Virus record (IMG/VR): IMGVR_UViG_3300046499_000422 | Span: 1 to 64,000 of that record | Length of the DNA stretch: 64,000 bases | Reading direction: 5' to 3' (one strand) | From: a virus | Notes under the pieces: generated by a model | What the model saw: the letters and a program-made list of their open reading frames with translations, nothing else | Told to the model about the DNA's origin: nothing | Database searches by the model: none | Program-made: the position numbers and the translations under genes | Shown here: positions 1-64,000 of the stretch, piece after piece | Layout: every line of letters begins with the position of its first letter | Position numbering within the stretch: position 1 is the first letter of the stretch

Positions 1-343
1 GGGAGCGGCGTTGGATGACGAGGAGGTGCAGCCGGAAGTGGAAGCGGTACGCGAAGCGCTCCGAGCGCTGGAGCAGATCCCCGACCGACTGGACCGGGCC
101 AAGGCCCTTGCCGTCCTGCTAGGCGAGTGGCCGGATCATCACGCTTTCCTGCGGGAGGAGCGGCAGCGAATCGTGCAAGAGATGCGCGCCGAGAAGATGA
201 CGTACCGGCAGATCGGCGATGCACTGGGGATGCACTTCACTCGGGTCCGTCAGATCGAGGCTGGGCAGCGTGGAGCGAAGAACCGCCCGGCGAAGAAGCC
301 GCCGACCGACGAGGAGTAACCGCACACAACGACGGCCCGCCCC
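1..343. repeat. Direct repeat arm A, left copy (partner 57747-58089)
   Basis: This stretch matches 57747-58089 over the HTH gene and the first terminator arm. Three differences inside the gene are synonymous C/T changes: GGC/GGT in the GEWPD segment, TAC/TAT in MTYRQ, and GCACTG/GCATTG in DALGM. A few more differences follow the stop codon. Beyond the terminator the copies lose similarity. Confidence 0.95.
11..319 (+). CDS. Small HTH protein, sigma-70 region-4-like (left copy)
   Basis: This is a 102-residue protein, mostly acidic and helical, with a helix-turn-helix at about residues 61-90 (MTYRQIGDALGMHFTRVRQIE) resembling sigma-factor region 4. The TTG at 11 is used because the upstream ATG visible in the right copy is in another frame and stops immediately. 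In that copy GAAGGGAG precedes the TTG. It is one of the few plus-strand genes and diverges from the transfer-like block, so a regulatory role is likely. It could act on the neighbouring palindrome (seen only in the right copy) or as an accessory transcription factor. Neither target is shown by the sequence. Confidence 0.85.
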   Translation: MDDEEVQPEVEAVREALRALEQIPDRLDRAKALAVLLGEWPDHHAFLREERQRIVQEMRAEKMTYRQIGDALGMHFTRVRQIEAGQRGAKNRPAKKPPTDEE

Positions 344-363
344 GGGCTTTGGGGCGGGCCGTC
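331..363. terminator. Bidirectional terminator between HTH gene and lipoprotein gene
   Basis: Perfect 13-bp arms GACGGCCCGCCCC and GGGGCGGGCCGTC are separated by 7 nt and followed by a T-rich run. It lies between the ends of two convergent genes, so it can serve both directions. The same hairpin is kept in the right copy and marks the left edge of the exchanged cassette. Confidence 0.85.
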
Positions 364-382
364 TCTTCTTCGCACGCCCACG

Positions 383-934
383 CTACTTCGCAGGCACCGC
401 CCACACCACCGGATCCTGCGTCTCCGTCCCGTACACCACCCGCACCGGCCGCTGCCCCTTGCCAACGACGAACGTGACCAGGCCACGGATGCAGTCGCCC
501 GGCATGACCCGCGTGTCGTTCACCGGGAACTCCGGCTTCGGAATGTCACTCCCGGAGATCGACGGGGCCGCCGTCCGCGTGTCATCCGCGAAAGCAAGCG
601 CCCACGGCGACTGCGACACCGTGAACATCTTGCTGCCCTTGGCGTTGCACACCTTGACGTCGAGAGTCGCCCACACGCTGCTGGCCGGGTAGCCGAGGGC
701 CTTGAGGGAGATGCTCTTGACGGTGACGGGCTGGTGGTAGGCGAGGGCTGTGGTGGTGCCGGCGTATCCGGGTTCGTGCCAGCGGTTGGGTTGGCCGAGG
801 GTGAGGGGACCGGCGGGGCTGGGGCTGGCGCTGCTGGGTGCTGGTGTGGGTTTGGCGTCGTCATGGCTGGTGCTGGTGCACGCGGTGAGGCCGAGCGCGG
901 TGGCCAGGAGCAGCGTGGTGGTGGTGCGGGTCAT
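383..934 (-). CDS. Secreted lipoprotein, variable cassette of left copy
   Basis: This 183-residue protein has a typical lipoprotein signal: the N-terminus MTRTTTTLLLATALGLTAC has a hydrophobic stretch and a lipobox ending at Cys19. A Pro/Ser/Thr/Ala linker (about residues 20-45) and a beta-rich domain similar in style to DUF4352/telokin-like lipoproteins follow. A GGGGGA ribosome site lies 4 nt before the ATG. The gene ends the leftward early operon and is absent from the right copy, which carries unrelated cargo at the same place. Lipoproteins in temperate phages of other hosts (phage T5 Llp, streptococcal Ltp) cause superinfection exclusion; a similar lysogenic-conversion role here is inference. 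Confidence 0.85.
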   Translation of the reverse strand: MTRTTTTLLLATALGLTACTSTSHDDAKPTPAPSSASPSPAGPLTLGQPNRWHEPGYAGTTTALAYHQPVTVKSISLKALGYPASSVWATLDVKVCNAKGSKMFTVSQSPWALAFADDTRTAAPSISGSDIPKPEFPVNDTRVMPGDCIRGLVTFVVGKGQRPVRVVYGTETQDPVVWAVPAK

Positions 935-996
935 GTGTCCCCCTGTGGACGGTTGTGGGGGAGATCATGCCGGGCCGGGTGGGTTGGGCGCAGCGG

Positions 997-1029
997 AACG
1001 CCCCGCCGGTCGTCACGGGCGGGGCGGTT
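997..1029 (-). terminator. Hairpin between 50-aa gene and lipoprotein gene
   Basis: A near-perfect GC-rich inverted repeat (GCCCCGCC pairing with GGGCGGGGC, AA/TT at the base, one bulge) lies in the gap between the stop at 1081 and the lipoprotein start at 934. It is not followed by a strong T run, so it may act as an attenuator rather than a full stop. The rest of 935-1080 shows no gene. Confidence 0.55.
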
Positions 1030-1080
1030 CCTATGCGGACCCCCGTAAGGGCTTGGCCGTCGAGCCGGGCCGGGAGTTTC

Positions 1081-1233
1081 TCACCACATGTCGCACGCCC
1101 GCCACATCCACTCTGCGGCCCGGCAGTGGCCGCGCCCTGCGAGCCATGCGCCGATGCGGTCGATGCGGTGTTCGGCGCGGAGCCGGATGCGCGTGCGGAG
1201 CGGGAGCGGAGGCCAGCTGTGCAGGTCAGGCAC
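1081..1233 (-). CDS. 50-aa Trp/Arg-rich protein, variable cassette of left copy
   Basis: The gene starts at the GTG at 1233, overlapping the end of the 42-aa gene by 8 nt, with GAGGAG 7 nt upstream. The first three codons (GTG CCT GAC) are identical to those of the different 98-aa gene in the right copy; after them the two sequences are unrelated. It is a basic protein with amphipathic helices (residues about 18-45). Function unknown. The shared start codon suggests that recombination exchanged everything downstream of a common translation signal. Confidence 0.7.
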   Translation of the reverse strand: MPDLHSWPPLPLRTRIRLRAEHRIDRIGAWLAGRGHCRAAEWMWRACDMW

Positions 1234-1354
1234 GGGGCTGCTCCTCAATCCATGCAGCGTGAACGAGCGCCAGCCGCCCGCTGGGAAGCCGGTCCCACCA
1301 GTACGGCCGACCGAACAGCCAGACGACGCGGAGCGCGTCGGGATCACGGATCAC
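1226..1354 (-). CDS. 42-aa small protein
   Basis: GTG start at 1354 with GGGGAG 5 nt upstream; the GTGA overlap with the preceding gene implies translational coupling. The sequence is Trp-rich (VVWLFGRPYWWDRLPSGRL) and has no recognisable domain. Because it is compact, coupled and retained in both copies it is probably real. Its stop codon is the exact border between conserved and exchanged DNA. Confidence 0.65.
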   Translation of the reverse strand: MIRDPDALRVVWLFGRPYWWDRLPSGRLALVHAAWIEEQPRA

Positions 1355-1566
1355 GGCCGCTCCCCGTCGAGCGCACGGATCGTCGGGCACGGGAACGGGA
1401 CGCTGGACTCGTGAGTGCACTCGGCGCAGGACCCGCACCCGTACTCGTCCCGGTGCAGAGCACGGACGCGCTTGATCCGCGCGCTCGCGGCGGCGTGCAT
1501 CTCGGCGAGCTGGACCTCGTCGAAGGCGACGAGCAGGGCCTGCGCGGCGGTGGTGATGTCTGCCAT
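1351..1566 (-). CDS. 71-aa Cys-containing protein
   Basis: A short protein with a helical first half (about residues 1-35) and a CGSCAEC cluster near residues 44-50, suggestive of metal binding. ATG start preceded by a GGGGG-type ribosome site. It lies in the tightly packed early operon and overlaps the next gene by 4 nt. Function unknown. Confidence 0.75.
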   Translation of the reverse strand: MADITTAAQALLVAFDEVQLAEMHAAASARIKRVRALHRDEYGCGSCAECTHESSVPFPCPTIRALDGERP

Positions 1567-1569
1567 CGG

Positions 1570-2847
1570 TCAGGCCCCCTTCGCGGTGGTGGCGCCGTCG
1601 CCCCAGTCGTCGATGTCCTCCGCCGGGTCCTGGCCGGTCGGCCGGTCGAGGGCGGCGAGCAGCTCGGTGGGGTCGATGAGACCGAGGCGCCCACCGAGGT
1701 CGCGGATGGCGGCGAGGGTGGCCTCGGCGGTCTCGGCGCGCTGCTGCCACCCGTGCCGTTCGGCAGCCATCTCCTGCCGCTGGGCGAGGAAACGGCGGGC
1801 AGTCTCGTCCAACTGGTCGCGGTGGGCTTCGATCTCGGCAGCCTTGGCCTTCCAGGTGGCGCGTCCGGCGGTGAGCTGCTCCATGTGGCGGTCCCGGACG
1901 GCCATCACCGCGTCGGCATCAGCTTCCGCGTCGGCACGCCATCGGTACTCGCAGTCGGCCCACTGGCGGCCGGGGTTCTGGCGTTCCCAGATCGCCGCCG
2001 CGTACTGCTCGCGCAGCCCGTCGTCGCTGGCGGTTGTACCGGGTTCTGTTGGCTCCGACGCGCGTTCGACTGCGGCCCGGTCGGCGGCGAGCTGCCTGCC
2101 GCACCTCGCGCCCTTCAGCCACGTCCGCACGTCAGCGGTCGTGATGGGCAGCTGCTTGCGGTCGGTGAGGTCGCACCACTCGGCGACGTAGTCGAGGGCG
2201 TCCTGTGCGAGGTACAGCTCGCGGGCGAGGCGGTCGACTTCGGCGCGGGCCTCGTCGGCGGTGAGCAGCATGTCGTCGCAGGCCGGGGACGGTTCCCGGC
2301 GCCGGGAACCGTCCGTCCCGATCGCGTCGAGCACCGCTTCCGCGTCGGCCGCCCGGACGTTGAGCGGCAGCCACTGGCCGTTGCGGCGGAGGACGGGGCC
2401 GATGGCGTTGAACGCCAGCGCGCGCCAGCCAGCGCCGGTGGCCGCCGACGTTTCGGGGCGCTCCGAAGCGTGGGGCGGCGCGGGGTGTCCGGGGCAGAGC
2501 CCATCCCTGTCGGGGCGTTCGGGCCACAGGTGGTAGCCGTGCCGGTCGGTACGCGGGCACGTACTCACGGGCAGCGGGTCTGCCCCGTCGTGCAGCTGGT
2601 GCTCGGTGGCCGGGTGCCCGCACGTCTCGCCGAAGCGGCTGGTGTTGCACGCCTCGCGGGGTCCGGTGTGGGTGTGGTCGGTGACGCGGGTGAGGGGTCC
2701 GGGTGCGCCGTCGGCGGGCGGCACCTCCGCCAGACCGAGGGCGTACAGCACCCCCGAAGCGGCGTGGTCGATGAGCGGGCCGGCGTTGATGGTGACGGCG
2801 TCGGCGATGGCGGCGCGGATCCGGTCGGCGGTGGGCTGGTCGGTCAC
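1570..2847 (-). CDS. 425-aa coiled-coil early protein
   Basis: The start is taken as the GTG at 2847, which overlaps the upstream stop as GTGA and has GAGGAG 8 nt before it. The same frame stays open further upstream, but that part has shadow-like composition. The N-terminal third has a C/H cluster (GETCGHPATEH, then STCPRTDRHGYH) that could hold zinc. Residues about 180-400 are strongly helical and charged (AEVDRLARELY, RDQLDETARRFLAQRQ), consistent with a coiled coil. It is the largest gene of the distal early operon. Function unknown. Confidence 0.75.
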   Translation of the reverse strand: MTDQPTADRIRAAIADAVTINAGPLIDHAASGVLYALGLAEVPPADGAPGPLTRVTDHTHTGPREACNTSRFGETCGHPATEHQLHDGADPLPVSTCPRTDRHGYHLWPERPDRDGLCPGHPAPPHASERPETSAATGAGWRALAFNAIGPVLRRNGQWLPLNVRAADAEAVLDAIGTDGSRRREPSPACDDMLLTADEARAEVDRLARELYLAQDALDYVAEWCDLTDRKQLPITTADVRTWLKGARCGRQLAADRAAVERASEPTEPGTTASDDGLREQYAAAIWERQNPGRQWADCEYRWRADAEADADAVMAVRDRHMEQLTAGRATWKAKAAEIEAHRDQLDETARRFLAQRQEMAAERHGWQQRAETAEATLAAIRDLGGRLGLIDPTELLAALDRPTGQDPAEDIDDWGDGATTAKGA

Positions 2848-3146
2848 GGGGTCGGCTCCTCGGCGTCGATGATGGGCGGCTCGTTGTCGACGAGGATCCA
2901 CAGCGGCCCGTAGCTGCCCGGTTCGTGGCGCGCAGGCTTCTCGTCGAGGGCGTAGAACGCGCCGGTCTGGCCGTGCCAGCCGATCTGCCGCCACGTCTGC
3001 TGGGCGTCGAGGGTGTGGGTGCGCATCTCGGCGCCGGTGAGTTCGGACGCGCGGCGGTACGGACGGGTGTCGGTCGGCGGCGCGGTCGGTCGGAATCCGG
3101 CACCGTCGCCGCGTCGGATGTGTCGGTCTCGGGGCTGCTGGGTCAC
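2844..3146 (-). CDS. 100-aa hypothetical protein
   Basis: ATG start at 3146; the stop overlaps the next start as GTGA. An Arg-rich N-terminus is followed by a compact domain beginning at about residue 45 (TWRQIGWHGQTGAFYALDE). Short domains of this kind are frequent in actinophage early operons, but I cannot assign a role. Confidence 0.75.
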   Translation of the reverse strand: MTQQPRDRHIRRGDGAGFRPTAPPTDTRPYRRASELTGAEMRTHTLDAQQTWRQIGWHGQTGAFYALDEKPARHEPGSYGPLWILVDNEPPIIDAEEPTP

Positions 3147-3165
3147 GTTGGTGTCTTTCGGTTGG

Positions 3166-3190
3166 GCCCGGCCGGGGCGACCGGCCGGGC
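3166..3190 (-). terminator. Intra-operon hairpin
   Basis: Perfect arms GCCCGGCC and GGCCGGGC with a 9-nt loop, located after the stop at 3206 and before the next gene at 3146. Probably an attenuator within the early operon; repeated at 60646-60670. Confidence 0.6.
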
Positions 3191-3205
3191 AACAGGCAGG
3201 GGCGG

Positions 3206-3607
3206 TCAGACGTGGCGGAACGTGATCTCAGCCAGCTCGGCACGGGCCTCAGCGATCGACGTGCGGCCGTTCGCGAGGTCGCCGATCAGCACGGCCGCCT
3301 GGTACTCGCCCTCGTCGGTGGCGTCCGTGAGGCGGCTGGCGATCTCGGAGATCAGCTCGAACACCGCGCTGTCGGCGTCGGCCTGCTGCTCCTCGGTGAG
3401 GTGCACGCCGTTGTTGGCGAACGCCTGGACGATGGCGGGGTCATTGACGAACCGCTCCAGGGATTCGTCTTCGGTGTCCCAGTCGCCGTCCTGGAGGCCG
3501 TTGATGAGGTCGCCGAGGACGCGGGTCTTGGTCTCGTTGTCGGCTCCGGCGTCGATGAGGGCGCGGGCTACGGGGTCGAAGATGCTGTTGGCGCTGCTCC
3601 AGCCCAT
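3206..3607 (-). CDS. 133-aa acidic hypothetical protein
   Basis: ATG start with AAAGGA 7 nt upstream. The protein is acidic and all-helical: an N-terminal helix with FDPVARALIDAG, a DGDWDTEDESLERF segment in the middle, and repeated ALI/AEAR helices at the C-terminus. The layout resembles small immunity-like or anti-host proteins, but no family was recognised. A G-rich tract (3622-3644) lies just upstream. Confidence 0.8.
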   Translation of the reverse strand: MGWSSANSIFDPVARALIDAGADNETKTRVLGDLINGLQDGDWDTEDESLERFVNDPAIVQAFANNGVHLTEEQQADADSAVFELISEIASRLTDATDEGEYQAAVLIGDLANGRTSIAEARAELAEITFRHV

Positions 3608-3644
3608 GGCGGGGTCCTTTCGGGTGGTGGGTGGTGGGTGGTGG

Positions 3645-3809
3645 TCAGGTCTGGTCGCGGCAGGTGCAGGTACCGGGTCCGAACACGGGGTCGTCCCGGT
3701 GGGCGCACAGCGCGGGCGGGGTCCAGTGGCCGGCGGCGGCGCTGTGGTGCCACATCGGGTTGTCGGGCCACGGGCGGGGCGGGATCACGGGCGCGGTGGG
3801 GGCGGTCAC
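3645..3809 (-). CDS. 54-aa Cys/His protein
   Basis: GTG start at 3809 overlapping the upstream stop (GTGA). The C-terminal half carries CAHRDDPVFGPGTCTC, a probable small zinc site. Too short for family assignment; retained in both copies. Confidence 0.65.
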   Translation of the reverse strand: MTAPTAPVIPPRPWPDNPMWHHSAAAGHWTPPALCAHRDDPVFGPGTCTCRDQT

Positions 3810-4144
3810 TGCTGCTCGCCTCCGACGCGCCGGTCGAGGTCGTAGACCCAAGCCGCGATCACGGCGGCGGCCTGGATCAGCTCGGCGCGGAGCTTGGCCG
3901 GGTCGGACTCGGCGAAGGCTTCGGCGACTTCCTCGCGCAGGATGTGCAGCCAGTCGAGGTACCCGCCTTCGGCCGCCGACTGGCAGGCCATGCGTGCCAC
4001 GTCGGCGTCGATGGTCTCGGGGTACTGGCCGGTGCCGTTGGGGTGGTGCTGGTCGCCCCATTTGGCGAGTTGGGCCTGGCGTTCGTCGTCGATGTCCTCG
4101 GCGAAGGCGGCGAGGCCGGGGGTGGTGAAGAGGGTGGGGTACAT
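3806..4144 (-). CDS. MazG-like nucleotide pyrophosphohydrolase
   Basis: 112 residues from the ATG at 4144 (a GTG at 4186 in the same frame would add 14 residues). The pattern DERQAQLAKWGDQHHPNGTG, then WLHILREEVAEAFAE, then D..KLRAELIQAAAV and a closing W..DLDRR is the layout of MazG-type enzymes of actinophages; the EExxE and downstream D residues would bind magnesium. Family members hydrolyse nucleoside triphosphates and may adjust the host nucleotide or alarmone pool. The gene overlaps 268 nt with the LuxR-type frame upstream, which is unusual. Confidence 0.75.
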   Translation of the reverse strand: MYPTLFTTPGLAAFAEDIDDERQAQLAKWGDQHHPNGTGQYPETIDADVARMACQSAAEGGYLDWLHILREEVAEAFAESDPAKLRAELIQAAAVIAAWVYDLDRRVGGEQQ

Positions 4145-4545
4145 GTCGTGTCCGTTCTGGGTGGGTTCGGGCAGTAGTTGGTGCACCTGGTTCGGGTCGC
4201 GTGGGCCTCGCTGGCCCCGTCCGGGGTCAGCAGCGGCTCCCCGGCGGCCTCTACGGGCTTCGGTGGACCCTTGGGAGCTTCGTGGGTCTGCGCGGGGCGT
4301 AGACGGGCGCTCAGCCGCTCCGGCACGTGGATCTCACCCGGCCGCAGCAAACCCACCCGCAGAGCCACCGCCACCGCATGCGCCCTATCGCCGACACCCA
4401 GCGCCCGGTAGACGAGTCGCAGAGAGCTGTTCACCGTGTCCGGCGCGATCCGCAACCGGGCTGCGATCTGGGCGGCGGTGTTGCCGTTGGCCACAAGGCG
4501 CAAGATCTCCAGCTGCCGAGGCGTCAGCAGCGCCTGACCGCTCAC
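3877..4545 (-). CDS. LuxR-type HTH protein, frame running into the MazG-like gene
   Basis: GTG start at 4545 (GTGA overlap). Residues 6-65 form a clear GerE/LuxR DNA-binding domain (LLTPRQLEILRLVANGNTAA, then APDTVNSSLRLVYRALGV). No receiver or ligand domain precedes it. After about residue 110 the frame stays open to 3877 but becomes Pro/Ser/Thr-rich and lies over the MazG-like gene in another frame, so the functional protein may be only the first ~110-130 residues. The overlap is identical in both copies. Either the tail is real, a frameshift joins the two genes, or a lost stop has extended the protein. Confidence 0.65.
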   Translation of the reverse strand: MSGQALLTPRQLEILRLVANGNTAAQIAARLRIAPDTVNSSLRLVYRALGVGDRAHAVAVALRVGLLRPGEIHVPERLSARLRPAQTHEAPKGPPKPVEAAGEPLLTPDGASEAHATRTRCTNYCPNPPRTDTTCTPPSSPPPASPPSPRTSTTNARPNSPNGATSTTPTAPASTPRPSTPTWHAWPASRRPKAGTSTGCTSCARKSPKPSPSPTRPSSAPS

Positions 4546-4862
4546 CGCTGCGCCTCCCGCGTCCGGGCCGCCACGTCGTCGGTCGTCGCGAGCACACACC
4601 GCGACGGCACGGCGACCAGCCAGCCCGTCCCCGGCATGTCGCAGGCGACGGCCGCCGGATGCCGGTCGACGTACACCAGGCCGCGCCGCACGGTGGCCAT
4701 GTGCTCGTCGCAGAGCAGGGAGAAGTCGGCTTTGGGCGTCAGCCACCAAGCGACGTGCCAGGTGGCGGCCCTCCCGCAGGGTGCGGCGTCGTGGGTGGGC
4801 CGGGACCCGCATCGGGGGTCGCCGCGCCGTGGGGTCGGCGTGAGGTCGGGGAAGGCACTCAC
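4542..4862 (-). CDS. 106-aa probable zinc-binding protein
   Basis: GTG start at 4862 overlapping the upstream stop. Cysteines at CGSRPTHDAAPCGRAATWH and LLCDEH form a plausible zinc knuckle, a layout common to small Streptomyces phage proteins. The C-terminal half repeats the VAVPSRCVLA/VYVDRHPAAVACD style of beta strands. Function unknown. Confidence 0.75.
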   Translation of the reverse strand: MSAFPDLTPTPRRGDPRCGSRPTHDAAPCGRAATWHVAWWLTPKADFSLLCDEHMATVRRGLVYVDRHPAAVACDMPGTGWLVAVPSRCVLATTDDVAARTREAQR

Positions 4863-5164
4863 CGCTGCTCACCTCGTCGCTGCGCCCAGTCGGGATCGAA
4901 CGCGGGCGCGGGACCACGGGGTGGCGGCGGGTCGTTGCGGTGCCGCCAGGCGCGGACCGTGGCCCGGGGGCGGAGCAGCAGCATGCGGGCGATCTCCGCC
5001 GCGTACACGGGCTGCGCGAGCCACCAGCGCCAGTCGCGGCGGGTGACGCGCGGTGTCCGGTACATGAGCCGGTGGGCCCAGTCCGAGGCGCGGTGAGCGG
5101 GACGCCAGCGGCCGATGAGGTATCCAGCGAGGATGCCGCCGAGTGCGACCACGATCGCGGTCAC
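4859..5164 (-). CDS. 101-aa single-pass membrane protein
   Basis: Starts at the GTG at 5164 (GTGA overlap). Residues 1-20 (VTAIVVALGGILAGYLIGRW) form one membrane helix or uncleaved signal anchor; the rest is basic and Trp/Arg-rich and probably cytoplasmic. Part of the coupled early operon. Function unknown. Confidence 0.75.
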   Translation of the reverse strand: MTAIVVALGGILAGYLIGRWRPAHRASDWAHRLMYRTPRVTRRDWRWWLAQPVYAAEIARMLLLRPRATVRAWRHRNDPPPPRGPAPAFDPDWAQRRGEQR

Positions 5165-5391
5165 CGCTGCGCCCCGCTGCCCAGCGCGGCCCGCTCGGCC
5201 TGGTGCTTGGCGCTGTCGACCGGGCACACGACGCGGTCGTCCGCCGTCATCAGCCAGCCATCGCGGAGCAGCTCCGCACGGGCCTGCCCCAGGTTGGCGA
5301 AGTGCACGTCGCCCCCGCCGTACTGGTCCCTGAACGGGTAGCGGCAGACGTCGCAGGCGACCGTGACGCAGTCGTGGCGGCGGACGCTCAT
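5161..5391 (-). CDS. 76-aa CxxC protein
   Basis: ATG at 5391, overlapping the upstream stop as ATGA. A CDVC pair (residues 13-16), the stretch VHFANLGQARAELLRDGW and a further Cys/His (VCPVDSAKH) form a small treble-clef-like zinc domain. This kind of domain is common in Streptomyces phages and integrative elements. Biological role unknown. Confidence 0.75.
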   Translation of the reverse strand: MSVRRHDCVTVACDVCRYPFRDQYGGGDVHFANLGQARAELLRDGWLMTADDRVVCPVDSAKHQAERAALGSGAQR

Positions 5392-5645
5392 CGCCGCGCC
5401 CCCTCGACGACGGGCCACGCCTGGCGGCAGCCGTTGCTGCGGCAGCGAATGTGCTCGGGCACGTCCTCCGGGATCCACGTCAGTCCGTCGTCCAGGACGC
5501 TGCGCCCGCAGCGCGACACCGTGCCCTCGCGGATCTTGCGGCCAGCCATGTGGACGGCCTTGTGGGAATGGACGTCGGGCCGGGAGTACCAGGACGCGTC
5601 ACGGCCGGCGGCCCACGGCTCCTCGGCCGGCGTCTCGGTGCTCAT
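5388..5645 (-). CDS. 85-aa hypothetical protein
   Basis: ATG start, 4-nt overlaps on both sides. Contains three Cys (SRCGRS, IRCRSNGCRQAW) and several His/Trp residues, again suggesting a metal-bound small domain. No family recognised. Confidence 0.7.
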   Translation of the reverse strand: MSTETPAEEPWAAGRDASWYSRPDVHSHKAVHMAGRKIREGTVSRCGRSVLDDGLTWIPEDVPEHIRCRSNGCRQAWPVVEGARR

Positions 5646-6352
5646 CGCTGCACCCCCTCAGCGGCCTCAGGCTGCTGTTCGGCCTCGATCGCGTAGGTCG
5701 CCGTCTGCCGGACCAGGCGCTGCGCCCGCGCTCCGGGCCGGGTGATCGCCGACTCGTAGCGGCTGGCGGCGTCCTCGCGCTGCTCCCAGGCGGGGCCGTC
5801 GGGTCGCCACTCGCCTCGCCAGTGGAACTCGATCTGCCACTCGGTGCGCGGCGGGTGGGCCACGGCCTCGGGCTGGGGTGCCTCGTCGGCCAGGCGGCGC
5901 AGCTCGGCACGGGCGGCGGCCAGACGCCTGGCGGGGCTCAGCAGTTCATGGCCCGGCACGTACCGCTGGCAGGCGCGCTCATGCAGCCCCTGCGAACGGG
6001 CGCAGGTGCACGGGAACTTGGCCCGCACCTGCGTGAGTACGTCGTGCAGGGCGAGTGCCCGGGTGTCGTCCGGCTCAGCGGCCAGCATCTGCTGGACCTC
6101 GTCGGCGGCCCAGCGGAGCACCGAGGCCCGGTCCACGGGCACGGCGGCAGGCAGCGCGGCCACCGTCTCCGAGATCCACTTCACCCAGTCCCGGATCCGC
6201 TCCGCACCCTGGGCGCCCGCCAGTTCGGCGTCCTGAAGGCTGAGGAGCATGGTGGGGCCGATGGCTGCGGCAATGGCTGCGGCGCGGTCGGCGGGTGCAG
6301 GCGGCACGACGGCCGGTGTTCCATAGTGGGTGGTTTTGTTGGTTTCTGACAT
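5642..6352 (-). CDS. 236-aa hypothetical early protein
   Basis: ATG start at 6352. The N-terminal part is helical and Ala-rich. The middle carries a Cys cluster (FPCTCARSQGLHERACQRYVPG), and the C-terminal part has a beta-rich WQIEFHWRGEWRPDG segment. Overlaps the next gene by ATGA. Function unknown; also present at 63122-63832. Confidence 0.75.
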   Translation of the reverse strand: MSETNKTTHYGTPAVVPPAPADRAAAIAAAIGPTMLLSLQDAELAGAQGAERIRDWVKWISETVAALPAAVPVDRASVLRWAADEVQQMLAAEPDDTRALALHDVLTQVRAKFPCTCARSQGLHERACQRYVPGHELLSPARRLAAARAELRRLADEAPQPEAVAHPPRTEWQIEFHWRGEWRPDGPAWEQREDAASRYESAITRPGARAQRLVRQTATYAIEAEQQPEAAEGVQR

Positions 6353-6434
6353 CAGGTCACTCCGGTCTGTCCCGGTATCGCCGGGTTGGCGTGCCGGTCG
6401 GGTTGGCGGGTTTCGTCGTCTGGATGGGCGGAAG

Positions 6435-6647
6435 TCAGGCGGCAGGCACGGCCCGGAGGTGTCGGGCGGGTTTCTCGTCGAGTGCGGCTTCGAGGACTCG
6501 GCGGTGTTCGGCGGCTTCGAGGGCGGTGGTCTCGCGTCTCGGCCGGGCGGGGTGCTGCTCGGGGGCGGGTTCGGGGTCGCGGTGGTGTGGTCCGCCGAAC
6601 TGGCCGGTGGGGATGGTCTCGGCGAGGAGCCGTTCGAGCGGGGTCAC
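6435..6647 (-). CDS. 70-aa hypothetical protein
   Basis: GTG start at 6647 (GTGA overlap). Basic and helical, with LERLLAETIPTGQF at the start and ALEAAEHRRVLEAALDEK near the end. The 82-nt gap to the next gene holds no clear signal. The right copy is cut by the window end. Confidence 0.6.
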   Translation of the reverse strand: MTPLERLLAETIPTGQFGGPHHRDPEPAPEQHPARPRRETTALEAAEHRRVLEAALDEKPARHLRAVPAA

Positions 6648-7033
6648 GGGGTGGCTCGCTTGGAGGCGTCGTGCATGATCTGGGCGCTGTCCGGGTGGGC
6701 GTGCACGGCGGCGACGATCGCGTCGTGCCAGTGCTGGTGTCCGGCCTGGTGGCGGCGCAGGGTGGCGAGTTCCTGGCGGGCGGCGTCGAGCTGGCGGGCG
6801 GTGGACGGGCAGTCGCATTCGTCGGTGTCGGGGTTGTTGATGCGGGTCATGCAGCCGGGGATGAGGTGGCGGGTGCCGTCGGCGTCCTGGTGCCAGTAGC
6901 AGGGCAGCGGCGGGCAGCGGTGCGGCTGGTCCTCGGGCGGGAGGCCCTGCTCGGCGCGGAGGCGGTCGGCTTTCTCGGCGAGGGTCTCGACGCTGTAGGC
7001 GTGGTCGTGGGCGGTCGGCCGAGTAGGGCTCAT
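6644..7033 (-). CDS. 129-aa Cys/His protein
   Basis: ATG start at 7033. An N-terminal helix (VETLAEKADRLRAEQGLPP) is followed by a Cys/His region (RCPPLPCYWHQDADGTRHLIPGC.. DECDC), likely zinc-binding. A C-terminal helix is rich in His (HQAGHQHWHDAIVAAVHAH). Function unknown; it sits with the replication genes. Confidence 0.75.
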   Translation of the reverse strand: MSPTRPTAHDHAYSVETLAEKADRLRAEQGLPPEDQPHRCPPLPCYWHQDADGTRHLIPGCMTRINNPDTDECDCPSTARQLDAARQELATLRRHQAGHQHWHDAIVAAVHAHPDSAQIMHDASKRATP

Positions 7034-7353
7034 GACGCCTGCCTCTCGATGGCGGGCCGGGTTTCGCGCTGTTCGGCGGCCTGGAGGAGGTCGAGGAGGG
7101 CGGGTCGTACGGGGCTGGTGTTGATGGCGCCGGAGGCGAGTAGGGCCGGCGGGATGAAGCCGGTCCAGTTCTCGGGGGTGGCGAACTTCATGGGCGGTTC
7201 GGTGAGCTTGGCGGCGAGGTCGGGGTGGGCCAGGACGGTGGCGCGGCGGCGGGTGTTGCGGGTGGCGGCGGCGCGGGTCTGGTCCTTGATGAAGGCGGTG
7301 AGGTCGTTCTGCTGGCGGAGCGCGCGGATGTCGTCTTCGCTGATGTCGGTCAT
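7030..7353 (-). CDS. 107-aa protein downstream of helicase loader
   Basis: ATG at 7353, coupled to the loader stop (ATGA). Helical and charged at the N-terminus (ISEDDIRALRQQNDLTAFIK), with a Pro-rich centre. The position suggests a replication accessory role, but nothing in the sequence proves it. Confidence 0.7.
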   Translation of the reverse strand: MTDISEDDIRALRQQNDLTAFIKDQTRAAATRNTRRRATVLAHPDLAAKLTEPPMKFATPENWTGFIPPALLASGAINTSPVRPALLDLLQAAEQRETRPAIERQAS

Positions 7354-8048
7354 GCGGCGGCCTGGCGGCGGCGGTCGTCGCCGGTGATGACGACGCGGTC
7401 GCACATTTCGATGAGGCGGGATGCGACGCGGTCTCCGACGCGGTCGGCGAGCTGTTTGGGCAGCACGTTGGAGGTCATGAGGGTGGGGAGCTGGTTCTCG
7501 TAGCGGTGGTTCACCAAGCGGAAGTTGATCTCTTCGGTCCACTCGCTGGTTTTGGCGGCGCCGAGGTCGTCGACGAGGAGCAGCGGGGCGTGGGCGTACT
7601 TGCGGAACTCGGTCTCGGAGTCGATGCCGGCGCGGGGGCGGAGGGCGGCGTACATGTCGGCGCTGGAGGTGGCGGTCCAGCGGAGGCTGATGCCGGTGGG
7701 GGCGAGGTGCCGCAGCGCGCCGTACGCCTGGTAGGTCTTCCCGACGCCGGTCGGCCCGAGGAGGAGGAGGGAGCGGCCGGTGGTGATGGCGGGGACGATG
7801 CGGCGGCCAGAGTGGGCGCGGGTGGTGGCGATGAGGTTGTCGGCCCAGTGCTGGACGTCGGGGTGGTCGGCGTTGGCTCGCTGGTAGATGAACGGGATGT
7901 CGTGGTTGGCGTGGTCGATTTCGCGGCGGGCGGTGGCGGGGCGGTCGTAGGGGTCGCCGGTGATGTCGTTGATCGCGTCGGGGGTGAGCTGGTGGGCGGT
8001 GAGGATGGCCTGCCAGTTGGTGAGGTCGACGGGGGTGAGGTGGTCCAT
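7350..8048 (-). CDS. DnaC-like helicase-loading ATPase
   Basis: 232 residues from the ATG at 8048 (AGGAG 6 nt upstream). Walker A GPTGVGKT at 98-105, Walker B LLLVDDLG around 156-163, a sensor-1 TSN at 192-194 and a terminal Arg-rich segment place it in the AAA+ DnaC/IstB group. Such proteins load the host replicative helicase onto an initiator-opened origin. It follows the initiator gene directly, the order expected for a phage theta-replication module that relies on host DnaB. No phage primase or polymerase was found. Confidence 0.88.
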   Translation of the reverse strand: MDHLTPVDLTNWQAILTAHQLTPDAINDITGDPYDRPATARREIDHANHDIPFIYQRANADHPDVQHWADNLIATTRAHSGRRIVPAITTGRSLLLLGPTGVGKTYQAYGALRHLAPTGISLRWTATSSADMYAALRPRAGIDSETEFRKYAHAPLLLVDDLGAAKTSEWTEEINFRLVNHRYENQLPTLMTSNVLPKQLADRVGDRVASRLIEMCDRVVITGDDRRRQAAA

Positions 8049-8056
8049 GGGTGCTC

Positions 8057-8923
8057 CTACAGGCTTTCGAAGTAGGCGGACTGGTCGGTGGGGTTGGTCC
8101 ACGGCTGGTAGTTGCCGCTGGCCACGGCCTTGAGCTGTGGCGCCGACCCGGCGGGGACTTCAGGCAGGCCGCCCCAGCCCGGAAGGAAGTAGCGGGCGGA
8201 GTAGGGCGGGTTCTTCGAGCTGCGCCAGACGCGCTCGGCGTGATCGACGAGGACGGGCACGCTGCGGGTGGCGACGAGGCCGGCGAGCTTCTTCCAGTCG
8301 GCTGCCTGGAGCTGCCAGCTGATGCGCATGCCGCGCAGGGTCATCTCGTCGATGAGCGGCTGGACGATCTTGAGTGCATCGACCTCTCCCGCTGCCGGCT
8401 GATCAACGGCGCGGGGGGGATGTGGTTGAACATCTACATCGTGGTTTAGCTGGTCTTGGTAGTGGGGTCCGGTTTCCGGACCCCTAGGGGTCTCGTTTTC
8501 GGACCCCTGGGGTCCGGTTTCCGGACCCCTAGCGTTTTCGCTACCGGTCCGGTTTCCGGACCCCTGCGCGGCGCTAGGGGTCTCGTTTCCGTACCCCTGC
8601 GATACGGCTAGAGGTCCGGTTTTCGGACCCCTAGAGCCACGCTCCGGGCGGACATAACCGACGGCGCCGGGCACCCGGTAGAGCGCCGAGCGGGTGCCGC
8701 GCGCCTCCTCCAGGAGCTCCAGCTCGCCGGACTTCACGAGTGCATCGACGGACTTGATCACCGAGGAGCGCGCGGCGTTGCTGAAGTGCGTCAGCTCGGC
8801 CGTGCTTGCCCGGACCGTGCAGTCCGGCCCCGTGATCCAGTTGGCGACGGCCAGCATGATGTGTCGGCCGGTCCCCTTGGACTGGGAGTGGTTCCACACC
8901 CAGTACATAGCGTCGATGCTCAC
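8057..8923 (-). CDS. Phage replication initiator with internal repeat tract
   Basis: 288 residues from the GTG at 8923. Residues 15-90 look like a winged-helix/DnaD-type initiator domain (HIMLAVANWITGPDCTVR.., then STAELTHFSNAARSSVIKS). A low-complexity middle (about 95-155) is built of repeated GPETGP and GSENETP-type units, encoded by DNA iterons. The C-terminal domain (about 185-260) resembles helicase-loader-binding regions of such proteins. Followed by the DnaC-like gene. By analogy with lambda O, it probably binds the repeats inside its own gene. Confidence 0.8.
   Translation of the reverse strand: MSIDAMYWVWNHSQSKGTGRHIMLAVANWITGPDCTVRASTAELTHFSNAARSSVIKSVDALVKSGELELLEEARGTRSALYRVPGAVGYVRPERGSRGPKTGPLAVSQGYGNETPSAAQGSGNRTGSENARGPETGPQGSENETPRGPETGPHYQDQLNHDVDVQPHPPRAVDQPAAGEVDALKIVQPLIDEMTLRGMRISWQLQAADWKKLAGLVATRSVPVLVDHAERVWRSSKNPPYSARYFLPGWGGLPEVPAGSAPQLKAVASGNYQPWTNPTDQSAYFESL
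8464..8632. repeat. Six palindromic iteron-like repeats: candidate replication origin
   Basis: Six ~22-bp units lie at 8464-8485, 8487-8508, 8509-8530, 8544-8565, 8577-8598 and 8611-8632. The best ones are arms GGGGTCCGG and CCGGACCCC around TTT, so each unit is itself a palindrome. Units 2 and 5 carry TCTCG in place of TCCGG. The array is inside the initiator coding sequence, the arrangement of the lambda origin. Both strands could fold; origin function is inferred. Confidence 0.75.
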
Positions 8924-9021
8924 GTGCTCTTCTCTCGCCGTCGTTGCTGGTCATCGCCTGTTTTCTGGCATGGCTCATGGCGGCTTCATCCGGGCGCGAC
9001 TTGTGCGCCGGGCGTGCTTCA

Positions 9022-9112
9022 ATCCTACCCCGGGGTGACCGGTCACCTGCCAGTCAAATGAAAGTCGATTACCGGTCAGGGGGTGAACGGTCACAGGGCG
9101 GTCAGCTACATT
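9022..9112. promoter_or_regulatory. Divergent promoter region with operator palindromes
   Basis: GGTGACCGGTCACC (9034-9047) is a perfect 14-bp palindrome. GGTGAACGGTCAC (9082-9094) and TACCGGTCA (about 9070-9078) are variant sites. A minus-strand TAGGAT (9027-9022) can serve as -10 for the initiator operon, and TACATT (9107-9112) as -10 for the plus-strand regulator. The palindromes overlap both promoters, as expected for control by the adjacent DNA-binding protein. Confidence 0.65.
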
Positions 9113-9118
9113 GGCTGT

Positions 9119-9313
9119 ATGACCACGAAGGGAACTACCGGCCGCGTCGTACGCATCGAGGACGACGTGTGGGCTGACTTCGAACAGGTCTGTAAGGAGA
9201 AGGGGCTCGCTCGAGCCACGGACATCCGCATGTACGTCGTTCGCGAGGTCACCGCGTGGCGCCGACAGCAGGCTGCTGACCGTCGCGCCGCCCGCAACAT
9301 CGCCGAGTCCTGA
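9119..9313 (+). CDS. Ribbon-helix-helix regulator
   Basis: 64 residues. RVVRIEDDVWADFEQVCKEKG supplies a beta strand and helix, then TDIRMYVVREVTAW a second helix, the layout of MetJ/Arc/CopG-type repressors. The ATG follows a TACATT -10 box by only 6 nt with no ribosome site, so the transcript is probably leaderless. It diverges from the replication operon and its promoter carries three operator-like sites, making it the likely autoregulated controller of replication genes. Confidence 0.8.
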   Translation: MTTKGTTGRVVRIEDDVWADFEQVCKEKGLARATDIRMYVVREVTAWRRQQAADRRAARNIAES

Positions 9314-9315
9314 CT

Positions 9316-9609
9316 TCATCGCCGCACCGCCCCCGCCGGGCAGACGTGGCAGATGACGTGCTCTCTGCCGCACACCGCGCCGGCCGGGCACCGCCACCGC
9401 AGGTCGACCACCCCGCCGTGCAGCCGGGCCACGCACCACAGCAACCGCCACGGGCCGGGTGTCCGTACATCCCCCGCGACGTACGGCGTCACCTCCGCCA
9501 TGACCGTGAGCGCCGCACGGTGGCCCACCGTCTGCCGGTAGCAGGGCAGCCCGCACCGGGCGCAGGCCGTAACGACCGCGCCCGGAACGGACTTGACGGG
9601 CCTGCTCAA
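9316..9609 (-). CDS. 97-aa zinc-finger-like protein
   Basis: The TTG at 9609 overlaps the upstream stop (TTGA). Three Cys pairs (CARCGLPC, RCPAGAVC, HVCPA) plus conserved W/H residues indicate a double zinc-binding domain typical of actinophage early proteins. It ends 2 nt after the convergent regulator gene. Function unknown. Confidence 0.7.
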   Translation of the reverse strand: MSRPVKSVPGAVVTACARCGLPCYRQTVGHRAALTVMAEVTPYVAGDVRTPGPWRLLWCVARLHGGVVDLRWRCPAGAVCGREHVICHVCPAGAVRR

Positions 9610-9809
9610 CGGCCAGCCCGGGGACTGACGCGTGCGCCGCCGCGGGGCCGCAGCTGGACGCGGGCCTGGATCAGCAGTGACCGCATCGCCCCGTACGACA
9701 TGTGATGCCGGGCCATGAGGCCACGGATGGAGTCGCCGGCGCGGTATTTGGCGGCGGCCTGCTTCTGGAGCCGGATGCGGGCGTCGCCGACGATGTGGGT
9801 GCGGGTCAT
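9606..9809 (-). CDS. 67-aa HTH protein
   Basis: ATG at 9809. The core AAAKYRAGDSIRGLMARHHM followed by SYGAMRSLLIQARVQLRPRGG is a recognisable small HTH often seen in Streptomyces genomes and mobile elements, where the second helix ends with LRPRGG. Likely a DNA-binding regulator. The stop of the preceding gene overlaps its start. Confidence 0.8.
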   Translation of the reverse strand: MTRTHIVGDARIRLQKQAAAKYRAGDSIRGLMARHHMSYGAMRSLLIQARVQLRPRGGARVSPRAGR

Positions 9810-10057
9810 CAGATGGCCTTCCAGGTGACGGTGCCCTGCTCGACGTGGCCGTGGGCGCGGCTGGTGCCGGTCTTCTCGCCGGTCTCGTCGTCCACGTCGG
9901 CGAGGTAGTTGGTCCAGAACGAGACGCGGGCGCGGGCGGCGCCGATGGCCCCGTACGGGCCCTCGTGGGTGGTGCGGGTCTTGCCGTCTCGGTCCGTCTT
10001 GGTGATGACGGCGCGGAACACGGTGGCGTCGGCCGCCATGCCGATCGAGCGGGCCAT
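9809..10057 (-). CDS. 82-aa hypothetical protein
   Basis: ATG at 10057. A small alpha/beta protein with FRAVITKTDRDGKTRTTHEG strands, an Ala-rich helix and an acidic turn (LADVDDETGEKTG). Coupled by TGATG-type overlap on both sides. Function unknown. Confidence 0.7.
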   Translation of the reverse strand: MARSIGMAADATVFRAVITKTDRDGKTRTTHEGPYGAIGAARARVSFWTNYLADVDDETGEKTGTSRAHGHVEQGTVTWKAI

Positions 10058-10497
10058 CAGGCACCTGCCTGCGGGCGGAGCCGGAGGATCGCGGCGATGG
10101 TGAGGTTGAGGTCGCGCAGGAGGCTGCTGCGGGTCTCGGGCGGCATGTCGGGGCTGTAGGCGACGTGGATGCGCATGCGGGGCCCGGCGGGGTCCTGAAT
10201 GTCGAGGTGTTCGGCGAACGGCTCCAGGCCGTCGGCGCCGAGCTGGACGGCCCACGTGCTGGTGTCGGCGGCCTTGCTGAGCAGGTCGTCGATGGCCCGC
10301 TGGGCGTCACCGAACGCGTCGCCGTCAAGGTCGTCCAGGTCGTGCCAGCAGGCGCGGGGCTCACCGGCGCGGCTCGGGATGACGGTGCCGGTCATCTGCT
10401 CGCCGATGCCCACGAAGTCGGCGTCCTCGGTGGTGTTCTTCAGCTGGCGGGCGGCTTCGTGGCGGAGGTCGGCGTCGGTGTACGGGAGGTCAGTCAC
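10057..10497 (-). CDS. 146-aa hypothetical protein
   Basis: GTG start at 10497 with a strong AAGGAG 6 nt upstream, suggesting a fresh translation start after the hairpin at 10520-10546. N-terminal MTDLPYTDADLRHEAARQL and an acidic centre (DLDDLDGDAFGDAQRAIDDLL), then a beta-rich half. The domain style recurs in Streptomyces phages; function unknown. Confidence 0.75.
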   Translation of the reverse strand: MTDLPYTDADLRHEAARQLKNTTEDADFVGIGEQMTGTVIPSRAGEPRACWHDLDDLDGDAFGDAQRAIDDLLSKAADTSTWAVQLGADGLEPFAEHLDIQDPAGPRMRIHVAYSPDMPPETRSSLLRDLNLTIAAILRLRPQAGA

Positions 10498-10519
10498 GGT
10501 GTTCTCCTTGGGGTTGGGT

Positions 10520-10546
10520 GCCGCGCCGGATTCCGCCCGGCGCGGC
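10520..10546 (-). terminator. Intra-operon hairpin
   Basis: Perfect 10-bp arms GCCGCGCCGG and CCGGCGCGGC with a 7-nt loop, between two early genes. No U run, so attenuation or transcript processing is more likely than full termination. Confidence 0.6.
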
Positions 10547-10553
10547 GCTCGCG

Positions 10554-10955
10554 TCAGACGGGGCGGTCGCCGAGGGGAAGTTCGTCCTGCTGCCCAGTGC
10601 GGGCGCTCTCGATTTCGATGCAGCGGCGGCAGACCTCCGGGTAGTGGATGGAGAGCGACCCGAGAGCCACCGCGCGCTGGACCTTGACGTGGGCGGCGAG
10701 GGTGCCGTGCGCGGCCATGTCGTCGATCGCCTCGGGGGTCATCAGCGGCTCATCGAGCGGGACATGGCAGCCACACGGGCAGCCGGGTTCTCCGCCGATA
10801 CCGAGCGCGGCCATGTGGGCCCAGCAGGCGTGGTGTTTGTGCCGCTGGCAGGCCAGGCAGATGGTGGTCGCGCCGGGGAAGGCGACGAGCTTGCCGGGGC
10901 GGAGCTCGGAGTCCTGGCCTCGGTAGCCGCGGGTGCGGCCTGCTCCTCGGGTCAC
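10554..10955 (-). CDS. 133-aa Cys/His-rich protein
   Basis: GTG start at 10955 (GTGA overlap). A CLACQRHKHHACWAHM segment followed by CPCGCH, and CRRC near residue 113, make at least two likely zinc sites. The protein ends in an acidic tail (QQDELPLGDRPV). Possibly nucleic-acid binding. Confidence 0.75.
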   Translation of the reverse strand: MTRGAGRTRGYRGQDSELRPGKLVAFPGATTICLACQRHKHHACWAHMAALGIGGEPGCPCGCHVPLDEPLMTPEAIDDMAAHGTLAAHVKVQRAVALGSLSIHYPEVCRRCIEIESARTGQQDELPLGDRPV

Positions 10956-11257
10956 GGTCGTTCCTTTCGGGTGGCGGCGACGGCCGCGCGGTAGTCCTGC
11001 GGGTTGGCCCGGCGTTTCCCGGAGGCGATAGCCCGCTCGTCGATCACGTGGGCGACCGCATCAGGTGTGGGCGTCGTCCACGCCCCGGGGAGGCGTCCGG
11101 GGCCGGGCGGGGGTTCGGGGCGCCCGGCGAGCGCCGACGGGGTGTGGGCCGGGCAGCACCAGCCGGTGAGGAAGAACCGCACCCCGGCCGCACTCCGGCA
11201 GTGGCGGCCGGCGGGGCCGTCCCAGTGCTCGCAGGGGGCCGGGGTGCGGGCGGTCAT
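10952..11257 (-). CDS. 101-aa Cys-containing protein
   Basis: ATG at 11257. CEHWDGPAGRHC followed by GWCCPAH resembles a small zinc domain found in Streptomyces phages. The second half is helical (VAHVIDERAIASGKRR). Coupled to the WhiB-like gene upstream by ATGA. Confidence 0.75.
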   Translation of the reverse strand: MTARTPAPCEHWDGPAGRHCRSAAGVRFFLTGWCCPAHTPSALAGRPEPPPGPGRLPGAWTTPTPDAVAHVIDERAIASGKRRANPQDYRAAVAATRKERP

Positions 11258-11607
11258 GCGGCGGCCAGGTCGGCGTCGTGCTGCGCGGCTCGGCAGGACG
11301 GGCAGATCCGCTCCTTGCGGGTGCGGTGCTGCCTGTGCGCGGTGGTGGTGCCGCACGGCGCCGGGGCCGGGATGGTTCCGGCGGTCGGGTCGAGCGCGGC
11401 CCGCTGCTCGCCGTCCATGGCGGCCCAGACGCCGTGCCGGTCGATGGCCGGCCAACCCCGCTCCACGCCCAGCACCGCGGCCTGGCAGGCGAGACGTGTC
11501 GGGCAAGCGAGGCACACCGCGCGGGCCTCAGCCTGCTCCTCCGGGTCACGGCTGTGCCACGTGTCGGGGTGCCGGGCGCCGGACTGGCACGCGGGCAGGC
11601 GGATCAT
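11254..11607 (-). CDS. WhiB-like iron-sulfur protein, divergent
   Basis: 117 residues with Cys at 7, 32, 35 and 41 (CLACPTRLAC), then GVWAAM in place of the usual G[VI]WGG turn, and a C-terminal extension with another C..C pair. WhiB-like proteins bind a 4Fe-4S cluster and interact with the principal sigma factor. Phage homologues such as the one in mycobacteriophage TM4 alter host division and superinfection. It follows a second, more canonical family member, making a tandem pair. Confidence 0.82.
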   Translation of the reverse strand: MIRLPACQSGARHPDTWHSRDPEEQAEARAVCLACPTRLACQAAVLGVERGWPAIDRHGVWAAMDGEQRAALDPTAGTIPAPAPCGTTTAHRQHRTRKERICPSCRAAQHDADLAAA

Positions 11608-12053
11608 GAGACGGCCCGCCCTTCACCGACGAGAGCGTGGACGGTCCACCAGGTCAGGCCCTCAGCCGCGGCGATCGCGTTGATGGTCTCGCCGGCCCGG
11701 TGCCGCTCGTGCAGGGCGCGGCCGATCTCCTCACGGCGGCCGTCGAAGTCCTGCGGCTTCGCGCCTGCGCCCCGCTGGCGGGTCTTGCGGCGCAGGTGCG
11801 CGGCGCGTTCGTTCTCGTCGATGCCGCCCCAGATCCCGGCGGGCTGCCGGGTCTGGATGGCCCAGGTGCCGCAATCCATGACGACGGGGCAGGTGACGCA
11901 GATGGCCTTGGCCTTCTTGGCGGCGGTGACGGCGTCGGGGTTTTCACCGATGGGGAACCAGAGTTCGCCGTCCATGCCGCGACAGGCCGCAGAGTGTCGC
12001 CAGTCGGTGGTGGCGGTGCTGCCGGTGGTGGTGTCGGGCGCGTAACCAGGCAT
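11604..12053 (-). CDS. WhiB-like iron-sulfur transcription factor
   Basis: 149 residues. DWRHSAACRG gives Cys24, and CVTCPVVMDC gives Cys52, 55 and 61; GIWGG at 73-77 is the signature turn. A basic RRKTRQRG stretch follows. The last ~45 residues form an extra HTH-like region (INAIAAAEGLTWWTVHALVG). Likely a redox-sensitive partner of host sigma factor. The ATG overlaps the next gene's stop region, and the downstream paralogue overlaps its own end. Confidence 0.9.
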   Translation of the reverse strand: MPGYAPDTTTGSTATTDWRHSAACRGMDGELWFPIGENPDAVTAAKKAKAICVTCPVVMDCGTWAIQTRQPAGIWGGIDENERAAHLRRKTRQRGAGAKPQDFDGRREEIGRALHERHRAGETINAIAAAEGLTWWTVHALVGEGRAVS

Positions 12054-12499
12054 CAGGCGGTCAGCCCCTTCCTGCGCCTTTTCCAGCGGGCGCTAGCTGC
12101 TCTTCTGCACGTTCGGCAGCGTCGGCAGTTACCGGGCATGTAGGTGTTCGCCTCGGTGAATTCGTGACCGCGTACGCAGTGGGTCCGGGGGTCGTAAGCG
12201 GACGTGAGCTCGCGAGCTCGGGCCGAGTTCTCGAAAGGCGTCACCGGTTCCAAGTGCGCGACGTTCACGCACGCCCGGTTGCGGCACCGGTGGTCCAGTT
12301 GCAACCCATCGGGGATGGGGCCCACCTTGGCCTCGTAGGCCGCGCGGTGGACTTGCACGTAGCGGCCCTGCTCGGCGTCTGCGATACGTCCGTATCCCCA
12401 TCTGTCTTTCTTGCCGGTCCAGATGAGGCATTCGCCTTGCGGCTGGGTGCGATTCTGGATGCGGGTCAGGATCGGGATGCGTTGGCCTTTGATGGGCAT
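12053..12499 (-). CDS. HNH endonuclease A
   Basis: 148 residues from the ATG at 12499. QLDHRCRNRACVNVAHLEPV carries the catalytic H, the structural Cys, N and final H of an HNH/AP2-type nuclease. A second C..C..C cluster (HCVRGHEF.. CRRCRTCRR) is typical of phage homing-type HNH proteins. It is similar to the HNH protein at 13470-14012. Free-standing HNH proteins often act as homing nucleases or assist DNA packaging; its distance from the terminase argues for the former. Confidence 0.85.
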   Translation of the reverse strand: MPIKGQRIPILTRIQNRTQPQGECLIWTGKKDRWGYGRIADAEQGRYVQVHRAAYEAKVGPIPDGLQLDHRCRNRACVNVAHLEPVTPFENSARARELTSAYDPRTHCVRGHEFTEANTYMPGNCRRCRTCRRAASARWKRRRKGLTA

Positions 12500-13065
12500 C
12501 AGTGCGCCACCGCCTGGCGTTCGGCGTGCTTCCGGTCGGCCTTGCAGGCGTGGCAGTAGGCGCGGCCGTCGGTCTCGTACCGGCCCCATTTGGCCTGGTC
12601 GTGGCCGTGGGCGCACTGCGGGGGTCGCTCCTTGCCGCCGGTGAGGTACCGGAGCTGCTCGCGGGTCCGGGTCCGGCCGGCCTCGTCATCGACGTGGTCC
12701 GGGGCGACGCAGTGCTTGAGGCCGCACTCGGCGTACGCGTAGCCGGCGGGCTCGCGCTGGTGCTTGATGCGGAACGCGATGGCGGCGGGACTGTGCGGCT
12801 TCTCGCGGTAGCGCAGGACGGGCGTGCCGCTGTCGGACTGTCGTTCGCCGGTCCATTCGAGGTGCCCGCCGTCGACCGGCCGGGTGTTGGCCTCCCACTT
12901 CTCTTCGAGGGTGAGGGGCTGGCGGGGAGCGTTGGGCAGGCCGAGGGCGCGGCGGATGTGGCCGGCAGTCTGCCGTTCGATGTGGAGGGTGCGGCCGATC
13001 TCGGTGTTGTTGAGGCCCTCGGCGATGAGGCGCTGGACGGCGTCGGTCTTCGGGTGCAGTCGCAT
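12499..13065 (-). CDS. HTH protein with HNH-like C-terminus
   Basis: 188 residues from the ATG at 13065. Residues about 5-45 form an HTH (VQRLIAEGLNNTEIGRTLHI, then RQTAGHIRRALGL). A diverged HNH-like fold follows: EWTG.., then GLKHCVAPDHVDD and a C-terminal C..H/C..C pair. The classic LDH motif is missing, so nuclease activity is doubtful. Lies between an HNH gene and the RusA-like gene. Confidence 0.75.
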   Translation of the reverse strand: MRLHPKTDAVQRLIAEGLNNTEIGRTLHIERQTAGHIRRALGLPNAPRQPLTLEEKWEANTRPVDGGHLEWTGERQSDSGTPVLRYREKPHSPAAIAFRIKHQREPAGYAYAECGLKHCVAPDHVDDEAGRTRTREQLRYLTGGKERPPQCAHGHDQAKWGRYETDGRAYCHACKADRKHAERQAVAH

Positions 13066-13466
13066 CAGCGCACCGCCCCGAGGTCGGGCCACTGCTCGCC
13101 AAGGTCCAGCTCGCGGACGACGAGGACGAGCTGTCCGCCCTTGACGATGTCGCCGAGCCGCATGTCCGGGCCGAGGACGTGGATGTGGTCGTCGTCGTCC
13201 AGGACCCCGGCGTCAACGATGCCGTCGACGGCGGCCTTCACGGACGGGTACCAGTTCGCAGGGTCACGGCGACGCCTGTCATGCGGGTGAAGGACAGCCG
13301 TGATGTGGGCGCGCTGGAGTTCGGGGACGCCGAACGCGGCTTCCATGGCCGCGCCGCGGATGCCCTTGGTGACCTTCGCGCGGGTGCGCCAGTGGAGGCG
13401 CTGGTTCGACGTCATCAGGCGCAGCCCGGCGGGCAACACAATCGAGAAGGTACGAAGTTCCTGCAT
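13065..13466 (-). CDS. RusA-like Holliday junction resolvase
   Basis: 133 residues. RDPANWYPSVKAAVDGIVDA and the following GVLDDDDH reproduce the RusA signature: D68, N71, K77, D81, D85 and the acidic run 90-93 that binds metal. RusA enzymes cut four-way junctions made in phage recombination or replication. Its partners here would be the annealing protein and exonuclease further upstream in the operon. Confidence 0.88.
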   Translation of the reverse strand: MQELRTFSIVLPAGLRLMTSNQRLHWRTRAKVTKGIRGAAMEAAFGVPELQRAHITAVLHPHDRRRRDPANWYPSVKAAVDGIVDAGVLDDDDHIHVLGPDMRLGDIVKGGQLVLVVRELDLGEQWPDLGAVR

Positions 13467-13469
13467 CGC

Positions 13470-14012
13470 TCACGCGTCCTTTCCGGCGGCGTTGTAGCGC
13501 GCCTGCCGTTCGCGGTGGCAGACCTTGCAGCGGCGCTTGAGCGGCGAGAGCCGGATGACCGTGACGTTCTCGTCGGTGAGCGGGTGTCCCTTGGCGCAGA
13601 CGCCCGTTCGGGCTGCAATGGCCGATGGGCTGTTGCCTCGGCGGACGTTCTCGCCAGGCGTCACCGGCTCCAAGTGGGCGGGGTTGACGCAGCGCCGGAC
13701 GCGGCACAGGTGGTCGAGGTGCAGTCCCTCGGGGATCGGGCCGACGAGCAGCACGTAGGCGAATACGTGAGCGCCGCGAACCCGCTGTCCGTCCCACACA
13801 AGGCCGTACCCAGCGCTGGTGACGGCTCCCTGCCACACCCAGCAGGGCCCGAGGTCGGGGCGGTCTACGGGGAGCGGGGCCTCTTCCTGGACCTTGGAAC
13901 GGAAGCGGGGCGGAAGGCCGGCGGGGAGGGTGATGGTGTGGAGGCGGCGGGTGGGGCCCGCCCCCGCGTGGGGGGAGCACGCGGGGGCGGGGGTCTCGAT
14001 GGCGGCGGTCAT
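13470..14012 (-). CDS. HNH endonuclease B
   Basis: 180 residues from the ATG at 14012. GPIPEGLHLDHLCRVRRCVN and NPAHLEPVTP carry the H-N-H triad, with the zinc-type CKVCH near the end. It shares the order and wording of HNH protein A 1.5 kb away (PEG/PDGLxLDHxCRxRxCVNxAHLEPVTP), so the two are paralogues, probably from duplication or two separate homing events. Confidence 0.85.
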   Translation of the reverse strand: MTAAIETPAPACSPHAGAGPTRRLHTITLPAGLPPRFRSKVQEEAPLPVDRPDLGPCWVWQGAVTSAGYGLVWDGQRVRGAHVFAYVLLVGPIPEGLHLDHLCRVRRCVNPAHLEPVTPGENVRRGNSPSAIAARTGVCAKGHPLTDENVTVIRLSPLKRRCKVCHRERQARYNAAGKDA

Positions 14013-14647
14013 GCTGCGGCTCCCAGAATGTGAGTGGTGAACTGCTCGCCGATCCACTGGCTGTACGACGGCGGCACCGCCTGACGGCCCTCCTTGGCGC
14101 TCATCCACGTGCACCCCATGGCGTCGGCGTACGCCCGCTCGCCCTTGTGCTCGAAGGCCAGAAGGGTCCGCGGGTGCCAGCACGGCGGGAGCAGGTCGCC
14201 CCCCCCGTGCCACGACGTCTCGAAGGCGCGGTGCCGCTTGACATTGAGTCCGAACTGGCTGCCGCACAGCAGGTAGTCGGGGCGTAGCGGTGCCTCGGGG
14301 ACGTTCTCGATGACCCAGGGGCGGCCGGTGGCCTGCATGGCGGCGCGGCCGGGGGTGAGGAGGTCCTCGTGGTCGGCCTGGTCGCCGCGCCACAGGGTGA
14401 CGTTGGCGAAGTACTGGCACGGCCAGGAGGCGTGGATGAAGTCGTACTCGTGGCCGTGCTCGCGTACGTACTCGACGGCGTCGCTCTGGTGGAAGGTGAA
14501 CGGATAGTTGGGCATGGGGTGCTTGTCGACGCCGGTCACCTCGAATCCTGCGAGGTGGTAGCCCATGGACAGGCCGCCGGCGCCGCAGCAGACATCGAGG
14601 AGCCGGAGGCCGTTGGCCTCGCGCTCGGGCGCCTGGAAGGCGGTCAC
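14009..14647 (-). CDS. DNA (cytosine-5) methyltransferase
   Basis: 212 residues from the GTG at 14647 (GTGA overlap). Motif I LLDVCCGAGGLSMGY (17-30), the catalytic PC at 76-77 and ENV at 114-116 identify a 5mC methyltransferase. A QxRxR-like segment reads FGLNVKRHRAF. It is shorter than the usual 300 or more residues, with little room for a target-recognition domain, as in other small phage enzymes. No restriction enzyme partners it, so protection of phage DNA from host restriction is the likely use. Confidence 0.85.
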   Translation of the reverse strand: MTAFQAPEREANGLRLLDVCCGAGGLSMGYHLAGFEVTGVDKHPMPNYPFTFHQSDAVEYVREHGHEYDFIHASWPCQYFANVTLWRGDQADHEDLLTPGRAAMQATGRPWVIENVPEAPLRPDYLLCGSQFGLNVKRHRAFETSWHGGGDLLPPCWHPRTLLAFEHKGERAYADAMGCTWMSAKEGRQAVPPSYSQWIGEQFTTHILGAAA

Positions 14648-14958
14648 AGCGCGCCTTCCTGGGTGGTGCCCGCCCCGGTGCCGGTGTGCGGCACGGGGGC
14701 GGGGGTCTCGGTGGTGATCGCGCCCGTGATGGGCGTGTAGTGGCCGGCCGGGCACGTGAAGCCGCCGTTGAGGTGCACTCGCCCGTACCGGACGCCGGTG
14801 CAGTCCACGCACCAGCCGCGGTCCAGGGCCACGGTCTCCAGGCCGGTCGCGTACGGCAGTGGTGGCAGCGGGCGGGGCGTGATCCGCTGGCCCCGGACCA
14901 CACAGAGCAGGGCGATGATGGCGAAACCAGCCAGGCCGCCGAGGACCATGGAGATCAC
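14644..14958 (-). CDS. 104-aa membrane-anchored protein
   Basis: Residues 1-21 (MISMVLGGLAGFAIIALLCVV) form one membrane helix. The rest has CVDC and a single Cys (FTCPAGHY) and a Thr/Pro-rich tail. Overlaps both neighbours by 4 nt. Function unknown. Confidence 0.7.
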   Translation of the reverse strand: MISMVLGGLAGFAIIALLCVVRGQRITPRPLPPLPYATGLETVALDRGWCVDCTGVRYGRVHLNGGFTCPAGHYTPITGAITTETPAPVPHTGTGAGTTQEGAL

Positions 14959-15326
14959 GAGGTCACCTCGCCATCCGGACGGTGGGCCTCACGCCACGCC
15001 TGGTCCGCGACCGCCGCGCTCTCGGCGTTCAGTGACTCGTTGACCTTCTGCAACGTTTCCAACTGGCCCTGAAGCGCGGTCCGGGCCTCTTCCGACCGGG
15101 CCAGACGGTGCAGCAACTCGGTGTCGCTGCTTTTTCGGAGGCGTTGCACCTCGGCGTCGAGGCGCTCGTTCTCGTCGTGCAGGCGGGTGTACTCGCCCGA
15201 CGCGCGGCGCAGGTCGAAGCGGAGGGTCTTCACCTCGTCGCGGGCCGCATCGCGCTCTTCCACGACGCGCTCATACCTGTCCGCATCGACCGGCGGCCGG
15301 GCCGAAACCCGACGGCGCCGCCTCAC
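14955..15326 (-). CDS. 123-aa coiled-coil protein
   Basis: GTG start at 15326 inside the stop of the preceding gene. After a basic start (RRRRRVSARPP), residues 20-105 have continuous heptads (YERVVEERDAARDEVKTLRF, then RLHDENERLDAEVQRLRK). Located directly after the recombination pair; it could be an assembly partner, but this is inference from position. Confidence 0.7.
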   Translation of the reverse strand: MRRRRRVSARPPVDADRYERVVEERDAARDEVKTLRFDLRRASGEYTRLHDENERLDAEVQRLRKSSDTELLHRLARSEEARTALQGQLETLQKVNESLNAESAAVADQAWREAHRPDGEVTS

Positions 15327-16354
15327 TCCGCACCCCCGGCGGCGCGCACCCTGCTGTCGCGCGTGACCATCTCGCTGGCCAACTCCTGAGTCAGCGAACG
15401 GATCTGCGCCTCCGACGCATCGGACAGCGGGCCGCCCGTCACGCCATGGCAGCGCTCCTCCAGGTCGCCGGGACTCATGCCGAGGGACGCCGCAATCTGG
15501 TGGATGTCCCACGTGTGCAGGTCATCGCGCGCCTTCTGTGCGGTCCGCGGCGTCGCCTGCTGCCTGATCTCCTCGACCGTCACACGCGGCAGCGGGAACT
15601 CGTCATCCGCCGTGACCTCACCCTGCGAGATCGACTTCCCGATCGTGACCAGCTGCGCCACGTCGTGCTCGGTCCACTTCCCCGACAGCCGGCCAAGCTT
15701 CGTCTCGATGCGGTCCAGCGTCACGCCGATGTTCTCGAACGCCTTGATGGTGTCCGCGATCCGCAGGTTCAGCGGCTTGCCGCCGCCGTCGCGCAGGGTC
15801 TTCGCGCACAGTTCCTTGGCCTCTTCGACGAACCAGGGCGGCAGGATGGCGAAGATCGCCTCGCGGACGCGGCGGGCGCCGTTGTTGGCGTTGTTCTCGT
15901 AGATGTCCCGCATGTCGTCGAGCTTCTTCGGGCCGCCCTTCTGGTCCCTCTTGTGCGGCACGATGAACGTGGAGGAGTTGCGGCTGTTCTTCTGGACGTC
16001 CCAGGCGAAGGCCTGCATCTCCGACTCGCCGTACTCGTCGTCGCGGCGCATCTCGACGAGCCCGTACTGAATGTTGCCCCAGCAGCGGGCCAGTTCCCGG
16101 GCGAGGTGGACGGACGGGCCGGACACCTGCTGCCCGCCGCGCGGGAATCGGAACGACGCCTTCTCGGCGAGGTACATCTGCGAGCAGGACTGGCGCATCT
16201 CGGCGATGGCGGCGTTGATGTCGCGGGGGCACTGCTGGGCGACGACGATCGCGGCCTGGACCTCGGCGACGGCGCGCGACTGTTCTACGGCGGTGCCCTG
16301 CCCAAGGCGGGTCGGGGACGGCGCGGGTGCCATGCGCTCGGCGGGGTAGTTCAT
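15323..16354 (-). CDS. Putative single-strand annealing recombinase
   Basis: 343 residues from the ATG at 16354. The sequence does not match RecT/Bet/Erf closely by eye. However, it lies immediately after a RecE-like exonuclease, has the size of annealing proteins, and contains the conserved-looking run SQMYLAEKASFRFPRGGQQV and VSGPSVHLARELARCWGNI. These are seen in phage proteins paired with such nucleases. The C-terminal ~70 residues look like a separate helical domain. The recombinase role rests mainly on gene order. Confidence 0.6.
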   Translation of the reverse strand: MNYPAERMAPAPSPTRLGQGTAVEQSRAVAEVQAAIVVAQQCPRDINAAIAEMRQSCSQMYLAEKASFRFPRGGQQVSGPSVHLARELARCWGNIQYGLVEMRRDDEYGESEMQAFAWDVQKNSRNSSTFIVPHKRDQKGGPKKLDDMRDIYENNANNGARRVREAIFAILPPWFVEEAKELCAKTLRDGGGKPLNLRIADTIKAFENIGVTLDRIETKLGRLSGKWTEHDVAQLVTIGKSISQGEVTADDEFPLPRVTVEEIRQQATPRTAQKARDDLHTWDIHQIAASLGMSPGDLEERCHGVTGGPLSDASEAQIRSLTQELASEMVTRDSRVRAAGGAE

Positions 16355-17244
16355 GCGAGGTACTCCTCGGTGTCACGGATGGCGGCCCATGTGGGCAGGG
16401 AGAGGTAGGCGATGTCGTCGCTGTAGCCGGGCCACACGCCCGACTCGGTGCACTCGGCGAAGACTTCGAGGGCACGCCGGTTGCGGGCGGCGCCGATACG
16501 GCGGGCGGTGGCGTCCATTTCGACGACGGTCACGAGGTACGGGGCGGTCTTCTCCTGGCAGACGAAGACGAACGCGGCACTGTCGTCGGCGAGGTCGAGG
16601 GCGCGGGCGGCGGCGCGGTACCAGTCGTCTTGCTGGTGGTAGCCGAACTCCTGAACAGCCCGTTCCAGGGCGGCGGGTTCGGCGGAGCGGCACGTCTTGT
16701 AGTCGGGGATGATCAGCCGCCCGGAGCGGGCGTCAGGCAGCCAGTCGAACCGCGCCCGACGCATCACGCCCGTCGGCCGGTCTCGCCAGAACAGCGACTG
16801 CTCCGGCCGGCCGCGCGCGGGGTCGAACAGGGCTGCGGCGATGGGGTGGCGGCGCAGGGCGTCGGCCATCGCGTGGACCTGCTCGTACTCGGCGGGCTTG
16901 AGGGGGATGCCGCCCTCGTCGCGGATCGCGGCGACCTCGGCCTTGACGGCGTTCGTCGTCCACTTCTCCGCGTCGACCTGGACGAGGTCGGGGCCTTCGC
17001 CGAGTACGAGCTTGTGGGCGGCGGTGCCGAGCTCGAACGTCTTCTTGGGCTCGGCCGGGGTGTCCTGTGCGTGCCGGAACAGGGCGGGGCAGGACGGGGG
17101 GAGGAGGAGGCGGGCGCCGGACGAGGAGAGGGAGCCTCGGTCGGCGTGGTACTCCTCGTTGGTCATCTGGTAGATGCCGGGCTCCGTGATGCCGGGGCCG
17201 GCGGCCGGGGCGGTGGTCGCCCCGGCCAGCTCGGTGTTCGTCAT
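16351..17244 (-). CDS. RecE-like PD-(D/E)XK exonuclease (DUF3799 type)
   Basis: 297 residues from the ATG at 17244. The start YQMTNEEYHADRGSLSSSGA and then FELGTAAHKLVLG are hallmarks of the phage exonuclease family related to the RecE C-terminus. The GVMRRARFDWL segment followed by LIIPDYKTC supplies the D...DxK active site. Such enzymes resect double-stranded ends to give 3' tails for the adjacent annealing protein. ATGA coupling with the next gene supports joint expression. Confidence 0.82.
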   Translation of the reverse strand: MTNTELAGATTAPAAGPGITEPGIYQMTNEEYHADRGSLSSSGARLLLPPSCPALFRHAQDTPAEPKKTFELGTAAHKLVLGEGPDLVQVDAEKWTTNAVKAEVAAIRDEGGIPLKPAEYEQVHAMADALRRHPIAAALFDPARGRPEQSLFWRDRPTGVMRRARFDWLPDARSGRLIIPDYKTCRSAEPAALERAVQEFGYHQQDDWYRAAARALDLADDSAAFVFVCQEKTAPYLVTVVEMDATARRIGAARNRRALEVFAECTESGVWPGYSDDIAYLSLPTWAAIRDTEEYLA

Positions 17245-17744
17245 CAGGCATCGCCGCCCTCGACGCGCGGCAGGCATTCGTGCCGGGACGCCATTGCCAT
17301 CAGGTCGAGGAGCGTCTTCGGGCCTTCGCCCTGCGCCCCGATCGCACCGCAGGTGCGGCAGCGGTACTCCTCGGCGGCGCCGTAGCTGCCGTCGCTGGTA
17401 CTGATGACGGCCTCGAAGGTGTCGAGGATGAAGCCGTCAGCCCCGGCGTGCATGCGGCCGGTGGCGTAGGCGTTGCGGTACACGAGGTCGGTGAACGGGT
17501 TGACGGCAACGCCGCCGCCCGACGGGACCTCGCCGGGGAAGTCCCTGGCTCCCATCAGGGCGCCGACAGAGAACGCAAGCTGGCCAGCGCGCAGTCCGTT
17601 CGGGTTGAGGCCGAGCAGCCCTTGCAGGGAGGCGATGGCCTCGTTGAACACGTCGGTCCTGTAGGCGTCGAGGAGGTGGTCGGCTTTGTGGTCGAGCCGG
17701 CCGCCGTCTTCGAGGGCGCTGATCAGGTCGTCGCGGGCGGTCAT
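17244..17744 (-). CDS. 166-aa hypothetical protein
   Basis: ATG at 17744. Helical N-terminal half (DDLISALEDGGRLDHKADHL), a central ALMGARDFPG loop, and a CRTCGAIG metal pair near residue 131. Similar small proteins accompany recombination genes in Streptomyces phages. Function unknown. Confidence 0.72.
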   Translation of the reverse strand: MTARDDLISALEDGGRLDHKADHLLDAYRTDVFNEAIASLQGLLGLNPNGLRAGQLAFSVGALMGARDFPGEVPSGGGVAVNPFTDLVYRNAYATGRMHAGADGFILDTFEAVISTSDGSYGAAEEYRCRTCGAIGAQGEGPKTLLDLMAMASRHECLPRVEGGDA

Positions 17745-17992
17745 GCGGCACCTCGGATCTGTGCGGGCAGCAGCCGCTGTACGGCGCGCTGCTGGGCGGC
17801 GCGGGACGGGTGCGGGGAGCACGCCGCGCAGCCGGAGCGGTCGGTGTGCGGCCGGTGGAGGGGGCAGCAGCCGGTGTCCTCCAGGGATGTGGTGAGCTGC
17901 ATGTCCTCGGGGATGCCGCAGTCGGTGTCGTGGACCACGTAGGTGTCGCTGTAGTCGCAGGTGTCCGAGCAGTCCGGGTCGCGGGGCCTCAT
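17741..17992 (-). CDS. 83-aa Cys/Asp-rich protein
   Basis: ATG at 17992, ATGA overlaps. Unusual acidic and Cys-rich start (DPDCSDTCDYSDTYVVHDTD) followed by CCPLH and CAAC; eight or so Cys/His could hold two metals. No family recognised. Confidence 0.68.
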   Translation of the reverse strand: MRPRDPDCSDTCDYSDTYVVHDTDCGIPEDMQLTTSLEDTGCCPLHRPHTDRSGCAACSPHPSRAAQQRAVQRLLPAQIRGAA

Positions 17993-18384
17993 GCGTCCAC
18001 CTCGCTGTCCGCCTCGGGGGCGTCGTCGTGGCGGTCGTCGGCGTTCCGGCAGAGCGTCGAGCAGTACGTCCGCCCCGGCCTCACCTCGCGCGGGCACTGG
18101 GAGCAGGTCAGCTGCTCCGTGCCCTGCTGTCCCTCCAGTTCGATGGCGACCAGCCACTCGTCGTAGTCCTCCTGCGAGAGGCTCGGCGAGTCGTCCTGGC
18201 CTTCGAGCGGCATGGAGAGGGCGGTAAGGGCGACCTGCGCGAGCGTCGCGTGGACGTGCGCGGCCAGAAGGTCCATCTGGCTCGGCGGGATGTGGTGTGC
18301 CCCGATGCCCAGTTCGTTGTCTGCCGGGACATCGTCACCGGCGAGCAGCTGCTCGGCCTCACGGAAGTGCTCGGGTCCGGTCAT
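17989..18384 (-). CDS. 131-aa zinc-ribbon protein
   Basis: ATG at 18384. Begins MTGPEHFREAEQLLAGDDV, an N-terminal pattern common in Streptomyces phage genes. The end has CSQCPREV.. and YCSTLCRNADD, forming a zinc ribbon. The middle is helical with HVHATLAQVALTAL. Function unknown. Confidence 0.8.
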   Translation of the reverse strand: MTGPEHFREAEQLLAGDDVPADNELGIGAHHIPPSQMDLLAAHVHATLAQVALTALSMPLEGQDDSPSLSQEDYDEWLVAIELEGQQGTEQLTCSQCPREVRPGRTYCSTLCRNADDRHDDAPEADSEVDA

Positions 18385-18836
18385 GAGTGGGTGTCCCCGT
18401 TCGTGGTGGTGGTGCGGGAGGACCGGCGGGCGGTCAACCGCATGGCTTCGTCGCCGGAGAGCGGCGTCATCCACAGGCCAAGCAGGTGGTCGTGCATGCA
18501 GCAGTCATCCGCCTCGCACCGCCACGGGTTGACGCGGGGCGCGAGCGGCATCTGCTGCCACGGCTCGACGCAGCGGCACACGGCCTTGTAGGCGTTCCGC
18601 CGGGCCCGCATGCGGGCGAGGATCTGGCGGTCAGTCGGCTCGGCCCACGGGTGGATGCCGCGTCCGGGCATCCACTGCCGCCCGTGGTGGCCGTGCTCGG
18701 CGCCGCACCAGCGGCAGCCGTACGGCGTCGGCGGGGTGCCGTCGGGCCAGCGGATGTGGCCGTGCAGCATGCCCGTGGCCGCGTCGCGGCGGCCGTAGCC
18801 GAGCAGGTGCTTCGTCGGGTCGTTGACCGTGGTCAT
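18381..18836 (-). CDS. 151-aa Cys/His/Trp-rich protein
   Basis: ATG at 18836. GCRWCGAEHGHHGRQWMPGRG and later VCRCVEPW and CEADDCCMHDH give several metal-binding groups. The C-terminus is Ser/Thr/Arg-rich. Overlaps neighbours by ATGA. Role unknown. Confidence 0.75.
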   Translation of the reverse strand: MTTVNDPTKHLLGYGRRDAATGMLHGHIRWPDGTPPTPYGCRWCGAEHGHHGRQWMPGRGIHPWAEPTDRQILARMRARRNAYKAVCRCVEPWQQMPLAPRVNPWRCEADDCCMHDHLLGLWMTPLSGDEAMRLTARRSSRTTTTNGDTHS

Positions 18837-19051
18837 CGACGCTCACCCCCAGCGCGGCGGTTGGCCAGCCGCTCCGTCTCAGTCGTGGCGACGATGAACA
18901 TCAGCGCGGCCAGCAACGGCGCGGCGAGCGTGTGCAACAGGCCGGGCGGCAGGTGCGGGAGGTGGTGGCCGTCGATGACCCACACCAACGCCACCAGCAC
19001 AGCGACGGTCAGGGCGGCGGTACGCCACGGGCTGGAGAGGAACACGATCAC
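18833..19051 (-). CDS. 72-aa two-helix membrane protein
   Basis: GTG at 19051. Two hydrophobic stretches (TAALTVAVLVALVWVI and LLHTLAAPLLAALMFIVA) joined by a His/Pro turn. Probably an inner-membrane small protein; it follows another tiny membrane gene. Confidence 0.72.
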   Translation of the reverse strand: MIVFLSSPWRTAALTVAVLVALVWVIDGHHLPHLPPGLLHTLAAPLLAALMFIVATTETERLANRRAGGERR

Positions 19052-19164
19052 CGGGACTCACCCCCACGGACCCAGTCCCACAGGCGGCACGCGACCCACA
19101 GACCGCCACCCACCAGCACCGACGGGCCGAGCATGATCGCGGCGACGACCAGGAAGGTGCTCAC
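19048..19164 (-). CDS. 38-aa single-helix membrane peptide
   Basis: A very short gene from the GTG at 19164 (inside the upstream stop) to the TGA at 19048 (inside the downstream GTG). FLVVAAIMLGPSVLVGGGLWV forms one membrane helix followed by CRLWDWVRGG. Its GTGA overlaps on both sides argue that it is translated. Function unknown. Confidence 0.6.
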   Translation of the reverse strand: MSTFLVVAAIMLGPSVLVGGGLWVACRLWDWVRGGESR

Positions 19165-19778
19165 TTCGCCTCACCCCTGGCAGGCAGGTCCCGGGCCACC
19201 CGGTACGCGTGGTCCAGCGGTGAATCGTGCGGGTCCTCAACGGGGCGCACGTCACGGGCCGCCGGAATGGCCTCAGTGCGCGACGTCCCGCCGGCCATGC
19301 CCTCCAACGCGGTCCGCAGCGCCCCGTACTGTCCGCTGGCCAGCAGCTCCAGCGCACTTGCAGCCGTCGCACGGCCCTGCTCTACCTGCACCTGCAAGCG
19401 GCCGGCCTTGACGGACTGCTCGAAGAGCGCGTTCTCGGCCGGGGCGGCCTCCAGCTCGGCGACCCGCTCGCGCAGCTTCTTGGCCTCCACCTGCACGTCG
19501 TTCAGCACGATGTTCCGCTCGGCCCGCTCCGACTCCAGCACGTCGACCCGGACCCGCAGTCGCGCCCCGTACTCCGCGCGGCCCCGCGCCTCCGCCTGAA
19601 GCCCCTTGATATTCCGCTGCTGCCGGACAGCCACCGACGACCACAACGACCGCAGCCGGTCCACCTCGGCCAGCAACTCCCGCAGGGCCCGCGCCCACGT
19701 ACCCGGAGCCGGATGCGGAGCCGCAGCCACCGACGCACGGATCTCAGCGAGGCGCTCCTCGCCCATGGGGGCGTTCAC
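19161..19778 (-). CDS. 205-aa coiled-coil protein
   Basis: GTG at 19778 (GTGA). Residues about 35-150 are heptad-rich (ALRELLAEVDRLRSLW, NDVQVEAKKLRERVAELEAA). The C-terminus is polar. Possibly a scaffold or DNA-binding dimer; nothing specific can be said. Confidence 0.75.
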   Translation of the reverse strand: MNAPMGEERLAEIRASVAAAPHPAPGTWARALRELLAEVDRLRSLWSSVAVRQQRNIKGLQAEARGRAEYGARLRVRVDVLESERAERNIVLNDVQVEAKKLRERVAELEAAPAENALFEQSVKAGRLQVQVEQGRATAASALELLASGQYGALRTALEGMAGGTSRTEAIPAARDVRPVEDPHDSPLDHAYRVARDLPARGEAK

Positions 19779-20332
19779 GCCGCACCGCCAAGGACCGCAC
19801 CGAACCGGTGAGCCAACTCGCCCAACTCGGCGAACACACCCGGAGGAGCACCCTCCACGCCGGCCAGCAGATACTGCGGATCACCCACAGCCGGGATCGA
19901 CGACAACTCCCACTCGGTACCGTCCGACGTCACCAGCCGCACCGGCACCAACGCCGCGTGCTCGGCCTCGGCACTCTCGGCCGCGTACAGCAGCTGCTCC
20001 ACGACCTCCGCCGGCGTCCGGCCCCGAACGTCACCCCACGCCGCGACGTGGCACTCCAGCGACATCTCGTCCGTCCAGAACGGCGGCTCGTCGTTCACCG
20101 GCAGCCGGTCCGCGAGGAACGCGATGGCCCGCGTCGAGACCGGCCCGAACTTCTGCGGGCTCCCGGTCTCCGCGCACCGCAGTGCAGCCACGGCCGACAT
20201 GGGCCGCTCGGCGGGGAGCGCCTTCAGGACCCGGTTGAACGGGTCGGGGATGTAGTCACCCTGGTGGTGGCCCTGGGCGGCGATGATCTGCGCGGCCAGA
20301 CGGAAGACGCCAGCCAACTCGGAGGAGGTCAT
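19775..20332 (-). CDS. 185-aa hypothetical protein
   Basis: ATG at 20332. Helical and acidic, without Cys clusters. AAQIIAAQGHHQGDYIPDPF near the start, then FLADRLPVNDEPPFWTDEMS in the centre. Similar sequences occur in Streptomyces phage and plasmid gene sets, as far as I can recall; no function. Confidence 0.72.
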   Translation of the reverse strand: MTSSELAGVFRLAAQIIAAQGHHQGDYIPDPFNRVLKALPAERPMSAVAALRCAETGSPQKFGPVSTRAIAFLADRLPVNDEPPFWTDEMSLECHVAAWGDVRGRTPAEVVEQLLYAAESAEAEHAALVPVRLVTSDGTEWELSSIPAVGDPQYLLAGVEGAPPGVFAELGELAHRFGAVLGGAA

Positions 20333-20682
20333 CGCGCACCGCCCGCAGCAACGATCTCCAGGCCCCTGCCGTCAGCCCATTTGCGGGCCGTGCGCTCGTC
20401 GATACGGTCCGCATTGACCGTGAAGTCGACGTAGCCGTACACGTGGTAGACGACCGAGCCGCCGAAGTCGACGTTGCAGAAGGCGTTTCCTTCGTCGTCG
20501 TGCTGGAGCGGCAGTCCGTTCGCCTCGGCGAACGCCTCAGCCTCCGCGTTCACGGTCATGGGCACGTTGAAAGGTGAGATCGGGGCGGGGGCGTCCGGGT
20601 TGGCGTCGAGCCAGTCCGCCAGGGCGCGGAGGCCGGTGATGTACGCGGCGCGGGAGTCACTGGGTGCGATGATGTTCGACAA
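20329..20682 (-). CDS. 117-aa hypothetical protein, TTG start
   Basis: The frame is open from upstream, but the only sensible start is the TTG at 20682 with GAGG 8 nt before it. RAAYITGLRALADWLDANPD and a beta-rich half with VVYHVYGYVDFTV suggest an alpha/beta fold. Stop overlaps the next ATG. Confidence 0.7.
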   Translation of the reverse strand: MSNIIAPSDSRAAYITGLRALADWLDANPDAPAPISPFNVPMTVNAEAEAFAEANGLPLQHDDEGNAFCNVDFGGSVVYHVYGYVDFTVNADRIDERTARKWADGRGLEIVAAGGAR

Positions 20683-20723
20683 GGCGATCGCCTCACTTTC
20701 GGGTTGGTGTTGCGGTTGCTGGT

Positions 20724-20758
20724 GGGTCGCTCCGGGCCGGGCAGGTTGGGAGCGGCCC
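20724..20758 (-). terminator. Intra-operon hairpin
   Basis: GGGTCGCTCC pairs imperfectly with GGGAGCGGCCC across a ~14-nt loop, in the 86-nt gap between two early genes. Confidence 0.45.
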
Positions 20759-20768
20759 GCATTCGTTC

Positions 20769-21038
20769 TCAGGCGGCGTCGGAGGCCGGCTTCGCCTTGA
20801 GTCGCCGGGCCTTGCCCGAGGCGAGACCGAGGCGGGCGTAGTGCGCCTTGCGGAGGTGCTCGGCAACCCGCTCGATGCGCTCGTCGCTGGCGTTCGGGTG
20901 CAGCTCGCGGGCCTGCGTCACGAACTTGTTGTTCATGGCGGCCCTGGCCTTGGCGGTGCGGCCGGCGGGGTCGGGTTCCTTGGCCCACTGGGTGTGGGCG
21001 GCGAGGCGGGCGCGGAGTGTGCGCTCAACGGGGTCCAC
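20769..21038 (-). CDS. 89-aa basic early protein (first of the long early operon)
   Basis: GTG at 21038 with AAGGAG 8 nt upstream. The pattern RARLAAHTQWAKEPDPAGRT, TAKARAAMNNKF and ERVAEHLRKAHYARLGLASG is a widespread Streptomyces mobile-element family of unknown function, found at the head of phage or plasmid early operons. It overlaps the end of the Cro-like gene and is preceded by operator site O1. Confidence 0.78.
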   Translation of the reverse strand: MDPVERTLRARLAAHTQWAKEPDPAGRTAKARAAMNNKFVTQARELHPNASDERIERVAEHLRKAHYARLGLASGKARRLKAKPASDAA

Positions 21039-21315
21039 TGGGGTTCTCCTTCTCTTCATACCCATCCTCGAATGGGGATGGAGTTGGCGAAAAAAGAGCC
21101 TTGCGTCGGACCTGGACGGCCTCCGCGATGCGGTCGGCGTCGACCTGGTCGACGTAGGGGCGTTCTTCCGAAACGAGCTTTTGGATCTTGCTGTATGACA
21201 GCCCGGTCACGCTCGCCAGGCTGCGCACGGTATAGCTGGTGCCGCCTGGCAACGGCTGTTGCATGAGTCGCTTCAGCAGTGGTCCGTCGTGCAGGCGATA
21301 TCTGGCGTCGGGCAC
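21025..21315 (-). CDS. Cro-like/early regulator with HTH
   Basis: 96 residues from the GTG at 21315 (GGAGG 6 nt upstream). Residues about 28-62 (YTVRSLASVTGLSYSKIQKL.. RPYVDQVDADRIAEAV) form an XRE-like HTH. It heads the early operon and diverges from the plus-strand repressor at 21564. A strong operator palindrome lies between its promoter and start, so it should repress itself and compete with the repressor in the lysis-lysogeny decision. Assignment as Cro-like is by position. Confidence 0.7.
   Translation of the reverse strand: MPDARYRLHDGPLLKRLMQQPLPGGTSYTVRSLASVTGLSYSKIQKLVSEERPYVDQVDADRIAEAVQVRRKALFSPTPSPFEDGYEEKENPSGPR
21058..21081. promoter_or_regulatory. Operator site O1
   Basis: A 24-bp site: ATACCC followed by ATCCTC-GAAT-GGGGATGG, an almost perfect palindrome with arms CCATCCTC and GGGGATGG. 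It is the same as O2 with one mismatch and lies in the opposite orientation, inside the 3' end of the Cro-like gene and about 20 bp before the start of the next early gene. Confidence 0.7.
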
Positions 21316-21333
21316 GTGCTGTCCTCCGGTAGT

Positions 21334-21357
21334 CCATCCCCATTCGGGGATGGGTAT
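21334..21357. promoter_or_regulatory. Operator site O2
   Basis: Perfect palindrome CCATCCCC-ATTC-GGGGATGG extended by GTAT. On the minus strand it follows a TATACC-like -10 element of the Cro-like gene. Nearly identical to O1; likely the main operator for one of the two flanking regulators. Confidence 0.75.
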
Positions 21358-21459
21358 AGCTAAGCGCAGTGTTCGCGAAAAGTCCAGCGCCCACACGCAC
21401 AACCTTTTTACGTACACAAGCCGGATCATTTCCAGCCTATTTGCGCAGGCCCGGTGGCC

Positions 21460-21488
21460 ATACCCATTCGCGTCTGTGGACAATGGGT
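21460..21488. promoter_or_regulatory. Operator-like half site O3 in the repressor leader
   Basis: ATACCCATTCGCG shares the ATACCCATyC half of O1/O2, and ACCCATT is matched by AATGGGT (21482-21488) 13 bp away. It lies in the ~100 bp before the plus-strand repressor start. Weaker than O1/O2. Confidence 0.45.
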
Positions 21489-21563
21489 GTGCGCAAGCGT
21501 GGCCCCCCACTGGATGCGCCGACACATCCGGACACGCGAGCCGTAGACCTGGAGATCGAACAC

Positions 21564-21980
21564 ATGACGACTCGGGACACCGAGACGCTCACCCAGCTCA
21601 TTGCTGAGCGTGCGGGGAAGCGTGGCTCCGGCCTGCCCACCTTCGAGCAGCTCTCCGAGCGAAGCGTCGACCCCAAAGGCAGCTATCGCCCTAGCGGCAA
21701 TCTCCTCTGGAAGATCGCGAGCGGTGGGCAGGGGGTGAAGATCAACCCGCCATTGGTCCGTGCAATCGCGGAGGGCCTGGGGCTGTCGTACGCCCGAGTG
21801 CACGCAGCCGCCACTCGGCAGTTCGTCGGCGCGTGGGAGGCTTCCGATCCGTTCGACACCGATCCTGGCGACAACGACGAGGTGATCAGCGTTGGCCATC
21901 GCCCTGGCCTAACTGCCCGGGACATGCCCCGAGTTGGGGATGCCATCGAGGACGCACGCGGCCTCGACGCGCCGGAGTGA
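21564..21980 (+). CDS. Putative immunity repressor
   Basis: 138 residues from the ATG at 21564 with GGAG 9 nt upstream. TETLTQLIAERAGKRGSGLP at the start, SYRPSGNLLWKIASGGQGVK, and NPPLVRAIAEGLGLSYARV give an HTH-like core as in regulators of many Streptomyces temperate phages. The last 40 residues are acidic and may mediate dimers. It is divergent from the Cro-like gene across three operator-like sites and upstream of the integrase region, the normal place for a repressor. It could also be an activator. Confidence 0.7.
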   Translation: MTTRDTETLTQLIAERAGKRGSGLPTFEQLSERSVDPKGSYRPSGNLLWKIASGGQGVKINPPLVRAIAEGLGLSYARVHAAATRQFVGAWEASDPFDTDPGDNDEVISVGHRPGLTARDMPRVGDAIEDARGLDAPE

Positions 21981-22138
21981 CGCGGTTGAACGCATGGTCA
22001 GGGTGCGTTTCGGGTTTTAAATGCACTCGTTTGGGTGACTACACAGCTACGGTTTGCGCGTATCGTGATCAGACCTCGCGCACTTCGAACGCACGTGCGA
22101 TTGGTTAACGCTGTCCACGTGCGGGATTAGGGGGTCGG

Positions 22139-22369
22139 ATGATAGAGGTGCGAGTCCGCGCAACCCGCCTGGACGATGGAGCACCCGTGGTGGTCCGCGA
22201 CACCATGGACGTCTACGACCTACAGATCGATTTCGACCAGCCGGCCGCCGACATCGTCGGCGCACTCAAGGCCGTCTTCCAAGAGGCCGTCGACAGCAAG
22301 CGCTGGCAGCGCCACCGCAGTACCGACCCCGACGAGGCCGGCCCCGACGGGACCGACCTCGACGACTGA
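22139..22369 (+). CDS. 76-aa acidic hypothetical protein
   Basis: ATG at 22139 preceded by AGGGGG. MIEVRVRATRLDDGAPVVVR starts with beta strands, then AADIVGALKAVFQEAVDSKR, then an Asp-rich tail (DPDEAGPDGTDLDD). Convergent with the integrase, separated by 22 nt. It may be a recombination directionality or anti-repressor factor by location, but the sequence does not say. The 158-bp gap upstream contains CACGTGCG twice and no gene. Confidence 0.65.
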   Translation: MIEVRVRATRLDDGAPVVVRDTMDVYDLQIDFDQPAADIVGALKAVFQEAVDSKRWQRHRSTDPDEAGPDGTDLDD

Positions 22370-22391
22370 GCGGCACGCGCCCCGGGTCCGA

Positions 22392-23384
22392 CTATCCCAG
22401 CCGGTCGCCGGGGCTCAGCTCTGTGTGCTGCTGCCTGGCCCGCGCCTCGCCCGCCGATGACCCGTACCGGCTCAGCATCTCGCGGGACTTCCAGCCCATG
22501 ATCCGCATCAGGGCGTCCTCGTTGCCGTTGTGGAGTTTCCACAGGTGGGCAAACGTGTGACGGAACTGGTGCGGGTGGATCGGCTCTATGCCAGCCTCGG
22601 CGCAACGACGCTTGAGCATCGTCCCCATGCCCCAGATCGTCAGCGCCCGCTTCCCCTTGATGGAGAACCACAGGGGGTCTGTCTTCTGAATCGGCCGCCC
22701 GACGTGCTTCTGTGCCGCCCGCAGGTACCGGTCCATCGCGACTGCGGTTGCCCGGCCGAACGGCGCCGGCCGCTCACGATTGCCCTTGCCGAGGACGTGC
22801 AGGACGTTGATGTCCAGGTCGAGCTTCTCGTTCGTCCGCTCGGTCACCTCCGATAGCCGGGCGCCTGTGTCGAGGAACATCATGATGATCGCCGTGTCGC
22901 GGCGTTCGGCGTAGCCCTTCCCGGCGCACGTCTTCAGCAGTTTCTTGATGTCCTCGTCGGGGATGATCGGCACCTCGACCTCGCCGAGCTCGGGCGCCTT
23001 CATGGTGCGCATGGGGGAGCGGTCCATCTCCTCCTCGTCGACCAGCCAGGTGAACCAGGTGCGGAGCGTGCGGAAGTGCTGGTGCGCGTTCCCGGCGCTG
23101 TCGGGCTTGATGAGGGTGCTGATGTACGCCTCGATGTGCTCGCGGTGCAGCCCGGTGTCCTTGCCCTCCAGGGTCGTGGGCGCCGGCCGGGCGTCGGGGT
23201 CGTCCGGGTCGGGGGAGTAGTTGAGGATGAAGGCGGTCAGGCCTTCGGCGGCGGTGCGGTAGATCCGCTGCGTGTTCAGGCTCAGGTTCCGGGCGCGCAG
23301 GGAGCGCAGCCATGAGGTCGCCAGCGGGGCGAGGTCGAGCGGGGCGGGGCTGTTGGAGAACGTTGCTGCGGGCGGCTTGGCCAT
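22392..23384 (-). CDS. int: Tyrosine integrase
   Basis: 330 residues from the ATG at 23384 (AGAGGA 5 nt upstream). An N-terminal SAM-like core-binding domain (about 20-120) is followed by the catalytic domain: R176 in TGARLSE, K200 in GKGNRERP, HxxR at H272/R275 (HPHQFRHTF), W298 in place of the second His, and the nucleophile Y307 in MLSRYG. No N-terminal arm-binding domain is obvious. It lies next to attP. Family members insert at the 3' ends of tRNA genes, which agrees with the tRNA-Arg fragment upstream. Confidence 0.93.
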   Translation of the reverse strand: MAKPPAATFSNSPAPLDLAPLATSWLRSLRARNLSLNTQRIYRTAAEGLTAFILNYSPDPDDPDARPAPTTLEGKDTGLHREHIEAYISTLIKPDSAGNAHQHFRTLRTWFTWLVDEEEMDRSPMRTMKAPELGEVEVPIIPDEDIKKLLKTCAGKGYAERRDTAIIMMFLDTGARLSEVTERTNEKLDLDINVLHVLGKGNRERPAPFGRATAVAMDRYLRAAQKHVGRPIQKTDPLWFSIKGKRALTIWGMGTMLKRRCAEAGIEPIHPHQFRHTFAHLWKLHNGNEDALMRIMGWKSREMLSRYGSSAGEARARQQHTELSPGDRLG

Positions 23385-23401
23385 GGATGTCCTCTCATAC
23401 C

Positions 23402-23419
23402 CGTTCGCGTACGCGAACG
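23402..23419. promoter_or_regulatory. Palindrome in the integrase leader
   Basis: CGTTCGCGTACGCGAACG, an 18-bp perfect palindrome 18 nt upstream of the int start, preceded by ATACC. The start of the site (ATACCCGTTCGCG) resembles the O3 half site at 21460, hinting at shared control of integrase and repressor genes. Confidence 0.55.
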
Positions 23420-23490
23420 ATCGCCCCCTGTGGAGATGGGTGGTGGTTGTTTGGGGGCATGGGAAGGACGTTACGCCGAAATCGGATTTT

Positions 23491-23693
23491 GCGGGAGCGC
23501 TTGGCCGGTAACCGCTGCGCTTGCGTCGGGGCGAGAGGCCTGACGGGCGAACCCGCTGGTGGGAGTGTGTTTGTGCCCCGGGCAGGACTCGAACCTGCGG
23601 CCAAGCGCTTAGAAGGTGTGCGGGCCTGAACGCTACGCTCACCTGCTGTTTTGCCAGGTGGCGCGAGACCAAACTAGGCGGGAGCGCTTGGCC
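23491..23693. other. attP region with flanking direct repeats
   Basis: The core is a 43-bp tRNA 3' half (23574-23616). The 16-bp repeat GCGGGAGCGCTTGGCC occurs in direct orientation at 23491-23506 and 23678-23693, about 70 bp and 60 bp from the core edges. Its GCGCTTGGCC part appears a third time, inverted, inside the core. This looks like arm sites for the integrase around the crossover. The presence of both arms shows the site is joined, not split into attL and attR. Confidence 0.75.
23574..23616 (-). pseudogene. tRNA-Arg(UCU) 3' fragment (attP core)
   Basis: Read on the minus strand: anticodon loop CTTCTAA (UCU), the stem strand GCGCTTG, a T arm GCAGG-TTCGAGT-CCTGC and an acceptor end CGGGGCA. 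The 5' half of the tRNA is absent; the upstream sequence cannot form the acceptor or D stems. This is the usual design of a phage core that restores the host tRNA gene on integration. Confidence 0.85.
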
Positions 23694-23740
23694 TATTCTC
23701 GGGCCCATTTTGGCGCGATCCGTTCAGCGTGAACACGATA

Positions 23741-23772
23741 CCGCCCCGGACCTGTTGCCAGGGCCGGGGCGG
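23741..23772. terminator. Hairpin right of attP
   Basis: 9-bp perfect arms CCGCCCCGG and CCGGGGCGG with a 14-nt loop. Direction unclear. Confidence 0.5.
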
Positions 23773-23873
23773 CTCTAGGACCAGAGCTCCGCCATCTGGG
23801 CGGACGTGACCTCGCGCGAGAGCACAACCCCGGTCCCGCTGGTGCCGCCCAGCGAGGGGCGGCGGTCATGCGA

Positions 23874-23900
23874 TGCCGGAGCAGCGATGCTGCTCCGGCA
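23874..23900. terminator. Hairpin upstream of XRE gene
   Basis: 11-bp perfect arms TGCCGGAGCAG and CTGCTCCGGCA around CGATG. Possible terminator or RNA structure. Confidence 0.5.
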
Positions 23901-24032
23901 CCAATCTTTGCTGTCACTGCCGTCGGCAGCCGGGCTGCATATATGCACGGCGGGCGTCCCTCGCCTCTACCCTCCTAGCCAACGAGGTAAGCGACCGTTT
24001 GGGCACTGACAAGATGATCTTTGCACCACAGC

Positions 24033-24287
24033 GTGTGTCGGGTGCCACTCCGCCGCAGCCCCTACCCCGACTGGATCCGCCCCCGCCAGCAAGCCCTCGG
24101 CCGCCGTATCGCCGACCTCCGCAAGGCCGCCGACCTGTCACAGGACCAACTCGCCGACCGGGCCGGCATGGAACGCAGGTCGATCCAGCGGTACGAGAAC
24201 GCCGTGCGGACGCCGCGCATCACGGACCTGTGGCTCATCGCGGAGGCCCTGGACGTGCCAGTCGCCGACCTGCTCGCGGAGGAGTGA
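24033..24287 (+). CDS. XRE-family HTH protein
   Basis: 84 residues if the GTG at 24033 is used (a GTG at 24042 or a TTG at 24021 are alternatives; no ribosome site was seen, so translation may be leaderless). RQQALGRRIADLRKAADLSQ, DQLADRAGMERRSIQRYENA and ITDLWLIAEALDVPVADLLA form a full Cro/C1-type HTH of five helices. It ends 38 bp before the convergent small genes. Could be the immunity repressor instead of the gene at 21564. Confidence 0.82.
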   Translation: MCRVPLRRSPYPDWIRPRQQALGRRIADLRKAADLSQDQLADRAGMERRSIQRYENAVRTPRITDLWLIAEALDVPVADLLAEE

Positions 24288-24324
24288 GGACGGCCGCCGC
24301 CGGGGGAAACGGCGACCGCCCAGC

Positions 24325-24501
24325 TCATCGCGCCACCACCGAGTGGCACAAGCAGCGACACGACGCCCTGGCCAGCAGCACGCCCATGCCATGCGGCAGC
24401 GGCACGTCGTGGGCCTTGCGGCAGTACGCATGCAGCTCCTCGACGCCCCGGTCGCCAGCCATACGGCACTCGTCCGACAGCACCACCGTGGGCGCGGTCA
24501 T
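24325..24501 (-). CDS. 58-aa Cys-rich protein
   Basis: ATG at 24501 overlapping the previous stop (ATGA). MTAPTVVLSDECRMAGDRGV then HAYCRKAHDVPLPHG and SCRCLCHSVV: a C..C..C-C-C-H zinc arrangement. Last gene of a three-gene minus-strand unit. Function unknown. Confidence 0.6.
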   Translation of the reverse strand: MTAPTVVLSDECRMAGDRGVEELHAYCRKAHDVPLPHGMGVLLARASCRCLCHSVVAR

Positions 24502-24659
24502 GCGGTATAGCGGCGGACGCAGGCGGGACAGGCATACAACATGCCGCCGGCACCCGAGCCGGTCTCGACGACACGGACGAGCGTCGGGGCATCAGTGATG
24601 CGACCGCAGCCGATACACGGCAGGGCGCGCCGGCGCTTGGGCTTCGTCTTGGTACTCAC
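24498..24659 (-). CDS. 53-aa zinc-ribbon protein
   Basis: GTG at 24659 within the stop of the resolvase-like gene (GTGA). Basic start (TKTKPKRRRALPC), then CIGC and CPAC pairs about 35 residues apart, a classic small zinc ribbon. Probably nucleic-acid binding. Confidence 0.65.
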   Translation of the reverse strand: MSTKTKPKRRRALPCIGCGRITDAPTLVRVVETGSGAGGMLYACPACVRRYTA

Positions 24660-25081
24660 CGGTCATCGCCCCAGAACGCGGCCAGGGCCTTCGTCAACAG
24701 CGGATCCAGCGCCCCCGGGCGAGTCGACTCCCCGACGGCGGTCTCCGTCCAGCCGCCCGCCGCCTGCACCCTGCGCGCGTACGCCTGCTGCCGCGCCGGC
24801 TCCGAGTGGAGACGGTCCCAGTCGTTGACCAGGCACAGTACCGGCCGGCGCTCAGCGTGGACGCGAAGCACGGACAGCATCGCCTGGAACCGCGGCCTGC
24901 GTTCGTTGGCGTCTTCCTCGACCCATTCGCCAGCCAGCTCGTAGCTGTGATCCTCAGCCCACAGGCGGCAGGCGGCGACGCGTACGGCGATGAGGGCGCG
25001 GGCCGTGGTGGCTGTGCTGCCGGTCGGCCGGTCGTAGATGAACGCCAGTGGTCTGAGCTCTGGCTGCTGCTCGGTGCCCAT
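24656..25081 (-). CDS. Truncated resolvase-like protein
   Basis: 141 residues. LAFIYDRPTGSTATTARALI begins like the catalytic domain of serine recombinases, with EWVEEDANERRPRFQAMLSV and VLCLVNDWDRLHSEP in the positions of the resolvase E-helix region. The active-site Ser/Arg set is not clear and no DNA-binding part follows. Such short relatives are common in Streptomyces and may be regulatory. A palindromic element (25149-25182) lies upstream. Confidence 0.6.
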   Translation of the reverse strand: MGTEQQPELRPLAFIYDRPTGSTATTARALIAVRVAACRLWAEDHSYELAGEWVEEDANERRPRFQAMLSVLRVHAERRPVLCLVNDWDRLHSEPARQQAYARRVQAAGGWTETAVGESTRPGALDPLLTKALAAFWGDDR

Positions 25082-25148
25082 CGGTGCCCCCGAGGCGTCG
25101 ATGATCAGGTCACCATCGACCGTAAGAGCACTGTGACCTGCACATCAA

Positions 25149-25182
25149 TGGTACTTTTCCCGGCCCGCGAGCAGAAGTACCA
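25149..25182. promoter_or_regulatory. Inverted repeat between regulator and resolvase-like gene
   Basis: TGGTACTT (25149-25156) and AAGTACCA (25175-25182) are perfect 8-bp arms separated by 18 bp, in the 102-bp gap. The spacing suits two helical turns, so a dimeric regulator could bind. It may control the resolvase-like unit. Confidence 0.6.
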
Positions 25183-25183
25183 A

Positions 25184-26359
25184 TCACATGGGCAGGCCCA
25201 CCGCATCCGCCAGCTCACGCATCTGCGGCGTCAGCGTCCTCCTCCGGCTCACCACCTCGCCCAAGATGTCCCGCGCGTACCGCTGCTGCGCCAGCCATTC
25301 CGGGGCCCGCTCGCGCACGTCGGCCAGGACCTCCACGGCCTCGCCGTGCTGGCGCAGCATCACATACGCTTTCGCGACGTCCAGCCGGTGACGGTGATAC
25401 TCCGTCCCCGGGGCAGCGCCCGGCGCCGCCTTGAGACCAGGGGCCGTCGCCAGCACCGCCTCCGGCCGGTCCTGCACAACCCCCCGCTCCGCGCACTTGT
25501 ACGCCACCGTGACCGGCCCCCACGACGCCAGCCGACTGGACCCGATCGGCAACTCCCGCCCAGTCAGCACAGCAGCAGACCGGGCCAGGCGCATCGCGTC
25601 CCCTGCCTCACCGTCGCGGGCGTCCCGCAGCCCAGCAGCAGCCACCTGCAACAGCAGCCACCCCCACGCCGCCAACTCCTCCGGCGTTGCCTTCGACATG
25701 CGGGGCTCGAGGTCGTCCGCCCATCGGACTGCCATGTCGCGGCCTTCTTCGACGCGGCCCTGACGGACCAGCAGCCACGTCCAGGTCGTGACGATGCTCG
25801 CCGCGCGCAGGCGGTCCGTCGCGGCGTCCAGGGCGCGGGTGAGGGCGGTCTCGGCGGCGGCGAACTGGCGCGCCTGCGTGAGGGTAGAGCCGGCGAGTTG
25901 CAGCAGGTGCGCGCGGACGGCGCGGGCCTCGGGGTCATCGCCGAGAGCCTCGGCGTCGCGCAGTAGAGAGGGCAGGAGGGCTGTGACGTCCGTCATTCGG
26001 CTCTCGAAGAACGCAGCGCGCGCCTCGGCGAGGACGGTGCGGAGGCCGTCGACGGTGGGCTCCGTGTCCAGTTGGACGGCCGGGGCCTCGACCGCATCCC
26101 TCAGGACCCTCCAGGGCTCGGAGTGGTCGGGTTCTTCGTGGGTGTCGTGGCGTAGCAGGGTGCTGGTGGTGACTCGCAGGGCGACGGCGAGTTTCCGGGC
26201 GGTTTCCATCCGTGTGCCGTGGAGATTCTGCTGCTCCAGCTGACGGATGAGAGAGAGGGAGACTCCGGAGGCCGTTGCGAGGTCTCGCTGGCTCAATCCA
26301 CGGCGCCGGCGGATGTCGCGGAGGCGGGTACCGATGTGGTCGTCGGTGGGCTGTGGCAT
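25184..26359 (-). CDS. HTH regulator with C-terminal helical-repeat domain
   Basis: 391 residues from the ATG at 26359 (GGAG 6 nt upstream). Residues 8-65 form an XRE HTH (LRDIRRRRGLSQRDLATASG, VSLSLIRQLEQQN). The remaining ~320 residues are a chain of helical pairs with TPR-like spacing (AGSTLTQARQFAAAETALTR, AASIVTTWTWLLVRQGRVEE). This combination is shared with many Streptomyces regulators and with RRNPP-type peptide-sensing proteins. It is unlike a normal phage repressor. Its promoter has its own palindrome. Confidence 0.82.
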   Translation of the reverse strand: MPQPTDDHIGTRLRDIRRRRGLSQRDLATASGVSLSLIRQLEQQNLHGTRMETARKLAVALRVTTSTLLRHDTHEEPDHSEPWRVLRDAVEAPAVQLDTEPTVDGLRTVLAEARAAFFESRMTDVTALLPSLLRDAEALGDDPEARAVRAHLLQLAGSTLTQARQFAAAETALTRALDAATDRLRAASIVTTWTWLLVRQGRVEEGRDMAVRWADDLEPRMSKATPEELAAWGWLLLQVAAAGLRDARDGEAGDAMRLARSAAVLTGRELPIGSSRLASWGPVTVAYKCAERGVVQDRPEAVLATAPGLKAAPGAAPGTEYHRHRLDVAKAYVMLRQHGEAVEVLADVRERAPEWLAQQRYARDILGEVVSRRRTLTPQMRELADAVGLPM

Positions 26360-26367
26360 GCTGAACT

Positions 26368-26394
26368 CCGTTCTGACTTCGACACTCAGAACGG
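26368..26394. promoter_or_regulatory. Operator of the HTH/TPR regulator
   Basis: Perfect 9-bp arms CCGTTCTGA (26368-26376) and TCAGAACGG (26386-26394) with a 9-bp spacer, 9 bp upstream of the regulator's start codon. Expected to be an autoregulatory site. Confidence 0.7.
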
Positions 26395-26455
26395 TACTCC
26401 GGCCCTCATCTTTGGTGGGGGCCGTTGCCGTTGGGGTCGCCCGTAGGATTGCCGC

Positions 26456-26635
26456 ATGCCCCCGCTCCCCGCCTGTGATGGCGCGCGCCTGCCCACGGCC
26501 GCTGAGGCGAACGCGGCGGTGAGGCGGTACAGCGCGGGCCGGACGTCATGGACCCGCGAGGAGTTGGCGGAGTTGGCGCGGCTGCGTGGGGTGTGGCTGG
26601 CGGCATGGCGAGCCGAACTGGTGCGGGCCGCATAA
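26456..26635 (+). CDS. 59-aa small protein of Streptomyces mobile elements
   Basis: ATG at 26456 only 6 nt after a TAGGAT -10-like box, so probably leaderless. The protein reads MPPLPACDGARLPTAAEANA.. then SWTREELAELARLRGVWLAA; I recall this pattern from many Streptomyces phages and integrative elements. It is helical and of unknown function. It is transcribed against the late operon and shares its terminator. Confidence 0.78.
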   Translation: MPPLPACDGARLPTAAEANAAVRRYSAGRTSWTREELAELARLRGVWLAAWRAELVRAA

Positions 26636-26642
26636 CGAAGGC

Positions 26643-26668
26643 GCCCCGCCTCCCGAAGGAAGCGGGGC
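26643..26668. terminator. Bidirectional terminator at the end of the late operon
   Basis: GCCCCGC and GCGGGGC arms with an inner partial stem (CTCC/GGAA), placed 8 nt after the small plus-strand gene and 18 nt after the holin-like gene. Serves convergent transcripts. Confidence 0.75.
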
Positions 26669-26685
26669 ACAGTAAGAGGGCGCGG

Positions 26686-26946
26686 TCAGCGCTGGAAGAG
26701 AGCCACAGCGGCAGCTGCGGCCCCAGCCATGCCAGTGATCGCGCCGAGCGTGGGCAACGGCCAGCGGGCGCGTTCCAGGACGCGGATCCGGTTCTCGTGG
26801 TCGGAGAGATCGTCGGCCATTGCTTTGGCGGTGCCGTTGAAAGCATCGAGCTTGGTCTCAACCCGGGTGACGGCGTCGTGCAGCGCTCTCATCTCCGTGT
26901 ACATCTGCGCCGAACTGATGTAGACCCCGGGGTCTTGCGGTGTCAC
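26686..26946 (-). CDS. Holin-like or spanin-like coiled-coil membrane protein
   Basis: 86 residues from the GTG at 26946. Heptads in EMRALHDAVTRVETKLDAFN and LSDHENRIRVLERA are followed by one C-terminal membrane helix (PTLGAITGMAGAAAAAVALF). This layout occurs in actinophage lysis cassettes as a second holin or anti-holin. It is the final gene of the late operon. Confidence 0.75.
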   Translation of the reverse strand: MTPQDPGVYISSAQMYTEMRALHDAVTRVETKLDAFNGTAKAMADDLSDHENRIRVLERARWPLPTLGAITGMAGAAAAAVALFQR

Positions 26947-26949
26947 AGG

Positions 26950-27270
26950 TCACGCGCCCCGGGCCGAGCCGGAGGTGATGAGGGAGTCCTGCGCCTTCCC
27001 GGACAGCCCGACCGGCTTGTACAGGCCGAAGTGGCTGAGGACGCCGATCGCGAAGCTGACGCCCCACAGGACCACAGCCGTGCCCACGCTGTAGCCGTCC
27101 GACGCCTGCGACAACTCCACGAGGAAGCCGTTCAGCGCGGTGAGCAGCAGGAGCAACACCGCCTTCGCGCCGGCCGAGGTGACCCGGGTCGTGACCAGAC
27201 CGACCAGGACCGGCAGGGCCACGCTGATCGCCAGGCCCAGCCAGTACGCGCCATCGAGATGAATGCTCAT
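26950..27270 (-). CDS. Holin
   Basis: 106 residues, ATG with GGAG 6 nt upstream. Three likely membrane helices: WLGLAISVALPVLVGLV, AVLLLLLTALNGFLVELS and VGTAVVLWGVSFAIGVLSHF, with a polar C-terminus. Directly after the lysozyme gene, as usual for phage holins. Confidence 0.82.
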   Translation of the reverse strand: MSIHLDGAYWLGLAISVALPVLVGLVTTRVTSAGAKAVLLLLLTALNGFLVELSQASDGYSVGTAVVLWGVSFAIGVLSHFGLYKPVGLSGKAQDSLITSGSARGA

Positions 27271-27297
27271 GAGGTACTCCAGTTCGGTGAGAAGGGG

Positions 27298-28272
27298 TCA
27301 GGATGCGAGGCGGGCGGCGAGCTTGGCCGCGACCTGCTCAGCGATCGCCGCCGCCAGCCCCGGGCTCGACGCGATCGCCTGGACCTGCGCATCCGACAGG
27401 ACGGGCTGGAGAGCGTCGAGCTTGGCCGCGATCGTGTTAAGCACGATGTTCTGTGCGGTCTGGGAGGACACCATCGAGGCGGTGGCCGTCTCCAGGCCGC
27501 GCACCCGGCTGTTGGTGTCCTTGAGGTACGACTGGGGCTGCCATGTCGGGTTGGTCGCAGCCTCGCTGGCGGGGGCGGTGATGTCGTCGATCTTCCACAC
27601 GGCGTCGTGGGTTTCCTGGGCGGTGAGTGTCATGGTGTCCTCCTGGTTGGCCCACGTCCGGAGTTCGGCGGGGCTGAGGTAGCAGATGGTTCGGTCCAAC
27701 GGTGTGCTGGTGAACTGCCAGAACAGCGGCGACCAGCCAGACGGCTTCGGCCTCGTCGCGGCCTCCGCCTTCGGGTAGGACACGGCGGTGTAGCCCCACG
27801 TGTAGGCCGGGTACCAGACCGTCGTGCCCTCAGGAACGTGGCCGGCTTCGAGGTCGGACGCGGAGGTGTACACCCCGACGCGCTGTCCCGGAAACGCCGC
27901 CTGCACCGCGCTGATCCACGTCGTGGCCCACGCCCGGATCTGCGCGGCGCTCCGCCCGGCGTAGTTCGCGCCGTCCGACCGGCGTTCCAGGTCGAGCCAG
28001 TGCAGGAACCCTGCGGTCGCGTACGGCTTCACGGCGGCCACATAGTTCGCCGCCTCCACCGCAGCGTCCTGCGTCGGCCACCCGAAGTGGTACGCGCCCG
28101 GGACGAGCCCGGCCTTGACGATGCCGGTGATGTGCTTGGCGAACGCGTCGTCCCGCGAGCGCTGGCCCTCAGACGCCTTGGCGAACGCGAACGTGACGCC
28201 GTCGGCCTTGTGACCAGCCCAATCCTGGGGGTTCTGGTAGGCGGAGACGTCGATACCCCGGGACGTGGCCAT
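27298..28272 (-). CDS. GH25 lysozyme (endolysin)
   Basis: About 324 residues (ATG at 28272; a GTG three bases earlier is also in frame). RGIDVSAYQNPQDWAGHKAD is the start of a GH25 muramidase barrel, with FLHWLDLERR and FWQFTSTPLDRT carrying further conserved acids. The C-terminal ~110 residues (from about 215) are a separate region with repeated helices, probably for wall binding or oligomerisation. No signal peptide, so export depends on the holin. Confidence 0.92.
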   Translation of the reverse strand: MATSRGIDVSAYQNPQDWAGHKADGVTFAFAKASEGQRSRDDAFAKHITGIVKAGLVPGAYHFGWPTQDAAVEAANYVAAVKPYATAGFLHWLDLERRSDGANYAGRSAAQIRAWATTWISAVQAAFPGQRVGVYTSASDLEAGHVPEGTTVWYPAYTWGYTAVSYPKAEAATRPKPSGWSPLFWQFTSTPLDRTICYLSPAELRTWANQEDTMTLTAQETHDAVWKIDDITAPASEAATNPTWQPQSYLKDTNSRVRGLETATASMVSSQTAQNIVLNTIAAKLDALQPVLSDAQVQAIASSPGLAAAIAEQVAAKLAARLAS

Positions 28273-29105
28273 CACACGCCTACCTCAACGAGAGCGGCCC
28301 GCACCTTCGCCGCAACCTCAGCGCCCGTCAGGACTGCCGGGGCCGGCACCGGCGCCGGAGCGGCCACCAGCTGCGGGACCGTCACGTCACCGTCCTGCGC
28401 GAGCAGCCACCCCATGTCCGCCTCGGCCACATAGCAGCTGCCGGCATCGCCCCATGAGGACGCCCACGAGTTGTCCAGGCGGAACACCCGGGCCGTCGCG
28501 TCGTACGCGGACACCACCAGCTCGTGGCCGCCCGCGATACCGCTGGTGCGGTCGACGTTGAGGGTGCCGTCGCTCTTCGGGTCGAACATTGAGTTGAGCC
28601 ACACGATGCCGACCAGCGCCGGGCCCGTCTGGAGCGCAGCCTTCAGCGCGTCCAGGCCAAACGCGTGCGAGTACGACGTGGCCAGCCCCAGCGCCTTCGC
28701 GGTCTTCCCGCACGCGATGCCCGACGACCCGGTGTCGTCCGGCGGATACGAGCCGGGGACGCTGTCCAGCAGCGTGTTCAGGCGGTACGCCCGCACCGCG
28801 AACGCCTCGTCCAACACGTACGTCCCTGCGGTGAACACGCCCTTCGGGTCGGCCTTCACCGCGGCCTCAGTAGCGCCCGGGCGGCCGGCGGAATCCGTGC
28901 CGAGCAGACCCGTCAGGGCGTTCGCCGTGCACGAGCCCAGCCGGCCCTGATCGAGGATCGGGATCCGCCGCGCCCACACCGCCGTCTTGACGGCCGCCTT
29001 GGGTAGCACACCGACCGCGTAGGCGTAGCTGCGAGGGTCGTGCTCAACGTGCCGGCCGAGACGGTACGCGGCGCCGGTCTCGTCTATCCTCTGGGTTTTC
29101 GTCAT
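28272..29105 (-). CDS. Papain-like (C1) cysteine peptidase
   Basis: 277 residues from the ATG at 29105 (GAGGA 4 nt upstream). DQGRLGSCTANALTG presents the catalytic Cys59 after the oxyanion Gln, GGHELVVSAYD the His (194) and LDNSWASSWGDAG the Asn (212), the C1A triad order. A Pro/Ala linker and short C-terminal helix follow. It lies between tail genes and lysozyme and is coupled to the latter. Possible roles: peptide-crosslink cleavage during lysis, or a tail-associated protease. Confidence 0.85.
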   Translation of the reverse strand: MTKTQRIDETGAAYRLGRHVEHDPRSYAYAVGVLPKAAVKTAVWARRIPILDQGRLGSCTANALTGLLGTDSAGRPGATEAAVKADPKGVFTAGTYVLDEAFAVRAYRLNTLLDSVPGSYPPDDTGSSGIACGKTAKALGLATSYSHAFGLDALKAALQTGPALVGIVWLNSMFDPKSDGTLNVDRTSGIAGGHELVVSAYDATARVFRLDNSWASSWGDAGSCYVAEADMGWLLAQDGDVTVPQLVAAPAPVPAPAVLTGAEVAAKVRAALVEVGV

Positions 29106-29127
29106 AGCGTCCTCTTCGCGGTGCGGT

Positions 29128-29373
29128 TCAGGCGGTGGGGGTTATGGCCTCGGTGCGGGTGTGCTTCCGCTGAGCGGAGTCCAAGATGAAATGCGCCGAG
29201 CCCGACAGCAGATCAACCATCTGCTGCACTATCGGCACCACATCGGGCGAGCTCGTGTCGTCGGTCGTCAGCGTCATGGCGAATTGCATGTGGTAGTCAC
29301 CGACCATGTCCACGCTGCGGCCGGTGATGCTGAACACGTAATCGGATGCATCCTGCGCGCTTCCCAGTGCCAT
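29128..29373 (-). CDS. 81-aa tail-region protein
   Basis: ATG at 29373 with GGGGA 4 nt upstream. Beta-rich centre (YVFSITGRSVDMVGDYHMQF) and a helical end. Small proteins here are normally tail-tip or receptor-binding accessory genes. Function unknown. Confidence 0.65.
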   Translation of the reverse strand: MALGSAQDASDYVFSITGRSVDMVGDYHMQFAMTLTTDDTSSPDVVPIVQQMVDLLSGSAHFILDSAQRKHTRTEAITPTA

Positions 29374-29384
29374 GAGGTCCCCTT

Positions 29385-29798
29385 TTAGCTTTCGACGATG
29401 AAGCTTGCATATACGCGGACCGTCGCCAGGTTGGCGACGCTCGCGTTTCCGGAGATGGACCTCAGCGTGATCAGCCCGGCCGAGGTGATGGTGCATTCGC
29501 CGTCCACTGTTCCCGTGCCATAGACGGTGTTGATGCTCTCGACGGGGCACCACCCTGCGGGCAATGTCGCCAGCGGGGTGTCAGTAATGTTGCCCGTGTT
29601 CGTGGCGAGTTCAGTGATATCAGCCCCTGTGCGGGACATGATGACCTGCACGGTGACAACCCCGAAAATCTTGCGGGCGGAGAACGAGCTGACGCTGAAT
29701 CCGGCGGACGCCACGAGACCCGAAGTGGTGCTGTCGTCCAACGTGCGGTCATTGAGGCGCGCTGCGGTGATGCGCATGCCCGCAGTCCACGTAGTCAT
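29385..29798 (-). CDS. 137-aa minor tail/baseplate-like protein
   Basis: ATG at 29798. TAGMRITAARLNDRTLDD at the start, followed by a beta-sandwich-like sequence (SARKIFGVVTVQVIMSRTGA, NTGNITDTPLATLPAGWCP) that resembles jelly-roll fibre heads of actinophages. Probably a virion tail-tip component. Confidence 0.65.
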   Translation of the reverse strand: MTTWTAGMRITAARLNDRTLDDSTTSGLVASAGFSVSSFSARKIFGVVTVQVIMSRTGADITELATNTGNITDTPLATLPAGWCPVESINTVYGTGTVDGECTITSAGLITLRSISGNASVANLATVRVYASFIVES

Positions 29799-29809
29799 GA
29801 CCTGTCTCC

Positions 29810-32035
29810 CTAGAGTGCGACGATCGCGGGGGCGGCGAGACGGATGTCTTCGCCTGCGGTGTGGGCTTTCACAATGCCGTTGATGCTGCGGGCCATCGTG
29901 AATGTCTGGGGGTCCGAGGATCCGGTCACGGCGCTCACTGTCATAACCTCGCCGCCCATGGCGATATCGAAGGGCGGGTCGGTTACATCGGTGGTCCACA
30001 GGCCGCCGTCGCCGGTTGGCGAGACGAGCATGCTGGTGGCGCTGCTGCTGATATCAGCGGCCAGAATGGAGCCGTCGGTATCGACAAAATCGGTATCGGT
30101 GACCGCAATGTGATAGGGCGATTCGGGTACGCAGTTGTAGGTGATGACGTGCTGGAACTGGTCGATGGTTTCGGACATGCCGACAGTCAGGACGCTGATG
30201 GGGCCGGGTGGCAGCCACGACGGCGGATCATTAATCGTGATGCGGTGGCCGGGCCGGATGGCGAGGGCCTGCCCGCGCAGCGTCGTTGACCCGGTGAAGC
30301 TCGGATGGGCGAGGTTCACGGTGATCTGCGGGTAGCGGGCCTCATCAACGGTGCCGAGGTGGACGCGCCATGCGGCCTGATCGGGGAGGTCCCCGTCGGC
30401 TTGCACGTTGACGGTCACGCTCGTGTCGTACAGGCCCACCCCGTTCGGCGGATCCATGGTTGACAGGGCCCCCGTGTCCAGGTCCGCCACGGCAGACGAG
30501 CCTCCCGTACGGCTGGCGGTGACCTGGTTGGTGACGAGCTGGTCGTCATCCACCGGTTCCGGGATGGCCGCCAGTTGCGGGCCGTAGTCCAGGGCCAGGC
30601 CGGCGTCCTGGTTTTCCAGGCTGACGCGGGTGCGGTAGCCGAGACCGAATGTCGTCCAGCGCTCGTAGAGCAGCCCCATGTCGGCAGTGGCACATTCGGC
30701 GATCAGGTCGAGGAGCTTGTCCCGGCCCTGGGCCCCCATGGCGACGGTGTCCGACAGCGTCCCGAGCTGCCCGAACGCAATGCCCTCTTCGCCTTCGAGA
30801 CGCTGGATGCGGGCCCCGGCGGTTTCCCCCGCGAATGCGACCATGGCGGGGCTGGTGGCGGCGTATGCGTCGGTGGCGGACGCGACCGCGATGTGGCCGA
30901 TAGCGGTGTCACCCAGCGCCCCGTCCTCGCCGACGGTGACACGCGTGGCGAGATTGGTGTCGTTCACCAGCAGGGAGCCGCCGAGGACGGTAGCGGGGAT
31001 GCTGTTTAGGGTGCCGTCGGTGATGCTGTAGGTGGTGAGCGTGTAGGTGACGCTGATAGCCAAGAGGTCGACGAGTTCCAGGCCGATTTGCGTGAGGTCG
31101 CCGTTGACGAACGTTGAATAGGTCGCGAATCCTGTGGCGAGGATTTGTGTTCCGTCTACGTCATAGGCCCGCAAGTCGAGCTGCCCGGTGGAATTGACGT
31201 AGACGCTCCAGCGGCGTGCGCTGCCTGTGCAGTCGAGGCTGATGAGGCGTTGGGTGGAGGACACGCCTGCGGCCGGGGTTTGTACGAAGAACCGCAGCGA
31301 GATCGAGCTGAAGGTGTCCAGCGGGTAGGTGGGGATGGTGCCGGTGAATTTCCCGGTCGCCATGAGGGGCAGCAAATCCGACGCGGGCCACGTGGAGGAT
31401 CCAGTGAGCGTCACACTGCCGGTGATGGCCATCGCCGGCGCACCAGGCAGACCGGAAGCAACCGACGTGGAACCTGTGGCATCCTCGCAGGGCCAGTAGG
31501 CGACGAGGCGGGCGGCCCTGGATGGCTTGGTGAACTCGCGGAGCATCGCCGATTTCAGCGGCGTGGAGCCCTGGGTGAGCCTGCGGAGGATCCCGGCTGC
31601 TTCGATGTCCACCCAGACGTCGGCGCCGGTCGGGTCCCATTTCACTGGCCATGCGGGGATCTCACCTTGGAAGCGGTATTCCTTGGCGTTGCCGTTGGGG
31701 ACGCTGACCCGCATTTTGGTGTTGCGGCCGATCTTCCCGTAGTAGGGGGAGTTCGGGTTCCTCGGCGAGAATAGGCCGTCCCTATTGTTGAGCTGGAAAG
31801 CACAGCGCCCCGGATCGAGGGAGGCGCCCTCACCGCTGCGGCCGGTGGTGATCGTGACGTTCTGATTACCGTCGCGGGTCATGACTCGCGAGGTGATGTC
31901 CGTCCACAGGCCGTCCACGAGGATCTCGACGGTGACCGGGTCGCCGGTAGGTACCTCGCCAGTGGCGCGCGTCTGGGCCGGGAGCCCGCCAGAGCGGAGC
32001 CACCAGCCTGCGAGGAGAGGAGCGACACGGGTCAC
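29810..32035 (-). CDS. Minor tail protein (tail tip)
   Basis: 741 residues from the GTG at 32035. The N-terminal third (VTVEILVDGLWTDITSRVMT.. and CAFQLNNRDGLFSPRNPNSP) is the signature of the large tail-tip protein that follows the tape measure in Streptomyces siphophages. The centre has a lectin-like region (RLVAYWPCEDATGSTSVASG). Late beta-rich segments complete it. It probably forms part of the adsorption apparatus. Confidence 0.82.
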   Translation of the reverse strand: MTRVAPLLAGWWLRSGGLPAQTRATGEVPTGDPVTVEILVDGLWTDITSRVMTRDGNQNVTITTGRSGEGASLDPGRCAFQLNNRDGLFSPRNPNSPYYGKIGRNTKMRVSVPNGNAKEYRFQGEIPAWPVKWDPTGADVWVDIEAAGILRRLTQGSTPLKSAMLREFTKPSRAARLVAYWPCEDATGSTSVASGLPGAPAMAITGSVTLTGSSTWPASDLLPLMATGKFTGTIPTYPLDTFSSISLRFFVQTPAAGVSSTQRLISLDCTGSARRWSVYVNSTGQLDLRAYDVDGTQILATGFATYSTFVNGDLTQIGLELVDLLAISVTYTLTTYSITDGTLNSIPATVLGGSLLVNDTNLATRVTVGEDGALGDTAIGHIAVASATDAYAATSPAMVAFAGETAGARIQRLEGEEGIAFGQLGTLSDTVAMGAQGRDKLLDLIAECATADMGLLYERWTTFGLGYRTRVSLENQDAGLALDYGPQLAAIPEPVDDDQLVTNQVTASRTGGSSAVADLDTGALSTMDPPNGVGLYDTSVTVNVQADGDLPDQAAWRVHLGTVDEARYPQITVNLAHPSFTGSTTLRGQALAIRPGHRITINDPPSWLPPGPISVLTVGMSETIDQFQHVITYNCVPESPYHIAVTDTDFVDTDGSILAADISSSATSMLVSPTGDGGLWTTDVTDPPFDIAMGGEVMTVSAVTGSSDPQTFTMARSINGIVKAHTAGEDIRLAAPAIVAL

Positions 32036-32038
32036 GGA

Positions 32039-32548
32039 TCAGGACTCCGACCAGCAGACCCAGCAGCGGAGATCCATTGCCGTGGTGGGGGTCGTCGCCC
32101 TGACGCGGAGGAATCGGCTGGACGCCACCACGGGGCGCTCATCGGGCATGAACTGGTAGGAGTAGACGAGCGGGGACTCGCCGGATACGGAGCTGAGGCT
32201 CACCGTGTCGAAGGTGCGCGTCGCGGTGATCGCGCCCTCGACGGTGGCCGTATAGCCGGTCGCCGAGACTCCGCCTACGCAGAAGGACGCGGGGGCGCCC
32301 GGGTCGAGAGGCTGGATGCCTGCGGTGACGGCGGCGGTGACGGTGGCCGCGACATCGGTCTGGATCAGCTCGATCACCGCGTCCGCGCCCGGCGGGTCGT
32401 CCGAGGAGAAGCCCCACGAGATGATCGTGGCCCGGACCGTTGCGGGCGCGGCCACCTGAAGCATCGTCTTGATAGCCGTGCCCGTGGTCACGGCCGCCTG
32501 TGCGGCCGTGGTTGGCATGACCGCGTTCCAGGTCTTGAAGACCGCCAT
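32039..32548 (-). CDS. Putative distal tail/minor structural protein
   Basis: 169 residues from the ATG at 32548. All beta with Ala/Thr-rich strands (TATVEGAITATRTFDTVSLS), ending in two Cys (LRCWVCWSES). Located between tape measure and tail tip, where the distal tail protein is usually found, but no clear Dit motif was seen. Confidence 0.65.
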   Translation of the reverse strand: MAVFKTWNAVMPTTAAQAAVTTGTAIKTMLQVAAPATVRATIISWGFSSDDPPGADAVIELIQTDVAATVTAAVTAGIQPLDPGAPASFCVGGVSATGYTATVEGAITATRTFDTVSLSSVSGESPLVYSYQFMPDERPVVASSRFLRVRATTPTTAMDLRCWVCWSES

Positions 32549-32558
32549 CGTCTGTCCC

Positions 32559-35500
32559 CTATCCGTTTCCGCGCCCGAAGGCTTTCTGAACCGACCCGCC
32601 CGCAATGTTGTTGACGACCCCACGAATCGGGTCCACCAGGGCGCGGGCGACGACCTTGCCGTCGAGCACGAGGTTCACCTGGATGGGCTGACCGCCCCCG
32701 CCGCCGGCCATGGCCATCTGCCGCGACTGCCCCGCCGGGTACACCGTGGACCCGTACGGCAGGCGGGCCAGCTCCGGGCCCTGCTCACCCACCCACGTCA
32801 GACCGCCCCGCGCCCCACCCGTAGCGGCGCCGATGATGCCGCCCGTGGCCTTGCCGCCGAAGCCCTTCTTGATGGCGTTCTCCATCACCTTCGCCAGGTG
32901 ATCCATCGACTTCGAAAGCTTCTCCTGCTGCTTCTTCAGCGAGTCCACGAGATGGTCGGTGGCCTTGATCTGCTTGGCGTACATCGCATCCGCCGTCGTC
33001 TTCCCCGCAGCGCCGGCCGCCTTCGTGAGCTGCTTCTCCAGGGTGTTGATCTGCTTGATGTCCGCCGACGACGAGCCCAGCAGCCGGGTTGCGGTCTCCA
33101 GGCCACCGCCCTCCACCCCGGCCTGTGCGATCTCACTGAGGGACTGGGCGTTGAGGCCGCGCTTCTTCAACTGCGCGAGCGCCGACGCGAGGGACTGGGC
33201 GTCTGCGACCTTGGAGCCCATCTGCTGGATCAGGCCCTGCCCGCCCGTCCACGCCCCGGTGTTCTGCGCCCCGTTGACGATGCTGCCGCCGGACACGATC
33301 CCCGACTTGATGCCGGACGCGAGCTGAGCCGCCGCGTCCTTCAGGGATGACAGCTTGTCCTTCGCCTTGTCGAGTGCGCTGTTCACCTTCGACAAGGCCT
33401 TCTCCTGCCGGATCAAGGCTGCCCCGGTCGAGCTGAGGGACTTCAGCAGCCCGCGCTCCGTCGCGCCGGACGTGGCGGCCTTGATGATGCCCTTCCACTT
33501 GTTCAGGGCATCCACAAGGCCACTCAGGGAATCGGGCGACCCCAGCGCCGCTCCGAGTTCGGAGCGGCGGTATCCGGCCATCTGCCCGAACGCGCTGATC
33601 GTCAGGTCCGGCCACGCCTGCGACCGGGCCTGCGCCTGGGCCTTGTTCCGCGCCTGCTGCGCCTTGGTGACCTTGCCGCCCTTGGCGTACGCCTGGTACG
33701 GCTCGCCGTCGTCCATCATCCGCCGCGACTGACCAGCCGGGTACACAGTCGAGCCGACCGGGAGACGCACCAACTCGGGGCCCTGCTCGCCGACCAGGGA
33801 CAGTGAGCCGCGGGTGACGCCTCCATCGGCGTACGCGCCGATCACGCCGCCGGTAGCCTTGCCCGGGGCCAGGACCGTTCCCTCCCCAGGCCGCTTGCCG
33901 ACCGACACGTACTTCGAGTACGTGGTGATCGTCACCGACTTGCCCTTCAGCGAGGCGATAGCCGCCTTCGCCGCCCTGATCTGGGCCTTCAGCTGGTCGA
34001 TGCTCGCCTGAAGCTTCGTCCTCTTAGATGCCGGAACCGTCTTGAGATCTGCCTTCGCGGCGGCCAGCTTCGACTTGAGGTCATCGAGGTTGCCCTTCAG
34101 CCGGGCCGTCTTGTCCGGTGCCTTCAAGATCTGGCCGGCAAGCTTCTGCGCCTCAGCCCGCGTCAGACCCATCGCCTCGGCAGCCGCAATGAGCTTGCCC
34201 CGGCCCCGGTCGTAAATCTTGTTCACCGCAGACCACGATGCCCCCGACTCCCGTGCCGAAGCCGTTGCCGAGTCTGTCTTCGCCGCCAGATCCGACAGGG
34301 CCTGAGCCTCGTTGCGGGCTTTCTCCGACCCCAGGTCGAGCTGACCGTGGACCATGCGCAGCGCCTGGCCGTTGTCCTTCGCTGCCTTCGACGCCGCATC
34401 GATCGCCGCCTCAAAGCCGATCATCCCGCCGAGGCCCTGCCGGTTCACGTCGTTGAGCGCCTGGATGCTCTGTCGCAGGCCGTCGGCGCTCTGCTTCTGC
34501 GCGGCGAGCTTGGCCTGTACGTCCATGGCCTGCTGTCCGAACAGGCCCATCGAGTCGGCGGCGAGCTGCTGCTCGAACGCGGCATCGGCGAGCGCGCTCT
34601 TGTAGTCGTCGAGCTGGCCTTTCAGGCCCTTCGTGGAATGCCCCGCCTTGGCCGTGGCCTCCACCGCCCGGTTGAACGCCGCGTTCGCCAGATCCGCGTT
34701 GCCGCCCTTGACGAGGCTGGCCAGGGACTTGTCGAACGCGTCGACGTCCTTCTTGGCGTCGGCGACCGGGGTGGAGTCCATGCCGATCAGACCGACGAGG
34801 AACTGCTGCACCCGGTCCGCGTTGCTGGGGTTGGCCAGTGTGTTGATGGAGTCGGCCAGGCCGCCGAGGTCCGCGCCGTACGACCGCAGCGCCTCACCGC
34901 TGGCCTTGCCCGTACGGCCGAGGTTGCCGATTGCCGTCGCCATCTTGTCGACGTCCGGCGGCGCCTTCTTCCCGATCGCGCTGAGCCTGGTCAAGACCAC
35001 CGCAACCGCGGCGATCCCCGCCACGATCACCGACGCCTTCGCCGCCGTCCCCAGCGTGGCGAACGCCGCCCGCAGGCCCGCCACGCCACCACCAGCCGCG
35101 ACCGAAGCCGCCCGCAGCGCCACGATCCGCGTCGTCAACGTCGTCACACCGCCGGCCGCCGCACCCACCCCGGCCCCCGCCAACTTGATCAGCTTGAACG
35201 CCGTGTACACCTGCATCAGATTCGCCAGGAGCGACGCCGGCACCGCTGCCACGAGCTTCGCGAAAGCGTTCACGAGCGTCAGCAGCCCCGGCCCCGCCTG
35301 CGACGCCGCATCCAGCAGGTGCACCACGGCCGTACTGAGGTTGCTGAGGGTGTCCTTGACGGCGGGCCCGTTGGCCTTGGCGTAGGCGAAGAACGAGGCG
35401 ATCGGCCCACTCATCTTCCCCTCGGACAGGACCCGGGAGAAGTGCAGCGTTCCATCGACGGCGCTCTTCAGCGAGTTGTTCGCGAAGTCGGAGACCTTCT

Positions 35501-36470
35501 GCGACAACTCGTCGAAGGCCGTCGAGTTGATGCCGCCGCCGGCCGCTGTCACCAGCCGGGACAGCTGGAGCGACGACTCCTCAACCATCGGGGTCAGCTT
35601 CGGCAAGATCCCCTGAAGCACCGCAAAGGACCGGGTGACCGGGACCATCGTGAAGCCAGCCAGGCCATCCGACCAGCCCTTGTACTTCTCGCCCAATACC
35701 TGGAACGCGATCGCCGCCTTGTACGTCGCCGGAGGCATCCCGGCCACGCTCGCCTGATACGCCTTCTGCGATGTCATGGCTGCCTGCGACATGGCGCCGG
35801 TCTTGCCCACGTTGTCCTGGTAGGTCTTCTGTGCCTTCGCCGCGTCCGCAAAGCTCTGGATCTGCGGGATGATCGCTGCGCCGAACGCGGCCATCGCGGT
35901 CGTTGCCGCGCCAGCCTGGACGGCGATCGGGGCCAGCGCTGCCGCTACGGGGATCGCTGCTGGCGCGAGTGAGATCAGCGCCGCCTTCAGGTCACCGAAT
36001 GCCCCCGCGCCATCGCCACCCCCACCTCCCCCGCCGAGGCCGCCTCGCAGGTCGCCCAGCCCGGCGCCAGCCCGGCGTGCCGAGGTGTCCAGCCCGTCCA
36101 GCTCCGTACGCAGCGTCCGCGTGCGGTCCGACAGGTCACCGAGGCGGCCGTGTGCTGCCTCGGTGCGGGTGCCCATGGTTCGCAAGCCGTTGCTGACGCC
36201 GGTCGCCCGCGTGCGGAGCTCCGCCAATGCGAGGGAGGACTCGACGGCGCGGTCGCGCAGCGTCCGCAGGGCGCGGCTGGCGGACTCCGCGCCGTCGTGG
36301 AGGCTCCGCAGTGCCACGCTGGCGGCGGTGGCTCGGGTGGTGAGGGTGGTGAGGGCCTGCCCGGCATTCTGCGCGTTCTGCTTGAGCTGGCGGAGGGAGG
36401 TATTGACAGCGGTGAGTCCAGAGCCAGTGTCGTTGCCGACACGGACGCGGATCTCAATGTCATTCGCCAT
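32559..36470 (-). CDS. Tape measure protein
   Basis: 1303 residues from the ATG at 36470 (GGAGG 8 nt upstream). The first ~150 residues are heptad-rich (LRQLKQNAQNAGQALTTLTT), followed by a Gly-rich hinge, hydrophobic helices (about 140-185 and 455-500), and long Ala/Lys helical repeats. The C-terminal half has two copies of a GEQGPELxRLPxGSTVYPAG cassette (around residues 900 and 1250), a feature of some phage tape measures. It sets tail length; the size suggests a tail near 190-200 nm if about 1.5 Å per residue holds. Confidence 0.9.
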   Translation of the reverse strand: MANDIEIRVRVGNDTGSGLTAVNTSLRQLKQNAQNAGQALTTLTTRATAASVALRSLHDGAESASRALRTLRDRAVESSLALAELRTRATGVSNGLRTMGTRTEAAHGRLGDLSDRTRTLRTELDGLDTSARRAGAGLGDLRGGLGGGGGGGDGAGAFGDLKAALISLAPAAIPVAAALAPIAVQAGAATTAMAAFGAAIIPQIQSFADAAKAQKTYQDNVGKTGAMSQAAMTSQKAYQASVAGMPPATYKAAIAFQVLGEKYKGWSDGLAGFTMVPVTRSFAVLQGILPKLTPMVEESSLQLSRLVTAAGGGINSTAFDELSQKVSDFANNSLKSAVDGTLHFSRVLSEGKMSGPIASFFAYAKANGPAVKDTLSNLSTAVVHLLDAASQAGPGLLTLVNAFAKLVAAVPASLLANLMQVYTAFKLIKLAGAGVGAAAGGVTTLTTRIVALRAASVAAGGGVAGLRAAFATLGTAAKASVIVAGIAAVAVVLTRLSAIGKKAPPDVDKMATAIGNLGRTGKASGEALRSYGADLGGLADSINTLANPSNADRVQQFLVGLIGMDSTPVADAKKDVDAFDKSLASLVKGGNADLANAAFNRAVEATAKAGHSTKGLKGQLDDYKSALADAAFEQQLAADSMGLFGQQAMDVQAKLAAQKQSADGLRQSIQALNDVNRQGLGGMIGFEAAIDAASKAAKDNGQALRMVHGQLDLGSEKARNEAQALSDLAAKTDSATASARESGASWSAVNKIYDRGRGKLIAAAEAMGLTRAEAQKLAGQILKAPDKTARLKGNLDDLKSKLAAAKADLKTVPASKRTKLQASIDQLKAQIRAAKAAIASLKGKSVTITTYSKYVSVGKRPGEGTVLAPGKATGGVIGAYADGGVTRGSLSLVGEQGPELVRLPVGSTVYPAGQSRRMMDDGEPYQAYAKGGKVTKAQQARNKAQAQARSQAWPDLTISAFGQMAGYRRSELGAALGSPDSLSGLVDALNKWKGIIKAATSGATERGLLKSLSSTGAALIRQEKALSKVNSALDKAKDKLSSLKDAAAQLASGIKSGIVSGGSIVNGAQNTGAWTGGQGLIQQMGSKVADAQSLASALAQLKKRGLNAQSLSEIAQAGVEGGGLETATRLLGSSSADIKQINTLEKQLTKAAGAAGKTTADAMYAKQIKATDHLVDSLKKQQEKLSKSMDHLAKVMENAIKKGFGGKATGGIIGAATGGARGGLTWVGEQGPELARLPYGSTVYPAGQSRQMAMAGGGGGQPIQVNLVLDGKVVARALVDPIRGVVNNIAGGSVQKAFGRGNG

Positions 36471-37010
36471 CGTCGTCACCTCCCTCCGGTGTGCCAAGTC
36501 GTTCGATTGCGTACATGCGCAGGAGGTCGGCGTCCTCCTGGTACAGGGTGGTCAGGGTGTAGCCGGGGAACTCGCGGAGCATGCCGAGGATCAGGCGGGC
36601 ACGCTTGAGCTCTCCGGGCTCGGCGACAGGGTCTCCATCGGAATCGATGCCACCAGGGACGGCCCGCCAGAGGGCGAGCTCTGCGGCAAAGGGTCGGCAT
36701 CGTGGACCCCGTTCAGGGCGTCGATCCATGCGGAGGCGAGGTCGATGCCGTCGTCGCGGTCGAGGTCGTTGAACTCTTCGACAGTGGGGGGGATGGGGGT
36801 GCCGTCGGGGCGCTCGTAGGTCCAGGAGATCAGCGAGTTGGCGAGACGCTGGGCGACTTCGGCGACGGATTCGCCGTCGCTGCCGTCGAGGCCGACAACC
36901 TTGAAGTAGTCGCCGATGTTCATGCCCTTGCAGGTCACTTCGAGGCCGTGAAGGCGGTGGCCTTCCTTGAACTTCAGGGTGACGATGCGGGGCTGCTTGG
37001 TGAATCCCAC
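36460..37010 (-). CDS. Tail assembly chaperone GT, -1 frameshift product
   Basis: The reading frame of the shorter chaperone (from 37010) is joined to the overlapping frame ending at 36460 by a -1 slip at the heptamer at 36687-36693. The fused product continues AAELALWRAVPGG.., LKRARLILGMLREFPGYTLT and ends GTPEGGDDDGE. A fixed ratio of G to GT is conserved across long-tailed phages. The overlapping end also reaches the tape-measure start. Confidence 0.82.
36591..37010 (-). CDS. Tail assembly chaperone G
   Basis: 139 residues from the GTG at 37010. Acidic, beta-then-helical (IVTLKFKEGHRLHGLEVTCK, EFNDLDRDDGIDLASAWIDA), ending in a Ser/Pro tail after the slip site. Located directly upstream of the tape measure, the invariant position of this chaperone. 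Confidence 0.85.
   Translation of the reverse strand: MGFTKQPRIVTLKFKEGHRLHGLEVTCKGMNIGDYFKVVGLDGSDGESVAEVAQRLANSLISWTYERPDGTPIPPTVEEFNDLDRDDGIDLASAWIDALNGVHDADPLPQSSPSGGPSLVASIPMETLSPSPESSSVPA
36687..36693 (-). other. Slippery heptamer CCCTTTG
   Basis: On the minus strand C CCT TTG is read in the chaperone frame (GAC CCT TTG). Slipping back one base gives CCC TTT, then GCC GCA GAG, which is the second frame. This fits the X XXY YYZ rule. The downstream RNA is GC-rich and could form a stimulating structure. Confidence 0.8.
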
Positions 37011-37034
37011 GTCAGGGCCTTTCCGGGAGTCTGG

Positions 37035-37442
37035 TCATGCCCAGGTGGGGGCAGCGCCGTCGGCGAGGACGCCAGGCACGGCAAAGGTGAGCGCGCCGTC
37101 GTCCGCCCGGTTCAGCGGGTAGTCGGTGAAGAGCATCTCCATGGCCAGCACCTTCGCGGACACGGTGAGCGTGACGGTGCGGTTGACCGACGTGGAGGGC
37201 ACGGTCTTGAACACGTCGTGCGACATGTTCGACGCCGGGTTGAACACGCCGTTCCCGGTGAACGAGCCGTCAGCGAGCAGCAGCAGCCGCTCCATCGCGC
37301 TCTTGTCGATGCCGGTGATGTCCTGCACCGCTCGCGGGGTCGCGAACTGGATGGACGTGAAGTCGTTCTTGATGGCCTGCGCCGATCCCGCACTGTCGTC
37401 GACAGAGCAGGTAGTCCAGCCGAGGCCCGAGCTCTTGGCCAT
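37035..37442 (-). CDS. Major tail protein-like paralogue (short)
   Basis: 135 residues beginning MAKSSGLGWTTCSVDDSAGS. It shares start and motif order with the larger protein at 37876-38625 (DITGIDKSAMERL / VTGINKSAMERI; NRADDGALTFAV / NRADDGAFTLAV). Probably a shortened second tail-tube protein or tail completion protein. Confidence 0.72.
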   Translation of the reverse strand: MAKSSGLGWTTCSVDDSAGSAQAIKNDFTSIQFATPRAVQDITGIDKSAMERLLLLADGSFTGNGVFNPASNMSHDVFKTVPSTSVNRTVTLTVSAKVLAMEMLFTDYPLNRADDGALTFAVPGVLADGAAPTWA

Positions 37443-37444
37443 GG

Positions 37445-37876
37445 TCAGCCCCTCTCGTGTTGTTCCTTGACGGCCAGCTGGTGCTCGCCGAAGTCATCCA
37501 CCCAGTCGGTCGGCCGGGTGTGCTGCCGCTGCCGGCCGGTCGGGTTACCGCGCCAGTCGCCGTCGCGGACGATGTACAGCTCCGGCTTGTCCAGGCGGAT
37601 GCGGTGCTCCGATGCGGCGAAGCACGCCTGTCCGGGCTCGAACAACAGCCACGTCTCGCCCTCGGCGATGTGCTGCTCGGTGTACCGCCGGCCGCTGTTC
37701 TTCGCCGCGTGGAGCAGGTCCGGGGTGAGGGATTCGACGCGGGTGCGCCAGCCCTCCACGTAGTGCGGGCACGCGACTTCGGCGCAGGTCGCTTTCCGGA
37801 AGTGGGTGCTGCGCGGGGCGCGGATCTGGAAGGTCTTGTAGGCCTGGATGGGCAGGGCCGGGTCGATGCGGAACAT
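37445..37876 (-). CDS. 143-aa tail-region protein
   Basis: ATG at 37876, TGATG overlap with the tail-tube gene. FQIRAPRSTHFRKATCAEVA.. CPHY, then TWLLFEPGQACFAASEHRI: Cys/His pairs suggest a metal site. Proteins of this type (beginning IDPALPIQAYKTF) recur between the tail genes of Streptomyces phages. Function unknown. Confidence 0.72.
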   Translation of the reverse strand: MFRIDPALPIQAYKTFQIRAPRSTHFRKATCAEVACPHYVEGWRTRVESLTPDLLHAAKNSGRRYTEQHIAEGETWLLFEPGQACFAASEHRIRLDKPELYIVRDGDWRGNPTGRQRQHTRPTDWVDDFGEHQLAVKEQHERG

Positions 37877-38625
37877 CAGAAGGTCACCGCCGTGTCATTC
37901 CGGGCCACCGAGACGGCGAAGGTGGCGTTGGAGAAGGTGCCGGTGGTGACGATCCGGAGGTACCGCTCGACGGTCTGCCCGGATGCGGTCGCGATGCGCT
38001 GCGAGGTGATGCCGGTGGCGGCGGTGAAGGCGCCGCCGGTGACGTCAGCGAAGGCGTCGCCCGCGCCGTTGTCGCTGGACTCCTGGAGCTTGACGGTGAC
38101 CGATGTGCCGGTGAACGCGAAGACGTGCAGGTACGCCTGCAACCCGAACGCCGTCGAGCCGGTGCCGAAGTCCACGCTGGTGCCGTTCGTGGCCGTGGTG
38201 TCGGTCCGCTGGCCGGCCGTGAGGGACTTGCCCCACTCCAGGCCGTAGCCGTTGGCCTGAGCCTCCACCGCGAGCGTGAACGCCCCGTCGTCCGCCCGGT
38301 TGCCGTCGTACCCAATCTGCTTGGCCACGATGCTCGCCGACGGATCCCCGAGCGACGTGCCCCGAAAGTACGAGGCGACGATGTCGGTAGTCGGCAGCGT
38401 GGAGTAGCGGGCGTGTGCGCCGGTGAGCAGTGTCGGGTTGAAGTACGACGTCCACGACATGGCCCCGTCGCGCCGGCCGCCGATCCGCTCCATCGCACTC
38501 TTGTTGATGCCCGTCACGACGATCGGTGAGTTGCCGCCGCTGACGCTGCTCAGGCTGTTGGTGTCGCCGGACAGGTCGTATCCGTCGACGTAGAAGTTGT
38601 CGCCGAGCCCGCTGGTCTTGGCCAC
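37876..38625 (-). CDS. Major tail protein
   Basis: 249 residues from the GTG at 38625. VDGYDLSGDTNSLSSVSGGN and TGINKSAMERIGGRRDGAMS belong to the phage tail-tube beta-barrel layout. The C-terminal ~90 residues (AYLHVFAFTGTSVTVKLQES, then VERYLRIVTTGTF) form an added Ig-like or lectin-like domain displayed on the tube. Located just before the chaperone pair in transcription order, as expected. Confidence 0.85.
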   Translation of the reverse strand: MAKTSGLGDNFYVDGYDLSGDTNSLSSVSGGNSPIVVTGINKSAMERIGGRRDGAMSWTSYFNPTLLTGAHARYSTLPTTDIVASYFRGTSLGDPSASIVAKQIGYDGNRADDGAFTLAVEAQANGYGLEWGKSLTAGQRTDTTATNGTSVDFGTGSTAFGLQAYLHVFAFTGTSVTVKLQESSDNGAGDAFADVTGGAFTAATGITSQRIATASGQTVERYLRIVTTGTFSNATFAVSVARNDTAVTF

Positions 38626-39087
38626 CTACGCCACCTCGTCCCAAAGATCGTTGATGATGACCGGCAGGCTGATCGTCATGACCCGCAGCGTCACGCCGGA
38701 CAGCGGCAGATATCCGGCCCGCGCGGCCAGGGCGGGCCCGTGCGCGCCGAGGACATCGATGAATCGGACGTCGTCGGTGCCGCCGAGCTGGAAGTCACCG
38801 ACGTACGCGCGCACGAGGGCATCCGTCGCGAGGGTGACGTTCGGGTCGATCGCATCGGTCGGCAGCTGTTCAGCCGAGGTGTAGATCCGCACCGCCAGCC
38901 CGAGCCGGGCCGACGCCGAGCCCAGGCCGGAGCCGCGAATGGGGTCGATCGCCTCCACCCACACGGCCGCCGTCAGCCCCGGCACCGCAGGGCTCAACGG
39001 TTCGCCGCCGTTGACCTGCTCGAACCAGCCGGACGCGGCAGCGTGGGAGATGACCGCGTCGAGGATGCTGTCGATACCAATCGGCAT
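38626..39087 (-). CDS. Tail terminator-like protein
   Basis: 153 residues from the ATG at 39087 (GAGGTG 7 nt upstream). IGIDSILDAVISHAAASGWF then an alpha/beta fold (LGLAVRIYTSAEQLPTD, ALVRAYVGDF) in the slot between connector genes and the tail tube, where the terminator that caps tail polymerisation is placed. Assignment rests on position and size. Confidence 0.65.
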   Translation of the reverse strand: MPIGIDSILDAVISHAAASGWFEQVNGGEPLSPAVPGLTAAVWVEAIDPIRGSGLGSASARLGLAVRIYTSAEQLPTDAIDPNVTLATDALVRAYVGDFQLGGTDDVRFIDVLGAHGPALAARAGYLPLSGVTLRVMTISLPVIINDLWDEVA

Positions 39088-39092
39088 GCTGG

Positions 39093-39482
39093 TCACCTCA
39101 TCTCCGGCAAGTGGCTGGCGACGGCCCGCTCGGCGATCTGCGGGGCGCGGGCCTGCGTGAGTTCCTTGGTGCGCCGCCAGTGCGAGTAGCCCCGGAAGCG
39201 GGTGACGGGGAAGTTGCGGCTGCCGACGCCTTCCAGCCACGGCCCGTAGACGACGCCGCTGTCCCACACGCGGTCGGTGTCGGCGGCGGCCCGGGTGGTC
39301 TTCACCTGCGACTCGTAGTAGCCCGTCGGGTGCTTGAAAGCCGCGCCCATCAGCGTCAGCGCGTGCTCCTCGGCGAACTCGGCGATGTCGTCACGGGCGT
39401 CCTCGCAGGCCCGTGCGATGGCACGCTCGGCACGCCCGTCGAACCAGGGCCCGGTCATGCGGATCTCGATGCTGTCGCTCAT
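39093..39482 (-). CDS. HK97 gp10-like head-tail joining protein
   Basis: 129 residues from the ATG at 39482. IEIRMTGPWFDGRAERAIAR.. then VKTTRAAADTDRVWDSGVVY, GPWLEGVGSRNFP and the closing RFRGYSHWRRTKELTQ match the style of the phage neck protein family. ATGA coupling with the connector upstream. Confidence 0.72.
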   Translation of the reverse strand: MSDSIEIRMTGPWFDGRAERAIARACEDARDDIAEFAEEHALTLMGAAFKHPTGYYESQVKTTRAAADTDRVWDSGVVYGPWLEGVGSRNFPVTRFRGYSHWRRTKELTQARAPQIAERAVASHLPEMR

Positions 39483-40537
39483 ACCGCCCTCACCCGGCCC
39501 TTGCGACCGTGGGAGGTGCACACCTGGTCCCGCAGCGTGCCGAGCGCACCAGCCTCCGCCGCCACGCTCCGGCCGCCGGCGGTCTTCACTGTGCGCCCGT
39601 ATCCGGCCTGTTCCTGGAGGAGGGTGTTCATGGCCTCGGCGATGGTCAATGCCTTGACGGGGCCGGGCGCGTCCCATCGGTACACCGGCGCCGCGTTGGA
39701 GTGGGTGGCTGCGGTGGTGCCCAGCGCACCGCGCTGCACGGTGAGGGTGCGGGCCGCGTAGATGGTGGGCGCGGTGTGCGCGGCGAGCGTGCTGCCGTCC
39801 CAGCTGCGCTTGACGGTGAGGACGCTGGAGACGTCGGCGATGAGCATGCGCTCGGAGTCCAGCAGTAGCACCTCATCCGGGGCGTACGCGCCCGGGGTGG
39901 TGACCTGGAGGGTCTCCTCGGCCTTGCCCGCGCCGACCGGCGTCAGGAGGGCCTGGCCGGTGGTGACTTGCGCCCGGCCGGTGACGAGCATCCGTTCGGA
40001 GTCGACCCGCAGTACGGAGCCGACGCCGAGAGCGGCCGAAGCGGGGCCGTCGACTGTGATGGTGGTGGCGGTCGTCGTGGTGACAGCGGCGGCGAGGGCG
40101 CCAGCGGTGGTCTCGTTGTTGCTGTGCCCGTACAGGCCGGTGATGGCGATGTCGCGCTGGCTGGTGCTGGACCCGCCGAACGCGGCGCTGCTGTCGAGGT
40201 CGAGTTCGAGGAGGTTGTACGGGGCCTCGTCGAGCTGGTCGGAGCGGCGGAGGAAGTAGTCGCTGCTGGCGATGGTGGTGCCGCCGGTGACGAGGGTGGT
40301 GATGCTGATGAGCTCGTTGCTGTCGAGCCACAGCCGCCACGGGCGCGCGTACTGGCCGCCGGGCCAGTCGAAGTAGCGGGTGGCCTGCTGCGGGTAGAAG
40401 CGGCGGTGCGTGAGCCCCTCCACCGACCGCGAGGCGGAGTCGAGGGCGCGGTCGATCTGCGCGGCGGCCCGCGCGGTCTCCATCACGCTGAGGCCCCGCT
40501 GAACCTCCTCGCGGGTGGCGTATACCGGCTGTGTCAT
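39479..40537 (-). CDS. Head-tail connector/adaptor with a beta-rich insert
   Basis: 352 residues. The first ~100 (ATREEVQRGLSVMETARAAA.. SVEGLTHRRFYPQQATRYFD) and last parts resemble gp6-like adaptor proteins. The middle (about 160-260) repeats VDSERMLVTGR and LDSERMLIADVS units, an unusual duplicated beta insert. Roughly three times longer than a normal adaptor. Confidence 0.7.
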   Translation of the reverse strand: MTQPVYATREEVQRGLSVMETARAAAQIDRALDSASRSVEGLTHRRFYPQQATRYFDWPGGQYARPWRLWLDSNELISITTLVTGGTTIASSDYFLRRSDQLDEAPYNLLELDLDSSAAFGGSSTSQRDIAITGLYGHSNNETTAGALAAAVTTTTATTITVDGPASAALGVGSVLRVDSERMLVTGRAQVTTGQALLTPVGAGKAEETLQVTTPGAYAPDEVLLLDSERMLIADVSSVLTVKRSWDGSTLAAHTAPTIYAARTLTVQRGALGTTAATHSNAAPVYRWDAPGPVKALTIAEAMNTLLQEQAGYGRTVKTAGGRSVAAEAGALGTLRDQVCTSHGRKGRVRAV

Positions 40538-40541
40538 CGGG

Positions 40542-42113
40542 TCACACCGCCATCAGCTTGCGGAGGGCGGTGGCCATCCACAGGCCCTTGAGTTTGTGGC
40601 CGATGTCGTTGGGGTGGATGACGTCCGCTGCGCCGTCGCCGAGGAACCGGTCCGCCGACCCGTATCCGGTGGTGGTGCCGACGCGGCCGGAGCCGGTCAT
40701 CCATGGGCCGATGGTGTCCACGAGCGTCCACGAGGCGTCACGGATCTCCCCGGTGAGCTGGCTGATGTAGGGGATGCCCTGCGCTTGGAACACCGTCCTC
40801 TGCCACGAGTCTTTGGTGACCGAGCCGGCGGCGGGTGTAGCGACGGGGCTGGCCGCGTACGGCGGCCAGTTCCCGGACGTGGAGTAGCAGCCGACCCCGA
40901 TGACCCACGCCCGGGGCAGGCCGGCCTTGATGGCTGCGATCGTTGAGGTGACGGCCGTCTGGAACGCGGTCTGGTCGGTCGTCGCGTCGTTGTAGCCGCC
41001 GTCAACGATCACGATGTCGAAACCCTTGGCGACGATGTCGAGCGCCACCCTGTTCGGGAACGTGGTGTACGGGCTGTTGACTGTGATGAACCCAGTGCCG
41101 CCTCTGCTCTGATTCCACCGGTTTTCCCAGCCGAAGGCGTCGCACATGAAGGGGAACCAGGTACCCGCCGAGCCGCCCGTGTTCACGGCCGAACCGCCGG
41201 AGGTGGAGTCGCCGAGCACCGCGATCTTCGGGCCGTGGAGGCCGATCTCCCAGAAGTCGAACGTGGGCCCTTGGAAGACCCCGCCGAACCGGGAGGTGGA
41301 GATCTCCATGCGGATCCGGCGCGGCGCGCTGCTGCCCAGGTTCACGGTCAGCAGGTGGCTGTTGCCGAGGGAGCCCTCGGTGGCGATCGACGACAGCGGG
41401 ATGGGTTTGTCCTGCACCGGGACGCCGTCGATGAAGATCCTGATCGCATCCGTGGTGGCCTGCGGGAGCAGCCGCACCTGGAAGATGTCGGCGTCGGTAC
41501 CCCACGCGACGTTGAGGACGCCAGCGGGGTTCGCTGCCGTGTGGGGGTCGATGCTCATGCTGACCACGAAGTTGACGCTGGACGAGGACAGGGCGATCTC
41601 GTCCGCCGCGTAGGTGTACGGGCCGGTCGTGTCGGCGCTGTTGCCGCTGCCGCTGAGCGCCACGGGGGACGGCGTGTACTTCACGAACCCGGCCGTGGGA
41701 GTTGAGGTCTGCGCCAACGTCAAGTTGCAGGTGCCACCCACCGCCGCCGAGGTGTACAGGGCCTTCTGCGTGATCAGCGGCGGCATGTGCCGGCGCCGCC
41801 ACGCCGTGTCCTGAACATCGACGTACGCCGTGGTCGGCAGCGCGGCGCCAGCCGCCGTGACCGCGCCACCCTGCGACACCGAGAGCTTGGTCGCGCCGGT
41901 GGCGTCCCGCAGGTCGAGGAGCGTTCCCGGGCCCTGGACCACAGCCGCCGGGGCGGACGCGTTCAGGGAGAGGGCCTGAAGGGCGGAGGCGCGTCCGCTG
42001 GTCGCGGCGAGCGTGACGGCCACGCCGTGGCAGTCCGTGGCGCCGCCGTCGGGCTGGTCCTGGACGGTGAGCCCGGAGGATCCCGGGTCACGGTTGCGGA
42101 TGGTCTCGCCCAT
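40542..42113 (-). CDS. Virion protein with SGNH/GDSL hydrolase domain
   Basis: 523 residues from the ATG at 42113 (GGAGG 5 nt upstream). An N-terminal beta domain (1-110) with capsid-fibre style repeats is followed by a lectin-like middle. From about residue 295 comes an SGNH hydrolase: block I VLGDSTSGG (Ser303), block III DGGYNDA (Asn375) and block V DVIHPNDIGH. Such enzymes deacetylate or de-esterify glycans. The position between capsid and connector genes suggests a head or neck fibre rather than a tail spike. Confidence 0.8.
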   Translation of the reverse strand: MGETIRNRDPGSSGLTVQDQPDGGATDCHGVAVTLAATSGRASALQALSLNASAPAAVVQGPGTLLDLRDATGATKLSVSQGGAVTAAGAALPTTAYVDVQDTAWRRRHMPPLITQKALYTSAAVGGTCNLTLAQTSTPTAGFVKYTPSPVALSGSGNSADTTGPYTYAADEIALSSSSVNFVVSMSIDPHTAANPAGVLNVAWGTDADIFQVRLLPQATTDAIRIFIDGVPVQDKPIPLSSIATEGSLGNSHLLTVNLGSSAPRRIRMEISTSRFGGVFQGPTFDFWEIGLHGPKIAVLGDSTSGGSAVNTGGSAGTWFPFMCDAFGWENRWNQSRGGTGFITVNSPYTTFPNRVALDIVAKGFDIVIVDGGYNDATTDQTAFQTAVTSTIAAIKAGLPRAWVIGVGCYSTSGNWPPYAASPVATPAAGSVTKDSWQRTVFQAQGIPYISQLTGEIRDASWTLVDTIGPWMTGSGRVGTTTGYGSADRFLGDGAADVIHPNDIGHKLKGLWMATALRKLMAV

Positions 42114-42152
42114 CGGTACCTCCTCTCGGGCGTCGGGTGGGGCAGGAAGCAG

Positions 42153-42521
42153 TTACTCGTCACTGGCCGACGTATCGGCCTCCGGGTCGCCATCCGTCCC
42201 AGCGGCAGAAGAGCTGCCCGTCCGGGCCTTCTTGGAGCGGCTCGCCGTCGTGCGGGCAGGCGATGGGTCCGGCGTCCCGCTCGGCTCGGGCGAGGGCTGC
42301 GGCCTCTCGGTAGATGTCTGCGAGCTGTCGCCAGCTGATGGCTGCTCACTCCCCTCGGCCTGCTCCGCTTCGGCAGCCGCGTTCGTGGGGCCGCCGTGCA
42401 CGGTGTTCTTCGCCATGGGCTGCTGTCCTTCCTCGACGTACTCCGTGGACTGGCAGTGCGGGCAGCGCGGGGCGCCCACCGAGTAGGTGGTCGAGCACTC
42501 CATGCACGCCCACAGCGCCAT
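42153..42521 (-). CDS. 122-aa zinc-ribbon protein with disordered tail
   Basis: N-terminal CMECSTTYSVGAPRCPHC forms a zinc ribbon. The remaining ~80 residues are Ser/Pro/Glu/Thr-rich without predicted structure. Located in the head region; small ribbon proteins at this place are found in several Streptomyces phages. Role unknown. Confidence 0.75.
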   Translation of the reverse strand: MALWACMECSTTYSVGAPRCPHCQSTEYVEEGQQPMAKNTVHGGPTNAAAEAEQAEGSEQPSAGDSSQTSTERPQPSPEPSGTPDPSPARTTASRSKKARTGSSSAAGTDGDPEADTSASDE

Positions 42522-42522
42522 G

Positions 42523-42990
42523 TCAGGCCGCCGTCACAGTCGCGCCGTCATCCAGCGGCACGTACGTCAGCGTCCACTGGATTGCCCCCGTGGCATCCGC
42601 CGCTGAGACGTTGACGCCGACGGTCCCGACCGGGATCTGGATCGCCGACGGCAGCGCCGCGCCAGCGCCCGCGTTCTGCACGTTCAGCGCTGTGCCGACC
42701 GTGCCGGCCAGCGCGAGCAGGGCGCCGACTTCCTTGCCGGTGATGGCTGTCGCCGAGGACACGTCCACGGCGGTGCCGGTCGTCGGCGTCGACACGATCT
42801 TCGCGCTGGGGGTGGTACCGGCGATCACCGTGGTGACCTTGCCGTACAGGCCGGTGACCAGAACGCGGCCACCCGTCACCGTGAAGATCACGCTGGTGGC
42901 ATTCTGCGGGACTGTCTTGCCCGCAGCGTTGGAGACGGCCGTGCCGTACAGCAGCTTCCGCAGCTGGCTCCCCTGGATGATCGTCGTCAT
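42523..42990 (-). CDS. Putative head decoration or fibre protein
   Basis: 155 residues of Ala/Val/Thr-rich beta strands (TSVIFTVTGGRVLVTGLYGK, TAVDVSSATAITGKEVGALL). Sits two genes after the capsid gene. The sequence suits a decoration or capsid-fibre protein; no catalytic motif. Confidence 0.68.
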   Translation of the reverse strand: MTTIIQGSQLRKLLYGTAVSNAAGKTVPQNATSVIFTVTGGRVLVTGLYGKVTTVIAGTTPSAKIVSTPTTGTAVDVSSATAITGKEVGALLALAGTVGTALNVQNAGAGAALPSAIQIPVGTVGVNVSAADATGAIQWTLTYVPLDDGATVTAA

Positions 42991-42991
42991 G

Positions 42992-43429
42992 TCAGGCTCC
43001 CATCGCGGGCAGGTTCGCCGGGCCGCGCTGCGTCATCAGGTCGCGGGTGACCGCGTTGACGGTGCCGGCGCCGGTGCTGGTGAGCTTGACGAACTTGTAG
43101 GTGTCGGACAGCTGGGTGTTCTCGACCTCGCACACCATGGCGTTCTGCGTTGCAGCCGCAGCTGTGACCACGGTCGCCGCGGCGGCCTGGGTGCGCCGCG
43201 TCCACGCGTCGGAGGCGTTGCCGGTGTTGGTGAAGTACTCCGAGATCGCGGCGAGGTTCTGCGCGCCGGTCCCCGCAGAGTCCTTGGCTTCCTGGAGGGT
43301 GTACGTGTCGCCGGCGGCGCCGCCGAGGTAGCACAGGAACGCGATGCCCCCGGCTTCCCGCAGGTTGATCCATACGCCGTCGGAGGCAGGCGAGGTGTTG
43401 AACAGCCTGCCGAGTGCCTTCTGAGCCAT
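42992..43429 (-). CDS. 145-aa head protein
   Basis: MAQKALGRLFNTSPASDGVW at the start and many Ala/Thr strands (TRRTQAAAATVVTAAAATQN). Immediately after the capsid gene, beyond a hairpin; likely another minor or decoration protein. Confidence 0.68.
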   Translation of the reverse strand: MAQKALGRLFNTSPASDGVWINLREAGGIAFLCYLGGAAGDTYTLQEAKDSAGTGAQNLAAISEYFTNTGNASDAWTRRTQAAAATVVTAAAATQNAMVCEVENTQLSDTYKFVKLTSTGAGTVNAVTRDLMTQRGPANLPAMGA

Positions 43430-43486
43430 CTCGGGTTCCTTCCGTCTGGGGGTCCTGTCGGGGCGACACTGCCGACCCGGGTGGAA

Positions 43487-43518
43487 GCCGGCGGCGGGGG
43501 TTGAATGCCGCCGCCGGC
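43487..43518 (-). terminator. Hairpin after the major capsid gene
   Basis: Perfect 11-bp arms GCCGGCGGCGG and CCGCCGCCGGC with a 10-nt loop, in the 96-nt gap downstream of the capsid gene. Phages often use such a structure to make more capsid than later products. Confidence 0.7.
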
Positions 43519-43525
43519 CGGTGGG

Positions 43526-44905
43526 TTACCGTGCGGCGAGCTCGACGAACGGGCTGAGGCTGTTGCCGCCGTTCTTCGGGGTGATCGCGGACTTGATCCA
43601 GGGGCGGCCGTCGACGCGCTGGATGATGCGGAACGCGGTCTGGTCGTTGCCGAACTTCCAGTCCGTGCTGGAGGAGGCGGACATGGACTGGCGGTCGCCG
43701 ACCAGGTAGTAGTTCATGTCGATGAACGCGATGTCGCCGCGCGAGCCGAGGACGTTGGCCTTCTCCGAGATGATGATCGGACGGCCGAACAGGGTGGCCG
43801 GGCCGGGGCCCGAGGCGTTGACGACGAACACCGAGTTGCCGCCGGTGCCCACCGACAGGGCCATGGTGTACAGCTGCGGGATCGTGTCGGGGGAGACGAG
43901 CCACACCGCGCTGCCCAGCGAGCTCGGCAGCATGCGGGCGTACATGTTGACCACGTTCTCGTACACGATCGTCGCGGCCGGCTGGCCCGCCTCGGCAGCC
44001 ACCGCGACCGACGCGGTGTTGCCGGAGCCGAGGAACCCCAGCGGCTCGCCGACGCCGGTGCCGGTCATGAACTTGGCGTCCTCTTCGAACGCCAGGGTCA
44101 GCGGCCACAGCCGCTCGATCAGCGCACTGAAGGAGATCGGCGAGTCCTGGAGCAGCTCGTTCGGCACCACCGACAGGCCGGTGAGCTTCTTGGCGTCCAG
44201 CTCGATCCGCAGGAACTTGGGGTTGGCGTCGGTCAGGGCCGCCGACTCCTCGCCCCAGTACGCAACCATCCCGCCGAACACCGAGCTGGCGTTGGAGGTG
44301 ACGTCGATCGCGGGGAACGGCACCCGGGCCGAGTCCATCGGGACCACGGTCGCGTTCGGCCGGACGACGGCCTTCTCCAGCGCGATCTCCAGCAGCTGCG
44401 AGCGCATCGTCTCGGGCACCAGGAACCCGCCGTCGGCCGGGCTCACCGACGAGGCGGCGTTGCGGAGCTCGGCGAGCCGGGCCTGGTTGTCGGGGGTGGT
44501 GTTGAGGTGCCAGATGGTGTTGAGGTAGTCGACGGCGCTGTTGAACTGGCCGTCGATCTTCGCGCCGGGGGCGTTGGCGTTGTGCGTGGCGCCCTGGCCG
44601 TAGGAGGTGAGCATGTTGGTCCGGCCGCCGCCCCGGCGGTTCTGCGGGTCGAGGGGGAGGCGCTTGATGCGGTCGGCGTTGTCGCCGTCGACGTCCTTCT
44701 CCTTGAGGTACGCGGCGAGCTGGCGCTGCGTTTCCTCGGCGATCTGCCGGTTCAGGTCGGTGCCGTCGCCCTGCTGCTTGTTCGCGTACTCGGTGATGAA
44801 GCTCGTGAGCGCCTGCGGCGAGTGCACGACCTCCTTCGCCCGGGTGGGGTCCGCGAGCATCTCCGCCAGTTCCTCGGCGTTGCGCGGCGTGGTCAGTGTG
44901 GTCAC
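43526..44905 (-). CDS. Major capsid protein, HK97 fold
   Basis: 459 residues from the GTG at 44905, with GGAGG 4 nt upstream. Residues 1-110 form a charged helical delta-domain (LNRQIAEETQRQLAAYLKEK). The mature part begins near AVDYLNTIWHL. SPADGGFLVPETMRSQLLEI is a hallmark of HK97-type capsids, as are the G-rich GEPLGFLGSG and the C-terminal FRIIQRVDGRPWIKSAITP. It follows the protease gene with a GTGA overlap. Confidence 0.93.
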   Translation of the reverse strand: MTTLTTPRNAEELAEMLADPTRAKEVVHSPQALTSFITEYANKQQGDGTDLNRQIAEETQRQLAAYLKEKDVDGDNADRIKRLPLDPQNRRGGGRTNMLTSYGQGATHNANAPGAKIDGQFNSAVDYLNTIWHLNTTPDNQARLAELRNAASSVSPADGGFLVPETMRSQLLEIALEKAVVRPNATVVPMDSARVPFPAIDVTSNASSVFGGMVAYWGEESAALTDANPKFLRIELDAKKLTGLSVVPNELLQDSPISFSALIERLWPLTLAFEEDAKFMTGTGVGEPLGFLGSGNTASVAVAAEAGQPAATIVYENVVNMYARMLPSSLGSAVWLVSPDTIPQLYTMALSVGTGGNSVFVVNASGPGPATLFGRPIIISEKANVLGSRGDIAFIDMNYYLVGDRQSMSASSSTDWKFGNDQTAFRIIQRVDGRPWIKSAITPKNGGNSLSPFVELAAR

Positions 44906-46005
44906 GATGCCTCCTTCAGAGGACTGTCGCCGCGCTGGGGCGACGCTTGGGGTTCGGTGAGGTGGGCGGTCAGGACGGCCCACGGATCGGCGGCGGCATC
45001 GGTGAGGTGGGCGGTGATCTGGGCCCACACGATGTCCTCGTCGACTGCGGCCTCGGGCTGCGGCTCGGGCTCAACGATGGGCTCGGGCGCGAGGGCTTCG
45101 ACCACGGCCTCAGCGGTCGCAACCGCCTCGGTCGCAGCGGCCACCGGGTCGACACCGTGCTGCTCGACGGCTGCGCGGAGCAGCGCGACGGTCTTCTCGT
45201 CGAGCGCTGCGCCGATGTTGATGGTGAGTGTCGTCGCAGGCGCGGCAGGTTCGGCCGGCGTCGGCTCGGCCGGGGCGGGTCCGGTGTAGCCGTACGCGGT
45301 GAGGTCGAACGTCTTCCGCATCTCCGGTTCGGGCTCGTCCTCGCCGGGCTCGGTGACAGGCTCGCCGCGCTTCGGCATGGATGTGGCCTCGTCCGCGAGA
45401 CCAGCCTTCACGGCGTCCTCGGGCAGGTACCAGGTTTCGGCGCGCATCTGCTCGCGCCACTGCTCGCGGGTGCCGCCAGCACGCGCGGCGTAGGCGTCGG
45501 CGATGTTGTCGGAGATGAGGTCGAGGAGTTCGGCCATCTCCTCCATGTCGGAAGCGTCCCCGAGGCAGACTCCGGAAGCCTCGTGGATCATGAGCATCGT
45601 GTTCGGGGCCATCTCCACCCGGTCGCCAGCCATCGCGATGACGGAGGCGATCGATGCGGCGATCCCGTCAACCTGGATCGTGACGTTCGCCGGGTGGCTC
45701 CTGAGCGCGTTGGCGATGGCGATGCCCTCGAAGACACTGCCGCCAGGGGAGTTGACCCGGACCCGCAGGTTCGGGGAGGTCACCCCGCGCAGGTCGGCGA
45801 TGAACTGGTCGGCCGTCGCCCCGTACCAGCCGCCGATCTCGTCGTACAGCATCACCTCGGCCTCGTCCGCCGTCTGGTTGGTGATGCGGTACCAGGACTG
45901 CGCCTCGATGCCGTGCTGTGCGCGCAGCTTGTCGGCCTGCTCCCGCTGGCGTGCGGTGAATGCGCTGGCCTTGGCGGGAAGCGTGAGGCCCTGAATCCGG
46001 CTCAT
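44902..46005 (-). CDS. ClpP-type prohead protease with scaffold-like tail
   Basis: 367 residues. RVRVNSPGGSVFEGIAIANA, DGIAASIASVIAMAGD (Ser118) and MLMIHEASG (His141) are the S14 protease motifs. From about residue 215 the chain is Glu/Pro/Ala-rich and helical, typical of a protease fused to a scaffolding function. ATGA overlap with portal. Confidence 0.92.
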   Translation of the reverse strand: MSRIQGLTLPAKASAFTARQREQADKLRAQHGIEAQSWYRITNQTADEAEVMLYDEIGGWYGATADQFIADLRGVTSPNLRVRVNSPGGSVFEGIAIANALRSHPANVTIQVDGIAASIASVIAMAGDRVEMAPNTMLMIHEASGVCLGDASDMEEMAELLDLISDNIADAYAARAGGTREQWREQMRAETWYLPEDAVKAGLADEATSMPKRGEPVTEPGEDEPEPEMRKTFDLTAYGYTGPAPAEPTPAEPAAPATTLTINIGAALDEKTVALLRAAVEQHGVDPVAAATEAVATAEAVVEALAPEPIVEPEPQPEAAVDEDIVWAQITAHLTDAAADPWAVLTAHLTEPQASPQRGDSPLKEAS

Positions 46006-47549
46006 TCGTCGTCTCCCGTCTTGCGTCGCTTGATGACCTTGCAGCGGCAGTCGTTGCCGTACTCCGCGCCGACGCAGTGCACGTAGCCGGAACCGCCCGG
46101 GTAGTCCTCGTAGGCCGCGCGGCGGTTGCGGTACGTCCGGCCGTCGTTATCCCGGCACGGGGTGCAGACGCTGTCGTCCTCGTGAGCAACCACGACCCAC
46201 CGCATAGCGGCCTCGATGTCCTCACCGGTCAGCCCGGCCACCGCCTCGGACCAGTCGTCCGGCGCGGCCGGCAGCGCCAGGCGCTCCACCGTGTGGACAG
46301 CCGCCGGCCCGAGCTGGGCCACCAGGCCTCGGGCCGACGGCAGCGCAGGGGCACCCGCATAGGCGATCTCCGGCAGGCCGACCGCCGACAGCGTGCCCGC
46401 CGAGTCCATGCCCACAGCGATGAGCGCGGCAGCCGCGTTGGCGCGGGCCGTGAGCAGCAGCGCCTCGGTCTCCGCGTCCGGGGGCACCGGGTCGCAGTAG
46501 TCGAACTCCAGGCCCTTGCCAAGCGCCCCGTACATGGGCAGCAGCTCGTAGTTGAGGGCGGCCTTGATGCGTTCCAGGCGGGGCACGGTCATCTGCTCGG
46601 CGAACCATGCCTTGGCCGCGAGGGCGGTGGCGCGGTTGATGTCCTCGAAGTCGCCGATCGCGGTCTTGCTGATGCCGTATGCCTCGCGGATCGCGTCGCG
46701 GGTAGCGCCGCGCAGCTCGACGAACTGCATGTCCCGCTGGGAGATGGTGCGGTCTTTCCAGGTGCCGTGTTCGAGGATGGCGACGCGGTGGGCGTTGCCG
46801 ACGCCGCGGTGCTGTTCGTTCCAGCGCTCGCGCAACTGGTTGAACTCGTTGTCCTGAAGGGTGGTGGGGATCTCGATGATGCCGCCGGGCTGCGCCGAGT
46901 TGCGGAAGAACGCGGTGGCCCACTCGGCTGCGTATCGGGAGGTGTCCAGGTCCGGGAGGATCGACAGCACGGGCGACAGGCCCCGGTACGGATCCAGCGG
47001 GTTGGGCCGGCGGATCTGGATGACCTGGCCGAGCTCCAGGGCGATCTGCTCGCCGTCCGGGCTGGTGTACATGTAGCCGAGGAGGAACTTGTCGCGGTCC
47101 GGGACGGGCATCATACGGTCGGGGCGGACGGGCCACATCTCCAGCGGCAGGGAGCCAGCGGTGGAGATGACCCACCAGGCTTCGCCGGTGAGGTCGTAGT
47201 GCTGGCCCTGTGCCTCGACGAACTCCTGGCGGGGCATGAAGGGGTTGGGGCGGTTCCACAGGTCGAGTGCGGCGTGCGAGGTGACTTCGACGCGGTCCTC
47301 TTCGCGGCCGGACTTGGCGGTACGCCACAGCTTCCAGTCGACGAGGGCGGTGGCGTTGCTGGTGCGGTCGACGATCGCAAAGAGCGTGGGGACCGCCGAC
47401 ATGGCGCGCATCTGGCCCTCGGCGTCGGCGCGGCGCCCGAAGGTGTAGCGGCTGGCGGAGCGCCCAACCATGGGGACGGGCGGTGCGGCGGGGCGTTGGG
47501 TGAGGCTGGTGGCGGCGTTGGCGAGGGAGCCGAGGAGGGACTTGCCCAC
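46002..47549 (-). CDS. Portal protein with MuF-like C-terminal extension
   Basis: 515 residues from the GTG at 47549 (GGGG before it). The HK97 portal pattern is clear: VPTLFAIVDRTSNATALVDW, WNRPNPFMPRQEFVEAQGQH, then QPGGIIEIPTTLQDNEFNQL. After about residue 420, CTPCRDNDGRTYRNRRAAYE.. HC and CRCKVI resemble the Cys-containing end of SPP1 gp7/MuF minor head proteins. No separate MuF gene follows, so this is probably a portal-MuF fusion. Confidence 0.85.
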   Translation of the reverse strand: MGKSLLGSLANAATSLTQRPAAPPVPMVGRSASRYTFGRRADAEGQMRAMSAVPTLFAIVDRTSNATALVDWKLWRTAKSGREEDRVEVTSHAALDLWNRPNPFMPRQEFVEAQGQHYDLTGEAWWVISTAGSLPLEMWPVRPDRMMPVPDRDKFLLGYMYTSPDGEQIALELGQVIQIRRPNPLDPYRGLSPVLSILPDLDTSRYAAEWATAFFRNSAQPGGIIEIPTTLQDNEFNQLRERWNEQHRGVGNAHRVAILEHGTWKDRTISQRDMQFVELRGATRDAIREAYGISKTAIGDFEDINRATALAAKAWFAEQMTVPRLERIKAALNYELLPMYGALGKGLEFDYCDPVPPDAETEALLLTARANAAAALIAVGMDSAGTLSAVGLPEIAYAGAPALPSARGLVAQLGPAAVHTVERLALPAAPDDWSEAVAGLTGEDIEAAMRWVVVAHEDDSVCTPCRDNDGRTYRNRRAAYEDYPGGSGYVHCVGAEYGNDCRCKVIKRRKTGDDE

Positions 47550-47568
47550 GGGCCCCTCCCCTCTGCGC

Positions 47569-47742
47569 TTAGCCGTCCTTGGCGGTGTGCCAGTCGAGGA
47601 CGACGGTGAGGACTCCGGCGATGGTCAGCCCGAGCCACAGGCCGAACTTTAGCCCAAGCCCGGTTGAGATAAGTGTAAATCCTCCTGTCAAGATGAGTTC
47701 TGACCGCAAATTCTTCAGACGGATGGCGAACTTCTTCCACAT
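47569..47742 (-). CDS. 57-aa membrane protein between terminase and portal
   Basis: ATG at 47742 with GGAGG about 10 nt upstream. MWKKFAIRLKNLRSE is followed by two hydrophobic parts (LILTGGFTLISTGLGLKF and LWLGLTIAGVLTVVLDW). AT-richer than its surroundings (runs such as GTGTAAATCC), which hints at separate origin. Membrane genes are unusual here. Confidence 0.7.
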   Translation of the reverse strand: MWKKFAIRLKNLRSELILTGGFTLISTGLGLKFGLWLGLTIAGVLTVVLDWHTAKDG

Positions 47743-47768
47743 AACCGCAAATCCTCCAGATTCAGGGG

Positions 47769-49109
47769 TTAGAGCCAGCGCACGTTCGGCCGGCCGCCGA
47801 GGTCCCGCTGCGCCACCATGTACCGCATCGCATCCATCGAGTGGTCGTTCTCCTTCACCGGCTCTTCCTTCAAGCCGCCCGCGCCCGGCTTCACCGCCCA
47901 CACGTAGCCGGTGACTTCCTCCGTCGCGCACGTCGGCAACGACGCCTCCTCCAGCGCCGGATCCCGCGCCACCAGAGCGCCCCGCACGACGAATAGCCGT
48001 GGCCGTCCGTCCTCCTGGACCTTCAAGCGCGACTGCACATGCTGGATACCGTCGCTGACCGTCTTCTTCGCCGCGACCGTCGACAGCCCGAGATGCCGCT
48101 CCAGCGTCGCCCGGTCCTCCGCGTCGTGGTCGCAGATCACCGCCCGAGGCGGCGGCCCCTTCCACTGGCCCGACGGGTACTTCGCCACGGCGAGAATGTC
48201 CTTCGCGTGGTCCTCGACCAGGCGCCGGGTGCGGTAGATCTCGTTGACCAGGTACAGGCGGCCGTCGCCGTCCTCACGCCAGTCCTGCCAGACGAACGGG
48301 TTGGTGAACCCGAAGTCCACCGTCCACCAGCGCGTCCATATACCGGGTACCTGGAACGGGTCGATGAGGTGGATCCCGTCGTCCCAGCCCTCATAGATCA
48401 AGCCCTCGGCGGCGGCCCACTTGCCGTCCTTGAGCCGGAGCCGGCGCACGCCGGTGAGTCGTCCGAGCTTGTCGAAGTAGTCCACGCCTGCCGGGGTGGG
48501 GGTGCCATCGGCGTTCATGTACGCGGGGTTGTCCTGGTGGCGGGAGACCAGCATGCGGGCTGCGCCCTGGTCGCAGCGTTGTTTGATCCAGTGCGTGGGG
48601 TGGGCGGGGTTGCAGGCGGCGATCTGTTGCTGCCAGGAGAGGACGCCGTTGCGGAGGCGGGTGGCGATGGACTCCCAGTCCTTCACCGTGAGTTCGGTGG
48701 CCTCGTCGGCGAAGACGAGGTCGTACTCCGCGCTCATGATTTTTTCGGGCTTGTCCATGCCTCCGACGACGATGACGGAGCCGTTGCTGTACCGGTAGCA
48801 GGGTGCCTCTCGGGGGCTGCCGCCGAACCAGCGGACGATTCCACGAGCGATCACGTCGGCGGCCACCTTCTTCTCGTACGTCACGAGGGTGGTGGAGCCG
48901 AGACTGACGGCGGTCTTGCGGACGATGAGGCAGCGGATGCCAGGGTTGTGGAGCGCGGCGAGGTGCACGCGGAACAGACACGACAAGGACTTGCCCGTGC
49001 CGGCGGGACCGGCGATGACCAACTCGGAGTCGCGCGACTTGAAGACCTCCAACGCGGCGCCGCGCGGCTCGTACCGGACGATGGCGTCCTGGTCGGCCGC
49101 TGTGGTCAC
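47769..49109 (-). CDS. terL: Terminase large subunit
   Basis: 446 residues from the GTG at 49109 (GTGA overlap with the small subunit). Walker A GPAGTGKS at 34-41, Walker B LVFADEATEL near residue 130, and a nuclease domain with VDFGFTNPFVWQDW.. and CDHDAEDRATLERH Asp residues. PBSX-type terminase; it packages DNA through the adjacent portal. Confidence 0.93.
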   Translation of the reverse strand: MTTAADQDAIVRYEPRGAALEVFKSRDSELVIAGPAGTGKSLSCLFRVHLAALHNPGIRCLIVRKTAVSLGSTTLVTYEKKVAADVIARGIVRWFGGSPREAPCYRYSNGSVIVVGGMDKPEKIMSAEYDLVFADEATELTVKDWESIATRLRNGVLSWQQQIAACNPAHPTHWIKQRCDQGAARMLVSRHQDNPAYMNADGTPTPAGVDYFDKLGRLTGVRRLRLKDGKWAAAEGLIYEGWDDGIHLIDPFQVPGIWTRWWTVDFGFTNPFVWQDWREDGDGRLYLVNEIYRTRRLVEDHAKDILAVAKYPSGQWKGPPPRAVICDHDAEDRATLERHLGLSTVAAKKTVSDGIQHVQSRLKVQEDGRPRLFVVRGALVARDPALEEASLPTCATEEVTGYVWAVKPGAGGLKEEPVKENDHSMDAMRYMVAQRDLGGRPNVRWL

Positions 49110-49642
49110 GCCAGGTCCGCCGGGTCTACGCCGACGACTTCGTAGCGGACCGCCCCGGAGACGCTGACCTTCTGCTCGGAGTCGAGCCCGAGGAGCTTGG
49201 CCCGGCGTTCGGCGTTGCGCCGGCGGGCGTCTTCGATACGGATGAGGCGATCAGCAGCCTGAAGGACGGGGTTGTCGTCTTCGAGGGGGACGTTGGTGCC
49301 GGGGTTGAGGACGACCTGGCCGTTGGAGACGGTGATGTGGTCGCGGTCGACGACGGCGTAGACGAGCTCTTCGAGTTCAGCGAGGCGTACAAGTTCGGCG
49401 TCGAGGCGCGCGACCTCGGTGGCGACGAGTTCGGTGGCGGGTTCGCGTTCGGCGGCGTTGAAGACCTTCCGTACGCCTTCTTTGGCGGCGTTGATGCTGG
49501 GGTAGCCGAGGCGTTGGGCGATCATGCCGTAGGTGTAGCCGTGGGTGTGGAGGTAGGCGGCTTCGGTGTCGCGTTCGGCTGTTCCGAGGGTGCGGACGTA
49601 GCGGCCTCGGCTGTTGCGGGCGTCTTGGTTGGGGTTGGCCAC
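49106..49642 (-). CDS. terS: Terminase small subunit
   Basis: The GTG at 49642 is favoured because GGAGG lies 8 nt before it; a GTG at 49651 is in the same frame but overlaps that ribosome site. An HTH (YTYGMIAQRLGYPSINAAKE) near the N-terminus binds pac/cos DNA. A helical oligomerisation region follows (LDAELVRLAELEELVYAVV). First gene of the late operon. Confidence 0.85.
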   Translation of the reverse strand: MANPNQDARNSRGRYVRTLGTAERDTEAAYLHTHGYTYGMIAQRLGYPSINAAKEGVRKVFNAAEREPATELVATEVARLDAELVRLAELEELVYAVVDRDHITVSNGQVVLNPGTNVPLEDDNPVLQAADRLIRIEDARRRNAERRAKLLGLDSEQKVSVSGAVRYEVVGVDPADLA

Positions 49643-49707
49643 TGCCGTCACCTCCCGTTGTTACCTGTAGTCGTGCTTTGATGGTAACGGTGAGGCGTGG
49701 TGTGGGT

Positions 49708-49745
49708 AGGGGCCCTGACTGGTGGCGGTACCGGTCAGGGCCCCT
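49708..49745. terminator. Strong terminator between accessory block and late operon
   Basis: Perfect 12-bp arms AGGGGCCCTGAC and GTCAGGGCCCCT around a 14-nt loop. It lies 20 bp after the 46-aa gene and before the terminase start, insulating the late genes. A late promoter should lie between here and 49660; I could not define one confidently. Confidence 0.8.
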
Positions 49746-49764
49746 CGGCGTGTGTGGCGGTCGG

Positions 49765-49905
49765 TCAGGTGGCGCGGCGGTTGAGGTGGTCGGCGAGCTG
49801 GCGGGCGCCGAGCCGGGTGAGGCCGGGCCACATGGCGCCGGTGCGGGTGTCGAGGACGTACCAGCCTCGGTCGTGGCGGATCTGGTAGCGGGCGGTGGCG
49901 GCCAT
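49765..49905 (-). CDS. 46-aa small protein
   Basis: ATG at 49905 with GGAG 7 nt upstream. Reads MAATARYQIRHDRGWYVLDT.. and LTRLGARQLADHLNRRAT, a small beta-beta-alpha protein. Short similar genes occur in Streptomyces plasmids and phages. Function unknown. Confidence 0.7.
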   Translation of the reverse strand: MAATARYQIRHDRGWYVLDTRTGAMWPGLTRLGARQLADHLNRRAT

Positions 49906-49954
49906 GGCGGGCTCCTATGCGGCTTCGTCGTAGCGGGTGGGCTCGGGCTCGCGG

Positions 49955-50077
49955 TCAGTCGGGGTCGTCCTCGTCGCCCTGGTCGCGGTCGAACCATGCG
50001 CGGTCCCAGGCGGCCTCCTCCTCGACGGTGGGCTCCCACGGGGCCAGGGCGGCGGTGCTCGTCTGCTGCGCCGTGAC
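49955..50077 (-). pseudogene. Open acidic frame lacking a start codon
   Basis: After the stop at 50084 the same frame stays open for about 40 codons: VTAQQTSTAALAPWEPTVEE.. then AAWDRAWFDRDQGDEDDPD. Composition looks coding, and GGAGG lies upstream, but where a GTG would be expected (50077) the codon is GTC. Either a decayed start, a non-canonical start, or read-through of the TGA. Confidence 0.4.
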
Positions 50078-50083
50078 GTTGGT

Positions 50084-50470
50084 TCAGGCAGCCTCCGCGT
50101 ACGAGCCGGCCAGGAGGTGCCGGGTGCCCTTGTAGGACCGGAGGCCCTCGTACAGGGCGAGGTCGATGGGGCCGTAGACGCACACGTGGATGTAGCGACC
50201 GGTAGTGCGGTGGCGGGCCCAGACCATGAGGGGCTGCTGGCCGGTGGCGGCGATATATGCCTTCTTGGCGTGTCGGCCGAACCACGCCTGCTTGCCGTCG
50301 GGGAGGTCGCCTCCGCCGATGCGGTCCAGGAAGTCTCCGGTGCGGATCAGGTGGCCGGCCGCGACTGCGGGGGCGACTCGCTCCGAGAGGATCCAGTAGG
50401 CAACGGCCTTGGTGACGCTGCGGGCGGTGCGGGTGAGGCGAGCGGTGGTCTTGCGGTAGCGAGCGATCAT
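50084..50470 (-). CDS. 128-aa hypothetical protein
   Basis: ATG at 50470 with GGGGA 4 nt upstream. Basic N-terminus (MIARYRKTTARLTRTARSVT), then WFGRHAKKAYIAATGQQP and YIHVCVYGPIDLALYEGLRS. Divergent from the plus-strand HTH gene. Function unknown. Confidence 0.72.
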   Translation of the reverse strand: MIARYRKTTARLTRTARSVTKAVAYWILSERVAPAVAAGHLIRTGDFLDRIGGGDLPDGKQAWFGRHAKKAYIAATGQQPLMVWARHRTTGRYIHVCVYGPIDLALYEGLRSYKGTRHLLAGSYAEAA

Positions 50471-50492
50471 CGGGTCCCCCTCGGTGCGGTGC

Positions 50493-50579
50493 TTACGTAA
50501 CTCATGATGGCCAACTCTGTTGGCATTGTCAACCGTGTTGGCATTGGCCACTGCATACGCCATGTGGAATCATGTAGCC
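50493..50579. promoter_or_regulatory. Divergent control region with direct repeats
   Basis: TTACGTAA (50493-50500) is a palindrome. TGTTGGCATTG occurs twice, at about 50518-50528 and 50536-50546, 18 bp apart, with a related GTTGGCCA before them on the other strand. The spacing of under two turns suits cooperative binding of one regulator controlling both directions. Confidence 0.6.
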
Positions 50580-51176
50580 ATGAAGCAGACACCCGACCTC
50601 GAAGCCGTCGTCCGGCGCTACAACGAGGCGAGCGAAGCCCTCGAAGCCGCCCGCGCCGACCTCCAGACCGCAGCCGTCGCAGCCCTCCAGGGCGGCGCTA
50701 AGCAGGCTGACATCGCACGCGCCACCGGATGGAGCCGCGAACACCTGCGGCGACTCAGGGAGAAGGCCGAGGCCGAGGCACAGAAGACGGAGATGGAGGC
50801 GCTCCGCAAGAAGGTGGAGGAGCTGAGCGCGCCCGCCAGCGCTCCGCCGAAGGAGACGCGCCCCGCTGTCGCTGCGCCCCGGCAGCAGGTCACGCAGGCA
50901 GTGCCCGAGCCGCCGGAGGACGACCGGCCCGTGCTCACCGACAACGAGGCTCGTGACCTCGTCGCCACGGCCCGCAGGCGCGGCAACGACGATCAGCGGC
51001 AGCGACTTCACCGCACGTCGATCGCGGCCGAAGCGAAGGGCACTGACCCGGACCTTGATGTGATCGAGGCCGCGTTCGAGATGGGCCTGTTGACGGACGC
51101 GGACATCGTCGCGGTCCGGGAGCAGCTCGCCGCCGAACAGCCTCGCCCGGCCGTCGACGCCACCGAGGAGAGCTGA
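50580..51176 (+). CDS. HTH regulator with coiled coil
   Basis: 198 residues from the ATG at 50580. Residues about 27-58 (VAALQGGAKQADIARATGWS REHLRRL) form an HTH; KAEAEAQKTEMEALRKKVEE is a coiled coil. A Pro-rich linker and C-terminal helical domain (NDDQRQRLHRTSIAAEAKG.., LTDADIVAVREQLAAE) follow. It faces the direct-repeat region and may control the accessory block. There is no clear ribosome site, so it may be leaderless. Two 3' genes appear cotranscribed. Confidence 0.78.
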   Translation: MKQTPDLEAVVRRYNEASEALEAARADLQTAAVAALQGGAKQADIARATGWSREHLRRLREKAEAEAQKTEMEALRKKVEELSAPASAPPKETRPAVAAPRQQVTQAVPEPPEDDRPVLTDNEARDLVATARRRGNDDQRQRLHRTSIAAEAKGTDPDLDVIEAAFEMGLLTDADIVAVREQLAAEQPRPAVDATEES

Positions 51177-51179
51177 CCC

Positions 51180-51449
51180 ATGCTGGCGCGCCCGCCGCTG
51201 ATTACTGCCCACTGGTTCCGCGAAGGCCCGGTACAACCCGAGGGCTACTGGATCTGCGGCTACAACGACTGCGGGCAGCACCGCGCCGACCACGCCCAGG
51301 CCGAAGGCCAGTGGATCGCCCCGCTACACCCGTTCGTGGCGCAGCGGATCAATCCGTCTCGCTGTCGGCCGTGCGGTAAGCACCGGAGGAACACGGTGCA
51401 CACGCCGTGGATGATGCCCGAGCAGCCCGGCCCGAGGAACACACCGTGA
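51180..51449 (+). CDS. 89-aa Cys/His protein
   Basis: ATG at 51180 just after the preceding stop. EGYWICGYNDCGQHRADH and CRPCGKHRR form a C-C-H / C-C-H zinc site. Follows the HTH gene in a plus-strand unit. Function unknown. Confidence 0.7.
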   Translation: MLARPPLITAHWFREGPVQPEGYWICGYNDCGQHRADHAQAEGQWIAPLHPFVAQRINPSRCRPCGKHRRNTVHTPWMMPEQPGPRNTP

Positions 51450-51679
51450 CCGACACCGCGCCGTACTGCACCGGCGACCGCTGCGACGAATGCACCCCCG
51501 ACGACGAGTGCTGCGAAGCCACCTGCGGCTGCTGCCCCCGCGTCGACGAGCATGGCCACTGCTTCCTCTACCCCGGTAGCGAGGAGGACTCGAAGTACTG
51601 CGACCAGCACGGCGAAGGCTGGCTGATTGAGCGCTCGCCGCAGGCGCAGGCCAAGTACGAGATGCTCCGCCGCGCCTGA
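51446..51679 (+). CDS. 77-aa very Cys-rich protein
   Basis: GTG at 51446 overlapping the prior stop (GTGA). Eleven Cys, mostly within CTGDRCDECTPDDECC and EATCGCCPRV, then HCFLYPG and YCDQH. Likely binds several metal ions. No family known to me. Confidence 0.7.
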   Translation: MTDTAPYCTGDRCDECTPDDECCEATCGCCPRVDEHGHCFLYPGSEEDSKYCDQHGEGWLIERSPQAQAKYEMLRRA

Positions 51680-51702
51680 CCGCGCCCGGACATAGCAGAG
51701 GC

Positions 51703-51726
51703 CCCGCCGACGGGGGAAGCGGCGGG
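51703..51726. terminator. Terminator between convergent units
   Basis: CCCGCCG and CGGCGGG arms around a 10-nt loop, between the Cys-rich gene and the convergent NERD gene. Confidence 0.65.
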
Positions 51727-51754
51727 ACCCAGCTGTGTCCAGTGTCGCAGGCGG

Positions 51755-52360
51755 TCAGGTGTACGCGGGCAGGATCCGCTCCACCCGGGCAGCCAGCCTC
51801 GCCGCACCCGCCCGGTCCGGGCTACCCGTCGCCGCGTGAGCCCGGAGCAGGTTCATCAACCGCTCCGGGTCGGCCACGGTCACCGCGCCCACGGTCACCT
51901 TCCCGCCGGCCACCGGGGCGGAGTGCATCACGATCATCGGATAGGCCGGGACGCGGAGCAGGGCGCTCGCACGGTCCGCCTGCCACTTCACGCCGGTGAT
52001 GGCCTTGTGTCGGTCGGCGCAGCCGTGGACGAGCCGGCCGTCCGAGGCGACGTTGAGCGTGCCCCGGTGCCGGGACCAGAGCTTCGTGTCCAGGGCGATA
52101 ACGGACAGGCCGTCCGGCGGAACGAGTACGTGATCGACCTGACCGCCGGGGATGGCCCGGTCGTGCAGCACGTGCCAGCCCTCCCGCACGAGCGGGGCGA
52201 GGAGTTCGGCGGTCCGCCGTTCACCCTCGGCGCCGGCGTCGTAGTTGGCGGCGGCCTGCGGTTCGTCGAGGAGGCCGAGGGCGACGAGGAGGCGGCGCCA
52301 CCACGGTTGGGCGCGGCGCAGCTGGCGGGCGCGGACGGTAGCGGATCGGCCGGCGGTCAC
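51755..52360 (-). CDS. NERD-domain (nuclease-related) protein
   Basis: 201 residues from the GTG at 52360 (GTGA overlap). GAEGERRTAELLAPLVREGW, HVLHDRAIPGGQVDHVLVPP and LSVIALDTKLWSRHRG give the E...D..xxDxK-type order of NERD nucleases. They are frequent on Streptomyces plasmids beside transfer genes. A DNA-processing role is likely but unproved. Confidence 0.8.
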   Translation of the reverse strand: MTAGRSATVRARQLRRAQPWWRRLLVALGLLDEPQAAANYDAGAEGERRTAELLAPLVREGWHVLHDRAIPGGQVDHVLVPPDGLSVIALDTKLWSRHRGTLNVASDGRLVHGCADRHKAITGVKWQADRASALLRVPAYPMIVMHSAPVAGGKVTVGAVTVADPERLMNLLRAHAATGSPDRAGAARLAARVERILPAYT

Positions 52361-52476
52361 TTGGTGCCGTCCTTGGCCGTGGCCGGCGGCTGCGGCGGGC
52401 GCTTCGCCCGGTCGGACAGCTCCTGCTGCTTGCGGCGCTGCTCCTCGGTCCAGCCACCCGGGGTGGATGTGGGCAT
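52357..52476 (-). CDS. 39-aa hydrophilic peptide
   Basis: ATG at 52476 with GGAG 8 nt upstream. MPTSTPGGWTEEQRRKQQEL with a Lys/Pro tail. Stop overlaps the NERD start. Probably translated; function unknown. Confidence 0.55.
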   Translation of the reverse strand: MPTSTPGGWTEEQRRKQQELSDRAKRPPQPPATAKDGTK

Positions 52477-52509
52477 GATGATGTCTCCGTCCTGCGCGTT
52501 GGGATGGGG

Positions 52510-52552
52510 CCCGGGGCGGTCGTCGGCCGGCAAGCAAGGCGACCGCCCCGGG
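52510..52552 (-). terminator. Terminator of the translocase unit
   Basis: Perfect 13-bp arms CCCGGGGCGGTCG and CGACCGCCCCGGG with a 17-nt loop. Confidence 0.75.
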
Positions 52553-52570
52553 AGTTACGTTTCGTGTTCG

Positions 52571-52657
52571 TACCGGGTAGTGGGTACTGGGCGCCGGGCC
52601 CGGAAAGGGCCCTGTGGGGCGGTCTACTGGGTACTGGGGTGGTCCCCACTACCCAGT
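52571..52657. repeat. TACTGGG repeat cluster downstream of the translocase gene
   Basis: TACTGGG occurs at 52585-52591, 52625-52631 and 52632-52638; CCCAGT lies inverted at 52652-52657, and related GGGTAGTGGG is at 52575-52584. The cluster sits just beyond the FtsK-like gene. In Streptomyces plasmids, short direct repeats near traB form the clt site bound by TraB; this could be a counterpart, but the known 8-bp motifs are different. Confidence 0.55.
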
Positions 52658-52679
52658 GACTGGTAGCTGACGGTGACGG

Positions 52680-54710
52680 TCACGTGTGGTCGGGGTGGAC
52701 GTACGCGGAGTGCGGGCCGTTGTCGCGGTAGATCAGGGCGCCGCGGTCTACGGCCGGGCGGAGGCCGGAGCGGACTGCCTTGCGGTCGCGGCCGACGGCC
52801 TCGGCGACAGCGCCGGGTTTCATCCCGGCGGGGCCTGCGGCGTGGATGGAGCGGATGGCGTCGGGGAGCCAGTCGGGCCCGCTGCGGCTGGGTGTGGGTT
52901 CGTCGGTGGTGCCGTAGTGCTGGTCGATCTCGTCGAGGAGTTCCTCGGCGAGCGCGTCGGCGTCGGGGCCGGGCTTCTTCTTGGCGAACAGGCGCTCCCA
53001 TCCGGGCACCCACTGTCCGGCCGAGTAGGAGGCTTCGATTTCACGGATGTGAGCCTCGGTGATCCAGGGCGCGGGCTGGCCGGCGTCGAACCATCCGGGC
53101 CCGTCCGGCAGCTGGCGCAGCATTGCGTTCGCCTGAGCCTGCGGCAGGTAGGGGACCTGCACGACGGTCGGTGTCGCACCGAGTGCCCCGTACACGCCGC
53201 GGCCCTTGACCGTGCCGTCCCAGGTCGGTTTCTTGATGCGGCCGTAGGTGGTGACCCACTTCTCCGCCGAGCAGTCGCCGATGACGAGGCGCCCGGAGAA
53301 CAGGTCGCGGGCGTCGCTGCCGCCGAACAGGTCGAGGGCCATCTGGTGGGCGCCGACGGCGAGCCGGTGGTCGAGGGCGCGGCCTTGCATGAGGCAGACG
53401 TGCATCCAGAACGGGATGACGTTGGGGGTCTTCTGCTGGCCGGGGCCCTTCCACCAGGCTTTCACCGCTCCGGCGAACGAGCCGTATTCGTCGATGAGGA
53501 GGAGGCGCGGGGGGATGTGGCTGGTGTCCTGTCCGGCCTGCTGCATGAGGGCGACGGCGGTGGCGGAGGCGAGGAACTCGGCCAGGGCGGCCACGGCTTC
53601 ACGGAGGGTCGTGGCGATGCGGACGCCGGACACGGTCCCGGAGGGGCGGGTGGGGTCGCCTGCGATGCCGTCGGGGTGCTCGGCGTCCCGTTCGGTGTAC
53701 GACATGCGCTTGAGGTCGATGACCGTGGCCAGGGCGCCGTGCTGCCGGGCGTGGACCAGCGGCAGCGTCAGCGCGGTGGTTTTGCCGGAGCCGGAGCCGC
53801 CGACGTAGGCGGCGTGGGGGTTGTCGGTGAGGGTGCGGAGGTAGTGGTCGACGCCGTTGGCTTCGGTTCCGATGTGCATGACGTACGGGTCGTTGGAGGG
53901 TTTCCAGGTGACGGCGGCCGGGGGCTGCGCCTCGGGCGCGGCGGTGGCCGGCGCGGGCTCGGCGGGCGGGGTGGCCGGCGTTGTCGGGTCCGGTGCTGCC
54001 GTGTCTGCCGGCTCCGGGGTGGTGGTCGCGGGCGCCGGGTGGAGGGCGGCCGGGTCGATGCCGGGGCGTAGCGCGGGCGGGGCGGGGTGGAGGGTGGTGG
54101 GCCAGCGGCCCTGCACCCACGCGGTCACCGCGGTGAGGCCGGTCGCGGCGAGGCCGAGGTCGAGGAGGGCGCCGGTCTGCCAGGAGGCGACTGCCGCGCA
54201 GGACACGACGAGGGCGGTACGGACACGGCGGGTGCGGACGCGCCGCTTACGGGCGGCATCCACGGAGCCGGGGCCGGGCGGGACGGTGATGAACGCGGAG
54301 GCGGCGATCTGCTGCGCCTCGGCCTTGAGCTTCCATGCCTCGTGGTGGCCGTCGTCGCCCTTGGCCTGCTCGACGGCCTTGGCCTGCTCGTTGAGCGTGT
54401 CGGCGTGCGCGGTCTGCCTGGCCTTCCACGTGTCGTACTGGTGGTTGAGGTGGGCGGCGGCGCAGTAGGCGGTGTCGAGGTCGCGCCCGGTCCACCAGGC
54501 GGCGGCCTGTCGGGCGGTGTGGGTGGCGCCGTGGCGGGTGACGGCGAGTTCCCGCAGGCCGGTCGCGCGGGCCAGAGCGAGGGCGATCTGTCGGCGGCTG
54601 GTCTCGCGGCGCGGCGTGTCATCGGCCGGGCGCGGCCCGGGGCTGTCCTCATCGAGGAGCTCGCCGTCGAGGACGGGGCCTTCGTACGGGACGGGTTCGG
54701 TACTGGTCAC
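52680..54710 (-). CDS. FtsK/TraB-like DNA translocase
   Basis: 676 residues from the GTG at 54710 (GGGAGG 6 nt upstream). Two membrane helices at about 165-200, a Pro/Ala-rich linker (205-265), Walker A GGSGSGKT at 304-311, Walker B LLLIDEYG at 403-410, and a C-terminal winged helix (about 615-660, GPAGMKPGAVAEAVGRDRKA). This is the plan of TraB, which pumps double-stranded DNA between hyphae, and of FtsK. It could serve segregation instead. Neighbouring SpdB-like genes favour a transfer-type role. Confidence 0.88.
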   Translation of the reverse strand: MTSTEPVPYEGPVLDGELLDEDSPGPRPADDTPRRETSRRQIALALARATGLRELAVTRHGATHTARQAAAWWTGRDLDTAYCAAAHLNHQYDTWKARQTAHADTLNEQAKAVEQAKGDDGHHEAWKLKAEAQQIAASAFITVPPGPGSVDAARKRRVRTRRVRTALVVSCAAVASWQTGALLDLGLAATGLTAVTAWVQGRWPTTLHPAPPALRPGIDPAALHPAPATTTPEPADTAAPDPTTPATPPAEPAPATAAPEAQPPAAVTWKPSNDPYVMHIGTEANGVDHYLRTLTDNPHAAYVGGSGSGKTTALTLPLVHARQHGALATVIDLKRMSYTERDAEHPDGIAGDPTRPSGTVSGVRIATTLREAVAALAEFLASATAVALMQQAGQDTSHIPPRLLLIDEYGSFAGAVKAWWKGPGQQKTPNVIPFWMHVCLMQGRALDHRLAVGAHQMALDLFGGSDARDLFSGRLVIGDCSAEKWVTTYGRIKKPTWDGTVKGRGVYGALGATPTVVQVPYLPQAQANAMLRQLPDGPGWFDAGQPAPWITEAHIREIEASYSAGQWVPGWERLFAKKKPGPDADALAEELLDEIDQHYGTTDEPTPSRSGPDWLPDAIRSIHAAGPAGMKPGAVAEAVGRDRKAVRSGLRPAVDRGALIYRDNGPHSAYVHPDHT

Positions 54711-54721
54711 GGTGGGCCTCC

Positions 54722-55207
54722 CTAGAACCAGCGGCCGATGGCGGCGGTGCCGAGGTTGTTCACCAGCGGGACGAGGGCGACGGCGCCGAGGAACGGACCG
54801 AGGGTGATCCCTGCGGCCCCGGCCCAGCCCATCTCGCGCTTCAGCCGGTCCTTGGCGCTCTTGACGGCCACGGCCAGGACGGCGACGGCGCCGAGCATGA
54901 TGACCGCCCCGAACGGGTTGAGGACACCGAAGTCGGCCGAGCGGGTCACGGCGACGTGCTGCGCACCGGTGCCGTGGATGAGGAGGTAGTCGCCGGCGCC
55001 GCCGAGGAGGTTCCGGGCCCAGGTCACGACGGTGCCGACGAGGCCGCCCGCGCAGGCCCCGGCGAGGGCGAATGCGGATGCGCTGCCGAGGAACGGGAGG
55101 AGGTCTTTCCAGTTCTTGCTCTTGCCGCCTTTGATCCACCAGTGGGCGATGCGGACCACGGTGATGAGGAATCCGACGGCGAACATGCCGAGGGTCACGA
55201 CTTTCAC
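54722..55207 (-). CDS. Membrane protein with four helices (transfer block)
   Basis: 161 residues from the GTG at 55207 (GTGA). Helices at VVTLGMFAVGFLITVVRIAH, LGSASAFALAGACAGGLVGT, FGAVIMLGAVAVLAVAV and ITLGPFLGAVALVPLV. Basic loops. Resembles spread-type (Spd) membrane proteins of Streptomyces plasmids in size and location, not by a clear motif. Confidence 0.75.
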   Translation of the reverse strand: MKVVTLGMFAVGFLITVVRIAHWWIKGGKSKNWKDLLPFLGSASAFALAGACAGGLVGTVVTWARNLLGGAGDYLLIHGTGAQHVAVTRSADFGVLNPFGAVIMLGAVAVLAVAVKSAKDRLKREMGWAGAAGITLGPFLGAVALVPLVNNLGTAAIGRWF

Positions 55208-55632
55208 AGCTGGGCTCCGGTGAGGGTGTGGACGATGGCGGTGAGGGCGGGGATGAACATGAGGGCGCCACAGGCGGCGGAGAAGACGGCGACGCGGACG
55301 GTCCACGCCCAGGCGGCGGTGACGGCCTGCGGGGCGCGGGCGTGGTGCGCGGCGCCGTGGGCCTTGACCGCCAGCCACGCCCCGCCGACACCCGCGGCGG
55401 CGTACTGCCCCGGGTCCTGCCAGGCGGCGGCGTAGGTGATGGCGCACCACACGGCGGGCGGGGCGGGGCCGAGGGGGATGAGGAGTGCGGCGGCGAGGGC
55501 GGTGCCGTTGTAGGCGGGGCGCAGCCACCGGAAGTCGAAGCCGCGTTCCCGGGCGGGCGGCTGGGGCGCAGTCGGGGGTGCGGGGATCAGCGGCGGGTAG
55601 TTCGGGGGCTGCGGTACCAGGTGCTGGGTCAT
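55204..55632 (-). CDS. Membrane protein (transfer block)
   Basis: 142 residues from the ATG at 55632. A Pro-rich cytoplasmic N-terminus (PQPPNYPPLIPAPPTAPQPP) precedes membrane segments at NGTALAAALLIPLGPAPPAV, VWCAITYAAAW and VRVAVFSAACGALMFIPALT. Coupled to neighbours by 4-nt overlaps. Confidence 0.72.
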   Translation of the reverse strand: MTQHLVPQPPNYPPLIPAPPTAPQPPARERGFDFRWLRPAYNGTALAAALLIPLGPAPPAVWCAITYAAAWQDPGQYAAAGVGGAWLAVKAHGAAHHARAPQAVTAAWAWTVRVAVFSAACGALMFIPALTAIVHTLTGAQL

Positions 55633-55838
55633 GAGTGATGCCTTCCTGCGGGGTGGACGCCGAACTGGAGGAGGAGGGCCTGGACGCGAAGCTCGTCCGG
55701 GCCGGGAGGCGCGGCGGCCAGCGGTGGGGCCGTATCGGCCGGCCATGTGCCGTGGGGCGGGAGCAGGGTGCGGGTCTCGGTGGCGGGTGAGGCGTGGCGG
55801 CGTCGGCGCCAGGGCCAGCGGCGGCGGCGCCGGGTCAC
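55629..55838 (-). CDS. 69-aa basic/proline-rich protein
   Basis: GTG at 55838 within the stop of the DUF2637-like gene. N-terminal RRRRRWPWRRRR tract, then Pro/Ala-rich and a helix (ELRVQALLLQFGVH). Might bind DNA or lipid by charge. Function unknown. Confidence 0.6.
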   Translation of the reverse strand: MTRRRRRWPWRRRRHASPATETRTLLPPHGTWPADTAPPLAAAPPGPDELRVQALLLQFGVHPAGRHHS

Positions 55839-56812
55839 AGGTAGCCGCCGGTGTCGTATCCGTGGTCCGGGCCGTCGGTGCGCTTCTTCGCCTGCTCGCG
55901 ATGGAGGACGGTGTAGACGTACTTGGTGCTGACCTCGATGCCCTGCTCGGTCAGAAGGCGGGCGATTTCCGCCGGCGCTGCGTCCGGCGGGAGGGTCAGC
56001 GACGCGGCAAGGATGGCGTTCTTCTTGTTGACGCCCTGAGGAGTCTTCATTTCGTTCTTCATGCCAGTGAGCTGCGTCTTCATCGAGTCGTCAGCCGGGA
56101 TCACGTCGGCTTCATCCGGCGTCACGCGCTGCGCCGGGCGCCCGGTGGCGTTGCGGGTGACCGTGTATGCGGGGGCCTGCGAGGCGGCCCGTGAAGCCGC
56201 CTGGAGAGCGGCGTACGCGGCGAGCTCTTCCCGGGTGCGGGCTTCACGGCGCTGGAGGTGCGCGAGGACCTCGCGGGCGCCGACTTCCTGCGCGCGCTGG
56301 TCCACCCACGCCTGGGTCTTCTTGTCGAGGCGCAGATCGTGGTGGTGGATGACGATGGTCCACAGGCCCTTGGCGAGCAGTGAGATGAAGGCGCCGATGA
56401 TGCCGGTGGCGAGCGAGTCGGTGAGCTTGCCGTGGTAGGTGACGGCGGTCATGGCGATGAGGAGCGCGATGTGGCCGCCCCAGCGGGGCAGTGCGGCCTT
56501 TTGGCGGTTGTGGCGGGCCATCCACTCGACGGCCATGCAGGTGATCCACGTGAGGTCGAAGACCGCGGCGGCGCAGTAGGCGGCGAACGCCGGCGCGGTC
56601 CGGTTGAGGAGGTCGCCGATGCTGGTCGTGGTCCAGGCGACGGACGCGATGATGGCGATGACCGTGAAGGTGTTGACGACGTGCGAGGTGACCAGGTCCC
56701 AGTCCCGAGGGGGTACGGGGATGGTGATGTCGTATTCGTCGGGGACGGGGTAGGTGGTGCCTTCGATGGTGTGGGGGATGGGGCGGCTGCGGGTTTCGCG
56801 GCGGGTCTTCAC
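55835..56812 (-). CDS. DUF2637/SpdB-like membrane protein
   Basis: 325 residues from the GTG at 56812 (GGAG 6 nt upstream). Four membrane helices between about 50 and 160: FTVIAIIASVAWTTTSIGDL, AFAAYCAAAVFDLTWITCMA, GGHIALLIAMTAVTYHG and GIIGAFISLLAKGLWTIVIH. A helical Arg/Glu region and a C-terminal HTH-like end (AEIARLLTEQGIEVSTKYVY) follow. The family is common on Streptomyces conjugative elements, where spread proteins help plasmids move along hyphae. Confidence 0.82.
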   Translation of the reverse strand: MKTRRETRSRPIPHTIEGTTYPVPDEYDITIPVPPRDWDLVTSHVVNTFTVIAIIASVAWTTTSIGDLLNRTAPAFAAYCAAAVFDLTWITCMAVEWMARHNRQKAALPRWGGHIALLIAMTAVTYHGKLTDSLATGIIGAFISLLAKGLWTIVIHHHDLRLDKKTQAWVDQRAQEVGAREVLAHLQRREARTREELAAYAALQAASRAASQAPAYTVTRNATGRPAQRVTPDEADVIPADDSMKTQLTGMKNEMKTPQGVNKKNAILAASLTLPPDAAPAEIARLLTEQGIEVSTKYVYTVLHREQAKKRTDGPDHGYDTGGYL

Positions 56813-56918
56813 CGGGGTCTCCTGGGGCGGGCTGGTGGGTGTGGGGGCTGGTGGATTTCCGCGCCGCAGGCGGTTGGGGTCCTGCGGCGTGGGCTACCGG
56901 TCAGCTCTCGGGTTGGGT

Positions 56919-56949
56919 GGCCGCACCCCGCGGGTGGTGGGGTGCGGCC
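56919..56949 (-). terminator. Hairpin upstream of the DUF2637-like gene
   Basis: Perfect 11-bp arms GGCCGCACCCC and GGGGTGCGGCC with a 9-nt loop, in the 189-bp gap between microprotein genes and the membrane-protein gene. Confidence 0.7.
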
Positions 56950-57001
56950 GTGCCGGGCGTCGCGCCGTGGGGGAACGCCACGAGACCCGGCTGTCTGGGG
57001 G

Positions 57002-57106
57002 TCAGTGGCAGTCGGGGCAGTCGGGGCCGGTGCACTGGTCGGCGTGGCGGCAGGCGTCGTTGCAGTAGGGGTGGCCGCCGGGTGCGCCGCAGAGAATGCA
57101 CTCCAT
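57002..57106 (-). CDS. 34-aa Cys/His microprotein
   Basis: ATG at 57106 overlapping the upstream stop (TGATG). CILCGAPGGHPYCNDACRHA then CTGPDCPDCH: seven Cys and several His in 34 residues, a pair of tiny zinc sites. Too small for domain assignment. Confidence 0.6.
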   Translation of the reverse strand: MECILCGAPGGHPYCNDACRHADQCTGPDCPDCH

Positions 57107-57243
57107 CAGGACGCCTTCCCGGTGCCTCGGCAGGTGCTGCAGGTCTGCCAGTTCTGACGCGTGACGCCGTCGCTGGAGGTGTCGACGGTTTTGCCGCCGG
57201 TGCCGGCGCAGGTGGTGCAGGTCTGGGGCTGGGCGTAGGTCAC
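57106..57243 (-). CDS. 45-aa DnaJ-zinc-finger-like microprotein
   Basis: GTG at 57243 (GTGA). Two CxxCxGxG units, CTTCAGTGGK and CSTCRGTGKA, 23 residues apart, copy the zinc-binding modules of DnaJ in isolation. It may be a stand-alone protein-binding or RNA-binding knuckle. Confidence 0.7.
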   Translation of the reverse strand: MTYAQPQTCTTCAGTGGKTVDTSSDGVTRQNWQTCSTCRGTGKAS

Positions 57244-57587
57244 AGGGCACCGCCGGCGCGGAGGGTGGCGTGGGCGGAGGCGGCGCGGAGGCGGAGGCGC
57301 CAGGCCCGCGTGTAGCCGAGCGGGCGACGGCGGTGGAGGAGCTGCTGGGCGGTGGAGAGGGTGGCCTTCGCGGCGTGGATGGTGCCGGCGGGGATGCGGC
57401 GGACGGGGTGGCCGCAGTGGCGGAGGATCGCCTCGGCGGCGGCCGGGTCGCCGCACCGGACGTGGGGGGTGGTGTAGGTGCAGGCGGTGCAGGTGTAGTG
57501 CATGCCGGTGGTGTCGGCGTGGAGGTGGGGGGCGTGCGTCGGCACGGGGCTGTGCTGGCGGATGGGCTGATCGGTACGATCGGTCAC
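57240..57587 (-). CDS. 115-aa Cys/His protein heading the transfer block
   Basis: The GTG at 57587 is preferred: AGGAG lies 6 nt before it, while it touches the ATG at 57593 directly. HYTCTACTYTTPHVRC and later ILRHCGHPVRRIPAG give a zinc group. The C-terminus is basic and helical. First gene after the operator palindrome at 57702. Confidence 0.7.
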   Translation of the reverse strand: MTDRTDQPIRQHSPVPTHAPHLHADTTGMHYTCTACTYTTPHVRCGDPAAAEAILRHCGHPVRRIPAGTIHAAKATLSTAQQLLHRRRPLGYTRAWRLRLRAASAHATLRAGGAL

Positions 57588-57701
57588 GGTCATCTCCTGG
57601 TGAAGCAGGTGGATGGCTGGCCCCGGACGGTGTGTGAGAAGCCCGTCCGGGGCGTTCCTATTGGTGGAGAGATGCGGGTGTGCCGCTTCCCTCTGAGTCA
57701 A

Positions 57702-57719
57702 GTAGAGCATACGCTCTAC
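57702..57719. promoter_or_regulatory. Operator palindrome between divergent genes
   Basis: GTAGAGC-ATAC-GCTCTAC, perfect 7-bp arms, 38 bp before the TTG start of the HTH gene and upstream of the leftward block. A dimeric regulator binding here could act on both. Confidence 0.7.
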
Positions 57720-57746
57720 AGCATGGGAAGCGTGCGCGCCCACGAA

Positions 57747-58089
57747 GGGAGCGGCGTTGGATGACGAGGAGGTGCAGCCGGAAGTGGAAGCGGTACGCGA
57801 AGCGCTCCGAGCGCTGGAGCAGATCCCCGACCGACTGGACCGGGCCAAGGCCCTTGCCGTCCTGCTAGGTGAGTGGCCGGATCATCACGCTTTCCTGCGG
57901 GAGGAGCGGCAGCGAATCGTGCAAGAGATGCGCGCCGAGAAGATGACGTATCGGCAGATCGGCGATGCATTGGGGATGCACTTCACTCGGGTCCGTCAGA
58001 TCGAGGCTGGGCAGCGTGGAGCGAAGAACCGCCCGGCGAAGAAGCCGCCGACCGACGAGGAGTAGCCGGGCACGACGACGGCCCGCCCC
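57747..58089. repeat. Direct repeat arm A, right copy (partner 1-343)
   Basis: Counterpart of 1-343 at an offset of 57746. Differences are few and synonymous in the gene. Confidence 0.95.
57757..58065 (+). CDS. Small HTH protein, sigma-70 region-4-like (right copy)
   Basis: Encodes the same 102 residues as the left copy; only synonymous positions differ. Here the upstream DNA is visible: GAAGGGAG precedes the TTG, and the ATG at 57723 reads a 13-codon peptide ending in TGA that overlaps the start, possibly a coupled leader. The operator palindrome lies 38 bp upstream. Confidence 0.85.
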   Translation: MDDEEVQPEVEAVREALRALEQIPDRLDRAKALAVLLGEWPDHHAFLREERQRIVQEMRAEKMTYRQIGDALGMHFTRVRQIEAGQRGAKNRPAKKPPTDEE

Positions 58090-58109
58090 GGGCTTAGGGG
58101 CGGGCCGTC
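58077..58109. terminator. Terminator after HTH gene (right copy)
   Basis: Same 13-bp arms as 331-363, one change in the loop. Followed by TTCTTCTT. Confidence 0.85.
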
Positions 58110-58207
58110 CTGTTCTTCTTCGCCAACCAGCGTACGCCCCGCCTTGTCGGTCACGGACGGGTTACACCCGATGCGCCCGACCCGTCCGGTACACCACACT
58201 CCGGGGC

Positions 58208-58429
58208 ATGTCTGACACCCGCACACCCCGCCTGTCCCGCCGCGCCAAGTACATGATCGCCATCGTCGCGCTCATCATCTGGACCGCCCTGGCCAACACT
58301 TGGACGTCCCGGGGCTGTGACCTGGTCCCGTCGTACGGGTACGTGGTTGGGCACTGGACGCCGGCCGCGAACCAGGGCTGTGAGTCGGAGCCGGGCGGGG
58401 CGCAGTACACGGACCACTACGACGGCTGA
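58208..58429 (+). CDS. 73-aa membrane protein, variable cassette of right copy
   Basis: ATG at 58208 with CGGGG before it. SRRAKYMIAIVALIIWTALA is one membrane helix with a basic N-side; the outside part has two Cys (RGCDLVPSY.. NQGCESEP). It is absent from the left copy, where a lipoprotein gene occupies the place in the opposite direction. Overlaps the end of the convergent 98-aa gene by 13 bp. Small single-span proteins can block superinfection; that is inference here. Confidence 0.75.
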   Translation: MSDTRTPRLSRRAKYMIAIVALIIWTALANTWTSRGCDLVPSYGYVVGHWTPAANQGCESEPGGAQYTDHYDG

Positions 58430-58713
58430 GCGGCGGGCGGACAGTGCGGGATGGCTCCCTGCGCGCTTTCGTTCCACACGGTGCGGCCGAGCGGGCCGCG
58501 CGCGCTGACGTGGTAGTCGCCATACTCGCCGTGCCCGCGCCGGTGCCAAGCGCGGAGCACGCAGGCGAGGGTGCCGTCCGTGTGCTCATTGTCGAGGGTC
58601 GCGGTGCAGGGCGAGATGTCGGCGTGGGCGGTAGCGATGTGGTCGTCGGTCTGATCGGGCGACTGGGGCTGGTCGCAGTGGGGGCACACCTCGGAAGGGA
58701 AGTTGTCAGGCAC
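58417..58713 (-). CDS. 98-aa C2H2-like protein, variable cassette of right copy
   Basis: GTG at 58713 with GAGGAG 7 nt upstream, the same translation start as the unrelated 50-aa gene in the left copy. VCPHCDQPQSPDQTDDHIAT.. AH forms a CxxC..H..H finger; the remainder has HRRGHGEYGDYHVSARGPLG. Probably nucleic-acid binding. Confidence 0.75.
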   Translation of the reverse strand: MPDNFPSEVCPHCDQPQSPDQTDDHIATAHADISPCTATLDNEHTDGTLACVLRAWHRRGHGEYGDYHVSARGPLGRTVWNESAQGAIPHCPPAAQPS

Positions 58714-58834
58714 GGGGCTGCTCCTCAATCCATGCAGCGTGAACGAGCGCCAGCCGCCCGCTGGGAAGCCGGTCCCACCAGTACGGCCGACCGAACAGCC
58801 AGACGACGCGGAGCGCGTCGGGATCACGGATCAC
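58706..58834 (-). CDS. 42-aa small protein (right copy)
   Basis: Same as the gene at 1226-1354. Its stop codon again marks the border with unrelated sequence. Confidence 0.65.
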   Translation of the reverse strand: MIRDPDALRVVWLFGRPYWWDRLPSGRLALVHAAWIEEQPRA

Positions 58835-59046
58835 GGCCGCTCCCCGTCGAGCGCACGGATCGTCGGGCACGGGAACGGGACGCTGGACTCGTGAGTGCAC
58901 TCGGCGCAGGACCCGCACCCGTACTCGTCCCGGTGCAGAGCACGGACGCGCTTGATCCGCGCGCTCGCGGCGGCGTGCATCTCGGCGAGCTGGACCTCGT
59001 CGAAGGCGACGAGCAGGGCCTGCGCGGCGGTGGTGATGTCTGCCAT
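58831..59046 (-). CDS. 71-aa Cys-containing protein (right copy)
   Basis: Same translation as 1351-1566, including the CGSCAEC cluster. Confidence 0.75.
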   Translation of the reverse strand: MADITTAAQALLVAFDEVQLAEMHAAASARIKRVRALHRDEYGCGSCAECTHESSVPFPCPTIRALDGERP

Positions 59047-59049
59047 CGG

Positions 59050-60327
59050 TCAGGCCCCCTTCGCGGTGGTGGCGCCGTCGCCCCAGTCGTCGATGTCCTC
59101 CGCCGGGTCCTGGCCGGTCGGCCGGTCGAGGGCGGCGAGCAGCTCGGTGGGGTCGATGAGACCGAGGCGCCCACCGAGGTCGCGGATGGCGGCGAGGGTG
59201 GCCTCGGCGGTCTCGGCGCGCTGCTGCCACCCGTGCCGTTCGGCAGCCATCTCCTGCCGCTGGGCGAGGAAACGGCGGGCAGTCTCGTCCAACTGGTCGC
59301 GGTGGGCTTCGATCTCGGCAGCCTTGGCCTTCCAGGTGGCGCGTCCGGCGGTGAGCTGCTCCATGTGGCGGTCCCGGACGGCCATCACCGCGTCGGCATC
59401 AGCTTCCGCGTCGGCACGCCATCGGTACTCGCAGTCGGCCCACTGGCGGCCGGGGTTCTGGCGTTCCCAGATCGCCGCCGCGTACTGCTCGCGCAGCCCG
59501 TCGTCGCTGGCGGTTGTACCGGGTTCTGTTGGCTCCGACGCGCGTTCGACTGCGGCCCGGTCGGCGGCGAGCTGCCTGCCGCACCTCGCGCCCTTCAGCC
59601 ACGTCCGCACGTCAGCGGTCGTGATGGGCAGCTGCTTGCGGTCGGTGAGGTCGCACCACTCGGCGACGTAGTCGAGGGCGTCCTGTGCGAGGTACAGCTC
59701 GCGGGCGAGGCGGTCGACTTCGGCGCGGGCCTCGTCGGCGGTGAGCAGCATGTCGTCGCAGGCCGGGGACGGTTCCCGGCGCCGGGAACCGTCCGTCCCG
59801 ATCGCGTCGAGCACCGCTTCCGCGTCGGCCGCCCGGACGTTGAGCGGCAGCCACTGGCCGTTGCGGCGGAGGACGGGGCCGATGGCGTTGAACGCCAGCG
59901 CGCGCCAGCCAGCGCCGGTGGCCGCCGACGTTTCGGGGCGCTCCGAAGCGTGGGGCGGCGCGGGGTGTCCGGGGCAGAGCCCATCCCTGTCGGGGCGTTC
60001 GGGCCACAGGTGGTAGCCGTGCCGGTCGGTACGCGGGCACGTACTCACGGGCAGCGGGTCTGCCCCGTCGTGCAGCTGGTGCTCGGTGGCCGGGTGCCCG
60101 CACGTCTCGCCGAAGCGGCTGGTGTTGCACGCCTCGCGGGGTCCGGTGTGGGTGTGGTCGGTGACGCGGGTGAGGGGTCCGGGTGCGCCGTCGGCGGGCG
60201 GCACCTCCGCCAGACCGAGGGCGTACAGCACCCCCGAAGCGGCGTGGTCGATGAGCGGGCCGGCGTTGATGGTGACGGCGTCGGCGATGGCGGCGCGGAT
60301 CCGGTCGGCGGTGGGCTGGTCGGTCAC
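59050..60327 (-). CDS. 425-aa coiled-coil early protein (right copy)
   Basis: Same as 1570-2847, with the GTG start overlapping the upstream stop. Confidence 0.75.
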   Translation of the reverse strand: MTDQPTADRIRAAIADAVTINAGPLIDHAASGVLYALGLAEVPPADGAPGPLTRVTDHTHTGPREACNTSRFGETCGHPATEHQLHDGADPLPVSTCPRTDRHGYHLWPERPDRDGLCPGHPAPPHASERPETSAATGAGWRALAFNAIGPVLRRNGQWLPLNVRAADAEAVLDAIGTDGSRRREPSPACDDMLLTADEARAEVDRLARELYLAQDALDYVAEWCDLTDRKQLPITTADVRTWLKGARCGRQLAADRAAVERASEPTEPGTTASDDGLREQYAAAIWERQNPGRQWADCEYRWRADAEADADAVMAVRDRHMEQLTAGRATWKAKAAEIEAHRDQLDETARRFLAQRQEMAAERHGWQQRAETAEATLAAIRDLGGRLGLIDPTELLAALDRPTGQDPAEDIDDWGDGATTAKGA

Positions 60328-60626
60328 GGGGTCGGCTCCTCGGCGTCGATGATGGGCGGCTCGTTGTCGACGAGGATCCACAGCGGCCCGTAGCTGCCCG
60401 GTTCGTGGCGCGCAGGCTTCTCGTCGAGGGCGTAGAACGCGCCGGTCTGGCCGTGCCAGCCGATCTGCCGCCACGTCTGCTGGGCGTCGAGGGTGTGGGT
60501 GCGCATCTCGGCGCCGGTGAGTTCGGACGCGCGGCGGTACGGACGGGTGTCGGTCGGCGGCGCGGTCGGTCGGAATCCGGCACCGTCGCCGCGTCGGATG
60601 TGTCGGTCTCGGGGCTGCTGGGTCAC
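60324..60626 (-). CDS. 100-aa hypothetical protein (right copy)
   Basis: Same as 2844-3146. Confidence 0.75.
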   Translation of the reverse strand: MTQQPRDRHIRRGDGAGFRPTAPPTDTRPYRRASELTGAEMRTHTLDAQQTWRQIGWHGQTGAFYALDEKPARHEPGSYGPLWILVDNEPPIIDAEEPTP

Positions 60627-60645
60627 GTTGGTGTCTTTCGGTTGG

Positions 60646-60670
60646 GCCCGGCCGGGGCGACCGGCCGGGC
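60646..60670 (-). terminator. Intra-operon hairpin (right copy)
   Basis: Same GCCCGGCC/GGCCGGGC hairpin as 3166-3190. Confidence 0.6.
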
Positions 60671-60685
60671 AACAGGCAGGGGCGG

Positions 60686-61087
60686 TCAGACGTGGCGGAA
60701 CGTGATCTCAGCCAGCTCGGCACGGGCCTCAGCGATCGACGTGCGGCCGTTCGCGAGGTCGCCGATCAGCACGGCCGCCTGGTACTCGCCCTCGTCGGTG
60801 GCGTCCGTGAGGCGGCTGGCGATCTCGGAGATCAGCTCGAACACCGCGCTGTCGGCGTCGGCCTGCTGCTCCTCGGTGAGGTGCACGCCGTTGTTGGCGA
60901 ACGCCTGGACGATGGCGGGGTCATTGACGAACCGCTCCAGGGATTCGTCTTCGGTGTCCCAGTCGCCGTCCTGGAGGCCGTTGATGAGGTCGCCGAGGAC
61001 GCGGGTCTTGGTCTCGTTGTCGGCTCCGGCGTCGATGAGGGCGCGGGCTACGGGGTCGAAGATGCTGTTGGCGCTGCTCCAGCCCAT
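60686..61087 (-). CDS. 133-aa acidic hypothetical protein (right copy)
   Basis: Same as 3206-3607. Confidence 0.8.
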   Translation of the reverse strand: MGWSSANSIFDPVARALIDAGADNETKTRVLGDLINGLQDGDWDTEDESLERFVNDPAIVQAFANNGVHLTEEQQADADSAVFELISEIASRLTDATDEGEYQAAVLIGDLANGRTSIAEARAELAEITFRHV

Positions 61088-61124
61088 GGCGGGGTCCTTT
61101 CGGGTGGTGGGTGGTGGGTGGTGG

Positions 61125-61289
61125 TCAGGTCTGGTCGCGGCAGGTGCAGGTACCGGGTCCGAACACGGGGTCGTCCCGGTGGGCGCACAGCGCGGGCGGG
61201 GTCCAGTGGCCGGCGGCGGCGCTGTGGTGCCACATCGGGTTGTCGGGCCACGGGCGGGGCGGGATCACGGGCGCGGTGGGGGCGGTCAC
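61125..61289 (-). CDS. 54-aa Cys/His protein (right copy)
   Basis: Same as 3645-3809. Confidence 0.65.
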   Translation of the reverse strand: MTAPTAPVIPPRPWPDNPMWHHSAAAGHWTPPALCAHRDDPVFGPGTCTCRDQT

Positions 61290-61624
61290 TGCTGCTCGCC
61301 TCCGACGCGCCGGTCGAGGTCGTAGACCCAAGCCGCGATCACGGCGGCGGCCTGGATCAGCTCGGCGCGGAGCTTGGCCGGGTCGGACTCGGCGAAGGCT
61401 TCGGCGACTTCCTCGCGCAGGATGTGCAGCCAGTCGAGGTACCCGCCTTCGGCCGCCGACTGGCAGGCCATGCGTGCCACGTCGGCGTCGATGGTCTCGG
61501 GGTACTGGCCGGTGCCGTTGGGGTGGTGCTGGTCGCCCCATTTGGCGAGTTGGGCCTGGCGTTCGTCGTCGATGTCCTCGGCGAAGGCGGCGAGGCCGGG
61601 GGTGGTGAAGAGGGTGGGGTACAT
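61286..61624 (-). CDS. MazG-like pyrophosphohydrolase (right copy)
   Basis: Same as 3806-4144, with the same unusual overlap with the LuxR-type frame. Confidence 0.75.
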   Translation of the reverse strand: MYPTLFTTPGLAAFAEDIDDERQAQLAKWGDQHHPNGTGQYPETIDADVARMACQSAAEGGYLDWLHILREEVAEAFAESDPAKLRAELIQAAAVIAAWVYDLDRRVGGEQQ

Positions 61625-62025
61625 GTCGTGTCCGTTCTGGGTGGGTTCGGGCAGTAGTTGGTGCACCTGGTTCGGGTCGCGTGGGCCTCGCTGGCCCCGT
61701 CCGGGGTCAGCAGCGGCTCCCCGGCGGCCTCTACGGGCTTCGGTGGACCCTTGGGAGCTTCGTGGGTCTGCGCGGGGCGTAGACGGGCGCTCAGCCGCTC
61801 CGGCACGTGGATCTCACCCGGCCGCAGCAAACCCACCCGCAGAGCCACCGCCACCGCATGCGCCCTATCGCCGACACCCAGCGCCCGGTAGACGAGTCGC
61901 AGAGAGCTGTTCACCGTGTCCGGCGCGATCCGCAACCGGGCTGCGATCTGGGCGGCGGTGTTGCCGTTGGCCACAAGGCGCAAGATCTCCAGCTGCCGAG
62001 GCGTCAGCAGCGCCTGACCGCTCAC
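61357..62025 (-). CDS. LuxR-type HTH protein (right copy)
   Basis: Same as 3877-4545; the missing early stop is present in both copies. Confidence 0.65.
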   Translation of the reverse strand: MSGQALLTPRQLEILRLVANGNTAAQIAARLRIAPDTVNSSLRLVYRALGVGDRAHAVAVALRVGLLRPGEIHVPERLSARLRPAQTHEAPKGPPKPVEAAGEPLLTPDGASEAHATRTRCTNYCPNPPRTDTTCTPPSSPPPASPPSPRTSTTNARPNSPNGATSTTPTAPASTPRPSTPTWHAWPASRRPKAGTSTGCTSCARKSPKPSPSPTRPSSAPS

Positions 62026-62342
62026 CGCTGCGCCTCCCGCGTCCGGGCCGCCACGTCGTCGGTCGTCGCGAGCACACACCGCGACGGCACGGCGACCAGC
62101 CAGCCCGTCCCCGGCATGTCGCAGGCGACGGCCGCCGGATGCCGGTCGACGTACACCAGGCCGCGCCGCACGGTGGCCATGTGCTCGTCGCAGAGCAGGG
62201 AGAAGTCGGCTTTGGGCGTCAGCCACCAAGCGACGTGCCAGGTGGCGGCCCTCCCGCAGGGTGCGGCGTCGTGGGTGGGCCGGGACCCGCATCGGGGGTC
62301 GCCGCGCCGTGGGGTCGGCGTGAGGTCGGGGAAGGCACTCAC
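62022..62342 (-). CDS. 106-aa probable zinc-binding protein (right copy)
   Basis: Same as 4542-4862. Confidence 0.75.
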   Translation of the reverse strand: MSAFPDLTPTPRRGDPRCGSRPTHDAAPCGRAATWHVAWWLTPKADFSLLCDEHMATVRRGLVYVDRHPAAVACDMPGTGWLVAVPSRCVLATTDDVAARTREAQR

Positions 62343-62644
62343 CGCTGCTCACCTCGTCGCTGCGCCCAGTCGGGATCGAACGCGGGCGCGGGACCACGGG
62401 GTGGCGGCGGGTCGTTGCGGTGCCGCCAGGCGCGGACCGTGGCCCGGGGGCGGAGCAGCAGCATGCGGGCGATCTCCGCCGCGTACACGGGCTGCGCGAG
62501 CCACCAGCGCCAGTCGCGGCGGGTGACGCGCGGTGTCCGGTACATGAGCCGGTGGGCCCAGTCCGAGGCGCGGTGAGCGGGACGCCAGCGGCCGATGAGG
62601 TATCCAGCGAGGATGCCGCCGAGTGCGACCACGATCGCGGTCAC
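62339..62644 (-). CDS. 101-aa single-pass membrane protein (right copy)
   Basis: Same as 4859-5164. Confidence 0.75.
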   Translation of the reverse strand: MTAIVVALGGILAGYLIGRWRPAHRASDWAHRLMYRTPRVTRRDWRWWLAQPVYAAEIARMLLLRPRATVRAWRHRNDPPPPRGPAPAFDPDWAQRRGEQR

Positions 62645-62871
62645 CGCTGCGCCCCGCTGCCCAGCGCGGCCCGCTCGGCCTGGTGCTTGGCGCTGTCGAC
62701 CGGGCACACGACGCGGTCGTCCGCCGTCATCAGCCAGCCATCGCGGAGCAGCTCCGCACGGGCCTGCCCCAGGTTGGCGAAGTGCACGTCGCCCCCGCCG
62801 TACTGGTCCCTGAACGGGTAGCGGCAGACGTCGCAGGCGACCGTGACGCAGTCGTGGCGGCGGACGCTCAT
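62641..62871 (-). CDS. 76-aa CxxC protein (right copy)
   Basis: Same as 5161-5391. Confidence 0.75.
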   Translation of the reverse strand: MSVRRHDCVTVACDVCRYPFRDQYGGGDVHFANLGQARAELLRDGWLMTADDRVVCPVDSAKHQAERAALGSGAQR

Positions 62872-63125
62872 CGCCGCGCCCCCTCGACGACGGGCCACGC
62901 CTGGCGGCAGCCGTTGCTGCGGCAGCGAATGTGCTCGGGCACGTCCTCCGGGATCCACGTCAGTCCGTCGTCCAGGACGCTGCGCCCGCAGCGCGACACC
63001 GTGCCCTCGCGGATCTTGCGGCCAGCCATGTGGACGGCCTTGTGGGAATGGACGTCGGGCCGGGAGTACCAGGACGCGTCACGGCCGGCGGCCCACGGCT
63101 CCTCGGCCGGCGTCTCGGTGCTCAT
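62868..63125 (-). CDS. 85-aa hypothetical protein (right copy)
   Basis: Same as 5388-5645. Confidence 0.7.
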   Translation of the reverse strand: MSTETPAEEPWAAGRDASWYSRPDVHSHKAVHMAGRKIREGTVSRCGRSVLDDGLTWIPEDVPEHIRCRSNGCRQAWPVVEGARR

Positions 63126-63832
63126 CGCTGCACCCCCTCAGCGGCCTCAGGCTGCTGTTCGGCCTCGATCGCGTAGGTCGCCGTCTGCCGGACCAGGCGC
63201 TGCGCCCGCGCTCCGGGCCGGGTGATCGCCGACTCGTAGCGGCTGGCGGCGTCCTCGCGCTGCTCCCAGGCGGGGCCGTCGGGTCGCCACTCGCCTCGCC
63301 AGTGGAACTCGATCTGCCACTCGGTGCGCGGCGGGTGGGCCACGGCCTCGGGCTGGGGTGCCTCGTCGGCCAGGCGGCGCAGCTCGGCACGGGCGGCGGC
63401 CAGACGCCTGGCGGGGCTCAGCAGTTCATGGCCCGGCACGTACCGCTGGCAGGCGCGCTCATGCAGCCCCTGCGAACGGGCGCAGGTGCACGGGAACTTG
63501 GCCCGCACCTGCGTGAGTACGTCGTGCAGGGCGAGTGCCCGGGTGTCGTCCGGCTCAGCGGCCAGCATCTGCTGGACCTCGTCGGCGGCCCAGCGGAGCA
63601 CCGAGGCCCGGTCCACGGGCACGGCGGCAGGCAGCGCGGCCACCGTCTCCGAGATCCACTTCACCCAGTCCCGGATCCGCTCCGCACCCTGGGCGCCCGC
63701 CAGTTCGGCGTCCTGAAGGCTGAGGAGCATGGTGGGGCCGATGGCTGCGGCAATGGCTGCGGCGCGGTCGGCGGGTGCAGGCGGCACGACGGCCGGTGTT
63801 CCATAGTGGGTGGTTTTGTTGGTTTCTGACAT
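63122..63832 (-). CDS. 236-aa hypothetical early protein (right copy)
   Basis: Same as 5642-6352. Confidence 0.75.
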   Translation of the reverse strand: MSETNKTTHYGTPAVVPPAPADRAAAIAAAIGPTMLLSLQDAELAGAQGAERIRDWVKWISETVAALPAAVPVDRASVLRWAADEVQQMLAAEPDDTRALALHDVLTQVRAKFPCTCARSQGLHERACQRYVPGHELLSPARRLAAARAELRRLADEAPQPEAVAHPPRTEWQIEFHWRGEWRPDGPAWEQREDAASRYESAITRPGARAQRLVRQTATYAIEAEQQPEAAEGVQR

Positions 63833-63914
63833 CAGGTCACTCCGGTCTGTCCCGGTATCGCCGGGTTGGCGTGCCGGTCGGGTTGGCGGGTTTCGTCGTC
63901 TGGATGGGCGGAAG

Positions 63915-64000
63915 TCAGGCGGCAGGCACGGCCCGGAGGTGTCGGGCGGGTTTCTCGTCGAGTGCGGCTTCGAGGACTCGGCGGTGTTCGGCGGCTTCGA
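63915..64000 (-). CDS. 70-aa hypothetical protein, partial (right copy)
   Basis: Only the C-terminal 28 codons are inside the window; corresponds to 6435-6647. The start lies beyond 64000. Confidence 0.6.
   Translation of the reverse strand, partial: EAAEHRRVLEAALDEKPARHLRAVPAA

Follow-up and report, generated by a model that had tools for sequence, protein, structure and literature searches.

Organization of the cassette

The window, the whole stretch of DNA analysed here (64,000 nucleotides, positions 1-64000 of the 68,059-bp IMG/VR record IMGVR_UViG_3300046499_000422), carries a set of minus-strand genes within 51755-57587. In the direction of reading, these genes encode an SpdB-like membrane protein, a small ORF, two further membrane proteins (TM2 and TM1) and a P-loop translocase, followed by a noncoding gap and a NERD-domain protein, so that all the module genes named in the original prediction were present. 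At the SpdB/small ORF, small ORF/TM2 and TM2/TM1 junctions the stop codon of one gene overlaps the start codon of the next, and we therefore read the cassette as one operon.

The SpdB-like protein (325 aa; 55835..56812, minus strand) has 3-4 transmembrane segments and an HTH-like C-terminal tail. The original prediction had described it as DUF2637/SpdB-like. The SpdB affiliation held, through phrog_35187 (E=2e-56) and through 31-37% identity to SpdB-like proteins of plasmids pFSYMDG01 and pSITFR-21c, and the protein fits the description of SpdB as a multi-TM protein encoded with tra genes. The DUF2637 label did not hold, as the protein gave no match to Pfam DUF2637 (PF10935) up to E=1; plasmid counterparts at the SpdB gene position do match DUF2637. 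The small ORF (~68 aa; 55631..55838, minus strand) matches the N-terminal part of a gene that is undivided in some relatives, and one 180-aa ORF (L013:6924-7466) aligns end to end with the small ORF plus TM2. TM2 (55204..55632, minus strand) is a two-helix membrane protein by hydropathy, with relatives at the equivalent place in five viral loci, and TM1 (54722..55207, minus strand) is a four-helix membrane protein of plasmid type (phrog_16379, E=1e-10). The NERD-domain protein (201 aa; 51755..52360, minus strand; PF08378, E=1e-10) has its gene beside that of SpdB in four viral contigs as well as in pSITFR-21c; pZL12 encodes a NERD protein too. The PHROG families found on the cassette (SpdB 35187, TM1 16379 and NERD 38277) are all of unknown function, and Pfam recognises only NERD among the cassette proteins. 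The SpdB-like protein and the translocase were assigned through family links, motifs and gene order.

Bases 1225-10579 are repeated exactly at 58705-68059 of the record, indicating that the record goes more than once round a circle of 57,480 bp. The virus is a temperate siphovirus of 57.48 kb with a complete siphovirus gene set. As predicted, the head, tail and lysis genes are complete, including TerL, portal (E=2e-54), capsid (E=2e-49) and GH25 lysin (E=3e-26). The packaging genes adjoin the cassette, which lies 3-8 kb from terL (47769..49109, minus strand; phrog_2, E=1e-33; PF04466); by TerL, the nearest isolated phage is Thermobifida phage P1312 (61.7%). The phage also encodes a DnaC-like loader, exonuclease VIII and a tyrosine integrase (Phage_integrase, E=4e-22), an integrase of the tyrosine or serine type being a feature of AICEs. 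Iteron-like repeats were observed at 8464-8634 of the window. No ParA/ParB or Rep was found among the window proteins scanned. Complete virion genes together with a tra-like locus are the combination seen in plasmid-phages of the pZL12 type.

The translocase is related to T4SS coupling proteins

The translocase (676 aa; 52680..54710, minus strand) consists of an N-terminal domain (residues 1-235), a P-loop ATPase (259-576) and a C-terminal winged-helix-like domain (605-676). Its Walker A (GGSGSGKT) and Walker-B-like (LLLIDEYG) motifs are intact and are conserved among motors of the window's ATPase type (A1-type). The N-terminus contains one hydrophobic segment (165-183), which lies at the hydropathy threshold. 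The P-loop and intact motifs agree with the FtsK/TraB-like translocase of the original prediction, but FtsK_SpoIIIE (PF01580) gave no match at E<=0.001 in the record and none up to E=1 in the Pfam scan, and the ATPase is coupling-protein-like instead. As a positive control, PF01580 matched in 10 of 14 genomes. It missed the FtsK-like gene of pZL12, so absence by PF01580 is not proof; because motor counts based on this profile were weakened, the gene-4 family described below was built separately. An AlphaFold model built from two sequences reached pLDDT 34, a confidence too low to show the fold of the C-terminal domain, and sequence searches of the PDB gave no meaningful match.

A tblastn search with the translocase matched 27 plasmids and no phage, and no close relative of the whole protein was found in phages or IMG/VR. 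The ATPase domain (259-576) is 66% identical to proteins of the Protofrankia plasmid pFSYMDG01 and a Frankia nodulisporulans contig. It is also 33-38% identical to T4SS coupling proteins of linear Streptomyces plasmids (profile comparison probability 100%), whose genes adjoin VirB4-like (AAA_10, E=6e-21) and NlpC/P60 or M23 (peptidoglycan-hydrolase) genes. T4SS coupling proteins normally need a relaxase and a channel. Neither VirB4 (PF12846) nor TrwC relaxase (PF08751), which would accompany a coupling protein, had a match in the window phage; the lack of matches fits a dsDNA system with a single motor. Residues 4-214, in the N-terminus, share 36% identity with the translocase on the S. nojiriensis plasmid NBC_00471, and the C-terminus is 45% identical to that of an FtsK-like translocase on plasmid NBC_01309, so that every domain finds its best match on plasmids. 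These comparisons place the window motor with T4SS-coupling-protein-like ATPases and not with canonical TraB. We looked for a clear grouping of the translocase with phage proteins used only for segregation, and this was not what was found.

The cassette appears to join phage and plasmid parts

The TM1 proteins of the Streptomyces plasmids BB1-1-1, NBC_01485 and NBC_01298 share 49-54% identity with that of the window, and in the TM1 tree the window protein is nested in a plasmid clade (support 99/94 and 100/99). In the SpdB tree it falls among phage SpdBs, in a clade of 39 sequences without plasmids (support 87/92), with the caveat that the window branch is long and no starred set includes the window SpdB. 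Since TM1 groups with plasmids and SpdB with phage SpdBs, the cassette appears to be a phage-plasmid hybrid, and the operon most plausibly combines an SpdB from phage with a TM1-translocase block from a plasmid.

Four Streptomyces plasmids (BB1-1-1, NBC_01485, NBC_01298 and S. nojiriensis NBC_00471) show the same arrangement, DUF2637-TM-TM1-translocase; GntR-type regulators lie nearby on three of them. This shared order excludes chance as the source of the module and bears out the predicted link to Streptomyces plasmid transfer modules, to which the module is homologous, in order, with TM1 and the translocase of plasmid type. Two of the four plasmids also carry short repeat arrays 3' of the translocase gene. 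They differ from the window in that their motors belong to a different, FtsK/TraB-side lineage, their DUF2637 protein has no blast match to the SpdB of the window phage, and no virion genes were noted in the stretches read. By comparison, pFSYMDG01 and the Frankia contig share the ATPase type, and pFSYMDG01 also encodes an SpdB-like protein (31%), but both differ in the N- and C-terminal parts of the translocase, with no TM1 found and no virion genes annotated.

Most actinophage relatives lack the motor

An SpdB profile search of IMG/VR returned 53 viral loci. TM1 follows SpdB in 29 of them, and TerL (phrog_2) was present in 33 of the 50 records with SpdB loci that were tested. The survey of relatives that had been proposed showed that the SpdB cassette recurs together with virion genes, but rarely with a motor. 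In 46 of the 53 loci, gene 4 is motor-less, encoding membrane segments and a C-terminal domain with no ATPase. No A1-type motor was detected in the 50 SpdB-locus records, and the same profile does match pFSYMDG01 and Frankia. FtsK-type motors stand beside SpdB in two loci (L063 and L066). The L066 contig also carries TerL, portal, capsid and tape measure genes, and because it holds these virion genes we regard it as the second phage in which a motor-bearing unit precedes terL. By sequence, therefore, the SpdB-TM cassette is common in actinophages and nearly always comes without a motor.

AlphaFold models of the motor-less gene 4 (25 rows) predicted two long hydrophobic helices and a winged helix, with pLDDT ~85-90. 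Foldseek returned mostly winged-helix proteins, none below E=0.49, which is weak support for that fold. No direct homology to the window translocase was detected, but the gene-4 profile matched the C-terminus of the NBC_01298 plasmid translocase (E=1e-12), a match that ties the motor-less gene 4 to the transfer module, as well as single proteins of two linear plasmids. The motor-less gene 4 also occurs in the isolated phages VWB and Kromp; in VWB, TM1 and gene 4 are gp25-26, ahead of terL. The motor-less cassette (phrog_35187, 16379 and 5650) resembles that of the window in its SpdB family, its TM1 family, its place upstream of terL and the repeat array 3' of gene 4, and differs in that gene 4 has no ATPase.

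A repeat cluster follows the translocase gene

The noncoding gap 3' of the translocase stop contains a candidate clt-like cis site (52571..52666) made of direct and inverted TASTGGG/CCCASTA repeats with an STACC core. Six STACC cores lie there within 145 bp, and nowhere else in the genome reaches six. Allowing two mismatches, TASTGGGTASTGGG matched 6 times where 0.53 would be expected, a number reached in none of 100 shuffles; 4 of the 6 lie at the candidate site. Some general repeat statistics at the site were weak (6 of 400 random segments reach it; p=0.11 in another test). As exact-repeat statistics are weak alone, the case for the site rests on the motif in relatives and on its position.

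In motor-bearing plasmids, 8-bp repeat arrays occupy the equivalent place; exact copies of TGATCGGC, 6 on the NBC_01485 plasmid (L077) and 4 on the BB1-1-1 plasmid (L076), lie 3' of the translocase gene. Among the motor-less viral loci, CTACC occurs 152 times in the 250-bp stretches beyond gene 4 against 16.6 expected (51 loci), counts that are not independent events because several loci are near relatives. Counts per 100 bp have a background of ~4 and climb to 111 in the 100 bp that directly follow the gene-4 stop (~25-fold; 51 loci), and 70 neighbouring CTACC pairs are spaced 10-12 bp apart. The flanks vary by group (ATCTACC, AACTACC or CCTACCG), VWB has TCTCCC in place of CTACC, and 18 of the 51 loci have no CTACC repeats. 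Compared with these arrays, the window cluster is degenerate. An experimentally mapped clt, that of pWTY27, consists of 16 bp of traA and the adjacent 159 bp, with 7-bp repeats (PMC3583192). We regard the window cluster as clt-like, placed where clt lies in plasmids.

Comparison with known phages and plasmid-phages

The original prediction had singled out the union of such a module with virion genes as deserving attention. This was not upheld as a peculiarity, because the SpdB-TM cassette is common in actinophages and the idea of a virus with a Tra cassette has precedents in pZL12, P1312 and a second IMG/VR phage (G050) (PMC3583192, PMC4170104). Plasmid-phages are reported to conjugate as episomes and to release virions (pFP4, cited through PMC4170104; for pZL12 conjugation, PMC3583192).

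pZL12 (phage ZL12) resembles the window phage in having virion genes, a NERD protein (38%) and an FtsK-like gene with two neighbours (pZL12.71-73), one of them multi-TM. It differs in its translocase, which is of the NBC_01309/pADI95-16c type (25%), and in being a 90-kb replicon with ParAB. The plasmid proteins matched by pZL12.71 and 72 are also those matched by P1312 ORF63 and ORF64, and pZL12.71-73 are presumably the published traA-traC. We rejected pZL12.18c-20c as the tra locus, since no P-loop is present and pZL12.71-73 fit instead. P1312 (ORF62-64) and the Hiyaa-type Streptomyces phages, which carry annotated FtsK-like translocases, are likewise isolated phages with an FtsK/TraB-type translocase, but their module is of another lineage (33% to the NBC_01309 translocase), and no member of the TM1 or gene-4 family was found in the regions read. 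Virions combined with a transfer-type motor were thus already known. What is new is that the cassette is a hybrid, that its motor resembles coupling proteins, and that a motor-less form with a phased array exists.

Proposed function and alternatives

TraB binds 8-bp clt repeats via its C-terminal winged helix and pumps dsDNA, and Spd proteins are required for intramycelial spread (PMC12857230, PMC4170104, PMC3583192). On balance, the cassette is probably a Streptomyces-plasmid-type unit for dsDNA transfer or spreading in a temperate actinophage. This reading builds on the genes, the operon layout, the hybrid origin, the intact motor and the site-like repeats with their conserved position; from them we infer that the translocase binds its site, that a pore forms, that DNA is translocated and that the phage makes use of this. 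In this scheme the C-terminal winged helix of the translocase would recognise the repeat cluster immediately after the translocase gene, and the protein, anchored in the membrane through its N-terminal region, would assemble into an ATP-driven pump. SpdB, TM1 and TM2 would form or guide the membrane passage, and the pump would drive circular phage DNA, excised or replicating, across septa or points of contact between hyphae. Besides travelling in virions, the element could in this way spread as naked DNA, both inside a mycelium and from one mycelium to another. Against the transfer reading stand the ATPase, which lies outside PF01580 and nearest to T4SS coupling proteins, the mostly motor-less relatives and the degenerate window repeats.

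Since most phage relatives are motor-less, the ordinary phage job of the cassette may not be DNA pumping, and a tethering or maintenance role is the strongest rival. Gene 4, whether it has a motor or not, might bind the adjacent array and fasten the DNA of the phage or prophage to the membrane or to the septum, aiding maintenance in multinucleate hyphae, with the motor as an add-on. Such a membrane-anchoring, partition-like device would account for the motor-less gene 4 after SpdB in 46 of the 53 loci, many with a phased array and none with an A1-type motor, and for the two TM helices and winged helix predicted for this protein. Helically phased repeats are typical of centromere-like sites. 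The FtsK of P1312 was also interpreted by its authors as serving segregation (PMC4569894). We consider tethering a possible but rather doubtful explanation for the window phage, in which an intact plasmid-type motor occurs together with a plasmid-type TM1, no ParA was found among the proteins scanned and the integrase already gives stable inheritance.

The relationship to coupling proteins encoded beside VirB4-like and NlpC/P60 or M23 genes (33-38%; profile comparison 100%) would fit a translocase that feeds phage DNA into the conjugation channel of a co-resident linear plasmid. Such hitch-hiking is unlikely, given that the closest homologues (66%) are encoded by a 12-kb plasmid without recognised T4SS genes, that the phage has no TrwC match, and that the N-terminal domain and the neighbours are of the Spd/Tra module type. 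A role in the lytic cycle or in superinfection exclusion, in which membrane and nuclease-like NERD proteins block or help DNA entry, would suit the adjoining packaging genes, the nuclease-related domain of NERD and the several small membrane proteins; it is harder still to credit, as the order and homology match plasmid transfer modules, a clt-like site is present and exclusion needs no motor. That the motor is a functionless passenger or recombination relic is very improbable: the mosaic origin and the failure to find close copies in other viruses (phages and IMG/VR) speak for it, but the frame is open over its full length, the motifs are intact, the operon overlaps are kept and the site-like cluster is retained.

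Significance for actinophage biology

If the cassette moves DNA in line with the transfer reading, the phage would have two routes of spread, virions and hyphal contact, and its prophage would behave like a conjugative plasmid in colonies. Two-route spread has already been credited to single plasmid-phages; here the parts themselves can be read, an SpdB of phage type beside a TM1 and a motor of plasmid type. The motor-less cassette with its 10-12-bp phased array, found in ~46 viral loci and in the classic phage VWB, is a conserved, uncharacterised actinophage DNA-membrane system, of which we found no description in the literature searched. It poses the concrete question of whether phage DNA moves between hyphae when no virions can form. 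Tentatively, actinophages as a group may carry a streamlined, motor-less transfer cassette with its own phased clt-like array, by which prophage or replicating phage DNA would colonise mycelia using a motor taken from the host or from elements that share the cell; a small number of phages, the window phage among them, would have regained a plasmid motor and become self-sufficient. If so, contact-dependent spread of phage DNA without virions would belong to the ordinary life of actinophages.

Ends of the record and other features of the virus

Comparison of the ends of the virus record showed an imperfect overlap. It showed that positions 1-371 and 57747-58118 of the record share 97% identity, that the following stretches (372-1224 and 58119-58704) are unrelated, and that identity then resumes for 9355 bp without a difference. 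The differing overlap (1-1224 versus 57747-58704) stems either from a chimeric assembly or from the presence of two phage variants.

Clustered iteron-like repeats with CCGGACCCCTAGGGGTCCGG-type palindromes were found at 8464-8634 of the window, adjoined by a DnaC-like loader gene; this repeat cluster is a possible replication origin. A probable tail-region protein at 40542-42113 contains a GDSL lipase/acylhydrolase domain, suggesting an envelope-degrading tail enzyme.

Related modules in plasmids and viral contigs

The motor-less gene 4, predicted to encode two membrane helices and a winged helix, occurs with eight CTACC repeats on the linear Streptomyces plasmids pSM17C and pSSFR2 (L003:2393-5084 and L009:3306-6061), where a T4SS-like cluster is also present, together with a DUF2637 gene.

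The circular 103.5-kb element pSITFR-21c (L079), annotated as a plasmid, carries a TurkishDelight-like SpdB-NERD-TM-wHTH block and may be a phage-plasmid. On a 115-kb IMG/VR contig (L063:10001-15090), a transglycosylase/NlpC-P60 membrane protein and then an FtsK-like protein come after an SpdB that is sister to the one of the Protofrankia plasmid pFSYMDG01.

In four viral contigs (L034, L054, L056, and L062) the protein immediately following SpdB is a NERD protein, and the plasmid-phage pZL12 has one as well (L083:23512-24096); NERD thus appears to be a regular partner.
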